Source: a virus
IMG/VR virus record: IMGVR_UViG_3300028284_000003
Span: 43,643-107,642 of that record
Length of the DNA: 64,000 bases
Strand: one strand, 5' to 3'
Positions 1 through 64,000 of the stretch are shown in pieces. The notes below the pieces were generated by a model. The model was not told the origin of the DNA. It saw only the letters and a list, made by a program, of their open reading frames with translations, and ran no database searches. Each line of letters opens with the position of its first letter. The stretch's first letter is position 1. The position numbers and the translations under genes were made by a program.

Positions 1-259
1 CAACGGCCTTATCTGCTGCAAAATGAATAATACCTTCTGGATTTTCAGAATTTATTACTTTTCTTATTTCTCCTTTATTTTCTATAGTTAAGCGGTATGA
101 TTTTACCTTTTGATTTACTATATCTTCTATTCTAGAAATAACTGATCCTTCAGAATTTCTAAAATCGTCTATTATTATAGGCTCATGACCTGCTTTAATT
201 AACTGAACTACAGTATGTGAACCTATATAACCAGCTCCTCCTGTGACTAATACTTTCAT
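1..259 (-). CDS. galE: UDP-glucose 4-epimerase-like protein, N-terminal part (C-terminus runs off the window)
   Basis: An open frame starts at the ATG complementing 257-259 and runs off the left edge, giving 86 residues. It begins MKVLVTGGAGYIGSH, the GxxGxxG Rossmann NAD-binding start of short-chain epimerases, and reaches IHFAADKAV, matching the VIHFA-x-x-KAV segment of GalE. The family interconverts UDP-glucose and UDP-galactose in the cytoplasm. In a phage it could feed surface sugar or virion/DNA glycosylation; another sugar-nucleotide epimerase of the family is equally possible because the catalytic YxxxK lies outside the window. A tRNA gene sits directly upstream. Confidence 0.85.
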   Translation of the reverse strand, partial: MKVLVTGGAGYIGSHTVVQLIKAGHEPIIIDDFRNSEGSVISRIEDIVNQKVKSYRLTIENKGEIRKVINSENPEGIIHFAADKAV

Positions 260-272
260 AATTTAAAAATAG

Positions 273-346
273 TGGAGGATATCGGAGTCGAACCGATGAC
301 CTCCTGCGTGCAAGGCAGGCGCTCTAGCCAGCTGAGCTAATCCCCC
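273..346 (-). tRNA. tRNA-Ala (anticodon UGC)
   Basis: Read on the minus strand this 74-nt stretch folds into a full cloverleaf: acceptor GGGGGAT pairing with ATCCTCC, D stem GCTC/GAGC, anticodon stem CCTGC/GCAGG around loop CTTGCAC (anticodon TGC), T stem ATCGG/CCGAT with TTCGACT loop, discriminator A. The third acceptor pair is G3:U70, the main identity element of alanyl-tRNA synthetase. CCA is not encoded. An AlaRS-like protein is encoded at 12587-13438. Confidence 0.97.
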
Positions 347-352
347 ATCTTT

Positions 353-637
353 TTACTTCTCCTTAGAAGCAGTATTTAACATATCAGAAATAGATTTAAT
401 TAAACTATTTGCTAATAACTCTATAGCTTTCTTTTCACTATCGGCTTGATAAATTCTATAAAATCCATAAGAATTTACTATTTGACTTAAATCTAGTCCT
501 CTTTCTTGATCTTTAGTTTTAATAGCTAGTACTTCTTTTTTATCATCATTTATTGCTAAATAAACTTTAATGTCTTTTCCTAACTTCTTGTCTACCTTTT
601 CAATTAGTATATCTAATATGTGTTTCTGTTCTTTCAT
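353..637 (-). CDS. hypothetical protein, 94 aa
   Basis: I do not recognise this small charged protein. It has a lysine-rich N-terminal helix (MKEQKHILDILIEKVDKKLG), a possible short beta segment (KVYLAINDDKKEVLAIKTK) and a C-terminal helix. Its stop lies six bases from the 5' end of the tRNA gene. A GATATATA late-type box lies 31 bases upstream of the ATG. Confidence 0.7.
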   Translation of the reverse strand: MKEQKHILDILIEKVDKKLGKDIKVYLAINDDKKEVLAIKTKDQERGLDLSQIVNSYGFYRIYQADSEKKAIELLANSLIKSISDMLNTASKEK

Positions 638-667
638 GTTAATTATATATTATATTTTAGATTTGTT

Positions 668-675
668 TATATATC
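668..675 (-). promoter_or_regulatory. candidate late promoter box GATATATA
   Basis: GATATATA on the minus strand, 31 bases upstream of the gene at 353-637. It is one of a set of identical boxes placed similarly before other genes in the window. Confidence 0.45.
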
Positions 676-683
676 TTTTTATT

Positions 684-932
684 TTAATATTCCTCTCCAT
701 AAAGACCATTCTTAATATCCTTTTCTTCTTGAGTTTCAAACTGATCCATTTCCCACATACAGTGACCATGTAGGTCTTCTAGCTTTTGATCAGTTAGTAG
801 ATCTATTTTTTCCTTATCAATATCTTCTCCAACGTGCTCATAATAGTCGTAAATTTCTACAAGCATCAATGCTCTTTTATTTAAGTCTGCTAATAATTGG
901 CTTGTCTTTCTATCGTTTGTTTGATTATTCAT
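684..932 (-). CDS. hypothetical protein, 82 aa
   Basis: Unrecognised acidic, probably helical protein beginning MNNQTNDRKTSQLLADLNKR. It contains HGHCMWEMDQF in the middle, with His and Cys residues but no clear metal site. It lies immediately downstream of the sigma factor gene with a 24-base gap and is probably co-transcribed with it from the early promoter at 1593-1631. Confidence 0.7.
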   Translation of the reverse strand: MNNQTNDRKTSQLLADLNKRALMLVEIYDYYEHVGEDIDKEKIDLLTDQKLEDLHGHCMWEMDQFETQEEKDIKNGLYGEEY

Positions 933-956
933 TTTATTTTTTTTTAAGATTTAAGA

Positions 957-1565
957 TTATGATATTTTTTCTGCGATTAATGTTTTACCTCTACGGATTC
1001 TGTTTTTAACAGTTTGTAAATTGACTTTATGTTTTGCTGAAATGTCTTCGTATCTCATACCTTTTAAAAGTCTATCTTCCATAATTTCTTTATACATTGG
1101 TTTAAGATCTACAATTGCTTTAAGTGCACTTTCGTATTTTTGCATAAGCTCTTCGTCTTCTTCAATGTAGTCATTTTCAGTTTTTTGTTCGTATTCCATT
1201 AAGAGTCCATTTGCAGAACCATTAATAATACCATCATCTCCTACTTGTACGCCGAATTCTCTTAGCTGATCAAGAGATGATTTTTTGTTTCTTTCTTTAA
1301 TATAACCTAAAGCTTCATTGAATGCGATCTTGTATAACCATGTTGTAATTTGCCATTCTGGCTTATATTGATCTATTTTAGTCCACAGTTTAATTAGCAC
1401 ATTTGAAGTTAAGTCGCTTGCGATACTGTTGTCTTTTACTATTTTGTAGATATAAGTTTTAAGACCTGGTTTTACTCTGTTGTAAATTGCATTGTAGTCT
1501 TTTTCTGATCTAGTTGCTACGAAGTTTTCTGCTAATTCTCTGTATGTTATTTTTGTTTTTGGCAT
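957..1565 (-). CDS. ECF-like sigma-70 family RNA polymerase sigma factor
   Basis: This 202-residue protein has the two-domain layout of group 4 (ECF) sigma factors. Region 2 is at about residues 20-95 (YIYKIVKDNSIASDLTSNVL through WQITTWLYKIAFNEALGYIK). Region 4 is at about 140-200, ending in a helix-turn-helix (YEDISAKHKVNLQTVKNRIR). ECF factors direct core RNA polymerase to specific promoters. An acidic linker of about 45 residues separates the domains. The gene has its own copy of the repeated early promoter and is followed by a small gene. A separate gp55-type late sigma is encoded at 39279-39662, so this one may serve another promoter class. The sigma family is clear; the promoters it serves are unknown. 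Confidence 0.88.
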   Translation of the reverse strand: MPKTKITYRELAENFVATRSEKDYNAIYNRVKPGLKTYIYKIVKDNSIASDLTSNVLIKLWTKIDQYKPEWQITTWLYKIAFNEALGYIKERNKKSSLDQLREFGVQVGDDGIINGSANGLLMEYEQKTENDYIEEDEELMQKYESALKAIVDLKPMYKEIMEDRLLKGMRYEDISAKHKVNLQTVKNRIRRGKTLIAEKIS

Positions 1566-1592
1566 ATTTATTGTTTTTTTACGTTTTTAATT

Positions 1593-1631
1593 TATAATAC
1601 TAATATAACTATAATTTTTGACCCGTGAAAA
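1593..1631 (-). promoter_or_regulatory. repeated early promoter element, copy 1
   Basis: On the minus strand: TTTTCACGGGTC, 12 bases, then TATATTAGTATTATA. TATATTAG matches the Bacteroidetes -7 consensus TAnnTTTG at all but one base, and TTTTC lies 19 bases upstream where the -33 box is expected. A further conserved block (TTGTTCATAACTTTT) lies upstream. It drives the ECF sigma gene. Confidence 0.75.
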
Positions 1632-1666
1632 TTTTAAGGCACTTTTTTTCAAAAGTTATGAACAAT

Positions 1667-1858
1667 TTAAGATTCTCTATCCCATTGTTCATTATCGGCT
1701 GTGATTTGACACAATGTTAAGAACTCATCTTTAAGTTCTGCTAAAGACCATTCGGAATACTTAATTCCTCTAGGTCTAATCCCATGTGCGTCTTTATAAG
1801 CGTCGCTCATTACCTGTAAAAATTCTTTTTTAGTCCAAGTGTCGATTATGTCTGTCAT
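1667..1858 (-). CDS. conserved small phage protein, 63 aa
   Basis: Begins MTDIIDTWTKKEFLQVMSDA. The pattern KEFLQVMSDAYKDAHGIRPRG resembles small proteins of unknown function that I recall from many large phages. It has its own early promoter (1873-1911), and its stop lies beside the upstream block of promoter copy 1, so promoter, ORF and element form a compact cassette. No function can be assigned. Confidence 0.75.
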   Translation of the reverse strand: MTDIIDTWTKKEFLQVMSDAYKDAHGIRPRGIKYSEWSLAELKDEFLTLCQITADNEQWDRES

Positions 1859-1872
1859 GTTTAAGTTTTAAT

Positions 1873-1911
1873 TATAATACTAATATAACTATAAACTTTG
1901 ACCCGTGAAAA
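1873..1911 (-). promoter_or_regulatory. repeated early promoter element, copy 2
   Basis: Same layout as the other copies: TTTTCACGGGTC, 12 bases, TATATTAGTATTATA on the minus strand, ending 15 bases before the ATG at 1858. The flanking TTGTTAATAACTTTT block is present. Confidence 0.75.
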
Positions 1912-1947
1912 CTTTTAGGCACTTTTTTTCCTAAAAGTTATTAACAA

Positions 1948-2064
1948 TTATTTCTTAAAAATTTTTATTAAATCAAGGACGGTATTGCCCACGATAGAAA
2001 TTAAAAGCACCATTCCGAGAAAGTGCCATATTGATTGAAATGTAAATTCGAAAAATGTCATCAT
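1948..2064 (-). CDS. small membrane protein, 38 aa
   Basis: A 39-codon frame begins MMTFFEFTFQSIWHFLGMV and ends IKIFKK. One predicted membrane helix spans about residues 12-30. Its ATG overlaps the TGA of the upstream gene in an ATGA arrangement, indicating translational coupling. Two lysines at the C-terminus suggest a cytoplasmic tail. No known family was recognised. Confidence 0.6.
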   Translation of the reverse strand: MMTFFEFTFQSIWHFLGMVLLISIVGNTVLDLIKIFKK

Positions 2065-2585
2065 GTTATTTCTTTTAATAAGTCCATAAGTGAATTAATA
2101 TCTTGTGGCTTAAAGTTACATTGATCAGTGCTACAATTTATCATTCTCTTTTTTGGTACTGTTTTGTATTTACGAGTTGGATAGCCTATAACTCCATAAT
2201 ACTTTTTAGATTTTTTAGGCCATTCCTGCATAGGCCAATAATTTAAACATATTTTTAAAGTATCAATTGAAAAATATGGATCTATTATTTTTACATTTTT
2301 AGGTAAATTACCCTTGTTGTAAAGATCTAATATTGGCTGATCATTTTCTCCAATTATCATAAAGATTTTTTTACCTTTTAATAATAGTAATGAATCATAT
2401 GCTGTTTTAGGATCCCATGCAAAATTACCAAGGTGATATACAACGTCTTCATTAGTTACAACATCGTTCCAATTTTTAATTAAATCAGAAGTCATTGAAT
2501 CTACGCTAATATAAGGGCGTCTCCATTTTCCAATGGCCGATTGACGCCCTAATTGCATATTACCTGTTATAAATGTTTTACCCAT
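2061..2585 (-). CDS. metallophosphoesterase-fold protein with the metal ligands replaced (likely pseudoenzyme)
   Basis: Length (174 aa) and motif order follow the small phage/bacterial calcineurin-like phosphoesterases: start FITGNMQLG where the family has (S/T)D-x-H-FGH, then VYHLGNFA for VYxLGDFA, IIGEND for xxGNHD, LNYWPMQEW for xxHYPxxxW, and NCSTDQCNFKP for NVGVDxxxYxP. At each metal-binding position the usual Asp or His is changed (D to N, H to Q, D to N, NH to EN, H to Y, HGHSH to non-His). The scaffold residues around them remain, so the fold is probably kept and hydrolysis lost. It may bind a ligand or act as a decoy. The upstream gene encodes a PD-(D/E)xK-like protein and abuts it. 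Confidence 0.75.
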   Translation of the reverse strand: MGKTFITGNMQLGRQSAIGKWRRPYISVDSMTSDLIKNWNDVVTNEDVVYHLGNFAWDPKTAYDSLLLLKGKKIFMIIGENDQPILDLYNKGNLPKNVKIIDPYFSIDTLKICLNYWPMQEWPKKSKKYYGVIGYPTRKYKTVPKKRMINCSTDQCNFKPQDINSLMDLLKEIT

Positions 2586-3121
2586 TAGGCTACTGTAAAT
2601 TTAATGTTGTATCTATTCCAAAGATCTGTCATTAACTTAACTTCTCTTGTGCCTGTTTGAGCATTCTTAATTTTTTGGTCTTTTGATGTATCAATAAAAA
2701 GATACATTACAAAGTCATAGCTTGTTGAATAAACAAGGCTTTGGCCGATTCCACTTCTTAAACTATTTCCACTCTCCCCTCTTCTAAACTCAATCGCTAT
2801 ATTCATACCGTTCATTTCTAGTACCATATCTGGTCTATTTAATGTTCCCATAAATAAAGTATGGTGTACAGTAGTGTTAACATCACCTTCCCATTTTAAG
2901 TTTTTCTTTACCTTTACCTTTGCCTTCTCAGCAGTAGTGTCAGTATTTTCAACTAAATATTGAGTTAGTGATTGTACAAGGTGAGGATAAACAAATTGTT
3001 TGATTTGATCTTCAGTCTTGTTTTTATAATCAATTGTATTAAATATGTCGTCTTGTGTAATAGCCTCAGAAATTAATTCCATGAAGTCTAATCTCTTTTG
3101 ACTCTTAGCCTTTTGTCTCAT
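2585..3121 (-). CDS. PD-(D/E)xK nuclease-like protein
   Basis: A 178-residue protein with a helical N-terminus. Residues 97-113 read as the restriction-endonuclease core: PD98 on a strand, then IAIE111-F-R113 on the next (E-x-R in place of E-x-K). GQSLVYS follows, resembling the Gln-containing helix often seen after the core. It may cleave nucleic acid or be a non-catalytic relative, since the Lys is replaced by Arg. It overlaps the upstream coiled-coil gene by 17 bases and abuts the phosphoesterase-like gene, so all three are probably co-expressed. Confidence 0.5.
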   Translation of the reverse strand: MRQKAKSQKRLDFMELISEAITQDDIFNTIDYKNKTEDQIKQFVYPHLVQSLTQYLVENTDTTAEKAKVKVKKNLKWEGDVNTTVHHTLFMGTLNRPDMVLEMNGMNIAIEFRRGESGNSLRSGIGQSLVYSTSYDFVMYLFIDTSKDQKIKNAQTGTREVKLMTDLWNRYNIKFTVA

Positions 3122-3641
3122 CTGCAGTTTCTAGAGTAGGTTCAACTTCTTCCGTATTCTCCATTGCAGTAATGTTAGTGTCAAGATCTCTTAATCTAAC
3201 ATGTATGTCTGAAATTTCTTTATTAGACTCAGTAAGTTCATTCATTGCATTAGTCACTGACTCACCTACCATTGTAAGCATTTTTACAAATTTTCTTGCG
3301 TTTTCAACGCCAGTTCCTTGTACATTTAAGAGTGCTTGATAGAGGCCATTTAACTCATAAGCCTTAAGTTCTAATGTTACTTTATAATCATCTCCTGCTG
3401 TTTCAAGTTCTTTTTTAATTCTACTTCTTTCTGCTTTTAACCTATCAAATAAAGTTACAACAATTGCTGCATTCTTAGTTTCCCAAGTATATCCTTTATT
3501 TAAATGGTCTTGTATTGTTTTAATCATTGATACGTCTTCGACTTCTACGTTAAAAATCATAGCCGCGTTTGCTTTTGCAAGTTCAGTAACTTTACCTTCA
3601 AGTTCTGTTCTTTCTGTTTTTAAATCTTCTAAATTTGTCAT
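3105..3641 (-). CDS. hypothetical coiled-coil protein, 178 aa
   Basis: Begins MTNLEDLKTERTELEGKVTE. Heptad-like leucine and acidic/basic patterns suggest coiled coils at about residues 1-30, 65-105 and 130-160, with an acidic C-terminus. No domain recognised. A GATATATA box (extended to TATAAATAG) lies 27 bases upstream, which suggests late or structural expression. Confidence 0.65.
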   Translation of the reverse strand: MTNLEDLKTERTELEGKVTELAKANAAMIFNVEVEDVSMIKTIQDHLNKGYTWETKNAAIVVTLFDRLKAERSRIKKELETAGDDYKVTLELKAYELNGLYQALLNVQGTGVENARKFVKMLTMVGESVTNAMNELTESNKEISDIHVRLRDLDTNITAMENTEEVEPTLETADETKG

Positions 3642-3667
3642 TGTTTGTTTGTTTTAAAATTACTATT

Positions 3668-3675
3668 TATATATC
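3668..3675 (-). promoter_or_regulatory. candidate late promoter box GATATATA
   Basis: GATATATAAATAG on the minus strand. It also contains the exact T4 late -10 box TATAAATA, and lies about 27 bases before the ATG at 3641. Confidence 0.55.
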
Positions 3676-4149
3676 CTAAAATTCTGGATTGGTCACTCGT
3701 AGATCATAGTCTTCGAATTCGTTAAATTGCTTCATATCCTCTATCTCTCTTGACATTGGATGGTAAGCTTTGTCATCTCTTAAGATTAATCTAGTTAACC
3801 TCGTGGTAGGGTTAATGTCTAAGTAAATTATTAAACATTCCTTTTTAATTTCTTCTGGTAACAACTTAAGGCCATCTGGTGACATGATTAATACATCACT
3901 TTTTTGATATTCCTCTCTTGTCATTCCATATTTCCAACCTTTAAAATCCATATACTCAAGCATATCGCCTGCTTCTACGATTTTCATAAAAGACTCGTCG
4001 TCAGTATAGTAATAATCTACACCTTCTGTTTCTGTTTCTCTTGGAGATCTTGTTGTGTGGCTTACAGCTCCTTTAAAACCTTTCTCTGCAAGTCTTGCTC
4101 TAAAATAATCCTTACCTGCTGCAGCCTTGCCTACTAATATAATTTTCAT
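3676..4149 (-). CDS. gmk: guanylate kinase
   Basis: A 157-residue protein with a P-loop at residues 7-14 (GKAAAGKD) and the GMP-binding segment SHTTRSPRETETEGVDYYY. It then carries the usual gap, D-M-L-E-Y, and a C-terminal arginine-rich lid (RLTRLILRDD). The enzyme phosphorylates GMP/dGMP to the diphosphate for dGTP supply. It is shorter than bacterial Gmk (about 205 aa), mainly at the C-terminus. Translation is coupled to the small upstream gene through ATGA. Confidence 0.9.
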   Translation of the reverse strand: MKIILVGKAAAGKDYFRARLAEKGFKGAVSHTTRSPRETETEGVDYYYTDDESFMKIVEAGDMLEYMDFKGWKYGMTREEYQKSDVLIMSPDGLKLLPEEIKKECLIIYLDINPTTRLTRLILRDDKAYHPMSREIEDMKQFNEFEDYDLRVTNPEF

Positions 4150-4325
4150 ATAGTGTTTAAGTTATCGATGTTTGACTTATCTAAATTGTCTAATCTTAAT
4201 TGTCTAAGCTTTGCTCTTAGGCTTTGTATTTCCTTTAAGTGGGAAGTATTAGTCTCGCCTGCTAATAGGCTTTCCATTTCCTTTAAGATTTCAATTTCTA
4301 TTCTGTTGTATTCAGCTTCTTCCAT
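4146..4325 (-). CDS. small coiled-coil protein, 59 aa
   Basis: A 60-codon frame beginning MEEAEYNRIEIEILKEMESL, highly charged and helical, with LKEIQSLRAKLRQLRL as a probable coiled coil. Its TGA overlaps the ATG of the guanylate kinase gene. No known family recognised. Confidence 0.55.
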   Translation of the reverse strand: MEEAEYNRIEIEILKEMESLLAGETNTSHLKEIQSLRAKLRQLRLDNLDKSNIDNLNTI

Positions 4326-4346
4326 GTTTATTATATACTAAAAAAA

Positions 4347-5093
4347 TTAATTGTTTAACTCTGACAGTGATTTATATTTAAAATTTCTTACAACATATTC
4401 TGAAGTAGGGTGATTGTTTACATCTACGCCTGCATCGACATGTGCATTTATTTTTACATTCATTGATTTACCACGATATTCCTTTAATAGTTCTGGATCT
4501 TTAAGCTCTCTGACTAGTCTATCATTATAAAATATTTTAATCACATCCGGTGTCCATAAACAGCCAAATTTATTAAAATGTTTTGCTGGATTTTTCCAAC
4601 CTAACCAATGCGTCTTTGGTCCTAAATGATAATTATCAGGTTGTTTGCCACAATGGAAATTAGTTTCTACTCTCCAAAAGCCAAATGGATTAAAAAGATC
4701 AAAGTGAAAAAAGTGTTCTTTGTTTTTTGAATAAGCTTCAAAGACATCAATTTCAGGTGGCCAACTTTCAAATGGACTCATCCAAAATGCAGGCCACAAG
4801 TTTTTACCCGTTGGCAACTTAGCCTCTATTTCAAAATATCCATAGCCAAAGCCATCGACACTTGATACTAAACCTACTCCTATTGGAATTTCAAGTTCTG
4901 TTAGTTCAGAATTGTAATGAAGCGCATTGCCTTTAAATGTTTTTGGATTCATTTGAGTCTTTAAAATCATTTCATCCTTTTCATTTATTTCTATTGCGCT
5001 TCTATCATAATAGCAATATGCTTTGTCAGGGTGATATGTTCCCCATTTTTCTCTTGGACGCCATTTATATCCGCCCCATTGTATATGTGCCAT
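4347..5093 (-). CDS. glycoside hydrolase family 16 (laminarinase / beta-glucanase type)
   Basis: A 248-residue protein with the GH16 signature E114-I-D116-V-F-E119, preceded by LWPAFWM, the typical strand before it. In the family the first Glu is the nucleophile and the second the acid/base in retaining hydrolysis of beta-1,3 or beta-1,3/1,4 glucans, agarose or carrageenan. All three catalytic residues are present. There is no signal peptide, so it may act in the cell, be released at lysis or be carried on the virion. GH16 laminarinases are typical of polysaccharide-degrading marine Bacteroidetes. Neighbours are SET and thioesterase genes. The exact substrate cannot be read from the sequence. 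Confidence 0.88.
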   Translation of the reverse strand: MAHIQWGGYKWRPREKWGTYHPDKAYCYYDRSAIEINEKDEMILKTQMNPKTFKGNALHYNSELTELEIPIGVGLVSSVDGFGYGYFEIEAKLPTGKNLWPAFWMSPFESWPPEIDVFEAYSKNKEHFFHFDLFNPFGFWRVETNFHCGKQPDNYHLGPKTHWLGWKNPAKHFNKFGCLWTPDVIKIFYNDRLVRELKDPELLKEYRGKSMNVKINAHVDAGVDVNNHPTSEYVVRNFKYKSLSELNN

Positions 5094-5104
5094 TTTATTT
5101 AAAT

Positions 5105-5434
5105 TTATTTAGTTGGATCATATAAGAAGTATTTTAATGTAAGTTCTTCCCCTGCTTTAATATCTTTAATTGTCCATAGATATAAATCCTTAGAATTTGT
5201 GTCATAGACTTGTCCTTCGAAAACTGTATCTGTTTCAGTATTTGGTGTTTTACTGTAATTTATAAAACCACCCAAAGGAAGTCTAATATAACCATCTTGG
5301 AAATTTTCGTTAAATACATGAGACAAGCCTAAACATGTGCCTTTTAAAATGTCTTCTGTTGCAAAAAGTCCAATGCCTTCTATATTTGATTTCTTTATAG
5401 TTAAGTTATCGGGTAAGGGTCTATAATATTTCAC
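5105..5434 (-). CDS. SET-domain protein (putative protein-lysine methyltransferase)
   Basis: At 109 residues this is a minimal SET domain like the viral vSET proteins. It has EGIGLFATEDILKGT at residues 19-33, the N59YSKTPN65 motif (family N-H-S-x-x-P-N) and the C-terminal I-x-A-GEELTLKY with tyrosine 102. These form the SAM and lysine channel in SET enzymes. No pre-SET or zinc-binding post-SET region is present. Possible targets are host or phage lysine-rich proteins such as ribosomal proteins or polymerase; none is indicated. The gene starts two bases after the stop of the thioesterase gene. Confidence 0.82.
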   Translation of the reverse strand: MKYYRPLPDNLTIKKSNIEGIGLFATEDILKGTCLGLSHVFNENFQDGYIRLPLGGFINYSKTPNTETDTVFEGQVYDTNSKDLYLWTIKDIKAGEELTLKYFLYDPTK

Positions 5435-5435
5435 T

Positions 5436-5819
5436 TTACTTAAATTTATCTTTTACTCTTTCTGAAATTGGAATTGCATCTCCCATTTCATCAATTCTTA
5501 CAAACTTTATATTTGTTTGTAAAATAATATTTTGTTTGCCATTATAAACATTGTGGCTTCTGGCTTCTAAATATAAATCTATAGAAGTTGTTCCTATAGA
5601 ATCAACCTTTGCGTACATTTTTAGTAGCTGACCTTCCTTTGCCGGCTTTGTAAAAACACATTTATTTATGCATTTTGTAACCATTCTTGGAGTATCGCAC
5701 ATTTCTGCTGCATAGCTTGCTGCAGCCGCATCTAACCAAGCCAAGAGTTTCCCTCCAAACAAGTTTCCATGAAAGCCTAAATCTGATTTTTTTATTGGGT
5801 GTGTACTAACTAACTGCAT
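5436..5819 (-). CDS. hotdog-fold acyl-CoA thioesterase
   Basis: The 127 residues match YciA-type single hotdog thioesterases. NLFGGKLLAWLDAAAASYA forms the central helix with the expected GG-x-x-L-x-x-x-D pattern, followed by strands VTKCINKCVFTKPAKEGQ and NIKFVRIDEMGDAIPI. Members hydrolyse acyl-CoA in the cytoplasm. In phages this is an uncommon metabolic gene that may alter host lipid or acyl-CoA pools. It overlaps the upstream 60-aa gene by 14 bases. Confidence 0.85.
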   Translation of the reverse strand: MQLVSTHPIKKSDLGFHGNLFGGKLLAWLDAAAASYAAEMCDTPRMVTKCINKCVFTKPAKEGQLLKMYAKVDSIGTTSIDLYLEARSHNVYNGKQNIILQTNIKFVRIDEMGDAIPISERVKDKFK

Positions 5820-5988
5820 TTACTATTTTTTGGCAACGTTCATATTCTTCTTCATTTTCGTAATGTTTTAATATTACATCTCTATCTGTATGGTCAACTG
5901 GTAACCAAAACTCTTCGCCTAAATCATCATAGTTTATTTCACCCATGTATAATCTATAAGCATTATCATATGATTGATCTATATTCAT
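5806..5988 (-). CDS. hypothetical protein, 60 aa
   Basis: Acidic small protein beginning MNIDQSYDNAYRLYMGEINY. It overlaps the following thioesterase gene by 14 bases and the preceding gene by four (ATGA), so it sits inside a tightly coupled operon. No family recognised. Confidence 0.65.
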   Translation of the reverse strand: MNIDQSYDNAYRLYMGEINYDDLGEEFWLPVDHTDRDVILKHYENEEEYERCQKIVNAVS

Positions 5989-6218
5989 TTTTCTTGTTCG
6001 TCTACGTCTATTATTTCTGGTTTATCTAAGCACTCATTAACTGCAGCATCTGACATATCTAAAACTTCTCTTAAATAATCTGCCACTTTTCTACAAGTTT
6101 CTTCTTGTGCATTCTTAATCATTGTCTCAAGCTGACCTTCTCTATAACTGTCTCTATAGAATTCTGAGTCTTCAAGCCAATTTATAAAAAGTCTAAGTCT
6201 ATTTTCTAAATTTTTCAT
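5985..6218 (-). CDS. hypothetical protein, 77 aa
   Basis: Helical acidic protein beginning MKNLENRLRLFINWLEDSEF. It is coupled by four-base overlaps to both neighbours. No recognisable domain. Confidence 0.65.
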   Translation of the reverse strand: MKNLENRLRLFINWLEDSEFYRDSYREGQLETMIKNAQEETCRKVADYLREVLDMSDAAVNECLDKPEIIDVDEQEK

Positions 6219-6730
6219 CCTCTTATTTCTTTAAGTTCTTTTTGTACTTTATTCCAATAATGTTGGGTCTTGATTTTCTTAGGGCCTCGAGGACCTCCAT
6301 TCCAACACCTTGCAATTACCTCATCACTGTCTTCTATGTGATGAAAGTCTCTCCAAACAATAAACATTTCAATAGATTTTTGTCTACTAAAACGATCTTT
6401 TCTTTTATAACGTAGTTTAGAACCTTGGATTTTTAAGATTCTATTTACTTCTCTCACCATAATTGGACGTATTTGTAAGACACCAACTGATGGTTCTCCT
6501 AAATGTTTATCTCCTAATAGATTTGACTTACCTCTACTTTCAACATTAATTAATGCATATATTAAAGTAGAATCTATTACCTTTACGGTATCATTAATTA
6601 CGTTAATTATTGTTTCGTTTTCTAAACAATCTTCTACATTTTCAGTATCGCCGGTGATAGAACCTGCCCAAAATGCAAATGGAACTAATAATGAACTAAT
6701 TCTTGGTATTGACATTGTTTCTAAAATCAT
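6215..6730 (-). CDS. lytic transglycosylase-like (SLT-fold) protein with N-terminal membrane segment
   Basis: A 171-residue protein with a hydrophobic stretch at about residues 9-26 (PRISSLLVPFAFWAGSITG), then an SLT-like core: LIYALINVE64SRGKSN with the catalytic-type Glu, SVGVLQIRPIMVREVNRI, and VIARCWNGGPRGPKK resembling the A-x-Y-N-x-G segment. Such enzymes cleave peptidoglycan glycan strands. The N-terminus may act as a signal-anchor export sequence. It is followed downstream by small coupled genes and preceded by a membrane/coiled-coil protein, consistent with a lysis or entry role. Confidence 0.7.
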   Translation of the reverse strand: MILETMSIPRISSLLVPFAFWAGSITGDTENVEDCLENETIINVINDTVKVIDSTLIYALINVESRGKSNLLGDKHLGEPSVGVLQIRPIMVREVNRILKIQGSKLRYKRKDRFSRQKSIEMFIVWRDFHHIEDSDEVIARCWNGGPRGPKKIKTQHYWNKVQKELKEIRG

Positions 6731-6897
6731 TCTAATCTTTTTAGTTTACTGTGATATTTTAATAATAACTTTCTTGAAAATTGATCTACTGTTCCTTCTT
6801 CTATTACTTCTTTAACAATTAATTGGTGCAATTCATGAATTCTTGATTCAACGTAACTTCTATGTCTCATTTGTCTTCTTCTAAAAGAGAATTTCAT
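6727..6897 (-). CDS. small basic protein, 56 aa
   Basis: A 57-codon frame beginning MKFSFRRRQMRHRSYVESRI. It is strongly basic at the N-terminus and helical after it. Both ends overlap neighbours by a few bases: the ATGA with the membrane protein upstream, and its TGA with the ATG of the transglycosylase-like gene. No known family. Confidence 0.6.
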   Translation of the reverse strand: MKFSFRRRQMRHRSYVESRIHELHQLIVKEVIEEGTVDQFSRKLLLKYHSKLKRLE

Positions 6898-7145
6898 ATA
6901 TCTTTAGGATTTAACCAATCGTTTGCACAACATGAATTTAATATTTGAATTTCTTCATCGAGTTCATTAATATAATCTAATAATTTAGAGTTGTCAATTT
7001 GTAAGTCTAAATGTTGATCTACTAATAAAGCTTCTTTTTCTTTATAGTTTTTTTCTGAATTTTTTATATTTTTTCTTAAAATTATAATACACGATAAAAG
7101 AATTAAAATTATAAAAAATTGTACTAGTTTTAGTGCTTTTTTCAT
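6894..7145 (-). CDS. small membrane-anchored coiled-coil protein (spanin-like candidate)
   Basis: 83 residues: a single transmembrane segment at about residues 9-24 (VQFFIILILLSCIIIL), followed by a charged helical region (KNIKNSEKNYKEKEALLV onward) and a Cys-containing tail (NSCCANDWLNP). The N-in, periplasmic coiled-coil layout is that of i-spanins, and a transglycosylase-like gene is two genes downstream. No outer-membrane partner is evident, so this role is only a suggestion. Confidence 0.5.
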   Translation of the reverse strand: MKKALKLVQFFIILILLSCIIILRKNIKNSEKNYKEKEALLVDQHLDLQIDNSKLLDYINELDEEIQILNSCCANDWLNPKDI

Positions 7146-7155
7146 TTTGTTTTCT

Positions 7156-8448
7156 TTAAAAATCTCTGGCTTCTTCGTAGACTGCTTTAATTACTGGGAA
7201 CCTTAGTGAATGTTCTCCTTCTTGATTTGTAGTTTCTTCGAAGTATTGCACGGTTATGGTTTTGTTTAATATTTTATTAGGATTTTCAAAAAAGTTTCTT
7301 TTTTGTTCAAGACTAAAGCCACTACCAACTTGTACCCTATTGCCTTTGTGTTCTATAACTACATTTTTAAGCATCATTTCATCAACTTCTTTACCATCTA
7401 CAATTACCCTGTTGATAGCATTTTCAAGATCAACTACTGTATATTCTGCATCGAACATTTTTTTAACCTTTAAAATGTCTTGGCTTCTCTTACCTTTATA
7501 AACATCATCTTTTCTTAGCATCAAACCTTCCCAACCTTCTTTGGCTGCGATTGCCATTTGTTCATTTACCATGTCTTCACCTGTCGTTAAATACTGTTGT
7601 AAATATTTAATATACTTTAGATTTGGATCTCCTAGAATCATCTCAAGCGTCTGCAGCCTAAGACATAGTGGCTCTTTTGAAACTTTATTAGTAAAATCTT
7701 CTAGTGTAATTAAATCAAATGCTTGAAATAATGGCTTTTCAATCGTGTGATCTTTTCTTTTAATTTCTTTAATAATAGATTGAAAATCCTCGTTTCCATT
7801 CTTGTCTACCATACATATCTCGCCATCAATTACAACATGTCTAAGGTCTAGACTCTCTAATTCATGTCTAACATTTTCTAGTGTAAGAAACGATTTGCCA
7901 CTTCTTGAGTAGAGACTTACTTCTCCCCATTCATTAAAAAATGCAAGGCATCTAACTCCATCGAGCTTCCTACTAAGATACCAATCATCTTCTGTAAAAT
8001 TTACTTTCTTTTTAATTTTATCATCATAGGCTGATGCTAATGCAACGTCAAATGTAGGCACGCATCCTGGGATTACCTTATTAATCATTGAAGCAGTAGA
8101 TCTTGTTTTAAGATTCCTGTCTATGATATTATAAATAAGATCTGCATGTTCTTCGTTGTTACTAATAAACCCATTAACTTCTGCAAGTGCAGCATGGCCT
8201 GTAATTTCTCTATTATCTAACCTATCTAAGAGATTAAACAAATTATTGCCAGCATGAGAGTTCATTAGGTCACTTCTCTTCTTTAGATTTTTTGAAGTAA
8301 CATAATATTGTTTAAATGGTGAGTATACATACTTGAGCATTCTAGTGACCTCTAGATCATCCTTAAACTGTTCTAATACTTTTAACTTATCTAAGTTTGA
8401 GTTTGATGAATTACTTTGCTCTACAAAAGCTTTTATTTTTTCTAACAT
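7156..8448 (-). CDS. 30: ATP-dependent DNA ligase (T4 gp30-like)
   Basis: 430 residues, close in size to T4 DNA ligase. The nucleotidyltransferase motif I is K161-L-D-G-V-R, with K161 as the AMP-accepting lysine. Motif III lies in FQAFDLITLE, motif IV in EGLMLR and motif V in ILKVKK. An OB-type C-terminal domain follows (VQVGSGFS through LRFPVIKAVY). An N-terminal helical domain of about 130 residues precedes the core, as in T4. It seals nicks in replication and recombination. An early promoter copy lies 20 bases upstream. Confidence 0.93.
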   Translation of the reverse strand: MLEKIKAFVEQSNSSNSNLDKLKVLEQFKDDLEVTRMLKYVYSPFKQYYVTSKNLKKRSDLMNSHAGNNLFNLLDRLDNREITGHAALAEVNGFISNNEEHADLIYNIIDRNLKTRSTASMINKVIPGCVPTFDVALASAYDDKIKKKVNFTEDDWYLSRKLDGVRCLAFFNEWGEVSLYSRSGKSFLTLENVRHELESLDLRHVVIDGEICMVDKNGNEDFQSIIKEIKRKDHTIEKPLFQAFDLITLEDFTNKVSKEPLCLRLQTLEMILGDPNLKYIKYLQQYLTTGEDMVNEQMAIAAKEGWEGLMLRKDDVYKGKRSQDILKVKKMFDAEYTVVDLENAINRVIVDGKEVDEMMLKNVVIEHKGNRVQVGSGFSLEQKRNFFENPNKILNKTITVQYFEETTNQEGEHSLRFPVIKAVYEEARDF

Positions 8449-8467
8449 ATTTTATCTTTGTTTTAAT

Positions 8468-8506
8468 TATAATACTAATATAACTATAATCTTTGACCCG
8501 TGAAAA
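8468..8506 (-). promoter_or_regulatory. repeated early promoter element, copy 3
   Basis: TTTTCACGGGTC, 12 bases, TATATTAGTATTATA on the minus strand, just before the DNA ligase gene. The upstream part overlaps the end of the small gene at 8511-8633. Confidence 0.75.
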
Positions 8507-8510
8507 CTTT

Positions 8511-8633
8511 TTAACACTTTTTTTCACTTTTTTTCCAGTGCCATGCACCTGAGCCTATATAATAATCTTTTACATATCCCATTGCTTCCATTTCATACTC
8601 AATAGGTGTGCCATTTCTTTTAGAAGCTGTCAT
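8511..8633 (-). CDS. small hypothetical protein, 40 aa
   Basis: A 41-codon frame beginning MTASKRNGTPIEYEMEAMGY and ending GAWHWKKSEKKC. An in-frame TTG eight codons upstream could extend it. The composition is that of a real small protein, with a lysine-rich tail encoded by the A-rich start of promoter copy 3. No family recognised. Confidence 0.5.
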   Translation of the reverse strand: MTASKRNGTPIEYEMEAMGYVKDYYIGSGAWHWKKSEKKC

Positions 8634-8643
8634 TGCATAATAA

Positions 8644-8868
8644 CTATTCAAGTCCACTTTCTTCTTTTATAATTTTTAAAAGTTGATGTAAGTTTATTGC
8701 CATAATTACAAGGTTAGTAATTATAATAGGCATGCTTAAAATAAGTAAACCATAAATTGTAAATAAAAAACAACCTATTGTATTAACAGTTCTTAATCTT
8801 TTTATATTTTGTATAGTAAACGAAAATATAACTAGAGCAGTTGCCACGTATCCTAAAATTTCTATCAT
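8644..8868 (-). CDS. small integral membrane protein, 74 aa
   Basis: Two to three hydrophobic helices: about residues 3-20 (EILGYVATALVIFSFTIQ), 30-48 and 48-62, joined by a short basic loop (NIKRLRTVN). The pattern resembles small YgjV/PQ-loop-like inner membrane proteins, but similarity is too weak to name. It overlaps the zinc-ribbon gene by four bases. Confidence 0.65.
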   Translation of the reverse strand: MIEILGYVATALVIFSFTIQNIKRLRTVNTIGCFLFTIYGLLILSMPIIITNLVIMAINLHQLLKIIKEESGLE

Positions 8869-8999
8869 TTTTCTAATTCTTTTAATCTTGCTGGAATTAC
8901 ATGTGTAAAGTTACAAGTGTCGCAGCATCTTTTATTATTAACAGGCTCTGCGTTATTACCAAAGCCTGTTATTTTATTGTTACATATTGAACATTTCAT
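8865..8999 (-). CDS. small zinc-ribbon protein, 44 aa
   Basis: A 45-codon frame beginning MKCSICNNKITGFGNNAEPV. Two CxxC knuckles (CSIC and CDTC, the second preceded by another Cys) form a probable zinc ribbon like those in many small phage proteins. It may bind nucleic acid or a host protein. The stop overlaps the next start in ATGA. Confidence 0.65.
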   Translation of the reverse strand: MKCSICNNKITGFGNNAEPVNNKRCCDTCNFTHVIPARLKELEK

Positions 9000-9028
9000 A
9001 TAGATTATATGAAAAAATGTAGTTTTGT

Positions 9029-9229
9029 TTATCTACCTAAAATCAATTTCTTAAAAAATGGAATTGAACTATAAATAGCAAGTGCCATAATTGTCCATCC
9101 CCACCATACACTAAATTGACTAGAATTTGGATCCATTATATCTCTATAACCCATTATTATTAAATAACAATTTATAAAACCTATTAAACCTTCGTTTTCA
9201 GTTATTCTTTTTATTATTTGTTGTTTCAT
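9029..9229 (-). CDS. small membrane protein, 66 aa
   Basis: Begins MKQQIIKRITENEGLIGFIN. Two hydrophobic segments lie at about residues 14-27 and 42-58 (WWGWTIMALAIYSSIPFF), and the C-terminus is basic. No family recognised. Confidence 0.6.
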   Translation of the reverse strand: MKQQIIKRITENEGLIGFINCYLIIMGYRDIMDPNSSQFSVWWGWTIMALAIYSSIPFFKKLILGR

Positions 9230-9313
9230 GTTTTTTTATTTTTATAATTAAACGTAACTTGATTTTATTAAATTGTATTTAATTGTTGATTATATTAAAA
9301 AAGTTAACCTTGT

Positions 9314-9739
9314 TTATTTTATAGGTAAACGTGTTGTAATTTCTTTAAGTAACTTATCTAGTGTTTGAGAACTCCACATGCCTGTTTTTTTCCAAGTATT
9401 TGTTAGTGCACTTTTTGTATTTTCAAATATTTCAATTCCAAGATCATGGTCGTAAATGCAAATTTCGTTAGTATTTCTATCAGTGTATGCAATATATAAG
9501 TTTTTACCTATGTATTTTTTATCTAATGTGGCCCTAGATCCTTTTAACTGGATTTGAATATTTTCACCATTAAGAAAATTATAGGCTATCATATCAGCAC
9601 CGTGTTTATCTGCGGTAATTAAATTACATACATATCCATATTCTACAAGCGTTGATGCTGTTTTTGCATAATTATATACTTCTTGTTCTTTTCCTATTAA
9701 ATTTGTGTAATTTACTTTTTCTTTAAATAAATGTTTCAT
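9314..9739 (-). CDS. PD-(D/E)xK-type nuclease-like protein, 141 aa
   Basis: HGAD49MIAYN followed by IQIQ64-L-K66 fits the D-x(n)-(E/Q)-x-K core of the restriction-endonuclease fold, as in Holliday-junction or homing-type relatives, with Gln replacing Glu. Helices flank the core. It may act in recombination or degradation of host DNA. The gene lies in the early accessory region; no partner is evident. Confidence 0.5.
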   Translation of the reverse strand: MKHLFKEKVNYTNLIGKEQEVYNYAKTASTLVEYGYVCNLITADKHGADMIAYNFLNGENIQIQLKGSRATLDKKYIGKNLYIAYTDRNTNEICIYDHDLGIEIFENTKSALTNTWKKTGMWSSQTLDKLLKEITTRLPIK

Positions 9740-9741
9740 TG

Positions 9742-9933
9742 TTAATCGTTTTTAATTTTTATTTTGTGCCATTCTTGAGCAAACCAGCACATCATTTTCT
9801 TTTCCTTTCTAAGCATTCTTTTAGAAAGTTCAATAGCATATTTCAATCCAGCCTCTGTATTATCATGGTACAGCTCAGCTTCGAATTGCTCAATTAAACA
9901 TGCTATTGGTGTTTTTATTTGTTGATGTTTCAT
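9742..9933 (-). CDS. hypothetical protein, 63 aa
   Basis: Helical protein beginning MKHQQIKTPIACLIEQFEAE with a basic Cys- and Trp-containing C-terminal half (RKEKKMMCWFAQEWHKIKIK). It is immediately upstream of the nuclease-like gene and just downstream of a 44-bp direct repeat that may hold its promoter. Confidence 0.6.
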   Translation of the reverse strand: MKHQQIKTPIACLIEQFEAELYHDNTEAGLKYAIELSKRMLRKEKKMMCWFAQEWHKIKIKND

Positions 9934-9936
9934 ATA

Positions 9937-9980
9937 ATTATAATTACATGTTTCTTGGGAAATTTACATAAAAATTAAAA
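9937..9980. repeat. 44-bp direct repeat, copy A
   Basis: Starts ATTATAATTACATGTTTCTT on the plus strand and is identical to 10019-10062 except for one base (GGG versus GGA). It lies just upstream of the 63-aa gene and may be a regulatory or promoter element distinct from the common early promoter. Confidence 0.85.
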
Positions 9981-10018
9981 CTTTTTTAAAACTTATGTTT
10001 TTTGTATTTCCTTATATT

Positions 10019-10062
10019 ATTATAATTACATGTTTCTTGGAAAATTTACATAAAAATTAAAA
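10019..10062. repeat. 44-bp direct repeat, copy B
   Basis: Second copy of the same sequence, 82 bases from the first. It directly adjoins the terminator of the phosphatase gene. Confidence 0.85.
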
Positions 10063-10083
10063 AAGACCCATTAAGGGTCTTTT
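10061..10083 (-). terminator. intrinsic terminator after the HAD phosphatase gene
   Basis: Nine-base-pair stem AAAAGACCC / GGGTCTTTT with a five-base loop, followed by a U-rich run on the minus strand. Confidence 0.85.
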
Positions 10084-10114
10084 ATTTTAAAACAATATAA
10101 TATGAATCTTATTG

Positions 10115-10582
10115 TTAAAAGTCGCCTGGAGCAACTTGCATACATGTTAGGTTGTTGTTTCTCCACATTTTTACAACTTTATCTCTGTCATCAAAGACAC
10201 AAACAATATTGCTTTTATCTGGAAATAAATCATCTAACCAATTTTGTTTAAGTTGATCATCTGGCTTAAACATCCAATCTTTGCCAGTTGGTCTCATCTT
10301 AATCACATGAAAAGGTACTTTATGTTTAACCAACCAACCCTTAGTAGTCAATTGCGTACCTTTACTTCTACCACTAAAGATAGCGATCATATGGCCAGAA
10401 TCTGCAAGAATTTGAGCCATTTTTATCACAGCATGGTTTGGCTGATCTAAACTGATATTCTTTGGGTCAAAAAATATGTCCCAATCTATTTTACCATTTG
10501 GCTTTGTTGCTAATTTTCTTCTTGCATCTATATTCGCTAAGGTTCCATCTAAGTCGAATATTACCCATTTTTGATCTGTCAT
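10115..10582 (-). CDS. HAD-family phosphatase similar to the polynucleotide 3'-phosphatase domain of T4 PseT
   Basis: 155 residues. Motif I is FDLDGTLAN at about residues 9-17 (nucleophile Asp and general acid Asp), motif II is SGR at about residue 80, and motif IV lies in VFDDRDKVVKMWRNN. The last, followed by MQVAPGDF, closely resembles the C-terminal phosphatase of T4 polynucleotide kinase, which removes 3' phosphates from RNA or DNA ends. No kinase domain is attached, so this is a stand-alone phosphatase. It has its own early promoter and terminator. A nucleotidase role is the alternative. Confidence 0.78.
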   Translation of the reverse strand: MTDQKWVIFDLDGTLANIDARRKLATKPNGKIDWDIFFDPKNISLDQPNHAVIKMAQILADSGHMIAIFSGRSKGTQLTTKGWLVKHKVPFHVIKMRPTGKDWMFKPDDQLKQNWLDDLFPDKSNIVCVFDDRDKVVKMWRNNNLTCMQVAPGDF

Positions 10583-10600
10583 TTTTTTACGTTTTAAATT

Positions 10601-10639
10601 TATAATACTAATATAACTATTTTCTTTGACCTGTGAAAA
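10601..10639 (-). promoter_or_regulatory. repeated early promoter element, copy 4
   Basis: Same element with TTTTCACAGGTC (one change from the others), 12 bases, TATATTAGTATTATA on the minus strand, before the HAD phosphatase gene. Confidence 0.72.
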
Positions 10640-10642
10640 TTT

Positions 10643-11014
10643 TTAGGCAACTTTTTTCAACATTTTTTTAGTTGCATAATTTAGAATCTTTTTAAGTCTT
10701 TCTTCTCTTGTAAGAAGCATGATTCTTTCTTTACCTACCCAATTATAAGTATCTCCAGTTTCTTGACTTTTCCAAGATGCTGGATAAGTTTTAGTTGGGT
10801 TTAATTGCCAGCAAGTATCTTGTAGTTTTTTATTATCTGACCTTCTAGTCCAATATCTTATTTTTCTAACATAGCCAGTAGAATATTCTGCTACTGTTTC
10901 TCCAGTCTTTAGTCTCCACATTGAAGTACCATTTTTCTTTTGTGTTTTAGATGAGATATTTTTTGCACCCATTGTTTCTAAAACTTCTTCGTATATTTTT
11001 TCTTTACTTTCCAT
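10643..11014 (-). CDS. hypothetical protein, 123 aa
   Basis: Basic protein starting MESKEKIYEEVLETMGAKNI from the first ATG; an upstream TTG three codons earlier is less likely. Aromatic-rich middle (YVRKIRYWTRRSDNKK, CWQLNPTKTYPASWK) and basic helical end (LTREERLKKILNYATKKMLK). It has its own early promoter, as expected for a host-takeover gene. No family recognised. Confidence 0.7.
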   Translation of the reverse strand: MESKEKIYEEVLETMGAKNISSKTQKKNGTSMWRLKTGETVAEYSTGYVRKIRYWTRRSDNKKLQDTCWQLNPTKTYPASWKSQETGDTYNWVGKERIMLLTREERLKKILNYATKKMLKKVA

Positions 11015-11063
11015 TATTTTCAAGTGTTAATTTGTGATTAATTCATTTTGTTTAAGTTTTAAT

Positions 11064-11100
11064 CATAATACTAATATAACTATAATCTTTGACATAAAAA
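11064..11100 (-). promoter_or_regulatory. repeated early promoter element, copy 5 (variant upstream half)
   Basis: GTC, 12 bases, TATATTAGTATTATG on the minus strand. The TTTTCACGG part is replaced by TTTTTTAT here, although TATATTAG and the spacing to GTC are kept. Confidence 0.7.
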
Positions 11101-11137
11101 AATCTAGAGGCAACTTTTTTCAAAAAGTTATGAACAA

Positions 11138-11263
11138 TTAAACGTTTAAAGTTTCCCAAAAGTCGTTATTTGCTTTTACTTCTGCTTCTTTATCGGTATA
11201 ACCTAAGTCTAGATACTTTTGAAAAAACTTTTCCAAAAGATTATTATTTATTACATTAATCAT
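11138..11263 (-). CDS. small hypothetical protein, 41 aa
   Basis: A 42-codon frame beginning MINVINNNLLEKFFQKYLDL and ending NDFWETLNV. A helical, UBA-like stretch (LGYTDKEAEVKANNDFW) is visible but too short to be diagnostic. It overlaps the upstream membrane protein gene by eight bases. Confidence 0.55.
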   Translation of the reverse strand: MINVINNNLLEKFFQKYLDLGYTDKEAEVKANNDFWETLNV

Positions 11264-11411
11264 CTTTGTGTTTTTTAAACAGTTCTTCCCATTCATCCAT
11301 GGTATAGTTTAACATTCTTCTAATTCTTGTTCTTTCTGTTTCAGAGCCTCGTAGCCAACCCATTAAATAGGTTGCTGCGATTACTCCGATTATTGCAATT
11401 AAATCCGACAT
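11256..11411 (-). CDS. small single-pass membrane protein, 51 aa
   Basis: A 52-codon frame beginning MSDLIAIIGVIAATYLMGWL. One N-terminal membrane helix spans about residues 4-20, followed by a basic then acidic cytoplasmic helix (RTRIRRMLNYTMDEWEELFK). Function unknown. Confidence 0.55.
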   Translation of the reverse strand: MSDLIAIIGVIAATYLMGWLRGSETERTRIRRMLNYTMDEWEELFKKHKDD

Positions 11412-11412
11412 A

Positions 11413-11871
11413 TTATTTGTTTATTTTATATGCGTAACTGGCATGGGTTTTTGTGTTCATGCTTTTCCATAAATCATAGTCAACCATCTTTTTCCAAGCA
11501 TTGTGCATGTGAGTTACTTTTAAGTTGTTTAAGAATGTTTTATCTATTGAGTAAAATTTACCACCTTTAGTAGTTAATACATTAAACCAATGTTCAGAAC
11601 CATCTTTGAATTTTTTTAATACCTGTACATTATCTAAAAAAGTATAAGTTGATGAGATAAATCTTTCAGGAGTAGCCGTTTGGTCACTGATATTTAAAAA
11701 TCCAGCTTTACATTTACAAGTATATCTGAATTTGTATTCAACTCCTTCTTCTAAATGATTTGAAACTGTAAATTTTAAGTATTTACCTTTATTGTCTTTT
11801 TGAGTAACACTGCCAAAAAATACAGTATTGCTTCCTTCTAATTGTTGTTTTGATTTTTTTACTATTTCCAT
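11413..11871 (-). CDS. hypothetical protein, 152 aa
   Basis: Begins MEIVKKSKQQLEGSNTVFFG. Predicted beta-rich centre (GKYLKFTVSNHL, EYKFRYTCKCKAGFL) with a CKC pair, and a basic tail. It is expressed from its own early promoter copy and followed by two small coupled genes. No family recognised. Confidence 0.7.
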   Translation of the reverse strand: MEIVKKSKQQLEGSNTVFFGSVTQKDNKGKYLKFTVSNHLEEGVEYKFRYTCKCKAGFLNISDQTATPERFISSTYTFLDNVQVLKKFKDGSEHWFNVLTTKGGKFYSIDKTFLNNLKVTHMHNAWKKMVDYDLWKSMNTKTHASYAYKINK

Positions 11872-11888
11872 TTGTTTTAAGTTTTAAT

Positions 11889-11927
11889 TATAATACTAAT
11901 ATAACTATAATTTTTGACACGTGAAAA
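11889..11927 (-). promoter_or_regulatory. repeated early promoter element, copy 6
   Basis: TTTTCACGTGTC (one change), 12 bases, TATATTAGTATTATA on the minus strand, with the TTGTTAATAACTTTT flank supplying the stop region of the preceding gene. Confidence 0.74.
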
Positions 11928-11954
11928 CTTTTTAACACTTATTTTTAAAAGTTA

Positions 11955-12428
11955 TTAACAATTCCATTTTTTAAATTCTTCTATACTAGTGTTTTCACAT
12001 AAATGATCTTCGACTTCTAATAATCTTGCGGCCATGAATGTCATATTATCTATAACCTGTAAAACATCTTTGACTGAACTTAAATTAGTGCTCATTAATT
12101 TGTCTGCAATTGACTTAACTCCACCATTCATATGTTCAACATGAATTATTCTATCTATTTTAAAGTTATTTTTTAATTTGTGATTAAGTCTATAAATTTC
12201 AGAGGTTGTCATATACTCATTATAGTCACAACCTATTTCTTTTAATTTTTGTTGTAGTCTTTTTGTTAAAAGAACTTTGTAGGTTTTATGGATTCTTCTA
12301 ACCGCCCTACTTACTGAATCTCTTGCTGTAACAGTATGATAATCTTTAACATCTTGTAAAGCAGTTAAAGAACCATATAGTGAAACTGCTCTTGTATTTG
12401 TTTTAAATTCTTCTAATTGATTTTTCAT
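11955..12428 (-). CDS. hypothetical helical protein, 157 aa
   Basis: Begins MKNQLEEFKTNTRAVSLYGS. Mostly helical with a basic centre (RAVRRIHKTYKVLLTKRLQQ). The final residues W-N-C and the stop are encoded by the TTGTTAATAA block of promoter copy 6. No family recognised. Its own promoter overlaps a strong terminator (12458-12497). Confidence 0.7.
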   Translation of the reverse strand: MKNQLEEFKTNTRAVSLYGSLTALQDVKDYHTVTARDSVSRAVRRIHKTYKVLLTKRLQQKLKEIGCDYNEYMTTSEIYRLNHKLKNNFKIDRIIHVEHMNGGVKSIADKLMSTNLSSVKDVLQVIDNMTFMAARLLEVEDHLCENTSIEEFKKWNC

Positions 12429-12438
12429 AGTTTATAAT

Positions 12439-12477
12439 TATAAATACTAATATAAACAAAAAAAGCGACCCGTGAAA
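12439..12477 (-). promoter_or_regulatory. repeated early promoter element, copy 7, overlapped by a terminator stem
   Basis: TTTTCACGGGTC, 12 bases, TATATTAGTATTTATA on the minus strand. The CGGGTCGC part forms one arm of the terminator hairpin at 12458-12497. Confidence 0.72.
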
Positions 12478-12497
12478 ATCCAGGGTCGCTTTTTTTT
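12458..12497. terminator. strong bidirectional intrinsic terminator overlapping an early promoter
   Basis: Fourteen-base-pair stem AAAAAAAGCGACCC / GGGTCGCTTTTTTT with an 11-base loop. The stem is GC-rich at its apex with A/T runs at both sides, so it can work on either strand. It ends transcription from the AlaRS-like gene upstream. Confidence 0.9.
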
Positions 12498-12586
12498 AAA
12501 ACTTATTAACAATTTAACCATACCAGTATAATAGATAAAGTGCAATAGATGCTGCTATTAAATATGCAGCCCATGTTAGTGTGTAT

Positions 12587-13438
12587 TTATAAACCTAGTT
12601 CGTTCATTTCATCAATATCGATACCATGTGTATCAAACCACCAGTCTTTGTCTTTATCTTGGTGCTTTTCCTTAAGTCTAAGATACCTAAGTTTTGTTTT
12701 TTCTTGTCTTTCAACTTCTCTCTTAAAAAATGGATGATCCATATAACCATTATTATTGTATAAGATTCTAAGAAGTTTACGAAGTACATATCCTTGTTTC
12801 TGTGGACCTGGCTTATAACCAGAATCTGCTATCTTTAAAATAGTCTCTTCAAGTGTCTCGTTTGCACTCTTTACCTCAGTACCATTAACTATAGCCTCAA
12901 GTCTTTCAAGTCCAAACCCGACATCTATAAATTCATCTGACGTATTTACTATATTACCTATTTCTATTCCTTTATAGTAAAACTCTGTACAATAACCTCC
13001 CATTTCTCCATCGGTCCAAATACATTCGTCGTCTAATTTTAATGGAGTTTTATAAATATCATACATCCATTTCCAATTATCAAACTTATCAGAATGAATT
13101 GTTGCACAGTCTACTTGGATTTTAAGTTCTTCTTGTACAAATTCCATCCAAAATTCAACGGCTTGGTTAACTGTCATTTCTCCAAAACTAAAAAGACCTA
13201 ACATGTTAAAGTATAAAAGATGGCTTCCATCTCCTATCTCGTCAATGTCCTGTAGTCTTAAACAGGATTGAACATTTGCAACTGTAGTATTATCTGGATT
13301 TTTAAAACGATCTTTAAACTGCTGCATGCCAGCAGGACAGAAAAGCGTTGTATCATCATAGGGTCTTACATGATTATCCATTTGAAAAGCAATTCCTTTC
13401 TTTTCACAATATGTAATGTATTTTTGTAAAACGTTCAT
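12587..13438 (-). CDS. alanyl-tRNA synthetase-like catalytic core protein
   Basis: 283 residues matching only the class II aminoacylation domain of AlaRS. TTLFCPAGMQQFKDRF corresponds to LLFTNAGMNQFKDVF. SCLRLQDIDEIGDGSHLLYF then NMLGLFSFGEM cover the motif 2 arginine region and EMLGNFSFGDY. W-TDGEMGGYCTEFYY stands for the GPCGPCSEI region, and VGFGLERLEAIVNG is motif 3. The editing, C-Ala and much of the tRNA-binding domain of cellular AlaRS (about 870 aa) are absent. It may charge tRNA-Ala, including the phage copy at 273-346, or aminoacylate something else. A strong AGGAGGAAG lies upstream of the start. Confidence 0.82.
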   Translation of the reverse strand: MNVLQKYITYCEKKGIAFQMDNHVRPYDDTTLFCPAGMQQFKDRFKNPDNTTVANVQSCLRLQDIDEIGDGSHLLYFNMLGLFSFGEMTVNQAVEFWMEFVQEELKIQVDCATIHSDKFDNWKWMYDIYKTPLKLDDECIWTDGEMGGYCTEFYYKGIEIGNIVNTSDEFIDVGFGLERLEAIVNGTEVKSANETLEETILKIADSGYKPGPQKQGYVLRKLLRILYNNNGYMDHPFFKREVERQEKTKLRYLRLKEKHQDKDKDWWFDTHGIDIDEMNELGL

Positions 13439-13576
13439 CTATCTTCCTCCTCTACTATAAGGCTTTTTATATTTTTTTGAATTTTTATTTTTTGAACTTG
13501 ACTTAGCATGAACTCCTTTTCTTTTAATTTTTAGGCCATCCATGTTTCCATTTCCTTGTACTTTTACTCTTGACAT
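13439..13576 (-). CDS. small basic protein, 45 aa
   Basis: A 46-codon frame beginning MSRVKVQGNGNMDGLKIKRK, extremely rich in Lys, Arg and Ser, and ending KPYSRGGR. It is likely to bind nucleic acid or the ribosome. The stop is immediately followed by the AlaRS-like ATG, so the two are translationally linked. No family identified. Confidence 0.6.
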   Translation of the reverse strand: MSRVKVQGNGNMDGLKIKRKGVHAKSSSKNKNSKKYKKPYSRGGR

Positions 13577-13594
13577 TTTATTTAATTTAAATAT

Positions 13595-13819
13595 TTAACT
13601 TATTTGAGTTGCTGAAATACTTGACTTTTTAATATGTTCATTTAGTGCCTTACCTTGTGAATCAGCCAATGAAAACTTTTCATAAGTTTCTTGATTTACT
13701 GATTGATACATATAAGTAATTCCTGAATGAAAAGTTACAAGTAGTATTTCATCTTTAAAATTATATTGAGAAAGTTGAACCGTGCTTGATTCATAATATA
13801 TTGTTTCTGTTAATTTCAT
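13595..13819 (-). CDS. KTSC-domain protein, 74 aa
   Basis: VTFHSGITYMYQSVNQETYEKF followed by ADSQGKALNEHIK matches the KTSC domain (L-x-V-x-F-x-x-G-x-x-Y-x-Y-x-x-V, then S-x-G-x-x-x-x-x-x-I). The domain is found alone or fused to other proteins in bacteria and phages and has no firm biochemical role. It is located between the tape measure gene and the basic/AlaRS-like pair. Confidence 0.75.
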   Translation of the reverse strand: MKLTETIYYESSTVQLSQYNFKDEILLVTFHSGITYMYQSVNQETYEKFSLADSQGKALNEHIKKSSISATQIS

Positions 13820-13848
13820 GTATATTATATATGAAACTATGTGTTTGT

Positions 13849-16800
13849 TTAAATAGACACTCCTACTGTTTGAACTTGAACATCTCCTGATGTTAAAATA
13901 TTTTGAAGTCTTTTTATTTCTGCAATAAGCAGCTGTTGATCCATAACGTTTATTGAGTTATTTGAAGTAGAACTTGCAGTTCCTTCAGAACCTGAACTTC
14001 CACCACCAAATAGTGCAGCTGCTCCAGATTTAATAGTATTCATTGCTCCATCTATAAATGATTGATTTCCTTCTCTTGCTTCTTCGACTGTTCCACCAAA
14101 GTCTGCGATCATTAATGCAAGTTTCTCGACTGCTTTAATTAAATCATCACCAAGAGCTTCAATTGCATCTTCTCCTCCTTGTTCAGAAAGATATGCAAGT
14201 GCCTTAAACATATTTGAAGTTTCTACAATTGCTTCAATATCTAAATTATTTGTAGTTTCTCCAATCATTTGATAAGACTTAGCAACATGTCTTAAATCAT
14301 CTTTAATATCACTTAAATCAAGATCTTCAAGATCTTCTATAAAGTTTAACATACTTGGGAAACCTTCAACATTTACTTGCCCTAGAGTTTGCATACTCTT
14401 TGAAATATCTTTAATTGCTTGTCCAACAATTACATGATTTCCAAATTTACCAGATTCTGCAATAAGATCTTCTGCATCGTCTAAATCTAAATCATCCATT
14501 CTTACAATAGCACTGCTTATTATTTTAAAAGCCATTGAAGTCTGTGTAAGAGTTGTTGGTATTTTTGATACCTTTTCAATAAACATAGACACGTTATTCA
14601 AAGATTCTGTCTCTTTACCCATTGCTATCATAGTGTCTATTCCTTGTTTTCCAAAACGAAACGCGTTGAAAAAACTTCTAATTCCTCCTGATACTGTGTA
14701 AACTGCATTACCGTCTACCTTTGAAAGTTCTTGTAAACTTTTTGCAAATTCTAATAAAAATTCGTTTATTTTTTTAGGAGCATCTGGTGCACTCTTATTA
14801 AATTCTGCCATTGCTTTAACTATGTTACCAAGAATTGGTGGCATTTGTTCAGCTATTGAAAGTCCCCTAGACGCGTCACCTTTTTCTTTCCAATCTTTAT
14901 AAGTCTTTCCTATTGCTGCAAATCCTTCAACTAATGTAGCAACTAGTTTCATTATATTACTTCCTACCTTTTTTAACATATTACCTTGGGTTAAATCTAT
15001 TATCTTTGTAACCTTTTGAGGATTATTTGGATCCCCGTAAACGTTAAATTTAAGAGATGCCATATCTCTCATTCCATTTGCAATTCCTCCAATTGCTCCT
15101 CCTAGTCCTTGTACCATTGAAATACCAGCTGCAACTGGATCTTTTTTGCCAGCACTCTTTATCATCTGCCATAAACTCTGCTCACCTTTATCGTATTTTT
15201 TACCAATATTTCCAAAAGCTCCACTTAATGATTCTACCATCATGGCTACGTTTGTATTAATCGCAGACATGGCAGCTCCATCTAGTGTAATAATTTCTTT
15301 TATACTTCCATCTGGATTATATGTTGGGAATTGTAGTTTCGCCATTTTTGACATTCCAAATGCAATGCTACTAAGAGCATTACCCATTCCCATTACACTC
15401 TGAATTCCTTGATAAACAAGTCCTCCACCTAACCCAAATAAACCAGCTCCTCCATATTCTTTACCTATTCTTGCAAATACATCTGCAAGGGTATTAATAA
15501 TATTTTCCATTTGAATTGGGAATGTTTCATAATTTATGTCTAGTCCTTGGAATTTTTCAATTCCTTTACCTATAGTGACCATCGCAGCTCCTGCGACTAG
15601 CATTGCGCTTGAACCAACTAATATTGAGGCTGCTCTAATTGGATCCCACATAAACGAGTACCCGACTGCTGATAATAATTTTTCTAAATTAGAAACACTT
15701 CCTCCTAACAATCCTGTATCTCCACTAGGTGCTAACATGTTTTTCCAACCAGTTCCTTGAAATACCTTGCTCATTACCATTAAACCTGCTCCTATTACTA
15801 CCAATGCTGTACCTGCAACTAGCATAGATGCTGCACCTGCTAATATTAATGGAGCAACTGCACCTGCAGCTGCCATTGCTAAACCTAAGCCGACAATAGT
15901 TATACCAACCTGGGCTAAAAATTCCCATGGACTATCAAGTCCTTTTATTGCATCTGCGAATATTTTAATACCTAACGCTATTCCAATTAGTGCTAAGGCA
16001 GAAAATCCCATTACTAATGCACCTATATAAACATTACCAGCAAATTTACCAATAAGTGCAAATGCAAGACCTACGCCTATTACTGTCAACCCAACTAATC
16101 CAATTGTCATTAGAGTCTTCTCATCTGGTGGTAATAATACTGCAAACAGGGCCAATGAAACCCCTAGTGATAATATTGCTAGTCCTGTAAATACTAAAGC
16201 AGTTGACGCCTTTTCCATGGTCTTTGTAACTCCCATTTTTTCAAGAGCCATAAATGTGAGTCCAATAAGTGTTATAACTATTCCTGCTAATACTGCACCT
16301 ACTATTGCAAATGGATAAACTAATGCTGAAAGTGCAAGTTTTATACCAAATTGTAAAATGCTATTTCCAATATCACCTAATGCCTTTAAAGTATCTTGAG
16401 TCTCTTTATTCATTAATGGCTTAGATGCCCAAGCTAACGCCTTTGTTATTACAAATATACTGAGCGCAAAAAGAGGAGCCGCTATTACCCCTACTAATAA
16501 TAGAGGAGTTGCTAGTAATAAATATCCTGCAAATTCAAGTATTGCCTTTCCAAGACCTTTAATAGCAACTAGGCCTGTGCCTATTGCTTCCATTTTTTCT
16601 TTAGCCTCTTCTCCGCTGGTAGACATTTTATCAATAACCTCAGCTATTGCACCGAATCCCTTTGCTATCGATGTTAGACCCTTTTCACCAAGTAGTCTCC
16701 AAGCCAAAGCTTCTTTCATAGTAAGTCCACCAAAAAGAGATACTCTTTCTACTTTAGATTCTCTAGCATTTAATTGATTGATATTTTCTGCAATATCTTC

Positions 16801-16899
16801 AAGTAAATTGTACATTGGACCACCTGGATTTACAGAATCTGCAATTTCCCTCTGTGCCTCATAGCTTAATTTTTCAAATGGAGATTTAAACGCGCTCAA
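13849..16899 (-). CDS. tail tape measure protein
   Basis: 1016 residues, by far the longest tail protein here. A long central part (about residues 100-450) is built of many hydrophobic Gly/Ala-rich helices, flanked by helical regions, and the C-terminus is rich in Gly/Ser/Asn. This composition and its place directly downstream of the overlapping tail assembly chaperone genes are typical of tape measure proteins, which set tail length and are released into the host membrane at injection. It corresponds in role to T4 gp29 but is longer. No peptidase or lysozyme motif was seen. Confidence 0.82.
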   Translation of the reverse strand: MSAFKSPFEKLSYEAQREIADSVNPGGPMYNLLEDIAENINQLNARESKVERVSLFGGLTMKEALAWRLLGEKGLTSIAKGFGAIAEVIDKMSTSGEEAKEKMEAIGTGLVAIKGLGKAILEFAGYLLLATPLLLVGVIAAPLFALSIFVITKALAWASKPLMNKETQDTLKALGDIGNSILQFGIKLALSALVYPFAIVGAVLAGIVITLIGLTFMALEKMGVTKTMEKASTALVFTGLAILSLGVSLALFAVLLPPDEKTLMTIGLVGLTVIGVGLAFALIGKFAGNVYIGALVMGFSALALIGIALGIKIFADAIKGLDSPWEFLAQVGITIVGLGLAMAAAGAVAPLILAGAASMLVAGTALVVIGAGLMVMSKVFQGTGWKNMLAPSGDTGLLGGSVSNLEKLLSAVGYSFMWDPIRAASILVGSSAMLVAGAAMVTIGKGIEKFQGLDINYETFPIQMENIINTLADVFARIGKEYGGAGLFGLGGGLVYQGIQSVMGMGNALSSIAFGMSKMAKLQFPTYNPDGSIKEIITLDGAAMSAINTNVAMMVESLSGAFGNIGKKYDKGEQSLWQMIKSAGKKDPVAAGISMVQGLGGAIGGIANGMRDMASLKFNVYGDPNNPQKVTKIIDLTQGNMLKKVGSNIMKLVATLVEGFAAIGKTYKDWKEKGDASRGLSIAEQMPPILGNIVKAMAEFNKSAPDAPKKINEFLLEFAKSLQELSKVDGNAVYTVSGGIRSFFNAFRFGKQGIDTMIAMGKETESLNNVSMFIEKVSKIPTTLTQTSMAFKIISSAIVRMDDLDLDDAEDLIAESGKFGNHVIVGQAIKDISKSMQTLGQVNVEGFPSMLNFIEDLEDLDLSDIKDDLRHVAKSYQMIGETTNNLDIEAIVETSNMFKALAYLSEQGGEDAIEALGDDLIKAVEKLALMIADFGGTVEEAREGNQSFIDGAMNTIKSGAAALFGGGSSGSEGTASSTSNNSINVMDQQLLIAEIKRLQNILTSGDVQVQTVGVSI

Positions 16900-16921
16900 A
16901 TGTTTAACACTGTTTTTTCTT

Positions 16922-16929
16922 TATATATC
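16922..16929 (-). promoter_or_regulatory. candidate late promoter box GATATATA
   Basis: GATATATA on the minus strand, about 23 bases upstream of the tape measure start. Confidence 0.55.
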
Positions 16930-17259
16930 TTAGATTTTTGGCATTTTAACGCTTGGCATCTTAGGAGATTTATATTGGCTCATATTTGGCATCTGTTTCT
17001 TATAATCACTATATTTCTCTTGCATTTGCTCATTCTGTTCTCCTTCTTTCTTCTGTTGATTCTTTAAATGATCTGAAAGATTTTTAACATAATAGAAATA
17101 CTCATAATAATCGAGATTATCTATTTCACTAGGCTGGAGATGTAAATGAAACCCCAGATAGAATTTAGTCTTAAAGAAGTTCTCCAGCGAGATCTGAAAT
17201 AATGAAAAGACTTTTGATTCCACCTGGGAACTGAAGAGGGACACTAACGTCTTCTCCAT
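16930..17259 (-). CDS. frameshifted C-terminal extension of the tail assembly chaperone
   Basis: This frame overlaps the end of the upstream gene by 89 bases in the +1 frame. Only the part after the overlap (about 80 residues) looks like protein: KTKFYLGFHLHLQPSEIDNL then YYEYFYYVKNLSDHLKNQQK, the pattern of phage tail chaperone extensions, and a Pro/Lys/Met-rich tail. A slippery CTT TAA G with upstream GGAG sits exactly at the first gene's stop, so it is probably expressed as a fusion. Independent initiation at the ATG at 17259 is the alternative. T4 genes 26 and 51 hold the comparable place. Confidence 0.6.
   Translation of the reverse strand: MEKTLVSLFSSQVESKVFSLFQISLENFFKTKFYLGFHLHLQPSEIDNLDYYEYFYYVKNLSDHLKNQQKKEGEQNEQMQEKYSDYKKQMPNMSQYKSPKMPSVKMPKI
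17170..17185 (-). other. candidate +1 programmed ribosomal frameshift site
   Basis: On the minus strand GGAG, five bases, CTT TAA G. CTT can slip to TTT at the slow TAA stop, as in the prfB (RF2) site CTT TGA C with an upstream Shine-Dalgarno-like stimulator. Slipping joins the 332-aa frame to the last 80 codons of the next frame, giving about 412 aa. Confidence 0.5.
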
Positions 17260-18169
17260 CTACGTCTACTAACATTTCAGGCTCTGCGCCTATTTTCATT
17301 TTTTCTGCAAGTCTATAAGTCACCATATATTTCTTTTCATTCCATCCTTGGAATGCAACCTCAGAATTAAATATTTCTGTTTGATTAAATCCTCTCCAAT
17401 CAAGTTGAATGTATGGTAAGATTTGAATAAATGCTTGATCCCATCTTTTCTTCTTATCGTTTTGCTCTTTAATGTATTTTGTAACTTCTTCCATTACACC
17501 AATACAAGGTGGCTTCATTAAGATTTCACCTGAACTTTTAGTTTGAATTCTAAAACATCTTGCAACAGCATCATAATACTTTTCAATTTCTGCTGGAATT
17601 TCAGTAGTAACAAAGTTTTTTGTGGCTAATTCAACATCTTTAGTTGTTCCATAACTATTTTCAGCCTTTAACATTAATTTATTTTCAGCTTCCGGAAAAG
17701 TTAAATCTCTAATTTGTAAAAGAATTGCAATTCTATCTTCTTCTAAAAGATCTTTATAAGAAAGTTTCTTATTAGGAGATTCAATTCTCATACATGATTT
17801 AACAATACTATTTAATTTTTCTTCGATATCTAAAAGACTGTTTTCATTCATTGTTGAAAAATGTCTGATTTCAGTAACTTTTGCAGATCTAATAGAAATT
17901 TTAGTATCTTGTGGATAAAAACGTCCTCTAGAAAAAAGAGTTTCCATATCAACCGAGTGATAGCCTAAAACAAAATCAGACTTATCTGCCTTTTGAGTAG
18001 CATATCTTTCCATATTTACAGAACCTAAACCTTCTTTGTTAATTTTTTCTTCTATTGGATCAACTGTTTCCATAGTTTCATTATTAGTAGCATCTGTATT
18101 TTCAAATGCTCCACCTTCTTGTTCTTTATCGTTTAAGAACTTTTCAAAATCTTTGTTGTCTTCACTCAT
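17171..18169 (-). CDS. tail assembly chaperone / gp26-like baseplate hub protein
   Basis: 332 residues. An acidic, disordered N-terminus of about 55 residues leads into a conserved-looking domain (FSRGRFYPQDTKISIRSAKV, then DIEEKLNSIVKSCMRI, then DRIAILLQIRDLTF). That pattern is known from gp26-type hub and chaperone proteins of myoviruses. The last codons overlap the next frame at a likely +1 frameshift site. Its position between tail tube and tape measure genes fits a protein that coats or guides the tape measure during tail assembly. Confidence 0.65.
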   Translation of the reverse strand: MSEDNKDFEKFLNDKEQEGGAFENTDATNNETMETVDPIEEKINKEGLGSVNMERYATQKADKSDFVLGYHSVDMETLFSRGRFYPQDTKISIRSAKVTEIRHFSTMNENSLLDIEEKLNSIVKSCMRIESPNKKLSYKDLLEEDRIAILLQIRDLTFPEAENKLMLKAENSYGTTKDVELATKNFVTTEIPAEIEKYYDAVARCFRIQTKSSGEILMKPPCIGVMEEVTKYIKEQNDKKKRWDQAFIQILPYIQLDWRGFNQTEIFNSEVAFQGWNEKKYMVTYRLAEKMKIGAEPEMLVDVDGEDVSVPLQFPGGIKSLFIISDLAGELL

Positions 18170-18202
18170 ATCGATGTGTTTATTAAATTATATACTTTAA
18201 TT

Positions 18203-18400
18203 TTATTTTGTTTCAGAATTATTTTTTTTAATTTCATTTTGTATTAATTCTCTCACAAACGCACTAACAGATTTAGGCCTTTGTTTTTCGGCCATGGCCT
18301 TACTTAATATAATATGATTAAGTTCTTCAAACTCTGGTTCAGTTAAAAGTACTTGAATTTTTTTAATTAATTTATTTACTATGTAGTCTTCCTTTGACAT
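18203..18400 (-). CDS. ribbon-helix-helix-like small protein, 65 aa
   Basis: IKKIQVLLTEPEFEELNHII then SVSAFVRELIQNEIKK has the strand-helix-helix spacing of CopG/Arc-type DNA-binding proteins (beta strand contacting DNA, S-x-F-V-R helix). It lies between the tail tube terminator and the chaperone gene. It could be a transcriptional regulator of the tail region; binding sites are not evident. Confidence 0.55.
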   Translation of the reverse strand: MSKEDYIVNKLIKKIQVLLTEPEFEELNHIILSKAMAEKQRPKSVSAFVRELIQNEIKKNNSETK

Positions 18401-18437
18401 ATTATTATAATATTATAATCTTTTTTCTAGATAAAAA

Positions 18438-18463
18438 ATAGAGAAGACTTAAATCCTCTCTAT
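18438..18463 (-). terminator. intrinsic terminator after the tail tube gene
   Basis: Ten-base-pair stem ATAGAGAGGA / TCTTCTCTAT (one G:U pair) with a six-base loop and a following T-rich run on the minus strand, 16 bases after the gp19 stop. Confidence 0.8.
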
Positions 18464-18478
18464 ATTTTAATCTGTTTT

Positions 18479-19033
18479 TTAAACTAGTTCTTCTGCGAAT
18501 GTGTCACATCTCCATACAACATCCATTGTTTGAGGTTCTCCATTTGCATAATCAAAATCAGTACCTGGATTAACTGCAGAACTGATAAAGCAATCTTGTA
18601 GAGTTACTTTTCTGTAAATGTCACCTGCTCTGTTAAATTGAACTATAACAATTTGACCTACATAATCTTTTTTAAGACCTGTTTCTCCAGTTTCTGGATT
18701 ATATTGAAGTCTATGCCAATCTCTTAACGTTTTATATACATACATTTGATTTGCATCATTTAAGTTTAATGAAAATTGAACTGTAACGTCAATAAATGAA
18801 TCAGCTGGAATACCTGCAAAGGATCTTGATGACCATTTAAATTTTTGAGCAACAGGATCTCCTGCTTTATTAAGTTCTAAACCAGTAACTGTATTAACGT
18901 GTTGAATTAATAATTCTTGACCGCCAACACCTGCTGGTGGAAGAATAGTTATTTCAAACATGTTCATTAATACTGGTTCAAAGTTCTTACCTTTCTTACT
19001 AGTTTGATCGTTTGAATAATGTGGTAATGCCAT
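18479..19033 (-). CDS. 19: tail tube protein (gp19-like)
   Basis: 184 residues, near the T4 gp19 size (163 aa), and directly downstream of the sheath gene as in T4. Beta-rich tube-protein features: NMFEITILPPAGVGGQELLI near residue 25, SFIDVTVQFSLNLN in the centre, and QDCFISSAVNPGTDFDYANG near the end. It polymerises into the inner tail tube through which DNA passes. It has a GATATATA box 24 bases upstream and a terminator after it. Confidence 0.9.
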   Translation of the reverse strand: MALPHYSNDQTSKKGKNFEPVLMNMFEITILPPAGVGGQELLIQHVNTVTGLELNKAGDPVAQKFKWSSRSFAGIPADSFIDVTVQFSLNLNDANQMYVYKTLRDWHRLQYNPETGETGLKKDYVGQIVIVQFNRAGDIYRKVTLQDCFISSAVNPGTDFDYANGEPQTMDVVWRCDTFAEELV

Positions 19034-19056
19034 TTTGTTTTTCTTTTATTTTTAAT

Positions 19057-19064
19057 TATATATC
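19057..19064 (-). promoter_or_regulatory. candidate late promoter box GATATATA
   Basis: GATATATA on the minus strand, 24 bases upstream of the gp19 start. Confidence 0.55.
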
Positions 19065-19084
19065 TTTAAAATTTCTATAAAACT

Positions 19085-19108
19085 AAGAGGGTATGTTTCA
19101 ACCCTCTT
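19085..19108 (-). terminator. intrinsic terminator after the tail sheath gene
   Basis: Eight-base-pair stem AAGAGGGT / ACCCTCTT with an eight-base loop, followed by TAGTTTT on the minus strand. Confidence 0.75.
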
Positions 19109-19122
19109 AATAAAATTTATTT

Positions 19123-21384
19123 TTAGAAGTTACCTGATGCGATTTCTCCAGTATTTAAGACTGTTGTTCTATGAACTATAATCTCTAAACCTTTAACTGG
19201 TTCAACAAATGTATCTAAGATACCGATATTATTATCGATAACTTCATTAGTATTGTTTGTTTGATCCATTACGTTTTTAAAAGCATATACCCCTTGATCA
19301 GAAAGAACTCCTTCCATAAATGAATCGGCTAAAGTTTTTATTTCTAATCTCGTCTGTGCTGTGTTAAATTCAAAAACATAACCTTTAAGAATATCTGCAA
19401 TTCCGTTTTCTATAAAAATTAATACTTCTCTTACGTGAGCAGAACTTAAAGCTGATTTTACAGACTGCTGTGCAGTTTTATTACCTTTAATTACAAGACC
19501 AACTCCTCTTTCGAATACGATTGGGTTATAACCAAATGGTTCTAAGTTATCTCTATCTGATTTATCAAATGGATATTCAGCTCCAATTACATTAGTACCT
19601 GCAATAACTCCTCTTCTTGGACCTGCAACGATTGACCATGGTAATGAATCTGTAAATTTATCAATATAGTTATTTGATACATAAGCAGCTGGTGGAACAA
19701 CTGTTATTTTTCCATTTTCTCTAACATTTAAACCAGGACCATAGTAGAATCCGTAGCTTGCACCGTCATTAATTGAAGGTAAAGAATATGTAGCTGTTGG
19801 ATTTTGTGATAAATCACCTCCGTCTTTTACAAATCTTGTTTCAAAACTTTTAGTAGATGCATCTTTAAAAGATGGATCTGTAGATTTTTTAAATTCTTCA
19901 ACTGTTGGTGCATTTAAGATACAAGAAACATTTTGTCTCTCTTTTGCAATTTGAGTAAGTTCAACTTTGTTTAAAATACCAGCTTCATATGATCCAAAAG
20001 AATCTACGATATATCTTAAATCAATAACATCTCTATCAACTAATGCAGCTTTAACACCTCCGCTTGAGAATGCAGTTAAACAACCTAGAATTGTTTGATC
20101 CGCAATTGCTGCTTTAGGAAGATTAAACATTTTATATTCCGTTGCAACGCTTTCAAATGATTTAACAGCAAGATCAGTAGCTGGATCAAATGCAGCATCA
20201 ACTGGCTGTGAACAACTCACAGTATAAGTAGTTGGTGCAATACCTGATTGAGAAATTCTTGTTACTCTAGCTAAAGTATCAGTAGCAGCTGCTGGCATAT
20301 AATCACCTACAGATAATGCTAATTCGTCATCATTTGCTGATGTAAATGTAAATGATGATCCAGATGCAGCAAATACAAAGTCTGTTGCTGAAAAATCAAT
20401 TGATCTAGCACCTGCACTTAAATTATATGAAAGTAATTTATGAGCAGTTGATGCGTCATATGCATTACCAATTAAGTCAGTGTTTCCTGCTTCTACTGCA
20501 TCTTCGTTAATAGCACAGAATAAACCTGTTCTTCTAGTTTCTGCATTAATTTGTTGTTCAATGTATAAACCATTACCTTCTAAATCTGTGAAAGCTGGGA
20601 TAATTGAACCAGTATATTGTGCTAATAAATTAACTGTTCTTTCATTAGTGAATGCAACTAATTCATCTTTTAATAAACCTGTTGAAGTAAAATAATCTCC
20701 ATAAACTGGATCTAAATCCATTGTAGAAGCTTGGAATTTACCTTGATATAATAAAACATCAACCATATAGTCTGAAATAAAATCAAACTCATTAATTCCA
20801 TCAGGAATATTTCCTTCACCGTACCATTCTCTTGCAGTAACATTAAAAGAAGGGTCAATATCTTGAGCTTGTCTAACAATAACTGAAAGATTACCTTGTC
20901 CAATATTTATTAAATTTAATGCAGTTTTTGAAGTTTCTAAATCTCCTAAAGTAGCTAAAACTTCTTGATCAGAAGGATACATGAATTTATCAGTATTGTG
21001 AAAATCTGTATAAGGTTCAGTACCTGTAGAATTTAAAGCTGTTGCATCGTTTCCATCAGTAACCATACTTGCAAATGAAGCTAAATCATTAGAATTAAAA
21101 TTAGCTAAGTTCATAGCTAAGATTGGACCTCTCTTTAATGCTTCTAAACATGATCTGTGAAAGAACATTCCTTTCTTTTCTAATTTTTTGTCGATTCCAC
21201 CAAAGATTAAAACAAAAGTTTCTGTATCTTCAACGTAAACCGGCGTGTTGTAAGGTCCCTTTCTTGAGTGACCTGCAACTAATCTTATTGTCTCAGCAGA
21301 TATACTTGATACCTGGGATTTATCAAATTCTAAACGGTATACACCACTAGATTTGAATTGTAATAATTGAGGACTAAGTGCCAT
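19123..21384 (-). CDS. 18: tail sheath protein (gp18-like)
   Basis: 753 residues (T4 gp18 is 659). The N-terminus, with TIRLVAGHSRKGPYNTPVYV followed by FVLIFGGIDKKLEKKG, is the conserved sheath domain. The C-terminus, with AHVREVLIFIENGIADILKG then FNTAQTRLEIKTLADSF and LEIIVHRTTVLNTGEI, is the conserved handshake and tube-contact region. It forms the contractile sheath. Its position between gp17 and gp19 follows the T4 order, and it has a late-type box upstream and a terminator downstream. Confidence 0.95.
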   Translation of the reverse strand: MALSPQLLQFKSSGVYRLEFDKSQVSSISAETIRLVAGHSRKGPYNTPVYVEDTETFVLIFGGIDKKLEKKGMFFHRSCLEALKRGPILAMNLANFNSNDLASFASMVTDGNDATALNSTGTEPYTDFHNTDKFMYPSDQEVLATLGDLETSKTALNLINIGQGNLSVIVRQAQDIDPSFNVTAREWYGEGNIPDGINEFDFISDYMVDVLLYQGKFQASTMDLDPVYGDYFTSTGLLKDELVAFTNERTVNLLAQYTGSIIPAFTDLEGNGLYIEQQINAETRRTGLFCAINEDAVEAGNTDLIGNAYDASTAHKLLSYNLSAGARSIDFSATDFVFAASGSSFTFTSANDDELALSVGDYMPAAATDTLARVTRISQSGIAPTTYTVSCSQPVDAAFDPATDLAVKSFESVATEYKMFNLPKAAIADQTILGCLTAFSSGGVKAALVDRDVIDLRYIVDSFGSYEAGILNKVELTQIAKERQNVSCILNAPTVEEFKKSTDPSFKDASTKSFETRFVKDGGDLSQNPTATYSLPSINDGASYGFYYGPGLNVRENGKITVVPPAAYVSNNYIDKFTDSLPWSIVAGPRRGVIAGTNVIGAEYPFDKSDRDNLEPFGYNPIVFERGVGLVIKGNKTAQQSVKSALSSAHVREVLIFIENGIADILKGYVFEFNTAQTRLEIKTLADSFMEGVLSDQGVYAFKNVMDQTNNTNEVIDNNIGILDTFVEPVKGLEIIVHRTTVLNTGEIASGNF

Positions 21385-21417
21385 AATTTTTATCTATTTT
21401 TTTTAGTTTTTATATTC

Positions 21418-21425
21418 TATATATC
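21418..21425 (-). promoter_or_regulatory. candidate late promoter box GATATATA
   Basis: GATATATA on the minus strand, 34 bases upstream of the sheath gene. Confidence 0.52.
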
Positions 21426-21444
21426 TACCTAAATCTAGAGTATT

Positions 21445-23259
21445 CTATAATAAGTCGTAAATGTCAAAGTTAAGGTCTCCTTGTTCTTGACTGTCTTTAT
21501 ATAGCGTTAGTTCCATATAGTCATGGATTTCAGGATCTATAATATCCAGTAATTCTTCTATTGAATCTGCATATGCTGTAGTGTTAAAATATTCTGTTGC
21601 AATTACACTTGACATTGCAAGATCATCATGTCCCATTTGTGCACCATATTTACCACTTGGTAATGTACCGAAAAGACTTATTTCATTTGCAGTTTCAAAT
21701 TCAGTTATATTCATTCTGTTAATCTCATATAATGATTTAAAGTTTTGGCAAAAGATTGGCTTATTATCATTTTTTATTTTAATACCGTGTTTAACTCCTC
21801 TTGCGTCATGTCTATGTTTAAATCTAAGTACCATCTCTTCATCAAAATCATTTCTTCTTGGAAATACTGTTTGTAAATATTTAAGTAGCACAGAACCATA
21901 AGTATTAAACTCTATTACCATCTTAACATTTTCACTATATAAAAGATCTACACTAATAATATAGAGACATTTTGCAAAATCTTCTATTACGTGTTCATTA
22001 GATCTAAACGTGCCCACCTGATTAAGTTTAAAGAAGTCATACATTGCACCTGGAGTTGTTAGATTATCCATCTCCTTCTTTGTCATTGGATCGACCCTAA
22101 ATATGTTAATGATCGAGTAGTCGCCTCCATTACCCTCAGCAATGTCAACTGATAGCAACCAATATTTGTCTCTATCTCCTAATGTTTCAATGTCAAATCC
22201 AGGATGCCAACTTAAAAAACCTTTAGTATCTATTTGTACATCTATGAAATTATCAATATCGTGATAGACATAATCTTTCATTTTACTTCTCAATTTCTTC
22301 ATAGAACCAGGGTCTAATAAAAGATTTGATGAACTAACGAACTCATTTCCATACTGTCTATTAAATGCTTCTATACTTCCTAAGTTTCCAAGTTCTCTCT
22401 TATACCAATCATCATCTCTGTCTGGATGTTGCCACCAATCTATTCTCATTGGATGATATTCATTATCACCTCTTTCTGCTGCACTATAAATCTTATAAAA
22501 TTTATTAAAACCATTTGGTGTACTTGTAATAATAATCCTTGAAACCTTAGACGCTGAAAGTGTTGGATAAACGTTTTCGTAAAAGGTATCAACTATTGAA
22601 GGGTGAATGTGAGCAAACTCATCTAAAAACAAGAGGTGAATTGTAAAACCAATACCTGCCTTTGCTGTTGTACTCTGCCCTACAAGTCTACTTCCATTAT
22701 CACATTTTACATTCATTACATCGTACTTTGTAATTCCTGGCTTCATAAAGAATGGCAAGTTTTCTAAAACAACCTTTGCTTTATCTATAATTTCTTTTGT
22801 AGTATCAGATTTATTTGCAAGTAAGAGCGTATTTTTATCTGTAGAAAATGTTAAAAACCAGGCATTAAATATAGATGCCATAACAGTCTTACCCATTTGT
22901 CTACTCGCAAGACATATATTAAATCTATTATTTTGGAAATTTCTCAACATGCCTTTTTGATAGTCTCTCAACTTTACTTGTTGAATTCCCTCATCCGTAA
23001 GAACTACTGCATATTTCTCTGCAAAATAAACAATATCCGCAGCACATCTTGCAAGTTCTTGAATCTCAGCATCTGTATATTCAAAAACAATATTACCTCT
23101 TCTTAAAAATTGTCTACCTTCATAAAATGGCATTTTAACCTGAGGCTTATAACCTTGGTCTAAGGCTACTGTTAAGTCATCTACCTTTTTAGTTGACCAA
23201 ACTAATCGGTCACTACCTGCCTGTTCCGTTTCTTTAGGTATCCAAAAATTATCGCTCAT
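21445..23259 (-). CDS. 17: terminase large subunit (gp17-like)
   Basis: 604 residues, matching T4 gp17 (610). The ATPase domain has Walker A SRQMGKT at residues 119-125 and Walker B LLFLDEFAH around D213-E214, then SRIIITSTPNGFN (coupling motif region). The C-terminal RNase H-fold nuclease starts with LLSVDIAEGNGGDYS, the first catalytic Asp, and ends with GHDDLAMSSVIA carrying the last. It drives headful DNA packaging and cuts the concatemer. It overlaps the gp16 gene by 11 bases. Confidence 0.97.
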   Translation of the reverse strand: MSDNFWIPKETEQAGSDRLVWSTKKVDDLTVALDQGYKPQVKMPFYEGRQFLRRGNIVFEYTDAEIQELARCAADIVYFAEKYAVVLTDEGIQQVKLRDYQKGMLRNFQNNRFNICLASRQMGKTVMASIFNAWFLTFSTDKNTLLLANKSDTTKEIIDKAKVVLENLPFFMKPGITKYDVMNVKCDNGSRLVGQSTTAKAGIGFTIHLLFLDEFAHIHPSIVDTFYENVYPTLSASKVSRIIITSTPNGFNKFYKIYSAAERGDNEYHPMRIDWWQHPDRDDDWYKRELGNLGSIEAFNRQYGNEFVSSSNLLLDPGSMKKLRSKMKDYVYHDIDNFIDVQIDTKGFLSWHPGFDIETLGDRDKYWLLSVDIAEGNGGDYSIINIFRVDPMTKKEMDNLTTPGAMYDFFKLNQVGTFRSNEHVIEDFAKCLYIISVDLLYSENVKMVIEFNTYGSVLLKYLQTVFPRRNDFDEEMVLRFKHRHDARGVKHGIKIKNDNKPIFCQNFKSLYEINRMNITEFETANEISLFGTLPSGKYGAQMGHDDLAMSSVIATEYFNTTAYADSIEELLDIIDPEIHDYMELTLYKDSQEQGDLNFDIYDLL

Positions 23260-23905
23260 TATCTTCTATCTCTGCGTCTTCTATATCGGCTTGTTGAATT
23301 CCAGCCTGGATTTGATTCATTAAGTCTTTTGTACCTCTTTGTATATTTGCACTTGAGTTATTACCACCGACTCTATTTTCTAACTCTTGGTCATCATCTC
23401 TCTTTTTATAAAGTTCAATGTCTCTCGCAATTCTCTTTGTACTTTCTTCAGTTGCCATTAAATACATTGTCTGGCTCTTAATAATATCTAACATTGATTT
23501 CTGTAACGTGGCAAGTACCTCAAACATTCTAGGTGCAAGTTCTCCACCTTCTATAGTTTCTAACAATGTAGTTAGGGCTCTCTCACCTGCATTTAATTGA
23601 TAGACTAATGAGCTCATTGTCATTTCGTCCATTTTCTTTTTAGCCATTAAATACTCATCCTTTTCAATAATCTCTGCATCTAAATAAAATTGCATAAGAC
23701 TTGTGATAGTTTTCTTAGCCTGTTTTTCAGCACCGGATTTCATATCACCATAATTAATTGCTGGGGTTGCGTTATGAAATTTAGGAGCTGGTAAATCAGT
23801 TGGATCTTGCTCTACGTCTATCATTTCATCTGGTCCTAAAAGATCTTCTAATTCTTTTTTAATCTCGTCGGCCTGTTCTGAAATTGTTTTCTTTTTCTCT
23901 GACAT
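23249..23905 (-). CDS. 16: terminase small subunit (gp16-like)
   Basis: 218 residues (T4 gp16 is 164). Central coiled-coil or helical region (LMQFYLDAEIIEKDEYLMAK through LETIEGGELAPRMFEVLATL) with flexible acidic ends, as in the ring-forming small terminase subunits. Gene overlap and order with gp17 support the call. It regulates the large subunit and recognises DNA for packaging. Confidence 0.85.
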   Translation of the reverse strand: MSEKKKTISEQADEIKKELEDLLGPDEMIDVEQDPTDLPAPKFHNATPAINYGDMKSGAEKQAKKTITSLMQFYLDAEIIEKDEYLMAKKKMDEMTMSSLVYQLNAGERALTTLLETIEGGELAPRMFEVLATLQKSMLDIIKSQTMYLMATEESTKRIARDIELYKKRDDDQELENRVGGNNSSANIQRGTKDLMNQIQAGIQQADIEDAEIEDNER

Positions 23906-23935
23906 TATCTATAGTTTTATAATCTATATATTCGA

Positions 23936-25897
23936 TTATCTTGAACTGCCGAATTTTTGTAAATCCAATGAAGGTATTGCATTGTCAATTATTAAAGCAT
24001 GTTGGCTATCTCTAACAACATATTGATGTAATATATTTACATGTTGTTCCTCTTCAATTGTTTTATCAAACATTCTAATATTGGTTACATTAAATTCACT
24101 TCCTCTAAGACTCCAATTAACATCAGTTTCCCAAATATGAGGTGATAATGTATCTAAATTACCAGCAAATGCATGTTCTAATTCATTTTGGCCAGTTGGA
24201 TCTGTAAAATTAGTTTGATCGTTTAATTTATAAATATATGCACTAACTTCTCCATATGTATTACTAACATTAACTACTACCCCATACCAAGTATCTTTAC
24301 TTAAAATTATATTATGCTGAAAAGAATAATCTTGTTGATTTATAATAATTCTAATATACATGTTAGAAAGACTAATAATTAATCCTTTATCTAATATATT
24401 AGTACCGTCTATTATTTCATGGTCAGTATTATCAGTTAAATTAAAAGTTTGACCAGGATTAACCCAAAAAGTAAATGCTCTATTTTCATCTATTCCTAAA
24501 TTAGACATTGCTTCATAAACAACACCAGGTGATTGAGATTCATCATTTAAGATAGTTGACATATTATAATAGTTTCTTGTAATAACGGTCCATCTATTCT
24601 TAAGACTAATGTCATTTATTACAAGATCTTTATGTACAAATTTTCTAACACCATCCTGTGCTCTATGATGAGTACTTTGATATTGTTGTGGTTTTGTAAC
24701 TTTGTCAAATTCCTCTTTTACCTCTTCGCCAAATATTTCTTCAACACCTTTAACTAAATCGGTGAGATCTTCCTTAAATTCGCCATCATTAGTTGATGTT
24801 CTATTCTCAAATTTCTTTAGCATTACTCTAAAATAAGTAAGCTCTCTATTAAACTCATCTGCAAGTGCAACTGAATTAACCTCATACATTCTATTATTAA
24901 AAGGAAAATATAAATAATCTCTTGCCCTTGGACTCTTATTTTCTCCAAATATGCTTCTAAATTCTTCACCAACTACATGCACTTCAAAGTCTTCAAAGCC
25001 CATTCCAAATATATCGAAACTGGCTGCTTCTGTTGGAAATTCATTATTTGGAACTAAAAGTTTCAATGATCCCTTTTCTATAACATCATATAATGAGTAT
25101 TCATGTAATATAACGTCTTTACTTCTTACATTTGGTTCAACTCTATAATAAGTGACATTGTGGCCATAAACATTATTTGCAAGATTTGAAAGACTTTTAT
25201 AAAGATGTGCTGGTTTTTGTAAGCCATAAGGATTATATAAATTAGCAGCATCACATTCTACTATAATATTAGCACAGCCATCTAATTCAAAGGGTTCACA
25301 ATCTACACACGTTTGTGGACATTCAACGACTGTTCCATCTTCATATTCTATCGTATATGTAATACTTAAAAATATAAGTTTATGTAAAGGCTGTATGTCT
25401 TCAACTGTTGCTCTAATCTCTAACCATAATGGCATTGTATTATCAAAATTTATAGAAAGCAAATCTCCTACTAATGTGCCTTTATTTAGGGGATGCCACA
25501 CACTATGCTCTCCTCCTTTTTCTATAACATCATTCTGACTCCACCTAAATTCATAACTAAAGTAGTTCCATTGGTCTGCTTTGATATAAAACGTAACATC
25601 TGTAAGATTAACTGTTGATGGACTTTGTAAAATTAAAGTTTCAGTATCAGGTGTGCTGTCAACTACAAATTCAAATCCACCTGCCAATATAATATCTCCA
25701 TTATTTAAGTCTAAATTTGTGCCTAAACCTGTTACTGTAGAGCTGCCATCTATAAATGTTAGTTTTCCTACTGTGAATTCATTTGAAAATGCAGATTTGA
25801 CTTCCCAATCAAGTACTTTATTAACCTTTAAATAAGGGTCTACTAATTTGGCAATAATTTTATCATTAACCTCAGTTGCTATGTAACCTGTTACCAT
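23936..25897 (-). CDS. large virion protein with a LamG/concanavalin-like C-terminal region
   Basis: 653 residues, not recognised over its full length. The N-terminus (about 1-200) is beta-rich. Cysteines cluster near residues 190-215 (CPQTCVDCEPFELDGC). Residues from about 430 to the end show the alternating strands of a jelly-roll LamG-like domain (FTFWVNPGQTFNLT, IRIIINQQDYSFQ, WYGVVVNVSN, FNVTNIRMFD). It is located directly downstream of the holin-like gene and upstream of gp16. It could be a neck, whisker or adsorption protein binding sugar. Confidence 0.55.
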   Translation of the reverse strand: MVTGYIATEVNDKIIAKLVDPYLKVNKVLDWEVKSAFSNEFTVGKLTFIDGSSTVTGLGTNLDLNNGDIILAGGFEFVVDSTPDTETLILQSPSTVNLTDVTFYIKADQWNYFSYEFRWSQNDVIEKGGEHSVWHPLNKGTLVGDLLSINFDNTMPLWLEIRATVEDIQPLHKLIFLSITYTIEYEDGTVVECPQTCVDCEPFELDGCANIIVECDAANLYNPYGLQKPAHLYKSLSNLANNVYGHNVTYYRVEPNVRSKDVILHEYSLYDVIEKGSLKLLVPNNEFPTEAASFDIFGMGFEDFEVHVVGEEFRSIFGENKSPRARDYLYFPFNNRMYEVNSVALADEFNRELTYFRVMLKKFENRTSTNDGEFKEDLTDLVKGVEEIFGEEVKEEFDKVTKPQQYQSTHHRAQDGVRKFVHKDLVINDISLKNRWTVITRNYYNMSTILNDESQSPGVVYEAMSNLGIDENRAFTFWVNPGQTFNLTDNTDHEIIDGTNILDKGLIISLSNMYIRIIINQQDYSFQHNIILSKDTWYGVVVNVSNTYGEVSAYIYKLNDQTNFTDPTGQNELEHAFAGNLDTLSPHIWETDVNWSLRGSEFNVTNIRMFDKTIEEEQHVNILHQYVVRDSQHALIIDNAIPSLDLQKFGSSR

Positions 25898-25926
25898 ATT
25901 TTATTTATCTAATTTATTATATAGTT

Positions 25927-26436
25927 TTAATAAGGGCCTCCATGTATGTCTGAATCGTCATCTTCGTTATTATTTTCAAAATCAGTGTTAGGATCTTCAT
26001 ATAATTCATCACCATATAACGGTCTTTGAGTTCCATTACTGTAAGGATGCTGTGTATTTTCTTCAGTATCATGCGTATTGTTTTGATAATGTTGAGATTG
26101 ATTGCCATAATAAGGACTATGGGTTCCATATCCCTCATCACTAGAGGGTCCATATTGTCTATTGTATTCACCATGTGATGAATCATAATATTCTTCATCT
26201 CCTGAAACCCCTGACTTTCTACTAAACTTTTCAGCTGTTGCAAAACCTAAACCGGCGCCTGCTAACCATAACATGCCCTCAAACATATACTCCTTTAAAG
26301 GAAGTTCTATAAATATATTTGCGACAAAGGCAATTGTTATTAAAAGAAAAGAAATTAAGGTTATAAGTCTTTTAGAAGATGGTTGACCATCTACGTCCAT
26401 TAGTATTTTTTCTAGATAAGATTTTTCTTTAGACAT
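25927..26436 (-). CDS. two-helix membrane protein with long hydrophilic tail (holin-like candidate)
   Basis: 169 residues. Two transmembrane segments lie at about residues 24-42 (ITLISFLLITIAFVANIFI) and 52-67 (FEGMLWLAGAGLGFATA), preceded by QPSSKR. The last 100 residues are very rich in Asn, Gln, Tyr, Ser and Asp/Glu, probably disordered. The N-terminal part resembles small phage holins with a PSSKR motif, but the low-complexity tail is unusual. It lies in the structural region with a late-type box, so a virion role is possible. Confidence 0.55.
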   Translation of the reverse strand: MSKEKSYLEKILMDVDGQPSSKRLITLISFLLITIAFVANIFIELPLKEYMFEGMLWLAGAGLGFATAEKFSRKSGVSGDEEYYDSSHGEYNRQYGPSSDEGYGTHSPYYGNQSQHYQNNTHDTEENTQHPYSNGTQRPLYGDELYEDPNTDFENNNEDDDSDIHGGPY

Positions 26437-26455
26437 TTAACAAAACTTCTTTTTG

Positions 26456-27094
26456 CTATATATCTTCTAAATAATCAGTAATTATTAAAGCTTCTGGATT
26501 ATCTTCATACCAATAATCGAATTCTTGTAAAATTCTATCACAGACATTTTTTACATTTTCATCATTGTCTGTGCTGAGTTTTTCAAGTCTATCTGAAAGT
26601 ACTTTTAATTTTACTAAAGAATAGTTTAATGTTTTTATGCAACCTACTTCTTTTAAAACGTAATTAACAAACTCCATGTCCTTTTCTTTAAAAAAGTCAA
26701 AAGTTCTATAACTTCCTCTAACTACTTTAAATACAAAGTTTAATGTTTTTTCTCCAGTTGTTTTATTTTCATTTATTCTAGTAAATTCATGGTTTTTTGA
26801 ATATTCAATTTGAAACCACCTTAGGTTAGGCATCTCATCTAATATTTTTTTAAGAAAATATACGGTATTTGCCCTTTTATGTAAAATTTCATTTGGAATT
26901 AAAGGTATACTATCTAATTCCTTTTTAAAATACAAATGCAATAACTTATCAATGTCTTTTTTCCTAACAATAATACTACCTTGATGTTGTTTTATTTTAC
27001 AATTATCAATAATCAATGTATAAAGTCTGTTATCTATGGAATTATATTTATAAAGTGTCGCGGCTATTACTTCCGGAAATAAATACCTAGGCAT
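26456..27094 (-). CDS. hypothetical protein downstream of gp62, 212 aa
   Basis: Unrecognised basic, mixed alpha/beta protein beginning MPRYLFPEVIAATLYKYNSI. A central charged strand region (NFVFKVVRGSYRTFDFFKEK) is followed by a helical C-terminus with an acidic end. It overlaps the gp62-like gene by eight bases and so belongs to the replication-accessory operon. Size and place made me consider a helicase loader (T4 gp59), but I see no sequence match. Confidence 0.65.
   Translation of the reverse strand: MPRYLFPEVIAATLYKYNSIDNRLYTLIIDNCKIKQHQGSIIVRKKDIDKLLHLYFKKELDSIPLIPNEILHKRANTVYFLKKILDEMPNLRWFQIEYSKNHEFTRINENKTTGEKTLNFVFKVVRGSYRTFDFFKEKDMEFVNYVLKEVGCIKTLNYSLVKLKVLSDRLEKLSTDNDENVKNVCDRILQEFDYWYEDNPEALIITDYLEDI
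26457..26464 (-). promoter_or_regulatory. candidate late promoter box GATATATA
   Basis: GATATATA on the minus strand, 21 bases before the holin-like gene and overlapping the end of the preceding gene. Confidence 0.5.
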
Positions 27095-27512
27095 AAACTT
27101 TTATTTGATTTTCTAATTTTTTAAGGTCTGTATAAAACTGTTCTTTATTAAACTCTTTTAGTTCTTCTACTTCTCTCTTACCAATTTCGTTTTTTTCCAT
27201 ATAAAATCTTAAAGCTTCATCAGATGGCTGATATTTTTCTTTAACATTTTTATTAGAACTCTTTGTTCTAGTATATATCCAACCTGGTACTTTATTAAAA
27301 CGACTTGCAACCATTTGCCAAGAATCAATTACTTTACTTCCATTAATGCCATTAAAATTAAATAATTGTGCATTTGCTGGAAACTTAATTGACATAAAAC
27401 GATTAATCATAAAATGATGTCTCTTTTTAGAAGATTCTTTTACATTTGCATAACTATCTCTCTTTGTAAACATGATTTTTACAAAGTCAAAAAGTTTAGT
27501 TTCATCTAACAT
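27087..27512 (-). CDS. 62: sliding-clamp loader small subunit (gp62-like)
   Basis: 141 residues. LFDFVKIMFTKRD, then HHFMINRFMSIKFP and AQLFNFNGIN, follow the pattern of short gp62 proteins of marine T4-type phages (F-D-F-V-x-x-I, then x-F-M-V-N-R). The gene is two genes downstream of gp44, separated by the 5' nuclease. Gp62 forms the clamp loader with gp44 to place gp45 on DNA. It is shorter than T4 gp62 (187 aa). The name rests on pattern and context. Confidence 0.6.
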   Translation of the reverse strand: MLDETKLFDFVKIMFTKRDSYANVKESSKKRHHFMINRFMSIKFPANAQLFNFNGINGSKVIDSWQMVASRFNKVPGWIYTRTKSSNKNVKEKYQPSDEALRFYMEKNEIGKREVEELKEFNKEQFYTDLKKLENQIKVYA

Positions 27513-27513
27513 A

Positions 27514-28746
27514 TTAAAAAAGTTTAGTGTTTGTTTTCTTACCTACTAGTTTTAACTTCTTTTTCTCTTTTGTTTCAGGAATATTTGCAAAGGCATCATA
27601 TTGCTTTGGTGTTTGACTAACCTTTAGCCAACCTGTACCTTCTAAGATTTTTTCTTTATTAGTCAATTGAGAAAGATCTGTACCTTCTAATACTTTTAAT
27701 TCTGATTCTACACTTGAATATATTTCATTTTGAATTGCATCTGGAATAACTTTAGTATGCAACATCATTAGACTCATATTCTGTGAGATGTTATTTTTAA
27801 TTTGTGCAATTGATGATTTACCTATAACTCTATAAACTACATCTGCAAGTTTTTCTATTTCATCTTTATTAAACAATTGATCGATAACGAATTGACTATT
27901 TTCTTTATTATATTGTTGAAATATTTTATCTGCAAGTTTATCTGTAATTGAATATGTTCTAAGTTTGCCGCCTTTCATTTCTTTCTGCCATAACACAACT
28001 GATGGGATATTATCTGACTTATCGCCAATCAATAGCTTATTAAACATAAATTCGTCGCAATTAACTTCTGTTAATTTAACTTTATTAGATTGAATCCAAT
28101 CTTTAATTGCAATTTTATATTCTTCTCTAACACCTGAGTATGTAGATAGATTAAATAATAAGTCATCTGTGTTAGTTGTTTCAGATGTGTCTAAGACATT
28201 AATAAAATCCTTGAAACAATATAGACTTTTCTGTACTGGAGAATACCACAGGGAATAAGAATCATTAGCCTTTGAATAGTTAACAAGCTGAATAAGATCT
28301 TTATCGCCAGTCCATATGATAGAATTACGACCTTTATTAATAAGTAGGGTTGACCAGCCAAATAATACATCGTCTGCTTCTGCACCTTCTATTTTATGTA
28401 CAACTACGCCGTGTTTTTGTAAGATGTTTTGAAATTCTTCATATACTCCATAGACTGCATTCCAATCTATAGAACTATCTGCTTTTCTTGTGCCTTTATA
28501 TTCTGCAGTTGGAAATAAATCTTTACGCCAGCTTCTTGCATCTACTGCAACAACAACTTTATCTATAAAGCCACGCATTTTTCTTACTTCTGATGCAAGA
28601 TCAATTGCAAGTTTTCTCATCAGTGAAGCACGAGATGCTTCATCTTCTAACATTACGCCATTTTTTGGTCTTGGTAAAACAAAGAGGCGACTATGTAAAA
28701 AATAGTTACCGTCAATAAGTAATGTATGTCCGCCTTTTCTCATCAT
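27514..28746 (-). CDS. rnh: 5'-3' exonuclease / flap nuclease (T4 RNase H-like)
   Basis: 410 residues, longer than T4 RNase H (305). FEN-type PIN fold: LLIDGNYFLHSR at the N-terminus gives the first Asp, VVVAVDARSWRK the second, IEGAEADDVLFGW the acidic cluster, WTGDKDLIQLV the next Asp pair, and LLIGDKSDNIPSV the helix-hairpin-helix entry. It removes RNA primers and flaps from lagging-strand fragments. It is encoded between the clamp loader subunits, so it is co-expressed with the replisome. Confidence 0.88.
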   Translation of the reverse strand: MMRKGGHTLLIDGNYFLHSRLFVLPRPKNGVMLEDEASRASLMRKLAIDLASEVRKMRGFIDKVVVAVDARSWRKDLFPTAEYKGTRKADSSIDWNAVYGVYEEFQNILQKHGVVVHKIEGAEADDVLFGWSTLLINKGRNSIIWTGDKDLIQLVNYSKANDSYSLWYSPVQKSLYCFKDFINVLDTSETTNTDDLLFNLSTYSGVREEYKIAIKDWIQSNKVKLTEVNCDEFMFNKLLIGDKSDNIPSVVLWQKEMKGGKLRTYSITDKLADKIFQQYNKENSQFVIDQLFNKDEIEKLADVVYRVIGKSSIAQIKNNISQNMSLMMLHTKVIPDAIQNEIYSSVESELKVLEGTDLSQLTNKEKILEGTGWLKVSQTPKQYDAFANIPETKEKKKLKLVGKKTNTKLF

Positions 28747-28749
28747 AAT

Positions 28750-29709
28750 TTAATTTTTTCTAATTATTTCTTGTATCTTATACACAAGTGAAAGCATTGT
28801 AATAACAGGATCAATAACATGTAACCTTTGTGCCTGGTGCTTTGCTACTTCTACTACAATTTCAGGAATGTGATTTGCACTTTGTGCCTTTTCCTGTTGA
28901 ATGTATTCGATGAAGTCTTCACCTAAGCTTTGTAACACATCATCTACTCTATTAGAATAATTGCTTACTAATATTTTATAGTTACTAACAGGATTTGTTT
29001 CATTAAATATTAATTCAAATACATCTTTATAAACTGAATTAAATCTTTTAACATCTGCTACCTTAATTTCTGTAGTTCCTTGTGCCTTAAACCCTTGTAA
29101 CTTATTTAATGTACTTCTTAAATCTGGAAAATTTCTTCTTACAAATTCAAGTAGAGCAGCTTTATCGATTGACATTTCTTCTTTTGTGCAAATCTCATAA
29201 ACTCTTCTCATGTATTTTTTAGTTAATTCAGCCTCTTCTTCTTTGTCAAAGTCAAAGTTAATTACTTCAAATCTTGAAAGTATAGGATCTGGTAATTTAT
29301 TAATGTAATTACAAGTGGCTATAAATCTACTATTTGATGCGAATGTTTCCATAGTCGCACGCAATGCTTTAAAAAACTGATCACTAACACCATCTACCTC
29401 ATCAAGTATTACAACCTTCATAGAACTTGGTCCATCCATAATTGAAACAGTTGAACAAAAATCTGTAATTCTTGTTCTAATAACATCTACTGATGTATCG
29501 GTTGATGCGTTAATATAAAGATACGGCATATTGAATTGATTAACAATAGCCTTTGCAGTAGAAGTTTTACCAGTACCTGGAGAACCAGCTAATAAAACGT
29601 TTTGAACTAAGCCATCTTTGAATTTGGCCATAACTCTTTCTGGTAAAATAAGTTCTGATAGATTACTAGGTCTATATTTTTCTGTGAATAGTTGTTGAAC
29701 TGCTTGCAT
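28750..29709 (-). CDS. 44: sliding-clamp loader large subunit (gp44-like AAA+ ATPase)
   Basis: 319 residues, equal to T4 gp44. Walker A GSPGTGKT at residues 42-49, Walker B VVILDEVDG around 99-107, sensor FIATCNYINKLP, and the SRF arginine-finger motif in ILSRFEVINF. It begins TEKYRPSNLSELILPE, the typical RFC-type start. It loads the clamp using ATP, with gp62. It is first in a three- or four-gene replication operon. Confidence 0.95.
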   Translation of the reverse strand: MQAVQQLFTEKYRPSNLSELILPERVMAKFKDGLVQNVLLAGSPGTGKTSTAKAIVNQFNMPYLYINASTDTSVDVIRTRITDFCSTVSIMDGPSSMKVVILDEVDGVSDQFFKALRATMETFASNSRFIATCNYINKLPDPILSRFEVINFDFDKEEEAELTKKYMRRVYEICTKEEMSIDKAALLEFVRRNFPDLRSTLNKLQGFKAQGTTEIKVADVKRFNSVYKDVFELIFNETNPVSNYKILVSNYSNRVDDVLQSLGEDFIEYIQQEKAQSANHIPEIVVEVAKHQAQRLHVIDPVITMLSLVYKIQEIIRKN

Positions 29710-29739
29710 TTATTTTTTGTTTAATTATTATATGATTTA

Positions 29740-30015
29740 TTAGTGATTTGTTTCTTCACAAACGATGCATCCGTTGTTTTTACAAGCTCCACAATCTACT
29801 ACCTTACCCGCTTTATTTGCATGGTTAATTATTTCATTCCAAATTTTTTGAGTTTCTGATTTATAATTTGGTTGTTTCCAGAAAGGAGCTAGCCATTTTG
29901 GATTGTTTACCATTTCTTGATTACATTCGAATTGTTTAGTCTTATTTAATTCACTGTAGTGTTTATTAAATAATTCTAAAGCTACTTTATCGACGGTTGT
30001 ATTTTTATTATGCAT
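29740..30015 (-). CDS. hypothetical protein with C-terminal cysteine cluster, 91 aa
   Basis: Begins MHNKNTTVDKVALELFNKHY. The end, CGACKNNGCIVC, holds four cysteines spaced like a zinc knuckle or ribbon. The body is helical with conserved-looking aromatic residues (WLAPFWKQPNY). It has its own early promoter and lies just upstream of gp44, so it may be a small early regulator. No family recognised. Confidence 0.65.
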   Translation of the reverse strand: MHNKNTTVDKVALELFNKHYSELNKTKQFECNQEMVNNPKWLAPFWKQPNYKSETQKIWNEIINHANKAGKVVDCGACKNNGCIVCEETNH

Positions 30016-30029
30016 TATTAAGTTTTAAT

Positions 30030-30068
30030 TATAATACTAATATAACTATAATCTTTGACCCGTGAAAA
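30030..30068 (-). promoter_or_regulatory. repeated early promoter element, copy 8
   Basis: TTTTCACGGGTC, 12 bases, TATATTAGTATTATA on the minus strand. It likely serves the 91-aa gene and possibly the gp44-rnh-gp62 operon behind it. Confidence 0.75.
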
Positions 30069-30102
30069 TTTTGAGGCAATTTTTTCAGAAAGTTATGAAC
30101 AA

Positions 30103-30594
30103 TTATGGATTTTTTCCCTTTTTAATTATTCTCATAAATTCCTTCTGTTCTTCTAATAAGAGTTTTTTGCAGTATTTACGAAATTCAACACTACTTTTAA
30201 GTATACGACTATCTACCATCGGTGCTTCAAGCACATCAAGGTACTCGGGGTGTATAAAATTTTCTAGACTGAAATTATTAAACTTAGATTGAATGGGTTT
30301 CATACTGATTGCACAAGTCCATTCTACAGTATCATAAGATTCCACTAAGTCGTCCATTGGAACTGGCGTCTCTGTCGTGCAGTCAAAATAAAGTTTATTT
30401 CTTTTTGTACTATTCTTAAGTTTGAGATTATTTGACTCTATTCTAATTATTTGTTCGAGGAATTGAACATCGTTTGCCCATTCATTTAGGCTTCTATTTT
30501 CTATTAGAAATTGTCTGATACTCCTAGGAAGCCCATCGAGTTTTATACCATATCGATGGGCTTGTTTAGGATTGTTTGATTTTTGAATTTTCAA
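30103..30594 (-). CDS. hypothetical protein with TTG start, 163 aa
   Basis: The frame begins at TTG (no ATG is available near the N-terminus) six bases after the preceding stop and reads KIQKSNNPKQAHRYGIKLDG. Mixed helical protein with a basic end (LLLEEQKEFMRIIKKGKNP). No family recognised. A perfect 9-bp inverted repeat (30531-30539 with 30553-30561) lies near its 5' end. It follows the secreted repeat protein gene. Confidence 0.55.
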   Translation of the reverse strand: MKIQKSNNPKQAHRYGIKLDGLPRSIRQFLIENRSLNEWANDVQFLEQIIRIESNNLKLKNSTKRNKLYFDCTTETPVPMDDLVESYDTVEWTCAISMKPIQSKFNNFSLENFIHPEYLDVLEAPMVDSRILKSSVEFRKYCKKLLLEEQKEFMRIIKKGKNP

Positions 30595-30600
30595 AAGATT

Positions 30601-31053
30601 CTACTTTTCTTTTCTTTCTTTTTTAGAAGGCTTTTCTTTTCTTGGCTTTTCTTCTTTAACCTTTTCTGGTTTATCAGTTACAACCGTAGACTGCGCAGCT
30701 CTGTTAAGAGTAGGTTTGTCTTCTTTTTCTTTAAGGATAGCTGGCTTCTCAGGTCTCATAGTATTATTAGTAGATTGAGTAGCTCTATTAGTTATAACTT
30801 TTCCTTTTCCTTTTTCAACAGTAACTTCTGGTCTATTAGTTACAGTCGTAGATTGAGTAGCTCTATTTGTTGAGTTACTACCTGTAGGTCTAATAGATAC
30901 TGGCGTAGTTGTTTTAATTTCTTTTTCAACTATAACAGAACTGTTAGTTCCTTTTGTATTTTTAATAGGTTTAGTGTTTTTGTGTCCTTTTTCTTGTGCA
31001 GAAATTGAAACAATTGCCAAAAACAGTATACCTGTGATTATTGATTTTTTCAT
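30601..31053 (-). CDS. secreted basic repeat protein with signal peptide
   Basis: 150 residues. MKKSIITGILFLAIVSISAQ is a clear Sec signal peptide of flavobacterial style, cleaved near A19-Q20. The mature part is low-complexity and basic, with three related units: TNRATQSTTVTNRPE, TNRATQSTNNTMRPE and LNRAAQSTVVTDKPE, separated by Lys/Glu-rich linkers, and a strongly basic KPRKEKPSKKERKEK tail. It is probably exported to the periplasm or cell surface during infection. Function unknown; it may be acquired from the host. Confidence 0.75.
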   Translation of the reverse strand: MKKSIITGILFLAIVSISAQEKGHKNTKPIKNTKGTNSSVIVEKEIKTTTPVSIRPTGSNSTNRATQSTTVTNRPEVTVEKGKGKVITNRATQSTNNTMRPEKPAILKEKEDKPTLNRAAQSTVVTDKPEKVKEEKPRKEKPSKKERKEK

Positions 31054-31141
31054 ATTTGTGTGTTTAATTTAACTATTATTATATGATAATTAAATAAATT
31101 GTTTCAAATATTTTTACCTTTTCAATATATGCTCTTGTTTT

Positions 31142-31759
31142 TTATTTCCAAGACCATAATCTATTTTCTGGAGTATCATGAATTACAATAGTATCTTCCG
31201 TTATTTTAGTATCGTAAAAGCTTTTATAATTAAATAAAGAAACATCTGGCCCTAAACATTCAAACATTTTATCAGAAATTGCTCTTCCTCCCCATGCCCA
31301 ATCTACATTTTTGTAAATAGATAAAACTTCTTTGATAATTCTAGAATCTTTAGAGGCTCCCATAACAGTACAGTCAATAAGTGCTCCTCTTTTCTCTTCT
31401 ATGCTCTTAGGTCTTACTCCACCAAAAAATGAAGTATTTTCATTAATATTTTCAATAATATTATTAAATGATCTTATAGGATTTGCATCTACATCTACGT
31501 AAACTCCACCAAAATCTCTTAAGATTAATAATCTTGCTCTATCTGCGATATGTGCTGGTTTAAAATGAGTATCGACGTCTTTCCAATAACTTTGTAAAAA
31601 TTTATCTTCTTTATAATGAATTTTAAATATATCATCATTTGTCCATAATTTATATTCCCAATCAGGGTGCAAATTATACATACGTTCCATAAATAATTTG
31701 CACTTTTCAGGAATTGGAGAATTGCCAATCCAAATTTGATGAATTTTCTTAGGTATCAT
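31142..31759 (-). CDS. glycosyltransferase, OCH1/capsular (Gly_transf_sug) type
   Basis: From the ATG at 31759 the protein is 205 residues. A longer frame starting 18 codons earlier would overlap the previous gene. It begins MIPKKIHQIWIGN, the family's signature start, then WEYKLWTNDD and ADRARLLILRDFGGVYVDVD with the DxD metal site. Members transfer hexoses from nucleotide sugars. In this position between head genes and a secreted protein it may decorate a virion or host-surface molecule; the galE-like gene could provide the donor. Confidence 0.85.
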   Translation of the reverse strand: MIPKKIHQIWIGNSPIPEKCKLFMERMYNLHPDWEYKLWTNDDIFKIHYKEDKFLQSYWKDVDTHFKPAHIADRARLLILRDFGGVYVDVDANPIRSFNNIIENINENTSFFGGVRPKSIEEKRGALIDCTVMGASKDSRIIKEVLSIYKNVDWAWGGRAISDKMFECLGPDVSLFNYKSFYDTKITEDTIVIHDTPENRLWSWK

Positions 31760-31766
31760 TTTAGTC

Positions 31767-32645
31767 TTAAATAATAGGAGCTTGTCTTCCTGAACCATCA
31801 AATTGTGATTCATTATATCCTGATCCTGTATCTATTCCACCTGATTTAACTTCTGGTTTGTGGAAAACAACAGCATTTCCTTCAGGGTCTTTAATAGTTT
31901 TCTTATCTGATCCTTCAGAACCTTCACCTTGTTTAAAACCTTGTTTAATCAATGCTTCCTTTTGTTGTTTAAATTTTTCTTTAGCCATTTCTTCCTTACT
32001 TGGACCTTCGCTTTGAAGTTCTTTAGCAGCTGAAATTTCTTCTTTATAATCTTGATTTAATTTACCAATTTGTTGCTTAAGATTTGACTTTTGGTCTGGA
32101 TCATCTGATAAACCTGTTTTTCTTTTAATAGCACCTAATTTACCTTCAATTCTAGTCATGTTTTTAACCTTTTGAGAATATGTACTACCGTTTTGATTTT
32201 GATACGTGTCTATAGATTTTTCTAAATCATCAATATTTTTACCTAAATCCTTCGCTTTAGTTTGCATTGTCTTTTTCTTTTCTGCAGGCGCATTTGCTAC
32301 TGCAAAATCTAGATCTACTTTATTAAGTCTAATCTTATTAGCTTTCTTTTGTAGTTTTCTAACTTTAGGAGCAACTATCATAAAATCTTTAAGTTTTTTC
32401 ATAGTTGTTTCGTCCTTTTCATCTAATCCCATATAATAATCACTAAGTGATTCATTCATATTAGTTTCTAAATCTTTTAATTTAGCTAGTATTGTATCTA
32501 TTTCAGATGAGACGTCTGTATTAGTGTCTGATGCTATAGAGTCTGTTTCATTTTCAACAGCTACCGAATCTACCATATTAGATGTTAAATCATTTGAAAA
32601 TTCTTCAAATGATTTTAAGCTTTCGTTTAAAATTAATTTTTTCAT
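31767..32645 (-). CDS. coiled-coil head-region protein, possible internal or core protein
   Basis: 292 residues, first gene after the major capsid protein. The N-terminus LNESLKSFEEFSND is a degenerate version of the FxxF[ILV]NE motif found in other putative head-cargo proteins here. Coiled coils lie at about residues 45-190 (LAKLKDLETNMNESL, KVRKLQKKANKIRL). The C-terminus is Gly/Ser/Gln-rich. A late-type box and the gp23 terminator lie upstream. It may be a core or internal head protein; no family recognised. Confidence 0.55.
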   Translation of the reverse strand: MKKLILNESLKSFEEFSNDLTSNMVDSVAVENETDSIASDTNTDVSSEIDTILAKLKDLETNMNESLSDYYMGLDEKDETTMKKLKDFMIVAPKVRKLQKKANKIRLNKVDLDFAVANAPAEKKKTMQTKAKDLGKNIDDLEKSIDTYQNQNGSTYSQKVKNMTRIEGKLGAIKRKTGLSDDPDQKSNLKQQIGKLNQDYKEEISAAKELQSEGPSKEEMAKEKFKQQKEALIKQGFKQGEGSEGSDKKTIKDPEGNAVVFHKPEVKSGGIDTGSGYNESQFDGSGRQAPII

Positions 32646-32679
32646 TTTATTTTTGATTTTTATTTATAATCGTATAATC

Positions 32680-32687
32680 TATATATC
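32680..32687 (-). promoter_or_regulatory. candidate late promoter box GATATATA
   Basis: GATATATAG on the minus strand, 35 bases upstream of the gene at 31767-32645, just after the gp23 terminator. Confidence 0.55.
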
Positions 32688-32708
32688 CTTTAAAAAAATG
32701 TAAAAAAA

Positions 32709-32734
32709 AAGGATTCTAATTTCTTAGAATCCTT
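32709..32734 (-). terminator. intrinsic terminator after the major capsid gene
   Basis: Eleven-base-pair stem AAGGATTCTAA / TTAGAATCCTT with a four-base loop, followed by a long T run on the minus strand. Confidence 0.9.
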
Positions 32735-32761
32735 AATTTATTGTTTACTAATTAGTGATTA

Positions 32762-34195
32762 TTAAGCTATGTTAATCATGTCACCTGCAGCACCGTTAAC
32801 AGTAATATCAAATGATGCATATTGTGTTTCAGGGTGGAACCCTGCAGCAACTAATGCAAATCTTGATTTAACAGCTACTTTAGGAGCCATAGTTCCTTCA
32901 GCAATTGTTTGTACTGATTCAGCCATTAAGTAAGGCATGAATACAAGACCTGGACCATTACCATCACCTTTTCTACCAACTAATACAGTTGCTTCAGACC
33001 AAGCCCATTTTGGGTTAGTATAAACCTGTACACCTGCAACAGAACCAACTGGGTAAATAGCACCAGCAGCTTGAGTAGCTGTGTTAGCGAATGGGTTAGG
33101 TACGAAACCAGCAACAGCTTGAATTAATGTAGCAACTTGTGGTCCTACAACCGCAAAGTTACCTGCACCTCTTCTACCTCTGTTTGCGATCAAGTTAGCC
33201 GCAGCTAAAATTCCTGTTAGTACTCTTCTATGTTCAGAACCTTCAGTTTGACCACCAGCAGCTGGAGTAATTAAATCAACGTTTAAAGAAATACCAGATT
33301 TAGTCATGTTATCACCAGCTAAAGTTTCTATTTCTTCAATAATTAAATCATTGATAGTTTGTGTTAATTCGTTAGTTAAAACTGCCTCAACTTGAGCAAC
33401 AGCATCAACACCGAATTGTTTTAAATCTTGAACTTGTTCTCTTGTAACTGCAGCAGCAACTTGGTAAGTTTTTGCTTCAATTGCTTTAGAGAATAAAGAT
33501 AGACCCATTACTTTATCAGCAGTAGATTCACCTGTAGTTCTATCAAATGGTTGACCATTATCTTGACCAACAAATCCTGGGATGTGATCGTTTAATGCAG
33601 CAACTAACTCAACGTTAGAATATCCTGCAGCAGTAAAATCAGCAGCAACGTTTGCAGCAACTAATGTACCTACTTTAAAGATTGGTTTTCCATCTATTCT
33701 AGATTCTGCAACGTATGTGTGAGCACCGTTACCTGCACCAGCTGTAATATCAGCTGAAGCACCTGTTGCTTTTACATAAGTTGGAGCCTCTGCATTATCT
33801 AATTTACCACCTTCATATACGAAGTCTAAGTAAGATAAAAGACCCATAGGACCAGCCATTGGTACGACAGGAACTAAATCTAAACCGATTGTTTGTGCTG
33901 CAACTTGCATCGCTAAAGGAAGTAAAGTTGGAGCTTTGTCACCTGAACCATCTGCAGTACCTGCAGCTCCGATACCACCAAAATCAGATGGGAATGCTAC
34001 TGCACCCATACCACCGATATTCATAGGACCTGGATTGTTTGAAAGTGACATGATGTTTGCGTCTTCATAAAGTTTGTGATTATGACAGTACTCAGACATC
34101 CATGCTAATTTTGAAGCTTCGTTGATACCAGTAGCGCTCTCGATAATTGGAGACCATGTTGCTCTGATTTCAGCTTCATTTATTAAATTTGCCAT
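32762..34195 (-). CDS. 23: major capsid protein (gp23-like)
   Basis: Chosen start is the ATG at 34195 (477 aa, MANLINEAEIRATWSPIIES); an in-frame TTG 23 codons upstream is less likely. The N-terminal helical arm with RATWSPIIES resembles the T4 gp23 pro-region (LLNKWKPLLEG), and several I-x-E sites (LINE, GINE) could be cut by the prohead protease. HK97-fold features include the long GSGDKAPTLLPLAMQVAAQ segment and KSRFALVAAGFHPE at the C-terminus. Residues 59-68 (NIGGMGAVAF) are echoed in the protein at 59241-59993. A strong terminator follows. Confidence 0.93.
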   Translation of the reverse strand: MANLINEAEIRATWSPIIESATGINEASKLAWMSEYCHNHKLYEDANIMSLSNNPGPMNIGGMGAVAFPSDFGGIGAAGTADGSGDKAPTLLPLAMQVAAQTIGLDLVPVVPMAGPMGLLSYLDFVYEGGKLDNAEAPTYVKATGASADITAGAGNGAHTYVAESRIDGKPIFKVGTLVAANVAADFTAAGYSNVELVAALNDHIPGFVGQDNGQPFDRTTGESTADKVMGLSLFSKAIEAKTYQVAAAVTREQVQDLKQFGVDAVAQVEAVLTNELTQTINDLIIEEIETLAGDNMTKSGISLNVDLITPAAGGQTEGSEHRRVLTGILAAANLIANRGRRGAGNFAVVGPQVATLIQAVAGFVPNPFANTATQAAGAIYPVGSVAGVQVYTNPKWAWSEATVLVGRKGDGNGPGLVFMPYLMAESVQTIAEGTMAPKVAVKSRFALVAAGFHPETQYASFDITVNGAAGDMINIA

Positions 34196-34279
34196 TTTAT
34201 AAATTTCTATTTTTTGTTTGTTTAATTTCGACTTATTATTTCGGCTTTCTGCTTCTGTCACCAAATCGTCGATTGTTTA

Positions 34280-36178
34280 TTATTTTTTAAATCTTTTTGC
34301 CATTGCTTCTGCAACACCATCTAAGTTATAAGGAAGTGTTTTAGTAGCAACCTCTTTCTTTTCAGTTACCATAGCAACTTTTTCCATTACTGGAGCAGTT
34401 TCTCTAAGGTCTCTTGTTTGCCAGAAGTTTCTTACTTGATATTCAGTCTCAACTTTGTGAGTTCTTGACTGTGCAAGTAATTGATTTTTCTTAGCTTCAG
34501 AAAGATTTTCCCATTTTGCTTTATATTCTGTTGGCATTGCTGAAAGAACTAACGGTTCGTTGTTATTTTCTTCAGTAACAGTTGTAGTGTTTTCAATAAT
34601 TCTAACTATCTGAGATTCAGTTAAAAATCCTGCACCTTCTACTTCTGTTCTTACCGCTGTTCTTGCATTTTCGTTTAATGCATTATATTTTTCAGCAGTA
34701 GATGAACCAACTAGTTTAAAGAAATGTGGATCATTATTTTCCTTTGTCTTTGCAGATTCTAATAAAGATGTTAATTTATTAGAAATTTCTGATTTATAAG
34801 ATTCTAAAGGATCATCAGCACCTTCTTCACCTGAATTTTCAGGAGCTTTATCATCTGCTTCTTCGCCTTCAGCTTCTCTTTTTTCATCGTTGTCAACTTC
34901 AGTGTGATCGGCTTTAATATCTTCACCTTCAACTCCTGCGTCGCCGTCTTTATCAGCAGCTTGACCTTCTTCTGAATTATTACCAACTTTTTCAAGTTCG
35001 TTATCGTCATCAGATTCACCAGCTTCTTTAGCAGTAACATCATCAGCTTCAACTACTAAATTTTCGTTAATTGATTCTGCAATATAACTAGCATATTCGC
35101 TAACATTTTGTACATTATCTTTTAAATAGTTAACATACTCTACTAATTTTTCATTAGTTTCTGTACCTTCATTATAAGATTCAGCAATATAATTGCTATA
35201 GTCTTTTAATTTAGTTACTGATTCAGCAATATGTTCAGTATAAGAAATTCCTTGATCAGTCTTTTCAGCAACATGCTCAGCATATTGAATTGATTGATCA
35301 GTTTTTTCTGCTAAATATTCTGAATACTGAATATTTTGATCAGTTTTTTCTGCAACATATTTAACATACTCTGTTAAATTGTTTATTGATTCAACAATAT
35401 GATCGTTGTGAGCAGTTACAGTTTTAATGTCTTCATTTGTAGTAGCAGATCCTTCAGTTGAAGTTTCTGATAATTCTGTAAGAGTAGACTTTAATCCTTT
35501 TATTTGCTCAGCCAAATACTTAGTGTAATTGTTGAAGTCATCTGTTTTTACAAATTCTTCCATTGTTTGCTCTTTTTTATTTTCGTTTGTTGTTTTATTA
35601 TTTATCTCTTTTTTAAATACTTCATATATAAATAAGCTTTCGTCGTTAGCAAAACCATAAGATTCATTAACTCTATTTAATTGCGCATTTTCAAATCCTG
35701 GATCTGCAACTAAATCATAAGTAAATAATTGTTTGATTTTAACTTTACCGCCTTCTGAAACTTCTCCAGCAGCTCTAGAACTAATATGTAAAGGTACACC
35801 GGCATCAACTAATGCTTTAGCTTGTTTACCAGCATCAGTATCTAATAACCTGATTTTACCCATTACTTTCTTGTTTTCTTGATCATACCTTAACTCTTCG
35901 ACAACGTGTGATACGTTTTTAAGAGAAATGTCAAATTGTTGAGGGTGATCTAATTCACCAAGTAATTTAGAACCTCCGATTTTATCTTGTAACGATTTAA
36001 TTTGCGGAAGGTATTCATCTTCAGTATAGATTCTGTTATTTTTATTCTTAACATCGATCTCGCCAAAAACACCCTCTAATACATAGTCTTTTGTTTCTCC
36101 TGATTGTTCTAGAACACTAGAAGATTTTTCAACTATTAATAAATTATAATCGTTAGGCTTATTTATAAGTCTATCCAT
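34280..36178 (-). CDS. 21: prohead protease fused to scaffold-like protein (gp21-gp22 fusion)
   Basis: 632 residues. Residues 1-190 match T4 gp21: YVLEGVFGEID, GELDH78P (catalytic His) and LHISS134RA (catalytic Ser region). The remaining 440 residues are scaffold-like: tandem 14-residue coiled-coil units (YVKYVAEKTDQNIQ, YSEYLAEKTDQSIQ, YAEHVAEKTDQGIS, YTEHIAESVTKLKD), a very acidic stretch at about 370-450 and a basic C-terminus (EAMAKRFKK). In T4 these are separate genes, gp21 and gp22. An ATG at codon 206 (35563), after an A-rich leader, could start a scaffold-only product. The gene lies between portal and capsid genes as expected. Confidence 0.85.
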   Translation of the reverse strand: MDRLINKPNDYNLLIVEKSSSVLEQSGETKDYVLEGVFGEIDVKNKNNRIYTEDEYLPQIKSLQDKIGGSKLLGELDHPQQFDISLKNVSHVVEELRYDQENKKVMGKIRLLDTDAGKQAKALVDAGVPLHISSRAAGEVSEGGKVKIKQLFTYDLVADPGFENAQLNRVNESYGFANDESLFIYEVFKKEINNKTTNENKKEQTMEEFVKTDDFNNYTKYLAEQIKGLKSTLTELSETSTEGSATTNEDIKTVTAHNDHIVESINNLTEYVKYVAEKTDQNIQYSEYLAEKTDQSIQYAEHVAEKTDQGISYTEHIAESVTKLKDYSNYIAESYNEGTETNEKLVEYVNYLKDNVQNVSEYASYIAESINENLVVEADDVTAKEAGESDDDNELEKVGNNSEEGQAADKDGDAGVEGEDIKADHTEVDNDEKREAEGEEADDKAPENSGEEGADDPLESYKSEISNKLTSLLESAKTKENNDPHFFKLVGSSTAEKYNALNENARTAVRTEVEGAGFLTESQIVRIIENTTTVTEENNNEPLVLSAMPTEYKAKWENLSEAKKNQLLAQSRTHKVETEYQVRNFWQTRDLRETAPVMEKVAMVTEKKEVATKTLPYNLDGVAEAMAKRFKK

Positions 36179-36198
36179 TTTGTTTTTTTTCTTTTTTG

Positions 36199-36206
36199 TA
36201 TATATC
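36199..36206 (-). promoter_or_regulatory. candidate late promoter box GATATATA
   Basis: GATATATA on the minus strand, 21 bases upstream of the protease-scaffold gene. Confidence 0.55.
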
Positions 36207-36226
36207 TTTAACTTAAAGTCTTTTTC

Positions 36227-36562
36227 TTAAACATCCATCCCGAGTGGATCTTCACCACCTGCACCTTCTTTCTCTTCTTCTTTCTCTTCTTCTGCTTTTT
36301 CTTTATAATAATCTTGGTATGCAGTTAACATTTGTCCCATTGTTTCTGTATCAAACTTATTTGAACCATATTTATCATAAAAATACGCTTTAAATGCATC
36401 TTCAGTATCTGCGCTTAGTATTTGACCTAAAATCTCTTGAGCTGAAATAACTTTACCATCTGCTGTTTTTTGATCACTAACCTCTACTTTACTATCGTCA
36501 CCTGCTTTAATAGATGTTAACTGAGCTTCAGTTATAAATTGATTGAATGTTTTAATTTTCAT
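36227..36562 (-). CDS. small acidic prohead core-like protein
   Basis: 111 residues starting MKIKTFNQFITEAQLTS, a close match to the T4 capsid-targeting sequence MKTYQEFIAEA. The tail is a run of Glu and Lys (EKAEEEKEEEKEGAGGE). Location between portal (gp20) and protease corresponds to the small T4 core proteins gp67/gp68. It is likely assembled into the prohead core and processed by the protease after ITE13. Confidence 0.65.
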   Translation of the reverse strand: MKIKTFNQFITEAQLTSIKAGDDSKVEVSDQKTADGKVISAQEILGQILSADTEDAFKAYFYDKYGSNKFDTETMGQMLTAYQDYYKEKAEEEKEEEKEGAGGEDPLGMDV

Positions 36563-36578
36563 AGTTTATATATCATTT

Positions 36579-38177
36579 TTACATGGCCATTGGATCCTCT
36601 GGTTCAGGAGCCTCGGCATCTTGTTTTTCAGCCTTTTTCTTAGCTGCTGCATTTGCTGCAATATCGTCTGGGCTTAATTGTAAATATCTATCAACTAAAA
36701 ATGCCATATCGAAGTAGTATTCTTCCTCCATTGTTTCTTGATTAGTTGTCATTAAACTATCTCTCATTGTAGAAACAAATTCTAATCTTCTTTCCATTAT
36801 TTCCATTTCCTTTAATGCTGCAAAGTCATTATCTCTATTATATCTTAATGCTACTTGTGTTTTAAAACCAGGATCTTCAGCAAGATCTTTATATGCAATA
36901 CACATTTGTAAATAAAGTGGCTTCACTAATATTTCTTGGAAAGCTGCTCTTAGTCTCTTTACAAACTTGCTAAATTTAATTTCATCTCTAATCATTCCAT
37001 CAGCGGCAAGATTAAAATCTCCACCACCATCTTCATATAAAAATCTAGAATAAGGTATTTTAGAAACATGTTTAAGTTTATCTGAAAAATATTTAAGTGC
37101 TTCTGTATCTGAAAGATCTGGACCTGATGCATCTAATGTTTCAATCTCAGGACTGTCACCGTCTTTACTTGGTAACCAATATTCTTTATTAAATTGTAGC
37201 ATGGGTTTACCATCGGTTGTCAAAGAACCAGACTCCCAATCAAAATCAACTACTTCTTTATATGAATTCATTAATTGTGCAAGTGATTGTTTTGCTCTTG
37301 TTTTAGATTTACCACCGACTGGTATAACAAATTTCATTCTATAAGAACTATTAGTCACTGCCCAAATAATTCTCGTATGTTCCATAATTCTTAATAAGTT
37401 AAAAGATCTAATAAGTCTTTCAACATAACTAACTCTACCTGCTGTAGTTATAGAAGAATAAGAAAGGTAAATAATTTGAGAATCATATAATTTTCTTTCT
37501 TTTACTGGATCGTCTTTAAATTGTACCCATACCTTTTTACCATCTTCTTTATTATAACCTGGGACTAATGTAATTGGATCTAATTCTTTAAAACCAATAA
37601 TTTCCTTTTGGTCAGGTGAGTAAATAATTTCAAATGCTAAATAACCATCAATTAGCCATTTTCTAAAATAATACCAAGCAGATTGATCTGAGTTAAATCC
37701 AAATGCATGGTATATTTGTCTAAAATATCTGTTTAAATCTTTTTGAATACCATCGGCGACTTCAACTCCTAAGATTTCAGGAGAAGCGAAAAAGTTTTTA
37801 TTATCATATACTATAGTTTCGTCACATAGTATATCTAAAATGTCTTCAATCTCGTCATTTACTGAAAAACCTCTAAGTTCATCTCTTTTTACTTCATATC
37901 GTTGATCGAAAAAAGGAACATTCTTTCGCATTGTAGTATCAGCCATTGACAGTGCAGCAAATGCAGCATACATGTCATCATTGTCTAATCCCATTGGATT
38001 CATTTGGCCATAGCCAAACTTATCTTCTAATGGACCAACTGCCTGAGACTGTCTAAGTATCATGTCATCATATCTCATACCGAATGATGAAAGTAACTTT
38101 AATGTATTGTTTAACCTAAAAGGTCTTTTATTACTTAGTGGACCATTTCTTGGATCCTTATCTGCAAAACCTGCCAT
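36579..38177 (-). CDS. 20: portal protein (gp20-like)
   Basis: 532 residues (T4 gp20 is 524). Characteristic segments: EIEDILDILCDETIVYDNKN near residue 110, FNLLRIMEHTRIIWAVTNSS in the stem region, SKIPYSRFLYEDGGGDFNLA near residue 375, and YYFDMAFLVDRYLQLSPDDI near the C-terminus. It forms the dodecameric ring through which DNA is packaged. The order portal, core protein, protease, capsid matches T4. Confidence 0.93.
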   Translation of the reverse strand: MAGFADKDPRNGPLSNKRPFRLNNTLKLLSSFGMRYDDMILRQSQAVGPLEDKFGYGQMNPMGLDNDDMYAAFAALSMADTTMRKNVPFFDQRYEVKRDELRGFSVNDEIEDILDILCDETIVYDNKNFFASPEILGVEVADGIQKDLNRYFRQIYHAFGFNSDQSAWYYFRKWLIDGYLAFEIIYSPDQKEIIGFKELDPITLVPGYNKEDGKKVWVQFKDDPVKERKLYDSQIIYLSYSSITTAGRVSYVERLIRSFNLLRIMEHTRIIWAVTNSSYRMKFVIPVGGKSKTRAKQSLAQLMNSYKEVVDFDWESGSLTTDGKPMLQFNKEYWLPSKDGDSPEIETLDASGPDLSDTEALKYFSDKLKHVSKIPYSRFLYEDGGGDFNLAADGMIRDEIKFSKFVKRLRAAFQEILVKPLYLQMCIAYKDLAEDPGFKTQVALRYNRDNDFAALKEMEIMERRLEFVSTMRDSLMTTNQETMEEEYYFDMAFLVDRYLQLSPDDIAANAAAKKKAEKQDAEAPEPEDPMAM

Positions 38178-38218
38178 AATTTCTTATATCGTTTATAAAT
38201 TTATATATTCAATTTTTT

Positions 38219-38803
38219 TTATTTGTTTCTAAATTCATTTACTAGTTGAATATATGTTGTTCCATTTAAATCTGCAAAGTCACAAAGTACTATCTTTGCC
38301 CAATTTTCATAACTAACAACCGCTTGTCCAATTTTTCTATTTGGTATGTATTGTCTAATTGCAAATTTATAATTTGCTAAAAACTCTTTTGCACCTTCCC
38401 AACTAATTGAAAGTTGATTTTGTCGACGAGCATCGTTTTTCTTGCCGCCTACTGATTCTCTTTTTATTTCACTTTCAAACGCATTGTAAACTCTATCTAA
38501 TAATCTTTCTTTAACATTGCTTGGAAGAAGATTTAAGTTAATACCGACATCGTTATTTCCATCAGGATCAAGGGCCAATACAACTGGATTTGCATCATAC
38601 CATGGTAATTCAGTTGCATATTTAGGATTATATCTAAACACATACACTTTACCTGACTGAAACCTACCTCCAGTGGTTTGTACACTTTTTTCAGCTGCTG
38701 TTTTCTTTCCACTATCATACCAACTTTCTGCAGCTCTTTTAGCTCTAGTCCTACCGCCTGATTCTTTAATTAATTCCTTTATGTCTTGTCTAACTCTTGC
38801 CAT
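38219..38803 (-). CDS. conserved T4-type structural-region protein, 194 aa
   Basis: Basic N-terminus of about 40 residues (MARVRQDIKELIKESGGRTR), then VYVFRYNPKYATELPWYDAN followed by GINLNLLPSNVKERLLD. The Y-x-P-K-x-x-x-x-L-P-x-Y-D pattern recurs in proteins of unknown role in T4-type and related large phages. It sits between gp4 and the portal gene and overlaps gp4 by one base. It is likely a head or connector protein; function not established here. Confidence 0.65.
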   Translation of the reverse strand: MARVRQDIKELIKESGGRTRAKRAAESWYDSGKKTAAEKSVQTTGGRFQSGKVYVFRYNPKYATELPWYDANPVVLALDPDGNNDVGINLNLLPSNVKERLLDRVYNAFESEIKRESVGGKKNDARRQNQLSISWEGAKEFLANYKFAIRQYIPNRKIGQAVVSYENWAKIVLCDFADLNGTTYIQLVNEFRNK

Positions 38804-39276
38804 TATTTAAGACTCTTTTCTGTCATTACAACAAATCTAAATCCTCTTGACTTAGACCATTCCTGTGCATATTTATATTTATCTCTATTTTTAACATACT
38901 GTTCTGCAAGGAATTTATAATTTTTTAATGCCTGTTTTGAATTTTTAGTAGGTGGTTCTGGCTTTACTATATGACTTTCAGGTTTAATCTCAATGAGACT
39001 TTCTTCAAAGCCAGTTTCTTTCTTTACCTTTATATAAAAATCTGGATAGTATGAATGTTCCCTTTTATCCATTGAACTCCAGTATTTTATTTCAACTGGC
39101 TCGCTTGACCATAGTACAATATCCTCTCTATTATCACACATCTTCATAAACTTAAGTTCCCATGAACTTCGATAAATTATAGGTGGATTTCCAGCATATT
39201 TTTGTGGATATACTGGATTATAGTAGCCTTGATTAAAGCCAGAGTTTTTAGTTGGTCTTACGTTTTTTATTGACAT
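38803..39276 (-). CDS. 4: head completion protein (gp4-like)
   Basis: 157 residues (T4 gp4 is 150). PPIIYRSSWELKFMKMCD, then VLWSSEPVEIKYWS and YYPDFYIKVK followed by LIEIKPE, match gp4. The last two form a PD-x(n)-E-x-K nuclease-like core. Gp4 is needed to complete packaged heads before tail joining. It is located between gp55 and the 194-aa gene, two bases downstream of gp55. Confidence 0.88.
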   Translation of the reverse strand: MSIKNVRPTKNSGFNQGYYNPVYPQKYAGNPPIIYRSSWELKFMKMCDNREDIVLWSSEPVEIKYWSSMDKREHSYYPDFYIKVKKETGFEESLIEIKPESHIVKPEPPTKNSKQALKNYKFLAEQYVKNRDKYKYAQEWSKSRGFRFVVMTEKSLK

Positions 39277-39278
39277 TA

Positions 39279-39662
39279 TTAGATATTAAACATTCCGCCG
39301 CCACCGTCTTCTCTTGAGTTTGCAGAATTTATTCTATCCATTGAGATAGTTCCCTTTGTTTTATTTGGGTGAAGTTTATTCCAACCCTTTGCGTAACCTC
39401 TCTTTGCTATCTCGGTAAAATATGCAAATGCGTTTGTATATTTAGGGTTAAAGTTTCTCCAATATTTTAATAAATCTAATAGAGCGAATTGCAAACAATC
39501 TTTTCTATCATCTTCATTTACATAAGTTAATCTATTAATTGCTTTTTCAGCAAGTAACTGTAACATTTTCTCTGCATCTCTTGTTAATCTATCATCATCC
39601 AATGATTGTACAATTTGTGCATATAAGTCTTTATTGTTTAAATAATTCTTTTTTCTTGGCAT
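39279..39662 (-). CDS. 55: late-transcription sigma factor (gp55-like)
   Basis: 127 residues, a shortened gp55 (T4 185 aa). NYLNNKDLYAQIVQSLDDDR resembles T4 NYVNNKELLQAIIDW, and DLLKYWRNFNPKYTNAFAYF followed by EIAKRGYAKGW resembles the T4 [20 protein letters not shown] segment, i.e. sigma region 2 that binds core polymerase and the late -10 box. Like gp55 it lacks region 4. It probably recognises the GATATATA boxes. It lies upstream of gp4 in the head operon. Confidence 0.78.
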   Translation of the reverse strand: MPRKKNYLNNKDLYAQIVQSLDDDRLTRDAEKMLQLLAEKAINRLTYVNEDDRKDCLQFALLDLLKYWRNFNPKYTNAFAYFTEIAKRGYAKGWNKLHPNKTKGTISMDRINSANSREDGGGGMFNI

Positions 39663-39690
39663 CTTTTAAATTTATAAATATTATATAAAA

Positions 39691-39722
39691 AAAAGATCAA
39701 TTGTTTCCAATTGATCTTTTTC
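39691..39722. terminator. intrinsic bidirectional terminator between the acidic repeat protein gene and gp55
   Basis: Fourteen-base-pair stem AAAAAGATCAATTG / CAATTGATCTTTTT with a TTTC loop. It terminates the gene ending at 39781. Confidence 0.9.
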
Positions 39723-39780
39723 TACTGTATTTGAGTTAAATGAGAGATTTGTAGTTTAACTTCAAATTTTATTTAATTTT

Positions 39781-41229
39781 TTATACTGTTTCGCCATCAG
39801 CTAGTTCAACGTCTCTTTTATTTACTTTAATTGGTTTTTCATCAGCAAATACTGTAATTGATTCATCTTGACCAGATGTTGTATAAGCTTCAGCGTCAAT
39901 TTGAACCTCTGTGCCTTCTGCATATTCTTCAGTTTTGTATTTAAGAGTTCCTGGTACATAACCATCTTGTCTAGATACAACTTCTTCTTCAATCTCAGCT
40001 TCATTAGTAGCTTCATCTATAGAAGCTTCTAATTCTTCTTGATCTTCTTCAGATTTTTTAGGTTCTGATAAATCATTTAAATTAGATTCAATATCAGCTG
40101 CAACATCTTCTGCTATTTGTAATAATTCTTCAAATGATTTTTTATCTTCTTTAACTACTTCTTTAGCACCTTCTTCGCCTTCATCACTTGGCGCAGAATC
40201 ATCTGCTTCTTCCTTTGTATCAGGCGTTGTAATATCCTTTGTGTCTTTTTTAATATCTTCAGCTTCAACTCCAGCCTCATCTCCGGCTTCTTCGTTAGTA
40301 GTTTCTTCAGTTGTAGCATCTGTTTCAGTTTCTTCAGTTGTAGCTTCAGTTTCTTCAGTTGTAGCTTCAGTTTCAGTTTCTTCAGTTGTAGCTTCAGTTT
40401 CACAAACACATCCGTCTGTTCCACATTTTCCACAACCTTCGTCTACTTTTTCAGTACCGTTTTTAATAGCTTCAACCTCTTCTTCTAATATTTTAATTTC
40501 ACTGTTAATTAATGTATCAGCTTCTTTAACTTCTTGAATTGATTTATCAGCCTCAGCAATAACTCCTCTTTGATCTTTTAAGAACGCTATCATTTGCTCT
40601 AGAATGCTGATTTTATTTAATTTTTCAGCAGCTTCTTTTCTTGCACCTTCTAAAAGTTCTTGAGTCATATCAGTTATTTCATAACCTGTTTGCTCTTTAA
40701 CATAATCAAATGCAGCATTTGCATCTAATTTACCAAACTTATAAATCTTATTTGCTTCATTCATTCTATAAACGTAGAAGTCTTCGTTTAATTTCATAAC
40801 ATAACACTTAACATTACCTTCTTCAATTTTTTGAGCAAAATCAAGAGATACAAAATTATTGATGTTTTGAGCAGCATATTCAAAAAGTTGAATTTTTGCT
40901 TTGTTTGTATAATTTACAATACCTGCTGATAATAAATGATTTGTTAAACTTTCAGCTAAAACTTCGCTATTGTTAACGAAAAAGTTGTTTGATTCTCTTA
41001 CGAATCTAATTCTATTAATTCCATTAAACCATGTTAAACCTTCATTAGTTAATGTAAAATTGTTTAATGCTAAAACTAAGCTTCTAAACTCACCAGGAGC
41101 TGTAGTAATTTCTGCTTCAGTAATTGTATTTTCATTAACTAAAAATGCTTTACCGTCTAATGCGATGTAACTTTCTCCTGATTCGGTAACGAATACTGGA
41201 GAAATAATTTCTTTTGTAACTTGTGCCAT
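39781..41229 (-). CDS. acidic repeat-containing structural-region protein, 482 aa
   Basis: N-terminal half (about 1-200) is an ordered, unrecognised domain (FRSLVLALNNFTLTNEGLTW). Then comes a coiled coil (about 215-255), a cysteine pair cluster (CGKCGTDGCVC), and tandem EATTEETE repeats followed by a very acidic stretch to about residue 400, ending in a small beta-like domain. Several TE/NE sites (NTITE, VLAE) could be protease targets. It lies between gp15 and gp55 with a late-type box and terminator. It could be a head core or decoration protein. Confidence 0.65.
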   Translation of the reverse strand: MAQVTKEIISPVFVTESGESYIALDGKAFLVNENTITEAEITTAPGEFRSLVLALNNFTLTNEGLTWFNGINRIRFVRESNNFFVNNSEVLAESLTNHLLSAGIVNYTNKAKIQLFEYAAQNINNFVSLDFAQKIEEGNVKCYVMKLNEDFYVYRMNEANKIYKFGKLDANAAFDYVKEQTGYEITDMTQELLEGARKEAAEKLNKISILEQMIAFLKDQRGVIAEADKSIQEVKEADTLINSEIKILEEEVEAIKNGTEKVDEGCGKCGTDGCVCETEATTEETETEATTEETEATTEETETDATTEETTNEEAGDEAGVEAEDIKKDTKDITTPDTKEEADDSAPSDEGEEGAKEVVKEDKKSFEELLQIAEDVAADIESNLNDLSEPKKSEEDQEELEASIDEATNEAEIEEEVVSRQDGYVPGTLKYKTEEYAEGTEVQIDAEAYTTSGQDESITVFADEKPIKVNKRDVELADGETV

Positions 41230-41260
41230 TTTTAATGTTTTTATTTATTTTATATATTAA

Positions 41261-42034
41261 TTATATATCTAAACCCTCGTCTAAAGATTCGTTAATTTGT
41301 TTTTCATCAGAATAGTTATGAGTTAGCTTAAACATTCTTTTACCAATATGCCTCTCTGTTTCAAAATCTATTGCTGGCATAAATGAATTTACCTCAACAC
41401 TGAATGTTATTTTATAATTGCCCTTATCGTCAAAACTATATTCAATAGGGTTTTCTTTACCATAATCATCTGGCATTGCATAATAGGCTGCAATTCTATA
41501 TAGCCCTTCATCTAAATGTCCAACCTCTGCATTATATTGATTAGATTTATATAATTTCTTTACTAACTGTTCAGTGCATTTAAAGATGTCTAAGAGACTA
41601 CTCAAGACTATTTCAATATCTAATGAAAATGTCATTGGGATCATTTCAAACTCAGCCTTATACCCCTCTAAAAGACCTTGGTCATTCATCTTACTATACT
41701 CTCCAACATTTCTCTTATTTACAAGTTTTGATGGATCAACTGTCATTGATGTAAGGTTAACAACTCCTCTTGGAATTGCATCGTAATTTCCGTCTGCTCC
41801 AATTGGATTTGGGCTACATTCAAAGCCATTTGCTGTTGAAAAAAGAAAGTTATCTTTTAAGAAATTTTCATCTCCAGTGATTGAATAGTAAAAAGGTACA
41901 TCTATTTCTGAACGTGTATCGTTGTCAAGTTGTCTATAAAAACTAACCTTTTTATTTAAGTCTGCAAGCAAGCCAATAATAAGGTGTCTGATCACGGAAT
42001 CATCTTTATTAAACTTCAAGTTATAGGTTGACAT
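41261..42034 (-). CDS. 15: tail sheath terminator / stabiliser (gp15-like)
   Basis: 257 residues (T4 gp15 is 272). The scheme matches gp15: KVSFYRQLDNDTRSEIDVPF near residue 30 (T4 IKRQLESGDKFIRVPITYAS), AIPRGVVNLTSMTVDPSKLV, YKAEFEMIPMTFSLDIEIVL, and a C-terminal KITFSVEVNSFMPAIDFE (T4 IEWSLTFEVNGWMYPPVDD). Gp15 caps the sheath and joins it to the head. A late-type box lies 20 bases upstream. Confidence 0.72.
   Translation of the reverse strand: MSTYNLKFNKDDSVIRHLIIGLLADLNKKVSFYRQLDNDTRSEIDVPFYYSITGDENFLKDNFLFSTANGFECSPNPIGADGNYDAIPRGVVNLTSMTVDPSKLVNKRNVGEYSKMNDQGLLEGYKAEFEMIPMTFSLDIEIVLSSLLDIFKCTEQLVKKLYKSNQYNAEVGHLDEGLYRIAAYYAMPDDYGKENPIEYSFDDKGNYKITFSVEVNSFMPAIDFETERHIGKRMFKLTHNYSDEKQINESLDEGLDI
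41262..41269 (-). promoter_or_regulatory. candidate late promoter box GATATATA
   Basis: GATATATAATTAATATATA on the minus strand, about 33 bases before the acidic repeat protein gene. Confidence 0.52.
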
Positions 42035-42053
42035 CTATTTCTTTATTTTTGTT

Positions 42054-42061
42054 TATATATC
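42054..42061 (-). promoter_or_regulatory. candidate late promoter box GATATATA
   Basis: GATATATA on the minus strand, 20 bases before the gp15-like gene. The 90 bases up to the gp46 stop hold no other clear gene. Confidence 0.55.
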
Positions 42062-42127
42062 TACAATTATTAAAGTGCCATTGTTTCATCGCTTTTTCTT
42101 AAATTGTATGTTGCCATTTATTATATA

Positions 42128-43798
42128 TCATTCTATTTTTTCAATAGTAAACTTTGAAAATCCATTCTCTCTATGAATCTGTATTTTCTGATCAAAGATC
42201 TCATGAGGCAATTCAGTGTGATTAATAACAAATGTATTTAGTCCATTTTCTTTAATTACTTCATTAAGAATTTTAAGTACGTTATAGACTCCATCTTGAT
42301 CGACTGAACTTAACAACTCATCTAAAAACATAAGGTTAAGTTGTGGAAACCTTAGTTTTAGTATTTTAATAATAGCAATAATAACTATAAAGTCTGCCTT
42401 CTTTCTCTCACCTGTTGAAAGTGTTAGAGGATTTATATCTTCTCCTAAATGATTAATAATACAATCGAACTTTTCATTAAATCTAATATGAAATGGAAGG
42501 TGCATTGTCTGAGCCATCATTGCGATATTAGCATTTAATCCTGGAAGTATCGTTTGTACTGCAAGATTCTTTACGCCATCATCTCCTAAGACTTCTTCTA
42601 AGATTGTCATAAATGCATCTTGTTGTGCTATCTCTTCTCTCTTACCTGATTTACTTTCTTCTGATTTTTCAAACTCTGCAATAATTTGCTTTAGATGTTG
42701 AAATTGAGTTGAATCTTGAGTTGATTCTTTTATTTTAATTAAAGCTTCTTTAATATCTTTAATAGAGTATCGTAGGTTATTGATTCTTATTTCAACTTGT
42801 TTTTTCTTACTTCTTAATTCACTTACTTTTCCTTCAGCTATTGTAATTTCTTCTTTTAATTTACTTGAATTTTTAGAGTTATTTTCAATCTGTGTTTTAA
42901 ATTCATCTCCTTTTTTCTGGTGCCAATCAGTATCTAACTCTGTTTCACACGAACCACAAAAACCGGATTCGTATAATTCAATTTTTTTCTGTAAGTATTG
43001 ATTCTCTCGTTCAAGGTCTCGCTGCTGAATACTCATGTTACCTGCTTTATCTCTTGCTCCTTCAATTTTACTATCAATATGGCTTCTCGCCTCGTTTAAT
43101 TTCTTAACATTATCTCCATGTTCTAATAGTTCATCTTTTAAGGCTTCAACCTTTGCTTTATCTTTCTTATGAGACTCTTCAACTAAGTTATTTAGTTTAA
43201 GTCTTACTGAAGAAATTGATTCCATAATCTGATTAAGTTCAGAATCATAAGAATCTATTTCCATTTTAATTTGCTTACGTTCTTCTTTAACGTTCCTAAA
43301 CATATCGTTTAAAACTGAAAAACCAAACATCTTATCAATGATTTGTTTTTTATCACTTGAATTCATAGTCAGAAAAGACTTAAAATCATTAATACTTAAA
43401 ATAATAATATTCTTAAAAACATGATATGGTATTCCAAAAATCTCATCTTCTAAATATTCTTGTACAGATTTTTTACCTGCTTTATCAAACTCTACACCAT
43501 TAATTAAAACCTTAAATCGATTTGGCATTAGCCCTCTTTCGATTTCAACGATCATGTCATTACACTGTAAGTTTATTTTAACCCATAACTCTTTATTAAT
43601 TCTATTTGGTAGATCAGCGAGTTTTACACCTTCAACCTTTCCATATAATGCATATATAATACTATTGGCTATTGTGGTTTTTCCATGTCCGTTTTTACCT
43701 AATGTTAAATATAACTGTGCTTGGTCTTCAAACTCAATTGTTTGAATTTGATTACCATAACTTGCAAAATTCTTAAATTCTATGCTATTAATTTTCAT
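42128..43798 (-). CDS. 46: recombination nuclease ATPase subunit (gp46, SbcC/Rad50-like)
   Basis: 556 residues, equal in size to T4 gp46. Walker A GKNGHGKTT at about residues 34-42, a long coiled coil from about 170 to 400 interrupted by the zinc-hook CGSC, ABC signature LSTGERKK, and Walker B LNLMFLDELLSS. With gp47 it resects DNA ends for recombination-dependent replication and degrades host DNA. It overlaps gp47 by 11 bases. Confidence 0.95.
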   Translation of the reverse strand: MKINSIEFKNFASYGNQIQTIEFEDQAQLYLTLGKNGHGKTTIANSIIYALYGKVEGVKLADLPNRINKELWVKINLQCNDMIVEIERGLMPNRFKVLINGVEFDKAGKKSVQEYLEDEIFGIPYHVFKNIIILSINDFKSFLTMNSSDKKQIIDKMFGFSVLNDMFRNVKEERKQIKMEIDSYDSELNQIMESISSVRLKLNNLVEESHKKDKAKVEALKDELLEHGDNVKKLNEARSHIDSKIEGARDKAGNMSIQQRDLERENQYLQKKIELYESGFCGSCETELDTDWHQKKGDEFKTQIENNSKNSSKLKEEITIAEGKVSELRSKKKQVEIRINNLRYSIKDIKEALIKIKESTQDSTQFQHLKQIIAEFEKSEESKSGKREEIAQQDAFMTILEEVLGDDGVKNLAVQTILPGLNANIAMMAQTMHLPFHIRFNEKFDCIINHLGEDINPLTLSTGERKKADFIVIIAIIKILKLRFPQLNLMFLDELLSSVDQDGVYNVLKILNEVIKENGLNTFVINHTELPHEIFDQKIQIHRENGFSKFTIEKIE

Positions 43799-44909
43799 TG
43801 TCTAAGTCGTAATTATTTACACAACCATTATAAAGTTGGTTTAATTTATCTTTAATTTGTTCTTTTAATTTATTGTCAAATGTAGAAGAGTCTATGTACC
43901 TTTCACAAAGTCCCATAACACTATAGTTCTTTTGCATTTCTTCTATCTCATCTAAGTCATATAAATCCTTGTCTATAAAATTATCTTCTTGATAAATATT
44001 TGGCTCTATCCTTCTACCGATCTTTTGCACCCTGTTAATTAAATTAGACAATGCAGACGATGTGGCTATTTCAGAAGGAACATAAAGATCTACAAAGTTA
44101 TTTTTTATTTGTGCCTTAAAATTCTCAAGTGGCATATCATATAACATCTTAATATTATACCTAAGAAAGTGAGGAGATGTTGTATTTTCAAAGAAAGTTT
44201 CTTGCATATCCTTTAAATCTACGAGATCAAATCCTTTAGTGTTATTCATATCAGATCTTGTTAGTTGATATGGTACACCAACCATTAAGAGTTTATCCTT
44301 TTCTTGTCTATAATGAATATGGCCACTATATACTCTTGTATATTTTGAATAGATATTGCTTTCATTTCCATGTTGATTCTTTACCTTTGCGTTTAAGTAA
44401 ATACCTCTAACTTCAGAATGGCAAAATACAATTTCACTCTGTGGATAGTCTGCTAATGTCTCTGCCTCATGTGCTGAATCTCTTCTCCATGGCATTAACA
44501 ATATTTTTCTATCATTCCAAACATATTCAACAGGGTCTGTATAAACTTGTACATTTGGGATCCATTTAAGAGTATCTATTGAAGTAATTTCATTTGTCTT
44601 CTTAGCCCAAATATCATGATTGCCACAAATTACATGGACTGGAAGTATCTCACCTAGCCTCTCGAATAAATCCATGGCATAGTTTAAAACTTTGATGTTT
44701 ATACTCTGGCGGTTGTCAAACGTATCTCCTACCTGTACTAAAACATCACCTGGTTTTACATGTTTCTTTAATGTGGGAATAAACTCTTCCTCAAAAAAAT
44801 CTTTCTGAATCTGTAGCCATTCCATGGAATTAGACCTAACTCCAAAGTGAAGATCGCCTAATACCCATACCCTTTTTACTGGTTTACTTAGAACTCCTGA
44901 CTTAATCAT
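43788..44909 (-). CDS. 47: recombination nuclease subunit (gp47, SbcD/Mre11-like)
   Basis: 373 residues (T4 gp47 is 339). Calcineurin-like metallophosphoesterase motifs are all intact: WVLGD19LH21FG, QVGDTFDN, VICGNHD, a His in EIVFCHSEV and YSGHIHY. The nuclease works in complex with gp46. This intact enzyme contrasts with the degenerate phosphoesterase at 2061-2585. Confidence 0.95.
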   Translation of the reverse strand: MIKSGVLSKPVKRVWVLGDLHFGVRSNSMEWLQIQKDFFEEEFIPTLKKHVKPGDVLVQVGDTFDNRQSINIKVLNYAMDLFERLGEILPVHVICGNHDIWAKKTNEITSIDTLKWIPNVQVYTDPVEYVWNDRKILLMPWRRDSAHEAETLADYPQSEIVFCHSEVRGIYLNAKVKNQHGNESNIYSKYTRVYSGHIHYRQEKDKLLMVGVPYQLTRSDMNNTKGFDLVDLKDMQETFFENTTSPHFLRYNIKMLYDMPLENFKAQIKNNFVDLYVPSEIATSSALSNLINRVQKIGRRIEPNIYQEDNFIDKDLYDLDEIEEMQKNYSVMGLCERYIDSSTFDNKLKEQIKDKLNQLYNGCVNNYDLDNEN

Positions 44910-45353
44910 TTAAAAAAGTTTACTAATGTTCTTTTTTGAAAGGATGCCTGTTTTTTTATCTAATTCTGTAATTAGATCTTCTTTATAAACATTAGATAAT
45001 GAATTATAAAACTTACTTGGAGGTATATTAAAATAATTACACAGCTCAGAAAATAAATCTATCCTTGAGTATTTTTTAATTAATTCATCTACCATAAACC
45101 CGTATACTTCATTAATATCTATTTTTTTAAGTTTAGTTACATTTACAAATTCATCGATTTCATTAAATTTTTTAAATCTTGAATTTTCTATAAGTTCGTG
45201 AATATCCTTAGAAAGTATTTCATAGTGTATATTTTCTTCTTCTGAAAGATTACCTCTTACTGCTGGATCTAAATCAAAGTTAATAGATCCCTTGCCCTCC
45301 GTATCTGGAGCTTCAAAATTATTGTCAAATATTTTATCTTGTTTGTTTCTCAT
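44910..45353 (-). CDS. hypothetical protein between gp41 and gp47, 147 aa (possible gp33-like)
   Basis: Acidic N-terminal third, probably disordered (FEAPDTEGKGSINFDLDPAV), then helices. The C-terminal part (KKYSRIDLFSELCNYFNIPP, then VYKEDLITELDKKTGIL) has the feel of the small late-transcription coactivator gp33 of marine T4-type phages, which has an ID-x-x-x-x-C then L-K-E-K-I pattern. The match is weak. It abuts gp41 and gp47 in the replication operon. Confidence 0.6.
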   Translation of the reverse strand: MRNKQDKIFDNNFEAPDTEGKGSINFDLDPAVRGNLSEEENIHYEILSKDIHELIENSRFKKFNEIDEFVNVTKLKKIDINEVYGFMVDELIKKYSRIDLFSELCNYFNIPPSKFYNSLSNVYKEDLITELDKKTGILSKKNISKLF

Positions 45354-45355
45354 AT

Positions 45356-46672
45356 CTATATTGCGTGTAAATTACTCATTGTTATTTCTTCAGTTTCCAT
45401 TAATCTCATATATGAGTAGTTAATGTCTAACTTACATTTTGTTCCCTTGCCTTCACCATCTCTGATTTTAAGGACTTTTAATCTGTATTCATTTGCTGCT
45501 CTCATAATATCATCTTGAATAATTCCAAGCATAACATCAGCCGTATGAGAAAGACCTGCAGATTCTGCAATATCGGTCATTGTAATATCTGAAGAGTTGT
45601 AACCGCTTCTTGTAATTTGAGTTGCTGTAACGATTAGCCAATTATTTCTAATACCCATTGCTCTAAGATCTTCTGCAATTTGCTTGATCTTCATATAGGT
45701 ATTTTCAGTGTTTTGATTTCTATAATTTGCTAAGATGTTAATATAATCTATAACAACTGCTCCTAACTTAATTCCTTTTTCTTCTTCAATTTGTGCAAGA
45801 TATGCTTCAATGTCAAGCACGGTAGCTTGAGACGTTGGGAATTGTCTAACATGTAAACTACCTGGAGGAGTAAATCCATTTCCTACTGTTTCTAATTTTC
45901 TTTTAATAAAATCTTTATTCTTACCTTTTTCATTATAGTCACTAATGTTAATACCTAAAAGGTTTGCTCCGATTCTTTTAACAAATTTATGTGCTGCCAT
46001 TTCAGCGGTAATGACGGCGGTGTTGGTTCCCATCTTAACGAATTGAGCTGCGTCATTTGCTAAGAAAATGGATTTACCAATATTCTGTTCACCCGCATAA
46101 ACTACTAAATTACCGCCTTTGTCATATCCTCCGCCTAATACTCTATCTAAAAAGTTATATCCTGTACTAATTTTATCAGTCTCTTTTTGATCATGTGATT
46201 CTGCATCGAAAAAATCAAGACCAAGATCACTGTTAAATGTAAGATTATTTCTTTCATTTATTAATGTCTTAACCTTTGTAATTATATGATCAGTATTTTC
46301 AGGAGTTACAGTCGTTGTTTTAATAAACTCAATAGTGTCAATAAGAGTTGTATCAAAGTTTCTCCATTTAATCCATGATTCTGCAGTAGATGTTAGCCAC
46401 TCTTCATCATATTGATCTAAGTCTACTTCAAATATTAAATTAATTATACTATCACTAATTTTATCTTTAGCCGTTTTTGCATTTTTAACAAGAAGTCTTA
46501 ACTGTTCCTTTGAAGGAGTTTCATTAAACTTCATAAAAAACTTAAGAGCAAGTGATGAAAGTATATCAATCTCTTCAGATGAATAAAAACTTGTCTTAAT
46601 TGCCTGTAAATATTTAGGTTTTTCTAATGAAAACCTAAAAAACATTTTTTCATAATCTTGGCTAAATTCCAT
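45356..46672 (-). CDS. 41: replicative DNA helicase (gp41, DnaB family)
   Basis: 438 residues (T4 gp41 is 475). TGYNFLDRVLGGGYDKGGNL leads to Walker A GEQNIGKS at 194-201, ITAEMAAHKFVKR, Walker B AVVIDYINIL, and the conserved TATQITRSGYNSSD with sensor Gln and DIAESAGLSHTAD, then LKIRDGEG. A helical N-terminal domain precedes. It unwinds 5'-3' at the fork. The primase is not in this window. Confidence 0.93.
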   Translation of the reverse strand: MEFSQDYEKMFFRFSLEKPKYLQAIKTSFYSSEEIDILSSLALKFFMKFNETPSKEQLRLLVKNAKTAKDKISDSIINLIFEVDLDQYDEEWLTSTAESWIKWRNFDTTLIDTIEFIKTTTVTPENTDHIITKVKTLINERNNLTFNSDLGLDFFDAESHDQKETDKISTGYNFLDRVLGGGYDKGGNLVVYAGEQNIGKSIFLANDAAQFVKMGTNTAVITAEMAAHKFVKRIGANLLGINISDYNEKGKNKDFIKRKLETVGNGFTPPGSLHVRQFPTSQATVLDIEAYLAQIEEEKGIKLGAVVIDYINILANYRNQNTENTYMKIKQIAEDLRAMGIRNNWLIVTATQITRSGYNSSDITMTDIAESAGLSHTADVMLGIIQDDIMRAANEYRLKVLKIRDGEGKGTKCKLDINYSYMRLMETEEITMSNLHAI

Positions 46673-46678
46673 AATAGT

Positions 46679-46975
46679 TTAATTAAACGGGTTGTTTATT
46701 ATTTTATAGGACTCTTTACCTTTTGTTTCATTTACCGGTTCAATATAACCTTCTTTAACTAATTTTGCTAAAGCTTTATCCACTCTTTCTGGATCTGCGT
46801 TTTTTAAATGATATTTCATACTTGCATGTTTTGTGAAATTGTGGTTAGTATCTCCAATATGTCTTTTTATTTTTTCATATAAAATGTCAAATCCATCTGG
46901 GTAAGAAGGCAACGTATCTTGTATTCCTAAAATATATTTAATAGGAAGTTTATCTTCATTTATTTGTAAACTCAT
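46679..46975 (-). CDS. hypothetical winged-helix-like protein, 98 aa
   Basis: Helical N-terminus with FDILYEKIKRHIG, then a helix and a strand pair, KHASMKYHLKNADPERVDKA followed by LAKLVKEGYIEPVNETKG and ESYKIIN. This resembles a winged-helix recognition helix and wing (LVKEGYI...). It overlaps uvsX by four bases and precedes gp41, so it may act with the recombination or replication machinery. Confidence 0.55.
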   Translation of the reverse strand: MSLQINEDKLPIKYILGIQDTLPSYPDGFDILYEKIKRHIGDTNHNFTKHASMKYHLKNADPERVDKALAKLVKEGYIEPVNETKGKESYKIINNPFN

Positions 46976-48087
46976 TCTGTAGTCTCTTCTAATATTGCGT
47001 CAACATCAACGTCTTCTGACATTGCACTATAATTAAACAGTGGCTGAATGTGCTCATTGATTTTTTCAAGTACTTCTTTTGTAAATACCTTTTCAGTAAA
47101 GAAGTCTTTATTTGAGACTGGCTTATCTAAGTGCTTACATATCCAAGTTCTTGAAGTTGCCTTAATTTCAGGTTTTCCATTTTTATCAAAACTTCCTCTA
47201 TCAACTCCACAAACATCCCATGAAACATATTGTTCAAGACCTACGTAAGGATTCATTCCTTGAGTAAAGTGTAAATGAAATTTAATTGGAGTTGGCTTTG
47301 CAAATCTGTTTTTGTTTGGTTTCGCCGTAACTATAATTCCTGTTTTCTCAGTACCTTCTTTAAGTTGTGCTTTATTTAAGAATAAAACAATAGATGCTGC
47401 ATATTCAGGACCTGTACCTCCACCTGCTATTTGTTGTGCAATAAAGCCTTGTGTCATATAAGTGTGGTTAGTAAATAAGAAAGGTATTTTAAGATCTGCC
47501 AATGGAGTCATAATAATTCTAAAAATAGATTTAAGAATTTTGGCTCTTGTCATATCAGCCTTTTCACTACCACTGACTGCATCATTGATTTCTTTTTGAG
47601 TTGCCAAGTTTCCAGCACTATCAAGAATAATCATAACCTTAGGTACTGTGCCACCCGTTCTTTTTACTTCTTGCATTTTAGTTGTGATCGTTGTGATTGA
47701 ATGTCTAAAATCTTGTACAGTATTTACCGGTTGATAATTAACCTTAGCTAAATCAATTCCAAACTTTGCCATTAATTGTTTATCAACAGCCGCTTCACTA
47801 TCATAAAAAATAACATTGTAACCCATGTCGATTGCACGTTTTACACTATTTAATATGAGGAAAGTTTTACCTGTTCCAGAAGGACCTGCTAATGCACATG
47901 TTCTACTATTTGGCCAACCTCCAAAGAGACTACCGCTTACACATGCATTTAAATGATAGTTTCCAGTATCAATATATTCTGTTACTTCACTAAAATCACT
48001 ATTTTCCATTATACTTCCTAATGGATTTATATTTGCTAATTCAGCGTTAATATCACTGAAATTAAATTCAACTTTCTTTTTTGCCAT
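46972..48087 (-). CDS. uvsX: RecA-like recombinase UvsX
   Basis: 371 residues (T4 UvsX is 391). LNACVSGSLFGGWPNSRTCA then Walker A GPSGTGKT at 68-75, VIFYDSEAAVDKQLM (Walker-like Glu), VMIILDSAGNLATQKEIND (Walker B) and the DNA-binding loop FTNHTYMTQGFIAQQIAGGG. It performs strand exchange in recombination-dependent replication. Immediately upstream of the small winged-helix gene and gp41. Confidence 0.95.
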   Translation of the reverse strand: MAKKKVEFNFSDINAELANINPLGSIMENSDFSEVTEYIDTGNYHLNACVSGSLFGGWPNSRTCALAGPSGTGKTFLILNSVKRAIDMGYNVIFYDSEAAVDKQLMAKFGIDLAKVNYQPVNTVQDFRHSITTITTKMQEVKRTGGTVPKVMIILDSAGNLATQKEINDAVSGSEKADMTRAKILKSIFRIIMTPLADLKIPFLFTNHTYMTQGFIAQQIAGGGTGPEYAASIVLFLNKAQLKEGTEKTGIIVTAKPNKNRFAKPTPIKFHLHFTQGMNPYVGLEQYVSWDVCGVDRGSFDKNGKPEIKATSRTWICKHLDKPVSNKDFFTEKVFTKEVLEKINEHIQPLFNYSAMSEDVDVDAILEETTE

Positions 48088-48088
48088 T

Positions 48089-48265
48089 TTATTTGTTTAT
48101 TTTTTCGAATAACTTAGATTCTTTTTCTCTAATATTGTTTAATTCTTTTATTAAGACTTCAGCCTTTTGTTTAATATTACTCATCTCATTTTTTAAAGTA
48201 TTGAATTCTTTTTGAATTGCAACATACTCTTGTAATATTAATTCTTCTTCTTTAGAAAGGTCCAT
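48089..48265 (-). CDS. small coiled-coil protein, 58 aa
   Basis: Starts MDLSKEEELILQEYVAIQKE from the ATG at 48265, which overlaps the stop region of the preceding small gene. An ATG 11 codons upstream gives a longer but more heavily overlapping form. Almost all of it is heptad-like coiled coil with Glu/Lys/Leu. It immediately precedes uvsX. No family recognised. Confidence 0.55.
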   Translation of the reverse strand: MDLSKEEELILQEYVAIQKEFNTLKNEMSNIKQKAEVLIKELNNIREKESKLFEKINK

Positions 48266-48407
48266 AGTCTTTAATTCTTTTTTGTTTTGCTGCCTCATTT
48301 ACTTTTTCTGAGAAATGTTCTCTAAAATAAATTGCAACCTTTTTTCCTAATTCAGTGTAGTTTGGGTTTTCAGCCACTAATTCGCAAACGTAGTCTTCTA
48401 TATTCAT
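48252..48407 (-). CDS. small hypothetical protein, 51 aa
   Basis: A 52-codon frame beginning MNIEDYVCELVAENPNYTEL and ending QKRIKDYGPF. Helical, with a basic second half. It begins nine bases downstream of the polymerase C-half stop and overlaps the next gene by 14 bases, so it belongs to this operon. No family recognised. Confidence 0.55.
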   Translation of the reverse strand: MNIEDYVCELVAENPNYTELGKKVAIYFREHFSEKVNEAAKQKRIKDYGPF

Positions 48408-48416
48408 ATGTTTATT

Positions 48417-49625
48417 TTAAAATAATGCCGAAGCATATATTAGGTTTGTATCTAATTCTTGTAAGCCTATTGCTTTAAGAACTCTGTTAATTGGATCAAT
48501 CATGCATTTTCCAAATTGAGTATCGTAGTCAATTTCAGGTGCTATCTCATATGGATGCCCTCCTGGTAAATATGCGAATGTATCGCAAATAGGGTGCTTT
48601 GTATTATAGATCCTAAGTTTTTCACCATTTGCTATCATCTTATACTTATTCTTGTATTTAGAATTATTATTTAAGAGATAGTTATAAAAGCCTGCAGCCT
48701 TTACATTTGGTGGACACTTAAGTCCAATTTGAAATTCTTTATTATCGTCAATAATATACTGTTGGATATTATTAGTTCTTCTATTAAAAGAAATATCGTC
48801 TATATTTACAAGCTTAAATTCAGTTTTACATTGCTTTAAGAATTGTACCATTTCTTGTAATTCAACTGGACCTGGCTTTGTTCCCTTTGTAAACAATAAC
48901 TTAAGCGCTTCTACTAATTTTTGTCTTGCAAATAATGGAGTAGAACTTTGGATAGTATCGTAGCCAATTGTCTTAATCTTTTTAAGAGAAGGGTGTCTAT
49001 CTTTTACAGAAAGCTTATCTTCCCATGCAATATCTTGAATATACTTTTTCTTTTTCATCCAAATACCTGAGTATGCAATAGATTCTAGTTCAAATACTAA
49101 GAAATTATCAGTATTATGGACAACTGCGTATTTTTTCATCGCTAAAGAAATAAATTCCTTAATTCTACGGTTGTAAACTTCTAATGTAAATGTTGTAACA
49201 TCCATTTTTTTAGACTCATCTAACCATTCTACAGAATCATACATTTCACCAAATTGTACGTAGTTAGAATCTGTATCTATGTAAATAACAGATGGCCTAT
49301 GTAACTTGCCTTTTACCTTAATTCCAAGTTCTTCATGTAACTTAGTGTCTTTATGCCAAAAATCATTAAAGTATTTATTTAATACTGTTTCTGAATAAAT
49401 AATAGCATTTTGACCTTGAAGAGTAATTGATTCTGCAATGTTAATATCAAAGAAATGAAACCACTTATTACCGAATGCACCGTAGATACTATTTAACGAA
49501 AGTTTCACGGCCTGTTCGTAGGCCGTGAACTTATTACTCATGATGTCATATTTAGCAGCAAGTGCTTCTAATTCTTCTATAGATAAATTATCTATGTTTT
49601 CTTCTACAGCTTCAGTTACTTCCAT
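48417..49625 (-). CDS. 43: DNA polymerase family B, C-terminal half (gp43C: fingers, palm, thumb)
   Basis: 402 residues with only the second half of a T4-type polymerase: motif B KLSLNSIYGAFGNKWFHFFD at about residues 41-60 and motif C VIYIDTDSNY near residue 115 with both catalytic Asp. The KKKKYI region and thumb follow. It starts inside the fingers (SIEELEALAAKYDIMSNKF) where T4 gp43 has the second finger helix. The exonuclease and motif A are in a separate gene at 54201-55601; the combined length of 868 aa is close to T4 gp43 (898). It starts immediately after the sliding clamp stop. Confidence 0.95.
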   Translation of the reverse strand: MEVTEAVEENIDNLSIEELEALAAKYDIMSNKFTAYEQAVKLSLNSIYGAFGNKWFHFFDINIAESITLQGQNAIIYSETVLNKYFNDFWHKDTKLHEELGIKVKGKLHRPSVIYIDTDSNYVQFGEMYDSVEWLDESKKMDVTTFTLEVYNRRIKEFISLAMKKYAVVHNTDNFLVFELESIAYSGIWMKKKKYIQDIAWEDKLSVKDRHPSLKKIKTIGYDTIQSSTPLFARQKLVEALKLLFTKGTKPGPVELQEMVQFLKQCKTEFKLVNIDDISFNRRTNNIQQYIIDDNKEFQIGLKCPPNVKAAGFYNYLLNNNSKYKNKYKMIANGEKLRIYNTKHPICDTFAYLPGGHPYEIAPEIDYDTQFGKCMIDPINRVLKAIGLQELDTNLIYASALF

Positions 49626-50369
49626 CTACGCTGTTTGGCAAGTTGATATTGTTAATAAAGTATCTGACTCATTAGAATCAAAAACAACTTTGCTTGCAGA
49701 AACGTGTACGTTGTACTCTTCCTTGTCTAATAATGTTAAGTATTTTTTGTAAAGTGTTGCGCCGCCATTTCCTTCTGGTGATTGACTAACCAATACATTA
49801 AATGTCTTACCTTTAACTTCAACACCTTTTCCATTTGATTTAATATCGAATGTCTCATCTTTTTCAAGATTAAAAAGAGATTTAAGTTTATTGATAGTGT
49901 GGTTATCAATTCCAAATTGAAAAGAATCTGGTGCTTTTGCAAATATTGCATCGATTTGATCTGGTGTAAGATCTTTAAAGCCTAGAGATGGCTCTGAACA
50001 TGCTAGAGTAATTTCCAACTCATCATTGTAAATTCTAAAAGTAGAAGCTACTAAGTCTTGTTCATTCTCTATGAATTCAATCTCGCAGCGAATTGCATCG
50101 TGCTCAAATTGTTTAAATGCTTCTATAATTCTACCTGCATCGAAGAATGCAACCTTTAATTCTTTACCTAATTGAGGTACTTCAGTCGTTTGAAAAATAC
50201 TTTCAAATGGTACTGAGTGGTGTTTTACAGCGTCTCTTTGTGGTAAATAAGCTGTTGAGATAACTTGACCATCTTTAATTTTGAAATAGATAAAAGAGTC
50301 TATTAACTTTAGTCTATTAACAAAACTTGTAAATGCATGCTGGTCTATGCGATCGATTTGTAATTTCAT
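49626..50369 (-). CDS. 45: DNA polymerase sliding clamp (gp45-like)
   Basis: 247 residues (T4 gp45 is 228). Beta-rich with no enzymatic motif: DSFIYFKIKDGQVISTAYLP near the start, KVAFFDAGRIIEAFKQFEHD, and LEITLACSEPSLGFKDL as in trimeric phage clamps. It directly precedes the polymerase C-half, where in T4 gp45 lies upstream of gp44/gp62. It tethers polymerase and, in T4, also activates late transcription through gp55 and gp33. Confidence 0.75.
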   Translation of the reverse strand: MKLQIDRIDQHAFTSFVNRLKLIDSFIYFKIKDGQVISTAYLPQRDAVKHHSVPFESIFQTTEVPQLGKELKVAFFDAGRIIEAFKQFEHDAIRCEIEFIENEQDLVASTFRIYNDELEITLACSEPSLGFKDLTPDQIDAIFAKAPDSFQFGIDNHTINKLKSLFNLEKDETFDIKSNGKGVEVKGKTFNVLVSQSPEGNGGATLYKKYLTLLDKEEYNVHVSASKVVFDSNESDTLLTISTCQTA

Positions 50370-50432
50370 CTTGAATAATTTAGTTTATTTACAGATTTAT
50401 ATGTAATAAACTAATATTGTTTCAATAAAAAA

Positions 50433-51101
50433 TTATAAACGAGGTGTAAATACGTAAGGTTTATTACTTTCCGCTTGTTTTACGATAATTATACAATTCT
50501 GTGCAAATGTTATGCTGTGGAATTGTTTTTGATATTTTACTACGCCAAAGTCTGGATTTAATAAATATCTATGATTAACTCCATCAATTGCAGTTTTAAA
50601 TATTTCAATTATACTTTTTGGATGGCCTAAACCATATCTTGTATCATATCCATATAAACCATCCTTTGTCCAATAAGAAGTTTCAATATCTTCGATAATA
50701 TAAACTCCACCATTTTCTAATTTTGGAAAAAGAGTATTAAATGTTAGAAGTTGATGTTCAGGTATATGAGAACCATCGTCATTAATAAACCAAATCGGTT
50801 CTTCTATTTTATCAAACGCATTGTCTAAATCTGCTTGCATACTTTGGTCGGTTTTTATAATAGTATGTCTTTCGTGTTTTTGAATGTTTTCACTAGGGTT
50901 AATGTCTAATCCATAAATATGCATATTCGGAAAAAGTTCTAACCATAGATTAAGAGAAGCTCCTCCTAAAAGTCCAACTTCTATCATTCCTCCTTTTGAA
51001 TTGTAATATTTTTCAACATATTGTGGATATATCTCATGATAATTGTGAAGAGAAACTTTATCTGTACCATGTTTTTTACCTATTTCTAAAAATCTATTCA
51101 T
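50433..51101 (-). CDS. class I SAM-dependent methyltransferase (small-molecule/sugar O-methyltransferase type)
   Basis: 222 residues. SAM-binding loop GGMIEVGLLGGASLNLWLEL with the acidic strand end IYGLDINPS, then WFINDDGSHIPEHQLLTFNT and GGVYIIEDIETSYW. The DGSH-x-x-x-x-x-L-x-x-F-x-x-L-x-P-GG-x-Y-x-x-E-D pattern is that of TylF/rhamnosyl O-methyltransferase-like enzymes. It may methylate a sugar, consistent with GalE- and glycosyltransferase-like genes. It lies between the nrdA terminator and gp45, unrelated by role to its neighbours. Confidence 0.8.
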   Translation of the reverse strand: MNRFLEIGKKHGTDKVSLHNYHEIYPQYVEKYYNSKGGMIEVGLLGGASLNLWLELFPNMHIYGLDINPSENIQKHERHTIIKTDQSMQADLDNAFDKIEEPIWFINDDGSHIPEHQLLTFNTLFPKLENGGVYIIEDIETSYWTKDGLYGYDTRYGLGHPKSIIEIFKTAIDGVNHRYLLNPDFGVVKYQKQFHSITFAQNCIIIVKQAESNKPYVFTPRL

Positions 51102-51130
51102 GCTTTATATATTATTTTTTTTAAAATAAA

Positions 51131-51161
51131 AAGAGGGAGCGTAGCGAACGATCTCCCTCTT
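51131..51161 (-). terminator. intrinsic terminator after nrdA
   Basis: Nine-base-pair stem AAGAGGGAG / CTCCCTCTT with inner CGT/ACG pairing in the loop, followed by TTTATTTT on the minus strand. Confidence 0.88.
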
Positions 51162-51162
51162 A

Positions 51163-51212
51163 AATCCCGTAATTAAACGGTCCTAAAGCGTGGCCGCCGA
51201 AGCGCCACACAT
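51163..51212 (-). ncRNA. GC-rich structured 3' UTR of nrdA (possible structured RNA)
   Basis: In an AT-rich genome this 50-base stretch is GC-rich. On the minus strand it can form GTGGCGC-TTCG-GC(G)GCCAC, a stem capped by a UUCG tetraloop with one bulge, and CCGT-TTAATT-ACGG, followed directly by the terminator. It may stabilise the transcript or be a small RNA; no known family recognised. Confidence 0.4.
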
Positions 51213-51213
51213 T

Positions 51214-53049
51214 TTAGCCATCGCATGATACGCAATCTTCACTAGTAGCGCTTGAGGCAATGTCACCTCTTAATACGCTTTCAGTTCTCATATAATAGAG
51301 AGTCTTAATACCTTGTTTGTAGGCTTCTAAATGAACTAAATTAATAAACTTTGGACTTACTGTATTTGGAAACGCAAGATTAAGACTACAAGATTGATCG
51401 ATATATTGTTGTCTTACTCCAGCCTGCTTAACTAGTTCAAGTTGATTAATTTCTTTAAATGTTTTAAATACTTCTTTTGCTTCAACCCATTTAGTTTGTT
51501 CCATTTTATCTAAACTTTCCCATTCTAGTTTTTCAATAACTTTACCTCCCCATATATTATGTTCTACCATGTAGTTGTCAATAAAATCTAAACCATAAAC
51601 CGAACCATTATCTTCAAGAATCTTGTTCCAAACTGCATTTGTATTTTTACCAATTTTTTCTAGGAAACTTACAAGTGAAACATTTTTACGAATAAATGTA
51701 CCTTTAGAAGTTTGTTCAGTAAATACATTAGCGGCCCATGGCTCAATACCTGGGCTAACATTACCACTTAATTTAGAATTAGTTACCGTAGGTGCAACTG
51801 CTCTTAAATGTGTATTTCTCATGCCTGTACCAACACACCATAATGGCTCTCCATATTCAGTTGCAAGTTCTCTGCTTGCTGCTTCGCTCTCTAATTTAAT
51901 TTGAGAAAATATCTTTCTTGTTTCAAACTGTGCTGTAAGACCTTCAAATGGAATACCTCTTTCTTGTAGATATGTATGCCAACCTAAGACGCCAAGACCA
52001 AGTGCTCTACCTTTTTCAGCAGAACGAACTGCATTTTCAAAGCCTTGTCTGTATTTTGCCTTTTGAATAAATTCTTCCATAACACCATCAAGAAACCACG
52101 TTGCGGTTCTAATTAAATCAGTGTTTTTCCACTCGTCATATTTTGTAAGGTTTAATGAACTTAAACAACAAACAAAACTGTGATTCTCATCAGTATGTAA
52201 TGTAATTTCACTACAAATATTTGTCATGTAAACTTTTAAACCATTCTTTGTATATGCTTCAGGATTTGCTCTATTAACATTTCCTTTATACATAATATAT
52301 GGCTCTCCAGTTGCTTTACGTTTTTTAATAAGTGCAGTCCATCTCTTTCTTGCTTCTTTATCTCCTTCTTGTACCTTTTGCATAAAGCCATCACTAACAA
52401 TTACGCATTGGTGCATATTTAAACATTGTCTATTTATATCTCCCTTTGGTTCTCTAATTTCTAACCAATCCCAAAAATCATCATGTTCAATATCTATATT
52501 AACAGAGGCTGCTCCTCTTCTTACTGCTCCTTGATTTGTAGCGAGAATTGTAGAGTCATATATTTTACAAAATGGTACAACACCATCTGAAGTTCCATTG
52601 TCTGTAATTTCAGTTCCTGCAGGTCTAATTTGATTTACGCCAATTCCAACTCCACCACCATTCTTTGCAAGTAGCATCATTTCAAGATTCTTTTTACCAA
52701 TATCATGAATACTGTCTGCGACATCAATTCCAAAACAAGAAATTGGCAATCCTCTTTCTGTACCAGTATTTGAAAGTACTGGAGAAGCCAGGTTTAACCA
52801 ACCCTTCCAAATATAATCAAAGAACTTACTAGCCATATCAGATCGTCTAAGTCTTCTTGCAATAGTGGTTGCTACTCTCCAATAAGCATCCTTTGGAGTT
52901 TCTCCTTCTAAGCAATATCCTTTAGAAATTGTCTTTAGATAAATTTCAGTGTGGCCCCAAACTGGATAGTCAGTACCTTTTATCCATCCTAGTTTTTGAG
53001 CTATTTTATCAGCCTTAGGTGAATCTTCTTGTTCTACAAATAATTCCAT
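51214..53049 (-). CDS. nrdA: ribonucleotide reductase class I, alpha subunit
   Basis: 611 residues, shorter than E. coli NrdA (761) and lacking the N-terminal ATP cone. Active-site motifs: ISCFGI (catalytic disulfide Cys), NICSEI (N-x-C-x-E radical site), CCLSSLNL, LYYMRTES (Tyr pair of the radical path) and the C-terminal redox pair DCVSC. It reduces NDPs to dNDPs with NrdB. The missing cone suggests loss of dATP overall-activity inhibition, which suits a phage. Confidence 0.96.
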   Translation of the reverse strand: MELFVEQEDSPKADKIAQKLGWIKGTDYPVWGHTEIYLKTISKGYCLEGETPKDAYWRVATTIARRLRRSDMASKFFDYIWKGWLNLASPVLSNTGTERGLPISCFGIDVADSIHDIGKKNLEMMLLAKNGGGVGIGVNQIRPAGTEITDNGTSDGVVPFCKIYDSTILATNQGAVRRGAASVNIDIEHDDFWDWLEIREPKGDINRQCLNMHQCVIVSDGFMQKVQEGDKEARKRWTALIKKRKATGEPYIMYKGNVNRANPEAYTKNGLKVYMTNICSEITLHTDENHSFVCCLSSLNLTKYDEWKNTDLIRTATWFLDGVMEEFIQKAKYRQGFENAVRSAEKGRALGLGVLGWHTYLQERGIPFEGLTAQFETRKIFSQIKLESEAASRELATEYGEPLWCVGTGMRNTHLRAVAPTVTNSKLSGNVSPGIEPWAANVFTEQTSKGTFIRKNVSLVSFLEKIGKNTNAVWNKILEDNGSVYGLDFIDNYMVEHNIWGGKVIEKLEWESLDKMEQTKWVEAKEVFKTFKEINQLELVKQAGVRQQYIDQSCSLNLAFPNTVSPKFINLVHLEAYKQGIKTLYYMRTESVLRGDIASSATSEDCVSCDG

Positions 53050-53060
53050 AATTTATATAT

Positions 53061-54059
53061 TTAAAAAATTGACTCCTCGTCCCAGACCTCATCTTCACCT
53101 GCTTTAGAATATGCAGTTGGTCTAATTGCGAAAAAGTCACTATGTTCTACTCCTCCTGTTAAATGATAAAACCAATCAAGTTCTTTTGCTGATTCTGTAT
53201 CAAATTCAAAATGCTGGTTATAACCTAATTCAATAAGTTTTTCATTTGTTCTTCTTAAAATAAAGTTTTTAAGATCGTTTGCTTTAAGATTTTCAAGATT
53301 TCCCATTTCAAATATCTTATCAATAAATGCATGTTCCATTTCTACCATAATCTCAGCAGCTCTTATTACATCGTTTTTAACTTCTTCTCTAAGTTCAGGA
53401 TATTCATCACACATGTGTCTAAATAATTTACAACCCATTTTTGAATGTAATGATTCGTCTCTAACTGACCACTTCATTTGTTGACCAATGCCTTTTAATA
53501 AGTTTCTCATTTGAAAAGAATATAAGACTGCAAATGAACTATAAAGGCTTACGCCTTCTGCAAATGCTGAAAATGTTGCTAAACTTCTTGCAACTTCTCT
53601 TCTTGCTGCTGGGTTTTTTTGTAAATCCTCATGCGTATAATCATTTTCTACTCCTGAAAGATGTTCAAACTTATCTGCCATTGATGGCTCATGTAGGAAT
53701 GCAGCAAAATCTTCAAGACCTAAAGTTTCATTTAAATAAGAATAGGCTGTGGCGTGAATAGTTTCTTGGCTACCAAAAATCATGGCCATTTGTTTGATCT
53801 CATGTTTTGGAAACCAATGAGTAACCATTGTAGTCCAATAATCACTAACAGCACATTCAGTTTGAGCAAAGCCTAAAAGAATATTACCAACAAGATTTCT
53901 TTCATGTGGCATTAAATTCTCTTTCCAATCTTTAACATCACTTTGCATTGGTATTTCAGTATGTAACCAAAATGCTTGAGCCTGTGGAAGCCAACCTTCT
54001 GTATAATATTCTGGATATTCAAATGGCTTGTATTCTATTCTTTCTTTGAAAATATTCAT
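53061..54059 (-). CDS. nrdB: ribonucleotide reductase class I, beta subunit
   Basis: 332 residues. Di-iron ligands and radical Tyr are visible: QTECAVSDYW, SQETIHATAYSYL (E-x-x-H-x-x-x-Y with the probable tyrosyl radical), FAEGVSLYSSF and VRDESLHSKMG (E-x-x-H). The acidic C-terminus (DEVWDEESIF) would bind NrdA. It is 11 bases upstream of nrdA, so the two are co-transcribed. A palindrome and the terminator of the preceding gene lie upstream. Confidence 0.96.
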   Translation of the reverse strand: MNIFKERIEYKPFEYPEYYTEGWLPQAQAFWLHTEIPMQSDVKDWKENLMPHERNLVGNILLGFAQTECAVSDYWTTMVTHWFPKHEIKQMAMIFGSQETIHATAYSYLNETLGLEDFAAFLHEPSMADKFEHLSGVENDYTHEDLQKNPAARREVARSLATFSAFAEGVSLYSSFAVLYSFQMRNLLKGIGQQMKWSVRDESLHSKMGCKLFRHMCDEYPELREEVKNDVIRAAEIMVEMEHAFIDKIFEMGNLENLKANDLKNFILRRTNEKLIELGYNQHFEFDTESAKELDWFYHLTGGVEHSDFFAIRPTAYSKAGEDEVWDEESIF

Positions 54060-54092
54060 ATTTATTTAATATATTTTAAATTTTACATTCCT

Positions 54093-54111
54093 GGTTATTA
54101 CATTAATAACC
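54093..54111. repeat. inverted repeat upstream of nrdB
   Basis: GGTTATTA-CAT-TAATAACC, an 8-bp perfect inverted repeat with three-base spacer, 34 bases before the nrdB ATG. Possible operator or RNA hairpin. It does not resemble the NrdR box. Confidence 0.5.
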
Positions 54112-54122
54112 TGTTAAAAAAC

Positions 54123-54148
54123 AAAAGATGATCTAATTTTGATCATCT
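54123..54148 (-). terminator. intrinsic terminator after the polymerase N-half gene
   Basis: Eight-base-pair stem AGATGATC / GATCATCT with a seven-base loop and a following TTTGTTTTTT run on the minus strand. It separates the polymerase N-half transcript from nrdBA. Confidence 0.85.
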
Positions 54149-54200
54149 AATTGGGTGCAGTTGTTGATGAATTATATATCTTCAACCTCCCAAAAGTTGA

Positions 54201-55601
54201 CTACTTTAGCTGACTAATTTTTTTTCGAATTAATCTTGCCTTCTCAAAATATTCAAAGGATTTTGCCTTATATTCCTTACGTTGAATATACAGGTCGGTG
54301 AGGATTCTTTTCAAGACAGAATCTTCTGTTGTATAGACTGCGCCATTTTCACAAACAATATAATCTTTATTTTTTCTTTTTTCTTCTATCTCATGTTTTT
54401 GTACAGTTTCAACAAAAGAATCAGGAGAAATATTAAATTGTCGCATAATTGAAGGGTATAGAGAAGCAAAGTCAAATGCACTTACTCCACTATAAAAACC
54501 AACGATTGGTTCTTTAACAAAAGCGCCGGCATAACTACCGTCTTTTCTATTGTCATCTCTTCTTTCAGTTGCAATAATTTTATTTTGTTCTTTAAGCTTT
54601 CTTGCCATTAATGCTTCTGTCATAGCAACTGGGCTTGCTGCTTTATAAAGTGGCATTTGCGTAATATTTGCAAGAGTTAAAAGAACATCCATTGCTTTAA
54701 TCTTCTGATCTATATAATATACCAAACATGAATCGACAATGTTATAATAAATATATTTTCTAAAATCTTTTTCATACAATTCCTGTAAGCCGCCATTGTA
54801 TTTAATCTTTTTAAGACCTACAATTTGACCTGAAACATAATCAAGAGTATTTGATTCTTTAACCTTTACAGAACGATCATACTTATCATACAATTGCATA
54901 TAATCAAGTATTCCCATATGAAGTGGTCTGCCATCCATTCTATCAACTGCACCTGTTTTTGCAGATTCACTAATATCGATTTGTAGTCTCTTACATCGGT
55001 TAACAATATATTGCCAATCATAATTAATAAAGTTCCAACCTGTCATCATTGGAAACTTAGGCATAAACTTATGAATGAAATTATAAACCATGTCATATTC
55101 ATTCTTAAACTTATAATATGAAAGACTCCAATCACTATCCAATGATTTAAAATATTCGTTAGTATCATCTTGCATACCTGTCATATCATCCAAGTCTTTT
55201 AAGCCTAAAACTATAGCCTTTCTTTCTGGTGTAATGATAGAGAATGACAGGATACGCGTCTTAGCCTCTTCTGGTTTAGGGAAGCCATCTACAATCTCTG
55301 TTTCAATGTCTACGAAATATGTTCTTGGTTTATTATATGCAAGTATTTCTTTTTTATCAGCTTCTGGAAGTTGATCTATAAAATAAATTAAAGAAAATTT
55401 ATTATATTGTCTTGCATTTGATAATTTAACAGGTCGACCATCCCAATTCTGTGCACTTTCATGTCTGTAACGATCTTTGTCATGTGTGACATACCAATTT
55501 TGAAATTGACCAACTGGGTATCTTTTAAAGGCTACTTCGCCTTCTGTGTTATAATAGCTTACAATTACTTCTTTTTCTCGTTGTTCAATATCTAATAGCA
55601 T
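54201..55601 (-). CDS. 43: DNA polymerase family B, N-terminal half (gp43N: exonuclease and palm motif A)
   Basis: 466 residues with the first half of a T4-type polymerase. The N-terminal domain is followed by the 3'-5' exonuclease: YFVDIETEIV (Exo I D-x-E), TGWNFINYDWQYIVNRC (Exo II) and YYNIVDSCLVYYI (Exo III). Next come AMTEALMARKLKE and palm motif A SAFDFASLYPSIMRQF. It ends in the first finger helix (LTDLYIQRKEYKAKSFEYFE). Motifs B and C are encoded separately at 48417-49625. No intein sequence is visible at either break. It abuts the dUTPase gene, overlapping by one base. Confidence 0.95.
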   Translation of the reverse strand: MLLDIEQREKEVIVSYYNTEGEVAFKRYPVGQFQNWYVTHDKDRYRHESAQNWDGRPVKLSNARQYNKFSLIYFIDQLPEADKKEILAYNKPRTYFVDIETEIVDGFPKPEEAKTRILSFSIITPERKAIVLGLKDLDDMTGMQDDTNEYFKSLDSDWSLSYYKFKNEYDMVYNFIHKFMPKFPMMTGWNFINYDWQYIVNRCKRLQIDISESAKTGAVDRMDGRPLHMGILDYMQLYDKYDRSVKVKESNTLDYVSGQIVGLKKIKYNGGLQELYEKDFRKYIYYNIVDSCLVYYIDQKIKAMDVLLTLANITQMPLYKAASPVAMTEALMARKLKEQNKIIATERRDDNRKDGSYAGAFVKEPIVGFYSGVSAFDFASLYPSIMRQFNISPDSFVETVQKHEIEEKRKNKDYIVCENGAVYTTEDSVLKRILTDLYIQRKEYKAKSFEYFEKARLIRKKISQLK

Positions 55602-56065
55602 TAATATCCTCTTTCTTGTCTGTTAATATTCTCTTTTTGTTTTGCCATATAAAGGTTGACAATATCCTCACTAGTCATTCCAATTGCAAGTGCAAAGTTC
55701 ATATAGAAATGAAGGCCATCGATCCATTCATAAAATAATTCTAACCTATCAGCTTCTGATAAATCTGCAACTGTCATTGTTTCTGCTTTCTTATTATCTT
55801 GTTTCCAATATTTCCAAGCAGCTGAACCAATTCCATCATTAATACCGCCTAAGGCATCAAACATTTCATTAAGCTCATCTGACATTGCATGTTTATTTAC
55901 CATCCACATTTCTGCAATTTCTTTAAGAGTTAAGTTTTCATAATTTAAACCTAATCTACTTTGCAATTCTCTTTGTTTATTGTAAATCATGCCGAAAGTA
56001 TCTTTACCTTCTGAGTAGTGGTCTTTAACCTCTAAATCTGCACATTGATTATCTTCGTTTGCCAT
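55601..56065 (-). CDS. dimeric dUTPase / dCTPase-like NTP pyrophosphohydrolase
   Basis: 154 residues of the all-alpha NTP-PPase fold. ELNEMFDALGGINDGIGSAA then WKYWK, followed by ELFYEWIDGLHFYMNFALAI (E-x-x-D metal ligand motif) and GMTSEDIVNLYMAKQKENIN ending RQERGY, matches dimeric phage dUTPases and the T4 gp56 group. It removes dUTP (and perhaps dCTP), supplying dUMP and keeping uracil out of DNA. Next to the polymerase N-half. Confidence 0.9.
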   Translation of the reverse strand: MANEDNQCADLEVKDHYSEGKDTFGMIYNKQRELQSRLGLNYENLTLKEIAEMWMVNKHAMSDELNEMFDALGGINDGIGSAAWKYWKQDNKKAETMTVADLSEADRLELFYEWIDGLHFYMNFALAIGMTSEDIVNLYMAKQKENINRQERGY

Positions 56066-56088
56066 TTCTTTTGTTCTTTATATTTTTA

Positions 56089-57177
56089 TTAAAACAACGC
56101 AGTTTGTTTACTAATTCCAGTGGTAGGTTGTGAACTAATTGAAAGATTTTCTCCAACTGTTTCTACTATCTCTTTTATTTTTACATCAAATACATCTTTT
56201 GTCCACATATAACTAAGTACAGTTTCTGAAAGTTGATTTGCATAATCTTCTAATTCTGTATTACTTAATGATTCTACTTTAACTTTAGGAAGACTTAATG
56301 CTTCTGTATCTTTTTCACTTGAAAGTAATACTGACCTTTGTATTGCAGCATAAACCCATCTAATTCTAAACCAGCCACTTCCTGCATGAGGATATTCAGG
56401 ACATAAAATACTCCAATACTTTCCACAAGCTTCAAAAACATCAGTTTCAGTTTTTAACTGCTTTGCCTCTTTAATACTCTTTGCGCCGAAATAATCTACA
56501 GGCCATGATAATTTATTTCTATTTACCCATGGCTTATGATTTACAAGAGAAGCCAACATATGTTTTCTTTCTTTAATTTGAGAAGTATATGTTGTTGAAA
56601 TATTCCAATTCTCTAGGACATAAGGAGTAAGGTCTATATTATAAATATTTTTACTACCAATAATATCTCTAACAAGTTGTTTATTACCCCAATCGAATGC
56701 CGGTATAATGGCGTCATATTTTGCATCTACCATGTCTTGTATAACCTGTCTTGCAACATCTTTATTAAAGTGTTGATTATCAACTCCACCATAAAAGTGT
56801 CTCCCGTCACTCCATTTCTTTGCTATAGTCTTTTCGTAAGTTTCATCATCTAACATTGATTTAAATGATTTCATAGTACCGTCAATTTTCCAATCTTCAT
56901 GAAAAACTAAAACATTATCACATTCATTAATTGCATATAATGCGTTAAAGATTTCACCTGAATAATTATTAGAACCAAATTGACCAAGGCCTACAATAAC
57001 AAGTCCATATTCTGAAAGATCATCTCCCCATTTAACTTTCTTGCGATCTACTGTGTAACCTTGTTTTCTCAATGAATTACAGATAATACTACTATCATCT
57101 ATTCTTTTAACTCTAGCTCTTTTCCAAGCTTCATCATCTGTTTGTTTAGCAGTACAGCCTGTGAATAATATTTTCAT
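56089..57177 (-). CDS. possible GT-B-type glycosyltransferase-like protein, 362 aa
   Basis: Starts MKILFTGCTAKQTDDEAWKR with a Rossmann-like first strand, then SLRKQGYTVDRKKVKWGDDL and LVIVGLGQFGSNNY, then LVFHEDWKIDG. This N-terminal order resembles GT-B folds, including DNA-modifying glucosyltransferases of T4-type phages, but the C-terminal donor-binding part (GSGWFRIRWVYAAIQRSVLL, with R-x-R) is only suggestive. It lies in the nucleotide metabolism operon and overlaps the next gene by four bases, which favours a DNA or nucleotide role. Confidence 0.55.
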   Translation of the reverse strand: MKILFTGCTAKQTDDEAWKRARVKRIDDSSIICNSLRKQGYTVDRKKVKWGDDLSEYGLVIVGLGQFGSNNYSGEIFNALYAINECDNVLVFHEDWKIDGTMKSFKSMLDDETYEKTIAKKWSDGRHFYGGVDNQHFNKDVARQVIQDMVDAKYDAIIPAFDWGNKQLVRDIIGSKNIYNIDLTPYVLENWNISTTYTSQIKERKHMLASLVNHKPWVNRNKLSWPVDYFGAKSIKEAKQLKTETDVFEACGKYWSILCPEYPHAGSGWFRIRWVYAAIQRSVLLSSEKDTEALSLPKVKVESLSNTELEDYANQLSETVLSYMWTKDVFDVKIKEIVETVGENLSISSQPTTGISKQTALF

Positions 57178-57443
57178 TCTTTTTCGTTTAAGTAATTATC
57201 TAATGCTCCAATATATGCGACTGCATCTAGGAGGTTATCTCTTTTATGATTGTAACTTTCTCTTGAAAATTTAAGAGCTATTAGGGCCATGTACATTTCT
57301 CTGCCTGTAACTTCTAAGCCAGTCATACCTTTAAAAATAGATGCTGCTCTATCCATACCCTCACTGAAAGGGCCATATTGTCTTTCTTTTTCTTCGCTTC
57401 TGTGATTGATAATTTGATCTGCTTCTTCTAGTATACTTTTCAT
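57174..57443 (-). CDS. MazG-like DUF6378-type protein, 89 aa
   Basis: ILEEADQIINHRSEEKERQY, then GLEVTGREMYMALIALKFSR followed by ESYNHKRDNLLDAVAYIGAL, matches the small DUF6378 family of phage proteins related to all-alpha nucleotide pyrophosphohydrolases. A role in clearing nucleotides or ppGpp is possible but unproven. Four-base overlap with the next gene. Confidence 0.78.
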   Translation of the reverse strand: MKSILEEADQIINHRSEEKERQYGPFSEGMDRAASIFKGMTGLEVTGREMYMALIALKFSRESYNHKRDNLLDAVAYIGALDNYLNEKE

Positions 57444-57471
57444 ATAGTTATTTTAAAACTTATATACTAAA

Positions 57472-57503
57472 AAAGGAGATTGTTTCATACAATCTCCTTT
57501 AAA
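57472..57503 (-). terminator. intrinsic terminator after the cargo-like gene at 57531
   Basis: Stem AAAGGAGATTGT / ACAATCTCCTTT with a short loop and T run on the minus strand. Confidence 0.88.
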
Positions 57504-57530
57504 TTACTAATTAGTTGTTAACTTTTATTA

Positions 57531-58013
57531 TTATAATTTTACAGGCATATAACCTTTAGAGTTTTTATACTCTTTTCCATCTACATCAACAATCCATGTA
57601 TCTTTTTTAAATTTTCCAGCAGAATGCTCTTGAATCATTCCATACCCTGCCCATTCTTTAACTTCTTCTGATTTTAAGTTTACTTCATGTGGACGTAAAG
57701 GTTCTCCTGGCTCTTTTATTTCCCAAAAAATATGTTCAAAGACATGAGGTGCAGGCGAATTAAATTCCCAATTCTCATCTAGTCCTATATATTTATAGTT
57801 AGGAGTGTGAGGCATTTGTATACCAATTGCATAAAATGATCCTACCTTAAGATCTTTTTCTCCACTTATTTTTTTACAACCTGGTAATTCTGGAACTGAA
57901 TCCCATGGCCATTCATCTTTATAATATACTTGGTATCTTTTGTCTTCTATCCAACCGTCCTTAGGTTCTACCTTTTCATTGATAAACTCTTCAAATAATT
58001 TTATGTTTTTCAT
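57531..58013 (-). CDS. putative head-targeted (internal) protein with FEEFINE leader, 160 aa
   Basis: Start ATG at 58013 gives MKNIKLFEEFINEKVEPKDG; an in-frame TTG ten codons upstream would overlap the previous gene. The leader resembles T4 internal-protein capsid-targeting sequences and would be cut after INE13 by the prohead protease. The remainder is a compact-looking domain with Trp, Tyr and Pro (YYKDEWPWDSVPELPGC, PHVFEHIFWEIKEPGEP). No family recognised. First of three small genes with the same leader. Confidence 0.6.
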   Translation of the reverse strand: MKNIKLFEEFINEKVEPKDGWIEDKRYQVYYKDEWPWDSVPELPGCKKISGEKDLKVGSFYAIGIQMPHTPNYKYIGLDENWEFNSPAPHVFEHIFWEIKEPGEPLRPHEVNLKSEEVKEWAGYGMIQEHSAGKFKKDTWIVDVDGKEYKNSKGYMPVKL

Positions 58014-58023
58014 AGCCTTGTTT

Positions 58024-58335
58024 TTAATATTTAATTTCTTCAATTCTTAAATTCATTTCAGGAGTAAACATGTCAGTTTTTTCTAATTTATCCTTTGCAA
58101 CTTTTGCAGATTTCATATCTGGTCTAAACGCAAATGGTAAATCTTTATTGGATTCGTCATAATCAAACACTATCATAAATTTTGAAACAGAAAATGTAGT
58201 CATCGCAACTCTAGCCTTTACTAGCGCTTTGTCTGTGAAACCATTAATTGTTTTTTCTAGTTCAGTTAATTCAAATATTTTATTTGAGTCAATATCTTCG
58301 TTTATGAATTCTTCGAATAATTTTACGTTTTTCAT
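58024..58335 (-). CDS. putative head-targeted (internal) protein with FEEFINE leader, 103 aa
   Basis: MKNVKLFEEFINEDIDSNKI is almost the same leader as in the next gene downstream. The rest is mixed helix/strand (ALVKARVAMTTFSVSKFMIV, FDYDESNKDLPFAFRPDMKS). Likely cleaved after INE13. It could be delivered with the DNA. No family recognised. Confidence 0.6.
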   Translation of the reverse strand: MKNVKLFEEFINEDIDSNKIFELTELEKTINGFTDKALVKARVAMTTFSVSKFMIVFDYDESNKDLPFAFRPDMKSAKVAKDKLEKTDMFTPEMNLRIEEIKY

Positions 58336-58350
58336 TGTTCCTTTAATTTT

Positions 58351-58782
58351 TTAAACTTCAGCAACCTTTAAGTCTCTTTCTCCATAAGATGCCATCATCC
58401 ATTGCTTTGATCTTTCATCCCATAAATAAACGTATTCTGCACCTCCATCATCTTCTACATCTGATAAATAATTTGCAATTGTTGCAACATTACCAGTTGA
58501 TTGAGTTGATTGAGAATCTCTATCATCTTTATAAAAGTTAATTTTCTTAGGATTTACTTCTAATTGTGAACCGCTTCCTTGTGAAAGTACATAATCTACA
58601 TTCTTTCCACCTTTATATCCTTTTCTTAATACCGGTAGTACATATTCTGGATAACCATCATAATGCATATAAACTGATGTGATATTTCCTTTTTTATCAA
58701 TTTTTCCAAATTGATGTCGAGTACCTTCGTTTATTTCTTGAGACTCATTAATAAAGTCGTTAAAATTCTTAATATTGTTCAT
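58351..58782 (-). CDS. putative head-targeted (internal) protein with FNDFINE leader, 143 aa
   Basis: MNNIKNFNDFINESQEINEG carries the FxxFINE leader and a second I-N-E site. The mature part is beta-like with ITSVYMHYDGYPEYVLPVLR and a C-terminal YLWDERSKQWMMAS. A GATATATA box is 28 bases upstream, consistent with late expression and packaging. No family recognised. Confidence 0.6.
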   Translation of the reverse strand: MNNIKNFNDFINESQEINEGTRHQFGKIDKKGNITSVYMHYDGYPEYVLPVLRKGYKGGKNVDYVLSQGSGSQLEVNPKKINFYKDDRDSQSTQSTGNVATIANYLSDVEDDGGAEYVYLWDERSKQWMMASYGERDLKVAEV

Positions 58783-58809
58783 CTTGTTATTTTATTTTTA
58801 ATATTATAT

Positions 58810-58817
58810 TATATATC
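58810..58817 (-). promoter_or_regulatory. candidate late promoter box GATATATA
   Basis: GATATATAAT on the minus strand, 28 bases before the gene at 58351-58782. Confidence 0.55.
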
Positions 58818-58820
58818 AGA

Positions 58821-59096
58821 TTAAAATACAATTGTTTCTGACTTTGAGTACATTGCACATTTATGATAAATTTTCATAATTCTACTTGCTAAATCACTTG
58901 GACATTCTAATGCATTCAATTGAAGTTTCTCATATAAATAACCATCAAATAAACCATATAGTTTGTTTTCAATAGATCTTCTTAATTTTTTATCTATTTG
59001 TTCATCGTAGTTTATTAAATCATTAATTAAGTCCATGATTTCTTTTCTAGTTTCCGAATTCATTGATTCATGTCTGTTAAAATTTGTATAGCTCAT
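58821..59096 (-). CDS. hypothetical helical protein, 91 aa
   Basis: Begins MSYTNFNRHESMNSETRKEI; a second in-frame ATG at residue 12 is possible. Helical, charged (LINYDEQIDKKLRRSIENKL). Its promoter is the repeated early element, unlike the late-type genes around it, so an early cassette is embedded in the cargo block. No family recognised. Confidence 0.65.
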   Translation of the reverse strand: MSYTNFNRHESMNSETRKEIMDLINDLINYDEQIDKKLRRSIENKLYGLFDGYLYEKLQLNALECPSDLASRIMKIYHKCAMYSKSETIVF

Positions 59097-59113
59097 CTAG
59101 TTTAAGTTTTAAT

Positions 59114-59152
59114 TATAATACTAATATAACTATAATCTTTGACCCGTGAAAA
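59114..59152 (-). promoter_or_regulatory. repeated early promoter element, copy 9
   Basis: TTTTCACGGGTC, 12 bases, TATATTAGTATTATA on the minus strand. A truncated copy of the downstream half (TTAGTATTTATAATTA) occurs about 100 bases upstream, beyond the terminator. Confidence 0.75.
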
Positions 59153-59187
59153 TTTTGAGGCAACTTTTTTACTAAAGTTATTAACAA

Positions 59188-59218
59188 AAAACCCAAGATC
59201 TGCGAGAACTTGGGTTTT
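59188..59218 (-). terminator. intrinsic terminator after the gene at 59241
   Basis: Ten-base-pair stem AAAACCCAAG / CTTGGGTTTT with an eleven-base loop and a T run on the minus strand. Confidence 0.88.
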
Positions 59219-59240
59219 AATTATAAATACTAACTTATTC

Positions 59241-59993
59241 TTATGCTAGATTTTTAAAATCCTTTGCATATTGTTTCAACATTCTTTCGTTATAGTATTC
59301 ATCTAATTTGTCTAAGAATGCGTCATGACTATAATCTTGACCTGGAATTAAATATTCTGCCATATACTTTCCATGTGGTGAGTTTAAAAATCCAATTGCT
59401 TCCTTTTCACTCATACCTTTATCTTGTAAAACTTCTAGTGCAGCATCATATGCGTTTTGAATGTCTCTATTATTAATTTCTGCCATTTCTTCAAGAAATG
59501 CAACATAGCCTAAATCTTTTCTAGCATCTTTAATTTTAGCTTCATCTACAGATTCGTTTTGAGCGTCAAACCATGCAATTTGCCAATCATCTATATCAAA
59601 TTTATAGAATGCTACTAAGTCTGCAATTTTATCATTAGCGGCTGGATCATCATCTCCTCTTTCAACTCCAGTAACGTCACGATAATTCTTTGTAATAAAT
59701 GTTGCAAGTTCCTGTTCACTTGGTCTTCTTCCTAATTCCTTTATGACTTTCTTAACGGTGTTATATTTACCAACTGCCTGATATTCTTCATTTAAAAATC
59801 CACTAAATGTAGTATGTACCATTTCTTCTTTTCTGTTTTTAAGATATTCTTCTCTTTCTTTCTTCTTTTTCTTTTGCTGTTTCTTAGCGTCTCCTTTACC
59901 AGCTGGCACATCACCGCTTCCTACTTCTCCACCTTGTGGAAAGGCAGGATTTCCCATGCCTCCAATATTTGCTGGTGTAACGTTTTCGTTCAT
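59241..59993 (-). CDS. putative head-associated protein with capsid-protein-like segment, 250 aa
   Basis: Start ATG at 59993, overlapping the preceding stop in TAATG; a TTG two codons upstream is less likely. NIGGMGNPAFP at residues 9-19 is nearly identical to NIGGMGAVAFP at residues 59-69 of the major capsid protein. A lysine-rich linker follows, then TFSGFLNEE (about 62-70), the putative prohead protease site, then a helical, acidic domain (DVTGVERGDDDPAANDKIAD). It may bind capsid or core through the shared segment. It is coupled to the 706-aa gene. Confidence 0.6.
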   Translation of the reverse strand: MNENVTPANIGGMGNPAFPQGGEVGSGDVPAGKGDAKKQQKKKKKEREEYLKNRKEEMVHTTFSGFLNEEYQAVGKYNTVKKVIKELGRRPSEQELATFITKNYRDVTGVERGDDDPAANDKIADLVAFYKFDIDDWQIAWFDAQNESVDEAKIKDARKDLGYVAFLEEMAEINNRDIQNAYDAALEVLQDKGMSEKEAIGFLNSPHGKYMAEYLIPGQDYSHDAFLDKLDEYYNERMLKQYAKDFKNLA

Positions 59994-62113
59994 TACCAAG
60001 CTAAGTTTCTTTTCTTAAGTTTAGCTAAACGATCTTTAATAGACTTTGCATATTCTTGAGATTCTTTTTCAGCATATCTTGCTTGCCATTCATATTCTCT
60101 AGAATCTTTACCATATTTAGCTTCAGCCGTTTCAACTTCTGCCATATAGCCTGACCATCTTTCGTAGTCTTGAATTAAAGCATTTATAAAATTACTAATG
60201 TCGTTTAATTTATAAGCTCTACCATCTGTTCCTACACCTGCAATAAGTTCTCCATACTTATTTTTTTCTTGATTTTTTAAACCATCTTTCATAACGCCAG
60301 TTGCATCGTCAATTGCATCCATTACTAATTTATCTAATGGTAATTCACTTGCTCTTTTTTGTAGGATTTCTTTATATCTTGCAAGGTTTGCATCTTTAAA
60401 TTCCTTATCAGATTTAAATGATACTGCACCTTCTTTAGCTTTTATTCTATCTTCGATTTTTCCTTTAGTATTTGGAAGAGCAGCTGTGTTAATTACAAAT
60501 GCAGCATCTGCAACGTCTATCACTCTTTTTACATTATAAATACCAGATGCGTCCCAGCCTCTATACTCTTTATTAATTCCAATATCATGAGATGATTTTC
60601 TAGGATCTGTAGTTAAAGACATTGTCATTTTTCTTTTAATATAATCTCTTTTAATATATGCGACGTCTTTTCCCATGCCTAATGCAAGTATTGTATTTGC
60701 TGGAATTCTATTAGCAGAATTATGAACAGATTTTGAAGTATCAGCATAAGGGTTGTCTTTTTCTTGAGTTGTATAATAAACAACTAGGCCTTCTGTTTTT
60801 TTACCTAATTTAGGATCAATATCTATTATTTGATCATCTGTTATTTTGTCTAATTCTATTTTACTAAAGCCGTAAATTGCTTTTAAAATTTGTTTACTAC
60901 CTCTTTTCATAGTAAGAAGTCCTCTAAGTTTAGAACTCTTTAATGCTTCATTAAGTTCTACAGATTCATTAACGAATTGTTGGAAGTTTGTATATACCGT
61001 AACTACTGATTCATTACTGTTTTTAGCTGCAATTTTCATAGCCTTTACAACACTACTAATTGCACTTGATAATGATTTATCATTTAGCTTACCTAAAACA
61101 TTTCCTTCAAAATCTTCTAATTCATTATTTCCTCCGATATTAATACCATATGAAGGACCATAAGGTCCAGAATCTTTTTGTTTTACCATAGCTAATAAAG
61201 CGCTGTATGTATCGAATCTCATTTTTTTATTTCCTTTATCTACAGTATAAGATCCTTGAAATTCGTTTTTATATTGTTTGCTAGCCATGCCTAATAGCTG
61301 CTTAGCCATTTTAGGATTCATATCTTCCATATCTAAATCCTGTACTTCATTTTCAGTAACTATTGATTCTAAAATATCAGAAGAATCAAATTCATATTCT
61401 TCTAACTTATTTATTAGTTCTTTATCATTCTTAGCCTCGAAGTCATAATCATGCTCTCCACTAACAACTACATAATATCCTCTACCTTTTTTATAAATCT
61501 CAGCGTTAGAACCTTGTCCATCTGATGTAGATCCTATATGATCTTTTGAGTCATATGTTCCTTCAGTAATTGCTGATTCTAAAATATCAAATATGTGAAA
61601 ACCTCCACCTGTCATTTTATCTGACCATTCAACATGTTTAAGTTCTACTTCTGGATGAACCTTCTTAATAGAATCAATTACTGTTTCTGGGCTAATTTTA
61701 TAACCGTACTTAATTTCAAGTCTTTTCTTGTTAAGTTTAGTAATTTTTGGCTTAGTTCTACCTGTATAATCTGTTGCTAATTGATATGCAACGTCTGATT
61801 TATTTAAACCTTCATCTACTGATTCTGTAACTAAACTTGTTAATATTTTTTGGCCATATGTAGAAAGACTTATACCGTCTTCTTCTATTTTAAAAAATCT
61901 TTTATTACCTTTTGTCCATTTTGAAGGAGCTGAAGAGTGTTGACTAACTATATTATTAAATTCTTCAACAGTTATTTTACCGTCTTTCAATGCTTCAATA
62001 ATTGCATTTCTAACTCTAGCTGAACCTCCTACGGTTTTAGCAGGGTGGTTTTCAGTATATCTTCTTTTAAGAGTTATATTTCTTTCGTTTAAAAATTCTT
62101 CGAATGTTGCCAT
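59993..62113 (-). CDS. large putative head-targeted polyprotein with repeated prohead-protease sites, 706 aa
   Basis: Starts MATFEEFLNERNI, the capsid-targeting-like leader. Candidate gp21-type sites ([ILV]-x-E) occur at FLNE10, LVTE97, AITE184, IVTE254 and FVNE383 (inside NFQQFVNES, a second full motif), dividing the chain into modules of about 87, 87, 70, 129 and 323 residues. The first module has a KITVEEFNNIVSQH helix pattern. The last holds VHNSANRIPANTILALGMG then VAYIKRDYIKRKM and a long helical basic end. No enzyme family was recognised with confidence. A late-type box is upstream. Confidence 0.6.
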   Translation of the reverse strand: MATFEEFLNERNITLKRRYTENHPAKTVGGSARVRNAIIEALKDGKITVEEFNNIVSQHSSAPSKWTKGNKRFFKIEEDGISLSTYGQKILTSLVTESVDEGLNKSDVAYQLATDYTGRTKPKITKLNKKRLEIKYGYKISPETVIDSIKKVHPEVELKHVEWSDKMTGGGFHIFDILESAITEGTYDSKDHIGSTSDGQGSNAEIYKKGRGYYVVVSGEHDYDFEAKNDKELINKLEEYEFDSSDILESIVTENEVQDLDMEDMNPKMAKQLLGMASKQYKNEFQGSYTVDKGNKKMRFDTYSALLAMVKQKDSGPYGPSYGINIGGNNELEDFEGNVLGKLNDKSLSSAISSVVKAMKIAAKNSNESVVTVYTNFQQFVNESVELNEALKSSKLRGLLTMKRGSKQILKAIYGFSKIELDKITDDQIIDIDPKLGKKTEGLVVYYTTQEKDNPYADTSKSVHNSANRIPANTILALGMGKDVAYIKRDYIKRKMTMSLTTDPRKSSHDIGINKEYRGWDASGIYNVKRVIDVADAAFVINTAALPNTKGKIEDRIKAKEGAVSFKSDKEFKDANLARYKEILQKRASELPLDKLVMDAIDDATGVMKDGLKNQEKNKYGELIAGVGTDGRAYKLNDISNFINALIQDYERWSGYMAEVETAEAKYGKDSREYEWQARYAEKESQEYAKSIKDRLAKLKKRNLAW

Positions 62114-62141
62114 TGTTTTTATTTATTTTTATCTATTTTAT

Positions 62142-62149
62142 TATATATC
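62142..62149 (-). promoter_or_regulatory. candidate late promoter box GATATATA
   Basis: GATATATAAT on the minus strand, 29 bases before the 706-aa gene and just overlapping the end of the gene upstream. Confidence 0.55.
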
Positions 62150-63158
62150 AAATTTTTACTTTAACTTTAATCGTATTTTGAGTGACTTCTGATATTTTTA
62201 ATTCTTTAGTATTATCAGGTAATTTTTCCTTATAATAAATACCTTGTATCTTTTTATTTTCAGATTTTCCTGTAGTTCTAATAAATACAAACTTTTCATC
62301 TATATCTCCAAACCCTTTTGCCACTTCTTCTTCGATTTGCCTATAAGTTCTTACATTCGTATTAACATCTTGGCTTAAAATCTTATTAATTTCTGAAATT
62401 GTTTTTGCGTCACCAATATTACCTATTACATTTCCTTGAAACTTTACGATTATTTCGCCTTTTGTGCCTTGTCTAAGTTTAAAATCTCTATCAGCTGCTG
62501 CTGGTATTGCATCTAGGTCTTCAAAATATTTAAGTAGTGCTGAATATTCTCCTTTTGCTGCACTTATTGCTGCAGCTTGACCAGCCCTTGTAGTAGGGTC
62601 TAATTCAGTAATAGAATCCCTAACTGCTAAATATAAATTTCTAATATCCGCAATAGCCTGTGCTCTAATTGCAGCGTGCCTTGCGCCTGTTCTCCAACCT
62701 TTTAAAAAACCATCCTTTGTTTTTGTGACTTCTTTTAATTCTGCTATTCCAGCACTTAAAAATTTACCCGACTTTGGATCGAATAAGTTTAAGTCTACAT
62801 CTGCACTACCTCCTCCTATTACTAAGTTTTCAACAAGGTATGCCATTAATATTTCACCTGAACCAATACCTGTTCTTTTTAAATTAAATATTGTATTTGC
62901 TGCATCAATATCTTCACTCATTAATGTAAAAACTTCTTGCATTGTAGAATCATCTATTTCTGTTAAAGTTAATCTCTTTGAAAAAGGAGATTTTCCTTTA
63001 AAATAATCTTTGTTAATAAGGTCAAACATTTGTTGCTTTGCCTTTAAATTATTTAAACTTCCTAGTGATTGATACTTACCTATATTTCCTTCTACTAAAA
63101 GATCTTCTCTTTTAATAGCTTTATTTAATAATATTTGAAAATCTGTTCTTATGCTCAT
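62148..63158 (-). CDS. PD-(D/E)xK nuclease-like protein, 336 aa
   Basis: GIGSGE102ILMAYLV, then GGGSAD120VD122LNLFD and, one strand later, AGIAE140-L-K142, form a good restriction-endonuclease-like core (E helix, D strand, E-x-K strand). A long region of helices and strands follows. Placed among the cargo-like genes directly upstream of the polyprotein gene, it may be a virion-carried or head-maturation nuclease. It lacks a clear FxxFINE leader, although LLVEGNIGKY near residue 20 contains V-E. Confidence 0.6.
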   Translation of the reverse strand: MSIRTDFQILLNKAIKREDLLVEGNIGKYQSLGSLNNLKAKQQMFDLINKDYFKGKSPFSKRLTLTEIDDSTMQEVFTLMSEDIDAANTIFNLKRTGIGSGEILMAYLVENLVIGGGSADVDLNLFDPKSGKFLSAGIAELKEVTKTKDGFLKGWRTGARHAAIRAQAIADIRNLYLAVRDSITELDPTTRAGQAAAISAAKGEYSALLKYFEDLDAIPAAADRDFKLRQGTKGEIIVKFQGNVIGNIGDAKTISEINKILSQDVNTNVRTYRQIEEEVAKGFGDIDEKFVFIRTTGKSENKKIQGIYYKEKLPDNTKELKISEVTQNTIKVKVKI

Positions 63159-63159
63159 C

Positions 63160-64000
63160 TTATTTGCTTTTAAATTCTGAAAATGTTAAAACTTGTTCTT
63201 GTAGTTCAACACTTTCTTCCATTTTTTGTTTTAATAATTTATACATTTTGTGCATAGATTTTGGAGTCATGGACTTATATGTCTTTTCGTCTCCATCTAA
63301 TAAAGCGTTTCTTACCTTTGTTGCACTAATGTTATCGTCTGTCCTTGGAATTTCTTCTAATCTGAAGCTATCTTCAACTCCTAATTCTCCTCTATATTTT
63401 GGGTTATTAACTTGATAGCCATAGGTTTTCATTCTATCACTACCTGTTCCCCATAATACAGGTTCATACTTAGGTCTCATAGCGTTAAACATTTTGTCAA
63501 TTGCTGCGGTATCTATAACGTACACTGTCTCAATAGGATATTCCTTCATCACTTGTTTTATCATATTGACCTGCATTGTTTCATCAAAAGGTCTTTTAAA
63601 ACTATCTTCTTTCTTTTTCTTTTTAGCCTTAACTAAAAATATAACCGTTGGAAGTCCATTTTGTTTATGTAAATGCTCAACTACTTTAACATGTCCTAAA
63701 GTAAATGGCTGAAACCTACCAACAAACATATTAACTTCTTTAGCTCCTCTTTCAGGATGGTTTACTTTTAAACCTTCGTTAATTGGATTTGTTTGTCCTT
63801 TAAGTGTATCATTAATTTTAAAAGTTTTAAAATCCATTACGCCATCTTCCTCTACTTTTTCGTAAATTCTTGCCTCAATCTTTTCTATAATACCATTTAA
63901 ACTATTAAATGTATCTCCTGCTAAAACTCCATTTTCTTTCTGTCTCTTCTTTCTAAAAGTACCTAATGCTATTTTTAATAATTCTGCAACTTCTCTTGAT
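63160..64000 (-). CDS. nucleotidylyltransferase (NMN adenylyltransferase-like), N-terminus beyond the window
   Basis: From the ATG at 63837 it has 225 residues, but the same frame is open and protein-like to the window edge (SREVAELLKIALGTFRKK, GDTFNSLNGIIEKIEARIYE), so the gene is probably longer. FVGRFQPFTLGH (38-49) is the nucleotide-binding (H/T)xGH start and NISATKVRNALLDGD the ISSTxxR motif of NadM/NadR-type enzymes that make NAD or similar dinucleotides. Before the enzyme domain is NPINEGL, a protease-like site, and the end is TFSEFKSK, a partial FxxF motif. Possibly a head-delivered NAD-related enzyme. Confidence 0.75.
   Translation of the reverse strand, partial: SREVAELLKIALGTFRKKRQKENGVLAGDTFNSLNGIIEKIEARIYEKVEEDGVMDFKTFKINDTLKGQTNPINEGLKVNHPERGAKEVNMFVGRFQPFTLGHVKVVEHLHKQNGLPTVIFLVKAKKKKKEDSFKRPFDETMQVNMIKQVMKEYPIETVYVIDTAAIDKMFNAMRPKYEPVLWGTGSDRMKTYGYQVNNPKYRGELGVEDSFRLEEIPRTDDNISATKVRNALLDGDEKTYKSMTPKSMHKMYKLLKQKMEESVELQEQVLTFSEFKSK

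Follow-up and report, generated by a model that had tools for sequence, protein, structure and literature searches.

A phage-encoded ECF-type sigma factor

The window analyzed here spans 64,000 nucleotides at the end of a 107.6-kb virus record (G000); on its minus strand, at 957-1565, it contains a gene with an ATG start for a 202-aa ECF-type sigma factor. Pfam profiles located sigma region 2, the core-binding and -10 recognition module, in residues 27-93 (1287-1487, minus strand; Sigma70_r2, PF04542, E 1.8e-10, 40.9 bits, cut-off 24) and region 4, the -35 recognition module, in residues 147-195 (981-1127, minus strand; Sigma70_r4_2, PF08281, E 7e-7, 29.2 bits, cut-off 25.7). Regions 2 and 4 alone were matched, which fits the ECF form lacking regions 1.1 and 3. 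Together with matches to PHROG 1740, 'RNA polymerase sigma factor' (2.5e-15), and to E. coli sigma-E, 1or7, as the best PDB relative (7e-7, residues 16-201), these results confirm the initial annotation of the gene as an ECF-type sigma with both regions. The structural model is poor over the full length of the protein (pLDDT 59.7) and good for region 4 alone, which superposes with an rmsd of 1.1 A on region 4 of E. coli sigma-E with -35 DNA (2h27). Alignment places the recognition helix of region 4, QTVKNRIRRGK, at residues 184-194 (984-1016, minus strand). SigW of B. subtilis reads TGAAAC and contacts bases and backbone through T168, K170, T171, R172 and R175 (PMC6713349). At these aligned positions the phage helix displays T, K, N, R and R, with T185, K187, R189 and R192 corresponding to SigW residues that contact TGAAAC and N188 replacing T171. 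A search across 84,980 species recovered only six weak cellular homologues (20-32% identity, four of the six from Bacteroidota), and hence no close cellular donor is evident. The genes flanking the sigma gene, 684-932 and 1667-1858, matched no family of known function in Pfam or PHROG. Just upstream lies a phosphoesterase gene (phrog_547, 2061-2585), and a phosphoesterase that looks the same by eye precedes the ECF gene in a relative (G002) and in the 462-kb phage LR756500; one such gene is at L168:19423-19953.

The record encodes a T4-type core comprising portal, terminase, prohead protease, tail sheath, gp46/47, a DnaB-type helicase, UvsX, DNA polymerase, ribonucleotide reductase and clamp loader. 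It also encodes a 127-aa gp55-like late sigma (39279-39662, minus strand; phrog_234, 'late sigma transcription factor', E 2.1e-10), conserved in relatives, so that the ECF protein is indeed a second sigma, as had been proposed. A gene beside gp46/47 (44910-45353), considered as gp55 on the basis of T4 gene order, was rejected, as it matched no family. The relatives compared include records of 205 kb (G001), about 178 kb (G002 and G003) and 246 kb (G004) and a 100-kb fragment (G005); both sigmas co-occur in G001, G002, G003 and G004, and G004 encodes two different ECFs (L060:11669-12274 and L061:12384-12995) along with its gp55-like protein. Judged by gp55, the closest T4-type phages in culture have mostly Bacteroidota hosts (Tenacibaculum, Chryseobacterium, Prevotella). 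The expectation that T4-type phages normally encode gp55 alone is not supported as worded, given that a second sigma is not unusual in T4-type jumbo phages: according to the part of a survey cited here, group 2 jumbo phages, which like our phage are T4-type, combine a minimal sigma factor with a more complete one (PMC7824862). That portion of the survey calls the fuller sigma RpoD-like and does not describe its promoters, its regulon or the order in which the sigmas act (PMC7824862).

Early-like and late-like promoter elements

An 84-nt repeated element is present in 7 copies, at identities of at least 70%, in positions 1-13000 of the window, and besides the ECF gene it precedes at least eight other genes in the window. 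The copy immediately upstream of the ECF gene (1574-1657, minus strand; distance about 30 nt) contains the -7-like box TATATTAG at 1598-1607. Further boxes of this class, all on the minus strand, are found at 1878-1887 upstream of a 63-aa gene (1667-1858), at 8473-8482 upstream of DNA ligase (7156-8448), at 10606-10615 upstream of a PNK-type phosphatase (10115-10582), at 11069-11078 and 11894-11903 upstream of the genes 10643-11023 and 11413-11871, and at 30035-30044 and 59119-59128 upstream of two 91-aa genes (29740-30015 and 58821-59096). Yet another, at 12445-12454 upstream of the gene 11955-12428, follows a terminator-like hairpin: this copy (12421-12504) shows GCGACCC..GGGTCGC and then T just upstream of TATATTAG, a hairpin form that recurs in other copies in both G000 and G001.

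In relatives whose ECF protein is 51% identical the TATATTAG box is still found upstream of the ECF gene; alignment by eye shows that the flanks have changed, with TTATATTAG and an upstream TTTT tract kept at equal distance. The primary sigma of Bacteroidota recognizes a -7 box of the form TAnnTTTG (PMC7366714), which TATATTAG resembles with one mismatch, and we infer that the repeated elements are early promoters for the host sigma. The long element was also considered as the target of the ECF protein and rejected, since it lacks TGAAAC-N16 and its conserved box is the Bacteroidota -7-like TATATTAG. The initial annotation had the ECF gene expressed from this early element; the element does lie directly upstream, and the time of expression is a prediction from DNA alone.

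A second class is defined by the 8-mer GATATATA, which is among the top enriched words upstream of genes (observed/expected 21/0.7 in G001, 19/0.6 in G002 and 11/0.4 in G000) and occurs about 25-45 nt before start codons. On the minus strand of the window it precedes the prohead protease (box 36199-36206, gene 34280-36178), the tail sheath (21418-21425, gene 19123-21384), a 1016-aa gene (16922-16929, gene 13849-16899) and the genes 41261-42034 (box 42054-42061) and 59993-62113 (box 62142-62149). We infer that GATATATA is the box read by gp55 and corresponds to the late promoter of T4.

A third, bipartite promoter class

TGAAAC first drew attention as an enriched upstream word in the same genomes, and the list of its sites then showed a second box at a fixed distance, revealing a third class, TGAAAC-N16-RTATAAT, with the textbook layout of ECF promoters; spacing, conservation at orthologs and the phage LR756500 were later tests of this motif. 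When the spacer in GAAAC-Nk-RTATAAT was varied from k = 8 to 24, k = 16 yielded 6, 12 and 11 sites in G000, G001 and G002 respectively, against 0-1 at other values of k. Five related records contain 9, 16, 16, 9 and 7 copies of the form GAAAC-N16-RTATAA, against fewer than 1 at other spacings. These sites lie on the coding strand about 40-60 nt before starts and follow the strand of the genes (15/1, 15/1 and 3/16). As the genomes are about 30% G+C and several of the sites overlap terminators, the class could be viewed as chance or as a side effect of terminators and of A+T-rich DNA between genes. The controls already refute this view: the 7-16 sites found stand against means of 0.2-0.7 in dinucleotide shuffles of the same five records (Poisson 6e-8 to 9e-20), reversed-pattern and N13 searches gave 0-2 sites in G001 and G002, the strand tracks that of the genes and most sites are outside terminators. 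The class was also considered as sigma-70 promoters and this was rejected, because TTGACA-Nk-TATAAT shows no peak (0-2 sites) and TTGAAA recovers only the few sites implied by TTGAAAC.

The targets in the window, all on the minus strand, include the gp55-like gene itself, which is preceded by GGAAAC-N16-ATATAA at 39681-39708. TGAAAC-N16-ATATAA at 50397-50424 precedes a gene for a 247-aa protein (49626-50369), which was modelled because it had no family match; the AlphaFold model (pLDDT 82.9) identifies it as a sliding clamp, the counterpart of gp45, all of its best 50 Foldseek matches being sliding clamps with PCNA first (E 9e-11). AGAAAC-N16-ATATAA at 29728-29755 precedes the large subunit of the clamp loader (gp44-like, 319 aa, 28750-29709; phrog_168, E 1.2e-71) and is also present at the ortholog in G002, and in G001 and G002 a site of the class is found before the gene for a gp32-like SSB. 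Further TGAAAC-N16-ATATAA sites are located at 57460-57487, in a terminator-like hairpin upstream of the gene 57174-57443, at 31079-31106 upstream of the gene 30601-31053, and at 18188-18215 upstream of a 332-aa gene (17171-18169), the last also in G001 and G008. A weaker site, TGAAAC-N16-ATAGAA at 19073-19100, is upstream of the gene 18479-19033, which has a late box as well.

The clamp gene carries a third-class site in all six records compared (G000, G001, G002, G005, G006 and G008), and the gp55 gene does so in G000, G001, G005, G006 and G008, while its site in G002 is a TAAAC variant. Among viral contigs the spacing before gp55 is 16, and no other, in all 45 distinct upstream regions; before the clamp TGAAAC-N16 with an A+T -10 box is present in 41 of 41 distinct upstream regions (32 strict and 9 relaxed), again at no other spacing. 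As the 80 gp55 and 80 clamp contigs behind these counts are related, the agreement reflects conservation rather than independent events. Late transcription in T4 requires gp55, gp33 and the clamp gp45 (PMC2988020); thus, with gp55 and clamp genes among its targets, the third class would sit at the entry to the late phase.

At the gp55 site in the window, the loop of a terminator-like hairpin contains the -35 box. In 45 of 45 distinct gp55 upstream regions the GAAAC box falls within the hairpin of an intrinsic terminator and the T tract in the 16-nt spacer. The unit in the window (39675-39715) folds with -14.3 kcal/mol and a z-score of -6.6, and the folded examples of such terminator/promoter hairpins span -11.7 to -17.5 kcal/mol (z -3.4 to -6.6). 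The same layout is seen before 57174-57443 and at several sites in Sphingomonas phage PAU. For gp55 and several further genes, then, the terminator hairpin of the upstream gene encloses the -35 box, so that early read-through would stop exactly where a middle start is offered. Such a unit would probably hold gp55 silent before the middle sigma is present.

A probable reader of the third class and a predicted cascade

The distribution of the class was compared with the recognition helix of the phage sigma. Records with the helix QT[VI]KNRIxRG carry the class, which tracks the helix in six records; the helix reads QT[VI]KNRIRRGK in G002, G006 and G008. In LR756500 it is QTVKNRIARGRK, and therefore the class was expected in this phage before its sites were counted. 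In 300 kb of its genome we found 16 sites at spacing 16, 10 at spacing 17 and 0-4 at other spacings, and 19 sites in the whole 462 kb. There are 0 third-class sites in G004, where both ECFs have other helices without QTVKNRI, and 0 in each of T4, crAss phage cr118_1 and the Chryseobacterium phages MA9V-1 and MA9V-2. Lak-B2 (550 kb) has 1, PTm1 2, pT24 4 and LR756502 4 sites, which in genomes of 225-642 kb is about the rate of the reversed control. A point against the link is the 100-kb fragment G005, which has 3 sites and in which no ECF is encoded. The huge phage LR756500 gave further weak sigma-like matches at 18381-18824 and 75598-75765, both on its minus strand (A1 profile, E 1e-5; PF08281, E 0.005), and may thus encode additional ECF-like proteins.

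The genomes with the ECF gene thus also contain putative target promoters for it, with a -35 box of the GAAC/GAAAC type and a fixed spacer. The exception to this parallel is phage PAU (NC_019521), which has 23 TGAAAC-N16-GTATAA sites, all on one strand (e.g. 25484, 26318, 35783 and 39387), and in which no ECF of our protein's family was found. Its only sigma with a region 4 is gp1, a longer protein with a different helix. This protein carries two annotations, RNA polymerase sigma factor and internal capsid vertex protein, and it may be a packaged sigma; phmmer found no gp1-like sigma in the phages studied here. The presence of the class in PAU without this ECF implies that it can also be recognized by a different sigma or by a factor of the host. 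One could hence propose that the third class comprises real promoters read by a host sigma, either a host ECF or the housekeeping factor, while the phage ECF does something else, and bacterial ECF sigmas with TGAAAC-type -35 boxes do exist (PMC6713349). This appears unlikely, as Bacteroidota T4-type phages without this ECF (MA9V-1, MA9V-2, PTm1 and pT24) are not enriched in the class, nor is G004, whose ECFs have other helices; moreover, the class follows the recognition helix of the phage sigma in six records, and the early elements of the same genomes have a different box, resembling the Bacteroidota -7 (PMC7366714). Reading of the third class by the phage ECF therefore remains the probable assignment, a strong one that PAU keeps from being exclusive.

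It is also conceivable that the ECF acts early and on the host, diverting host polymerase to host genes or blocking the host sigma, and that gp55 or another phage factor reads the third class. ECF sigmas can compete for core polymerase, and phage sigmas acting on host programmes have been described for Bacillota, at least in the part of that account drawn on here (PMC9429907). We consider this very improbable: the gp55-like proteins have no region 4 and would be unable to recognize a -35 box at a fixed spacing, gp55-like genes are also present in G004 and in T4-type controls that lack the class, and the ECF helix matches the -35 box.

In the reading that we favor, with a probability of about 0.72, the phage ECF sigma holds the middle position in a transcription cascade. 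The repeated early elements, one of which would drive the ECF gene, would be read by host RNA polymerase carrying the housekeeping sigma; the ECF sigma would then bring host core polymerase to TGAAAC-N16-RTATAAT promoters and so switch on the genes for the sliding clamp and its loader, for the gp32-like SSB and for the gp55-like late sigma, a regulon that would comprise most of the known T4 late-transcription apparatus along with replication; finally gp55 and the loaded clamp would read the GATATATA late promoters of the structural genes. The sequences establish the sigma, the three promoter-like classes with their positions, and the identities of the clamp, clamp loader, SSB and gp55-like protein; the pairing of sigmas with classes and their timing are predictions. 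The core idea, an ECF sigma that creates a middle class after the early promoters read by the host sigma and before the late ones read by gp55, is well supported. The open-access literature searched contained no account of a gp55 phage in which an ECF sigma serves as the middle step, or of the promoters of such a sigma. The two-sigma cascade with a middle switch suggested by the initial annotation gains support from the conservation of the third class at orthologs, its position before gp55 and its largely parallel distribution with the helix, with its timing still a matter of prediction.

Phage-encoded ECF sigmas as such are already known. T4 activates its middle genes through MotA and AsiA, which act on the host sigma-70. 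A profile search for AsiA (PF09010) in 7 records of the group came up empty, which is weak evidence as no control was matched either, and the one for MotA (PF09114) gave only sub-threshold matches of 12-14 bits against 26.1; the one in the window's record lies inside the ribonucleotide reductase NrdA and was rejected. The initial annotation had noted that neither protein is seen, with which these searches agree; its further claim that the sigma replaces them goes beyond what absence from a profile search, in records that may be incomplete, can carry. Nevertheless, we regard it as somewhat favored that, in a large marine group of Bacteroidota T4-type phages, a phage-owned ECF sigma has replaced a MotA/AsiA-style middle switch, with a regulon of replication and late transcription that includes the late sigma, and with promoters partly placed in upstream terminators, where a 40-bp unit would end early and start middle transcription. 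This suggests that the middle class of T4-type phages can run on an ECF sigma where the primary sigma of the host is of the unusual Bacteroidota kind. It also turns an annotation into a testable circuit, with a named sigma, a box of exact spacing and a target list that includes the next sigma; the promoter model can be used to annotate hundreds of uncultured marine phage contigs, and the sigma and its box are a candidate orthogonal pair.

T4 shares with our phage a gp55-type late sigma, a sliding clamp, a clamp loader and a short A+T late box (PMC2988020), whereas our phage is predicted to use a separate ECF sigma for its middle genes, and for gp55 and the clamp as well. Salmonella phage 7-11 gp47 is likewise a phage sigma with a counterpart of region 4, and it guides host core polymerase to two-box phage promoters; its promoter, GTAATG-16-ACTA, has boxes 16 nt apart as in our phage but of different sequence, and its near homologues include sigma-24 of the bacterium Winogradskyella (PMC8948821). 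However, 7-11 is phiEco32-like rather than T4-type, has no middle class and no gp55, and uses gp47 at late promoters (PMC8948821). Within the portion of the same source that concerns phiEco32, gp36 resembles our protein in being a phage sigma for middle and late genes after early transcription by the host sigma, but it reads single-box promoters, has no region 4 homology and works with the host-sigma inhibitor gp79 (PMC8948821). Among cellular sigmas, SigW and E. coli sigma-E similarly consist of regions 2 and 4 only, and SigW has a TGAAAC -35 and matching contact residues in the recognition helix; in contrast to our protein, both are stress sigmas held by anti-sigma factors, and the -10 box in our phage is RTATAAT (PMC6713349).

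The window also encodes several proteins outside this circuit. A 248-aa protein (4347-5093) resembles by eye a family-16 glycoside hydrolase, with a PEIDVFE motif, and would be unusual cargo for a T4-type phage, and a 109-aa protein (5105-5434) resembles by eye a SET-domain methyltransferase. A tRNA-Ala(TGC) gene is located at 272-346, and a 283-aa protein (12587-13438) matches the N-terminal part of alanyl-tRNA synthetase alone (PF01411, E 1e-22), the match covering positions 2-153 of the 552 in the profile.
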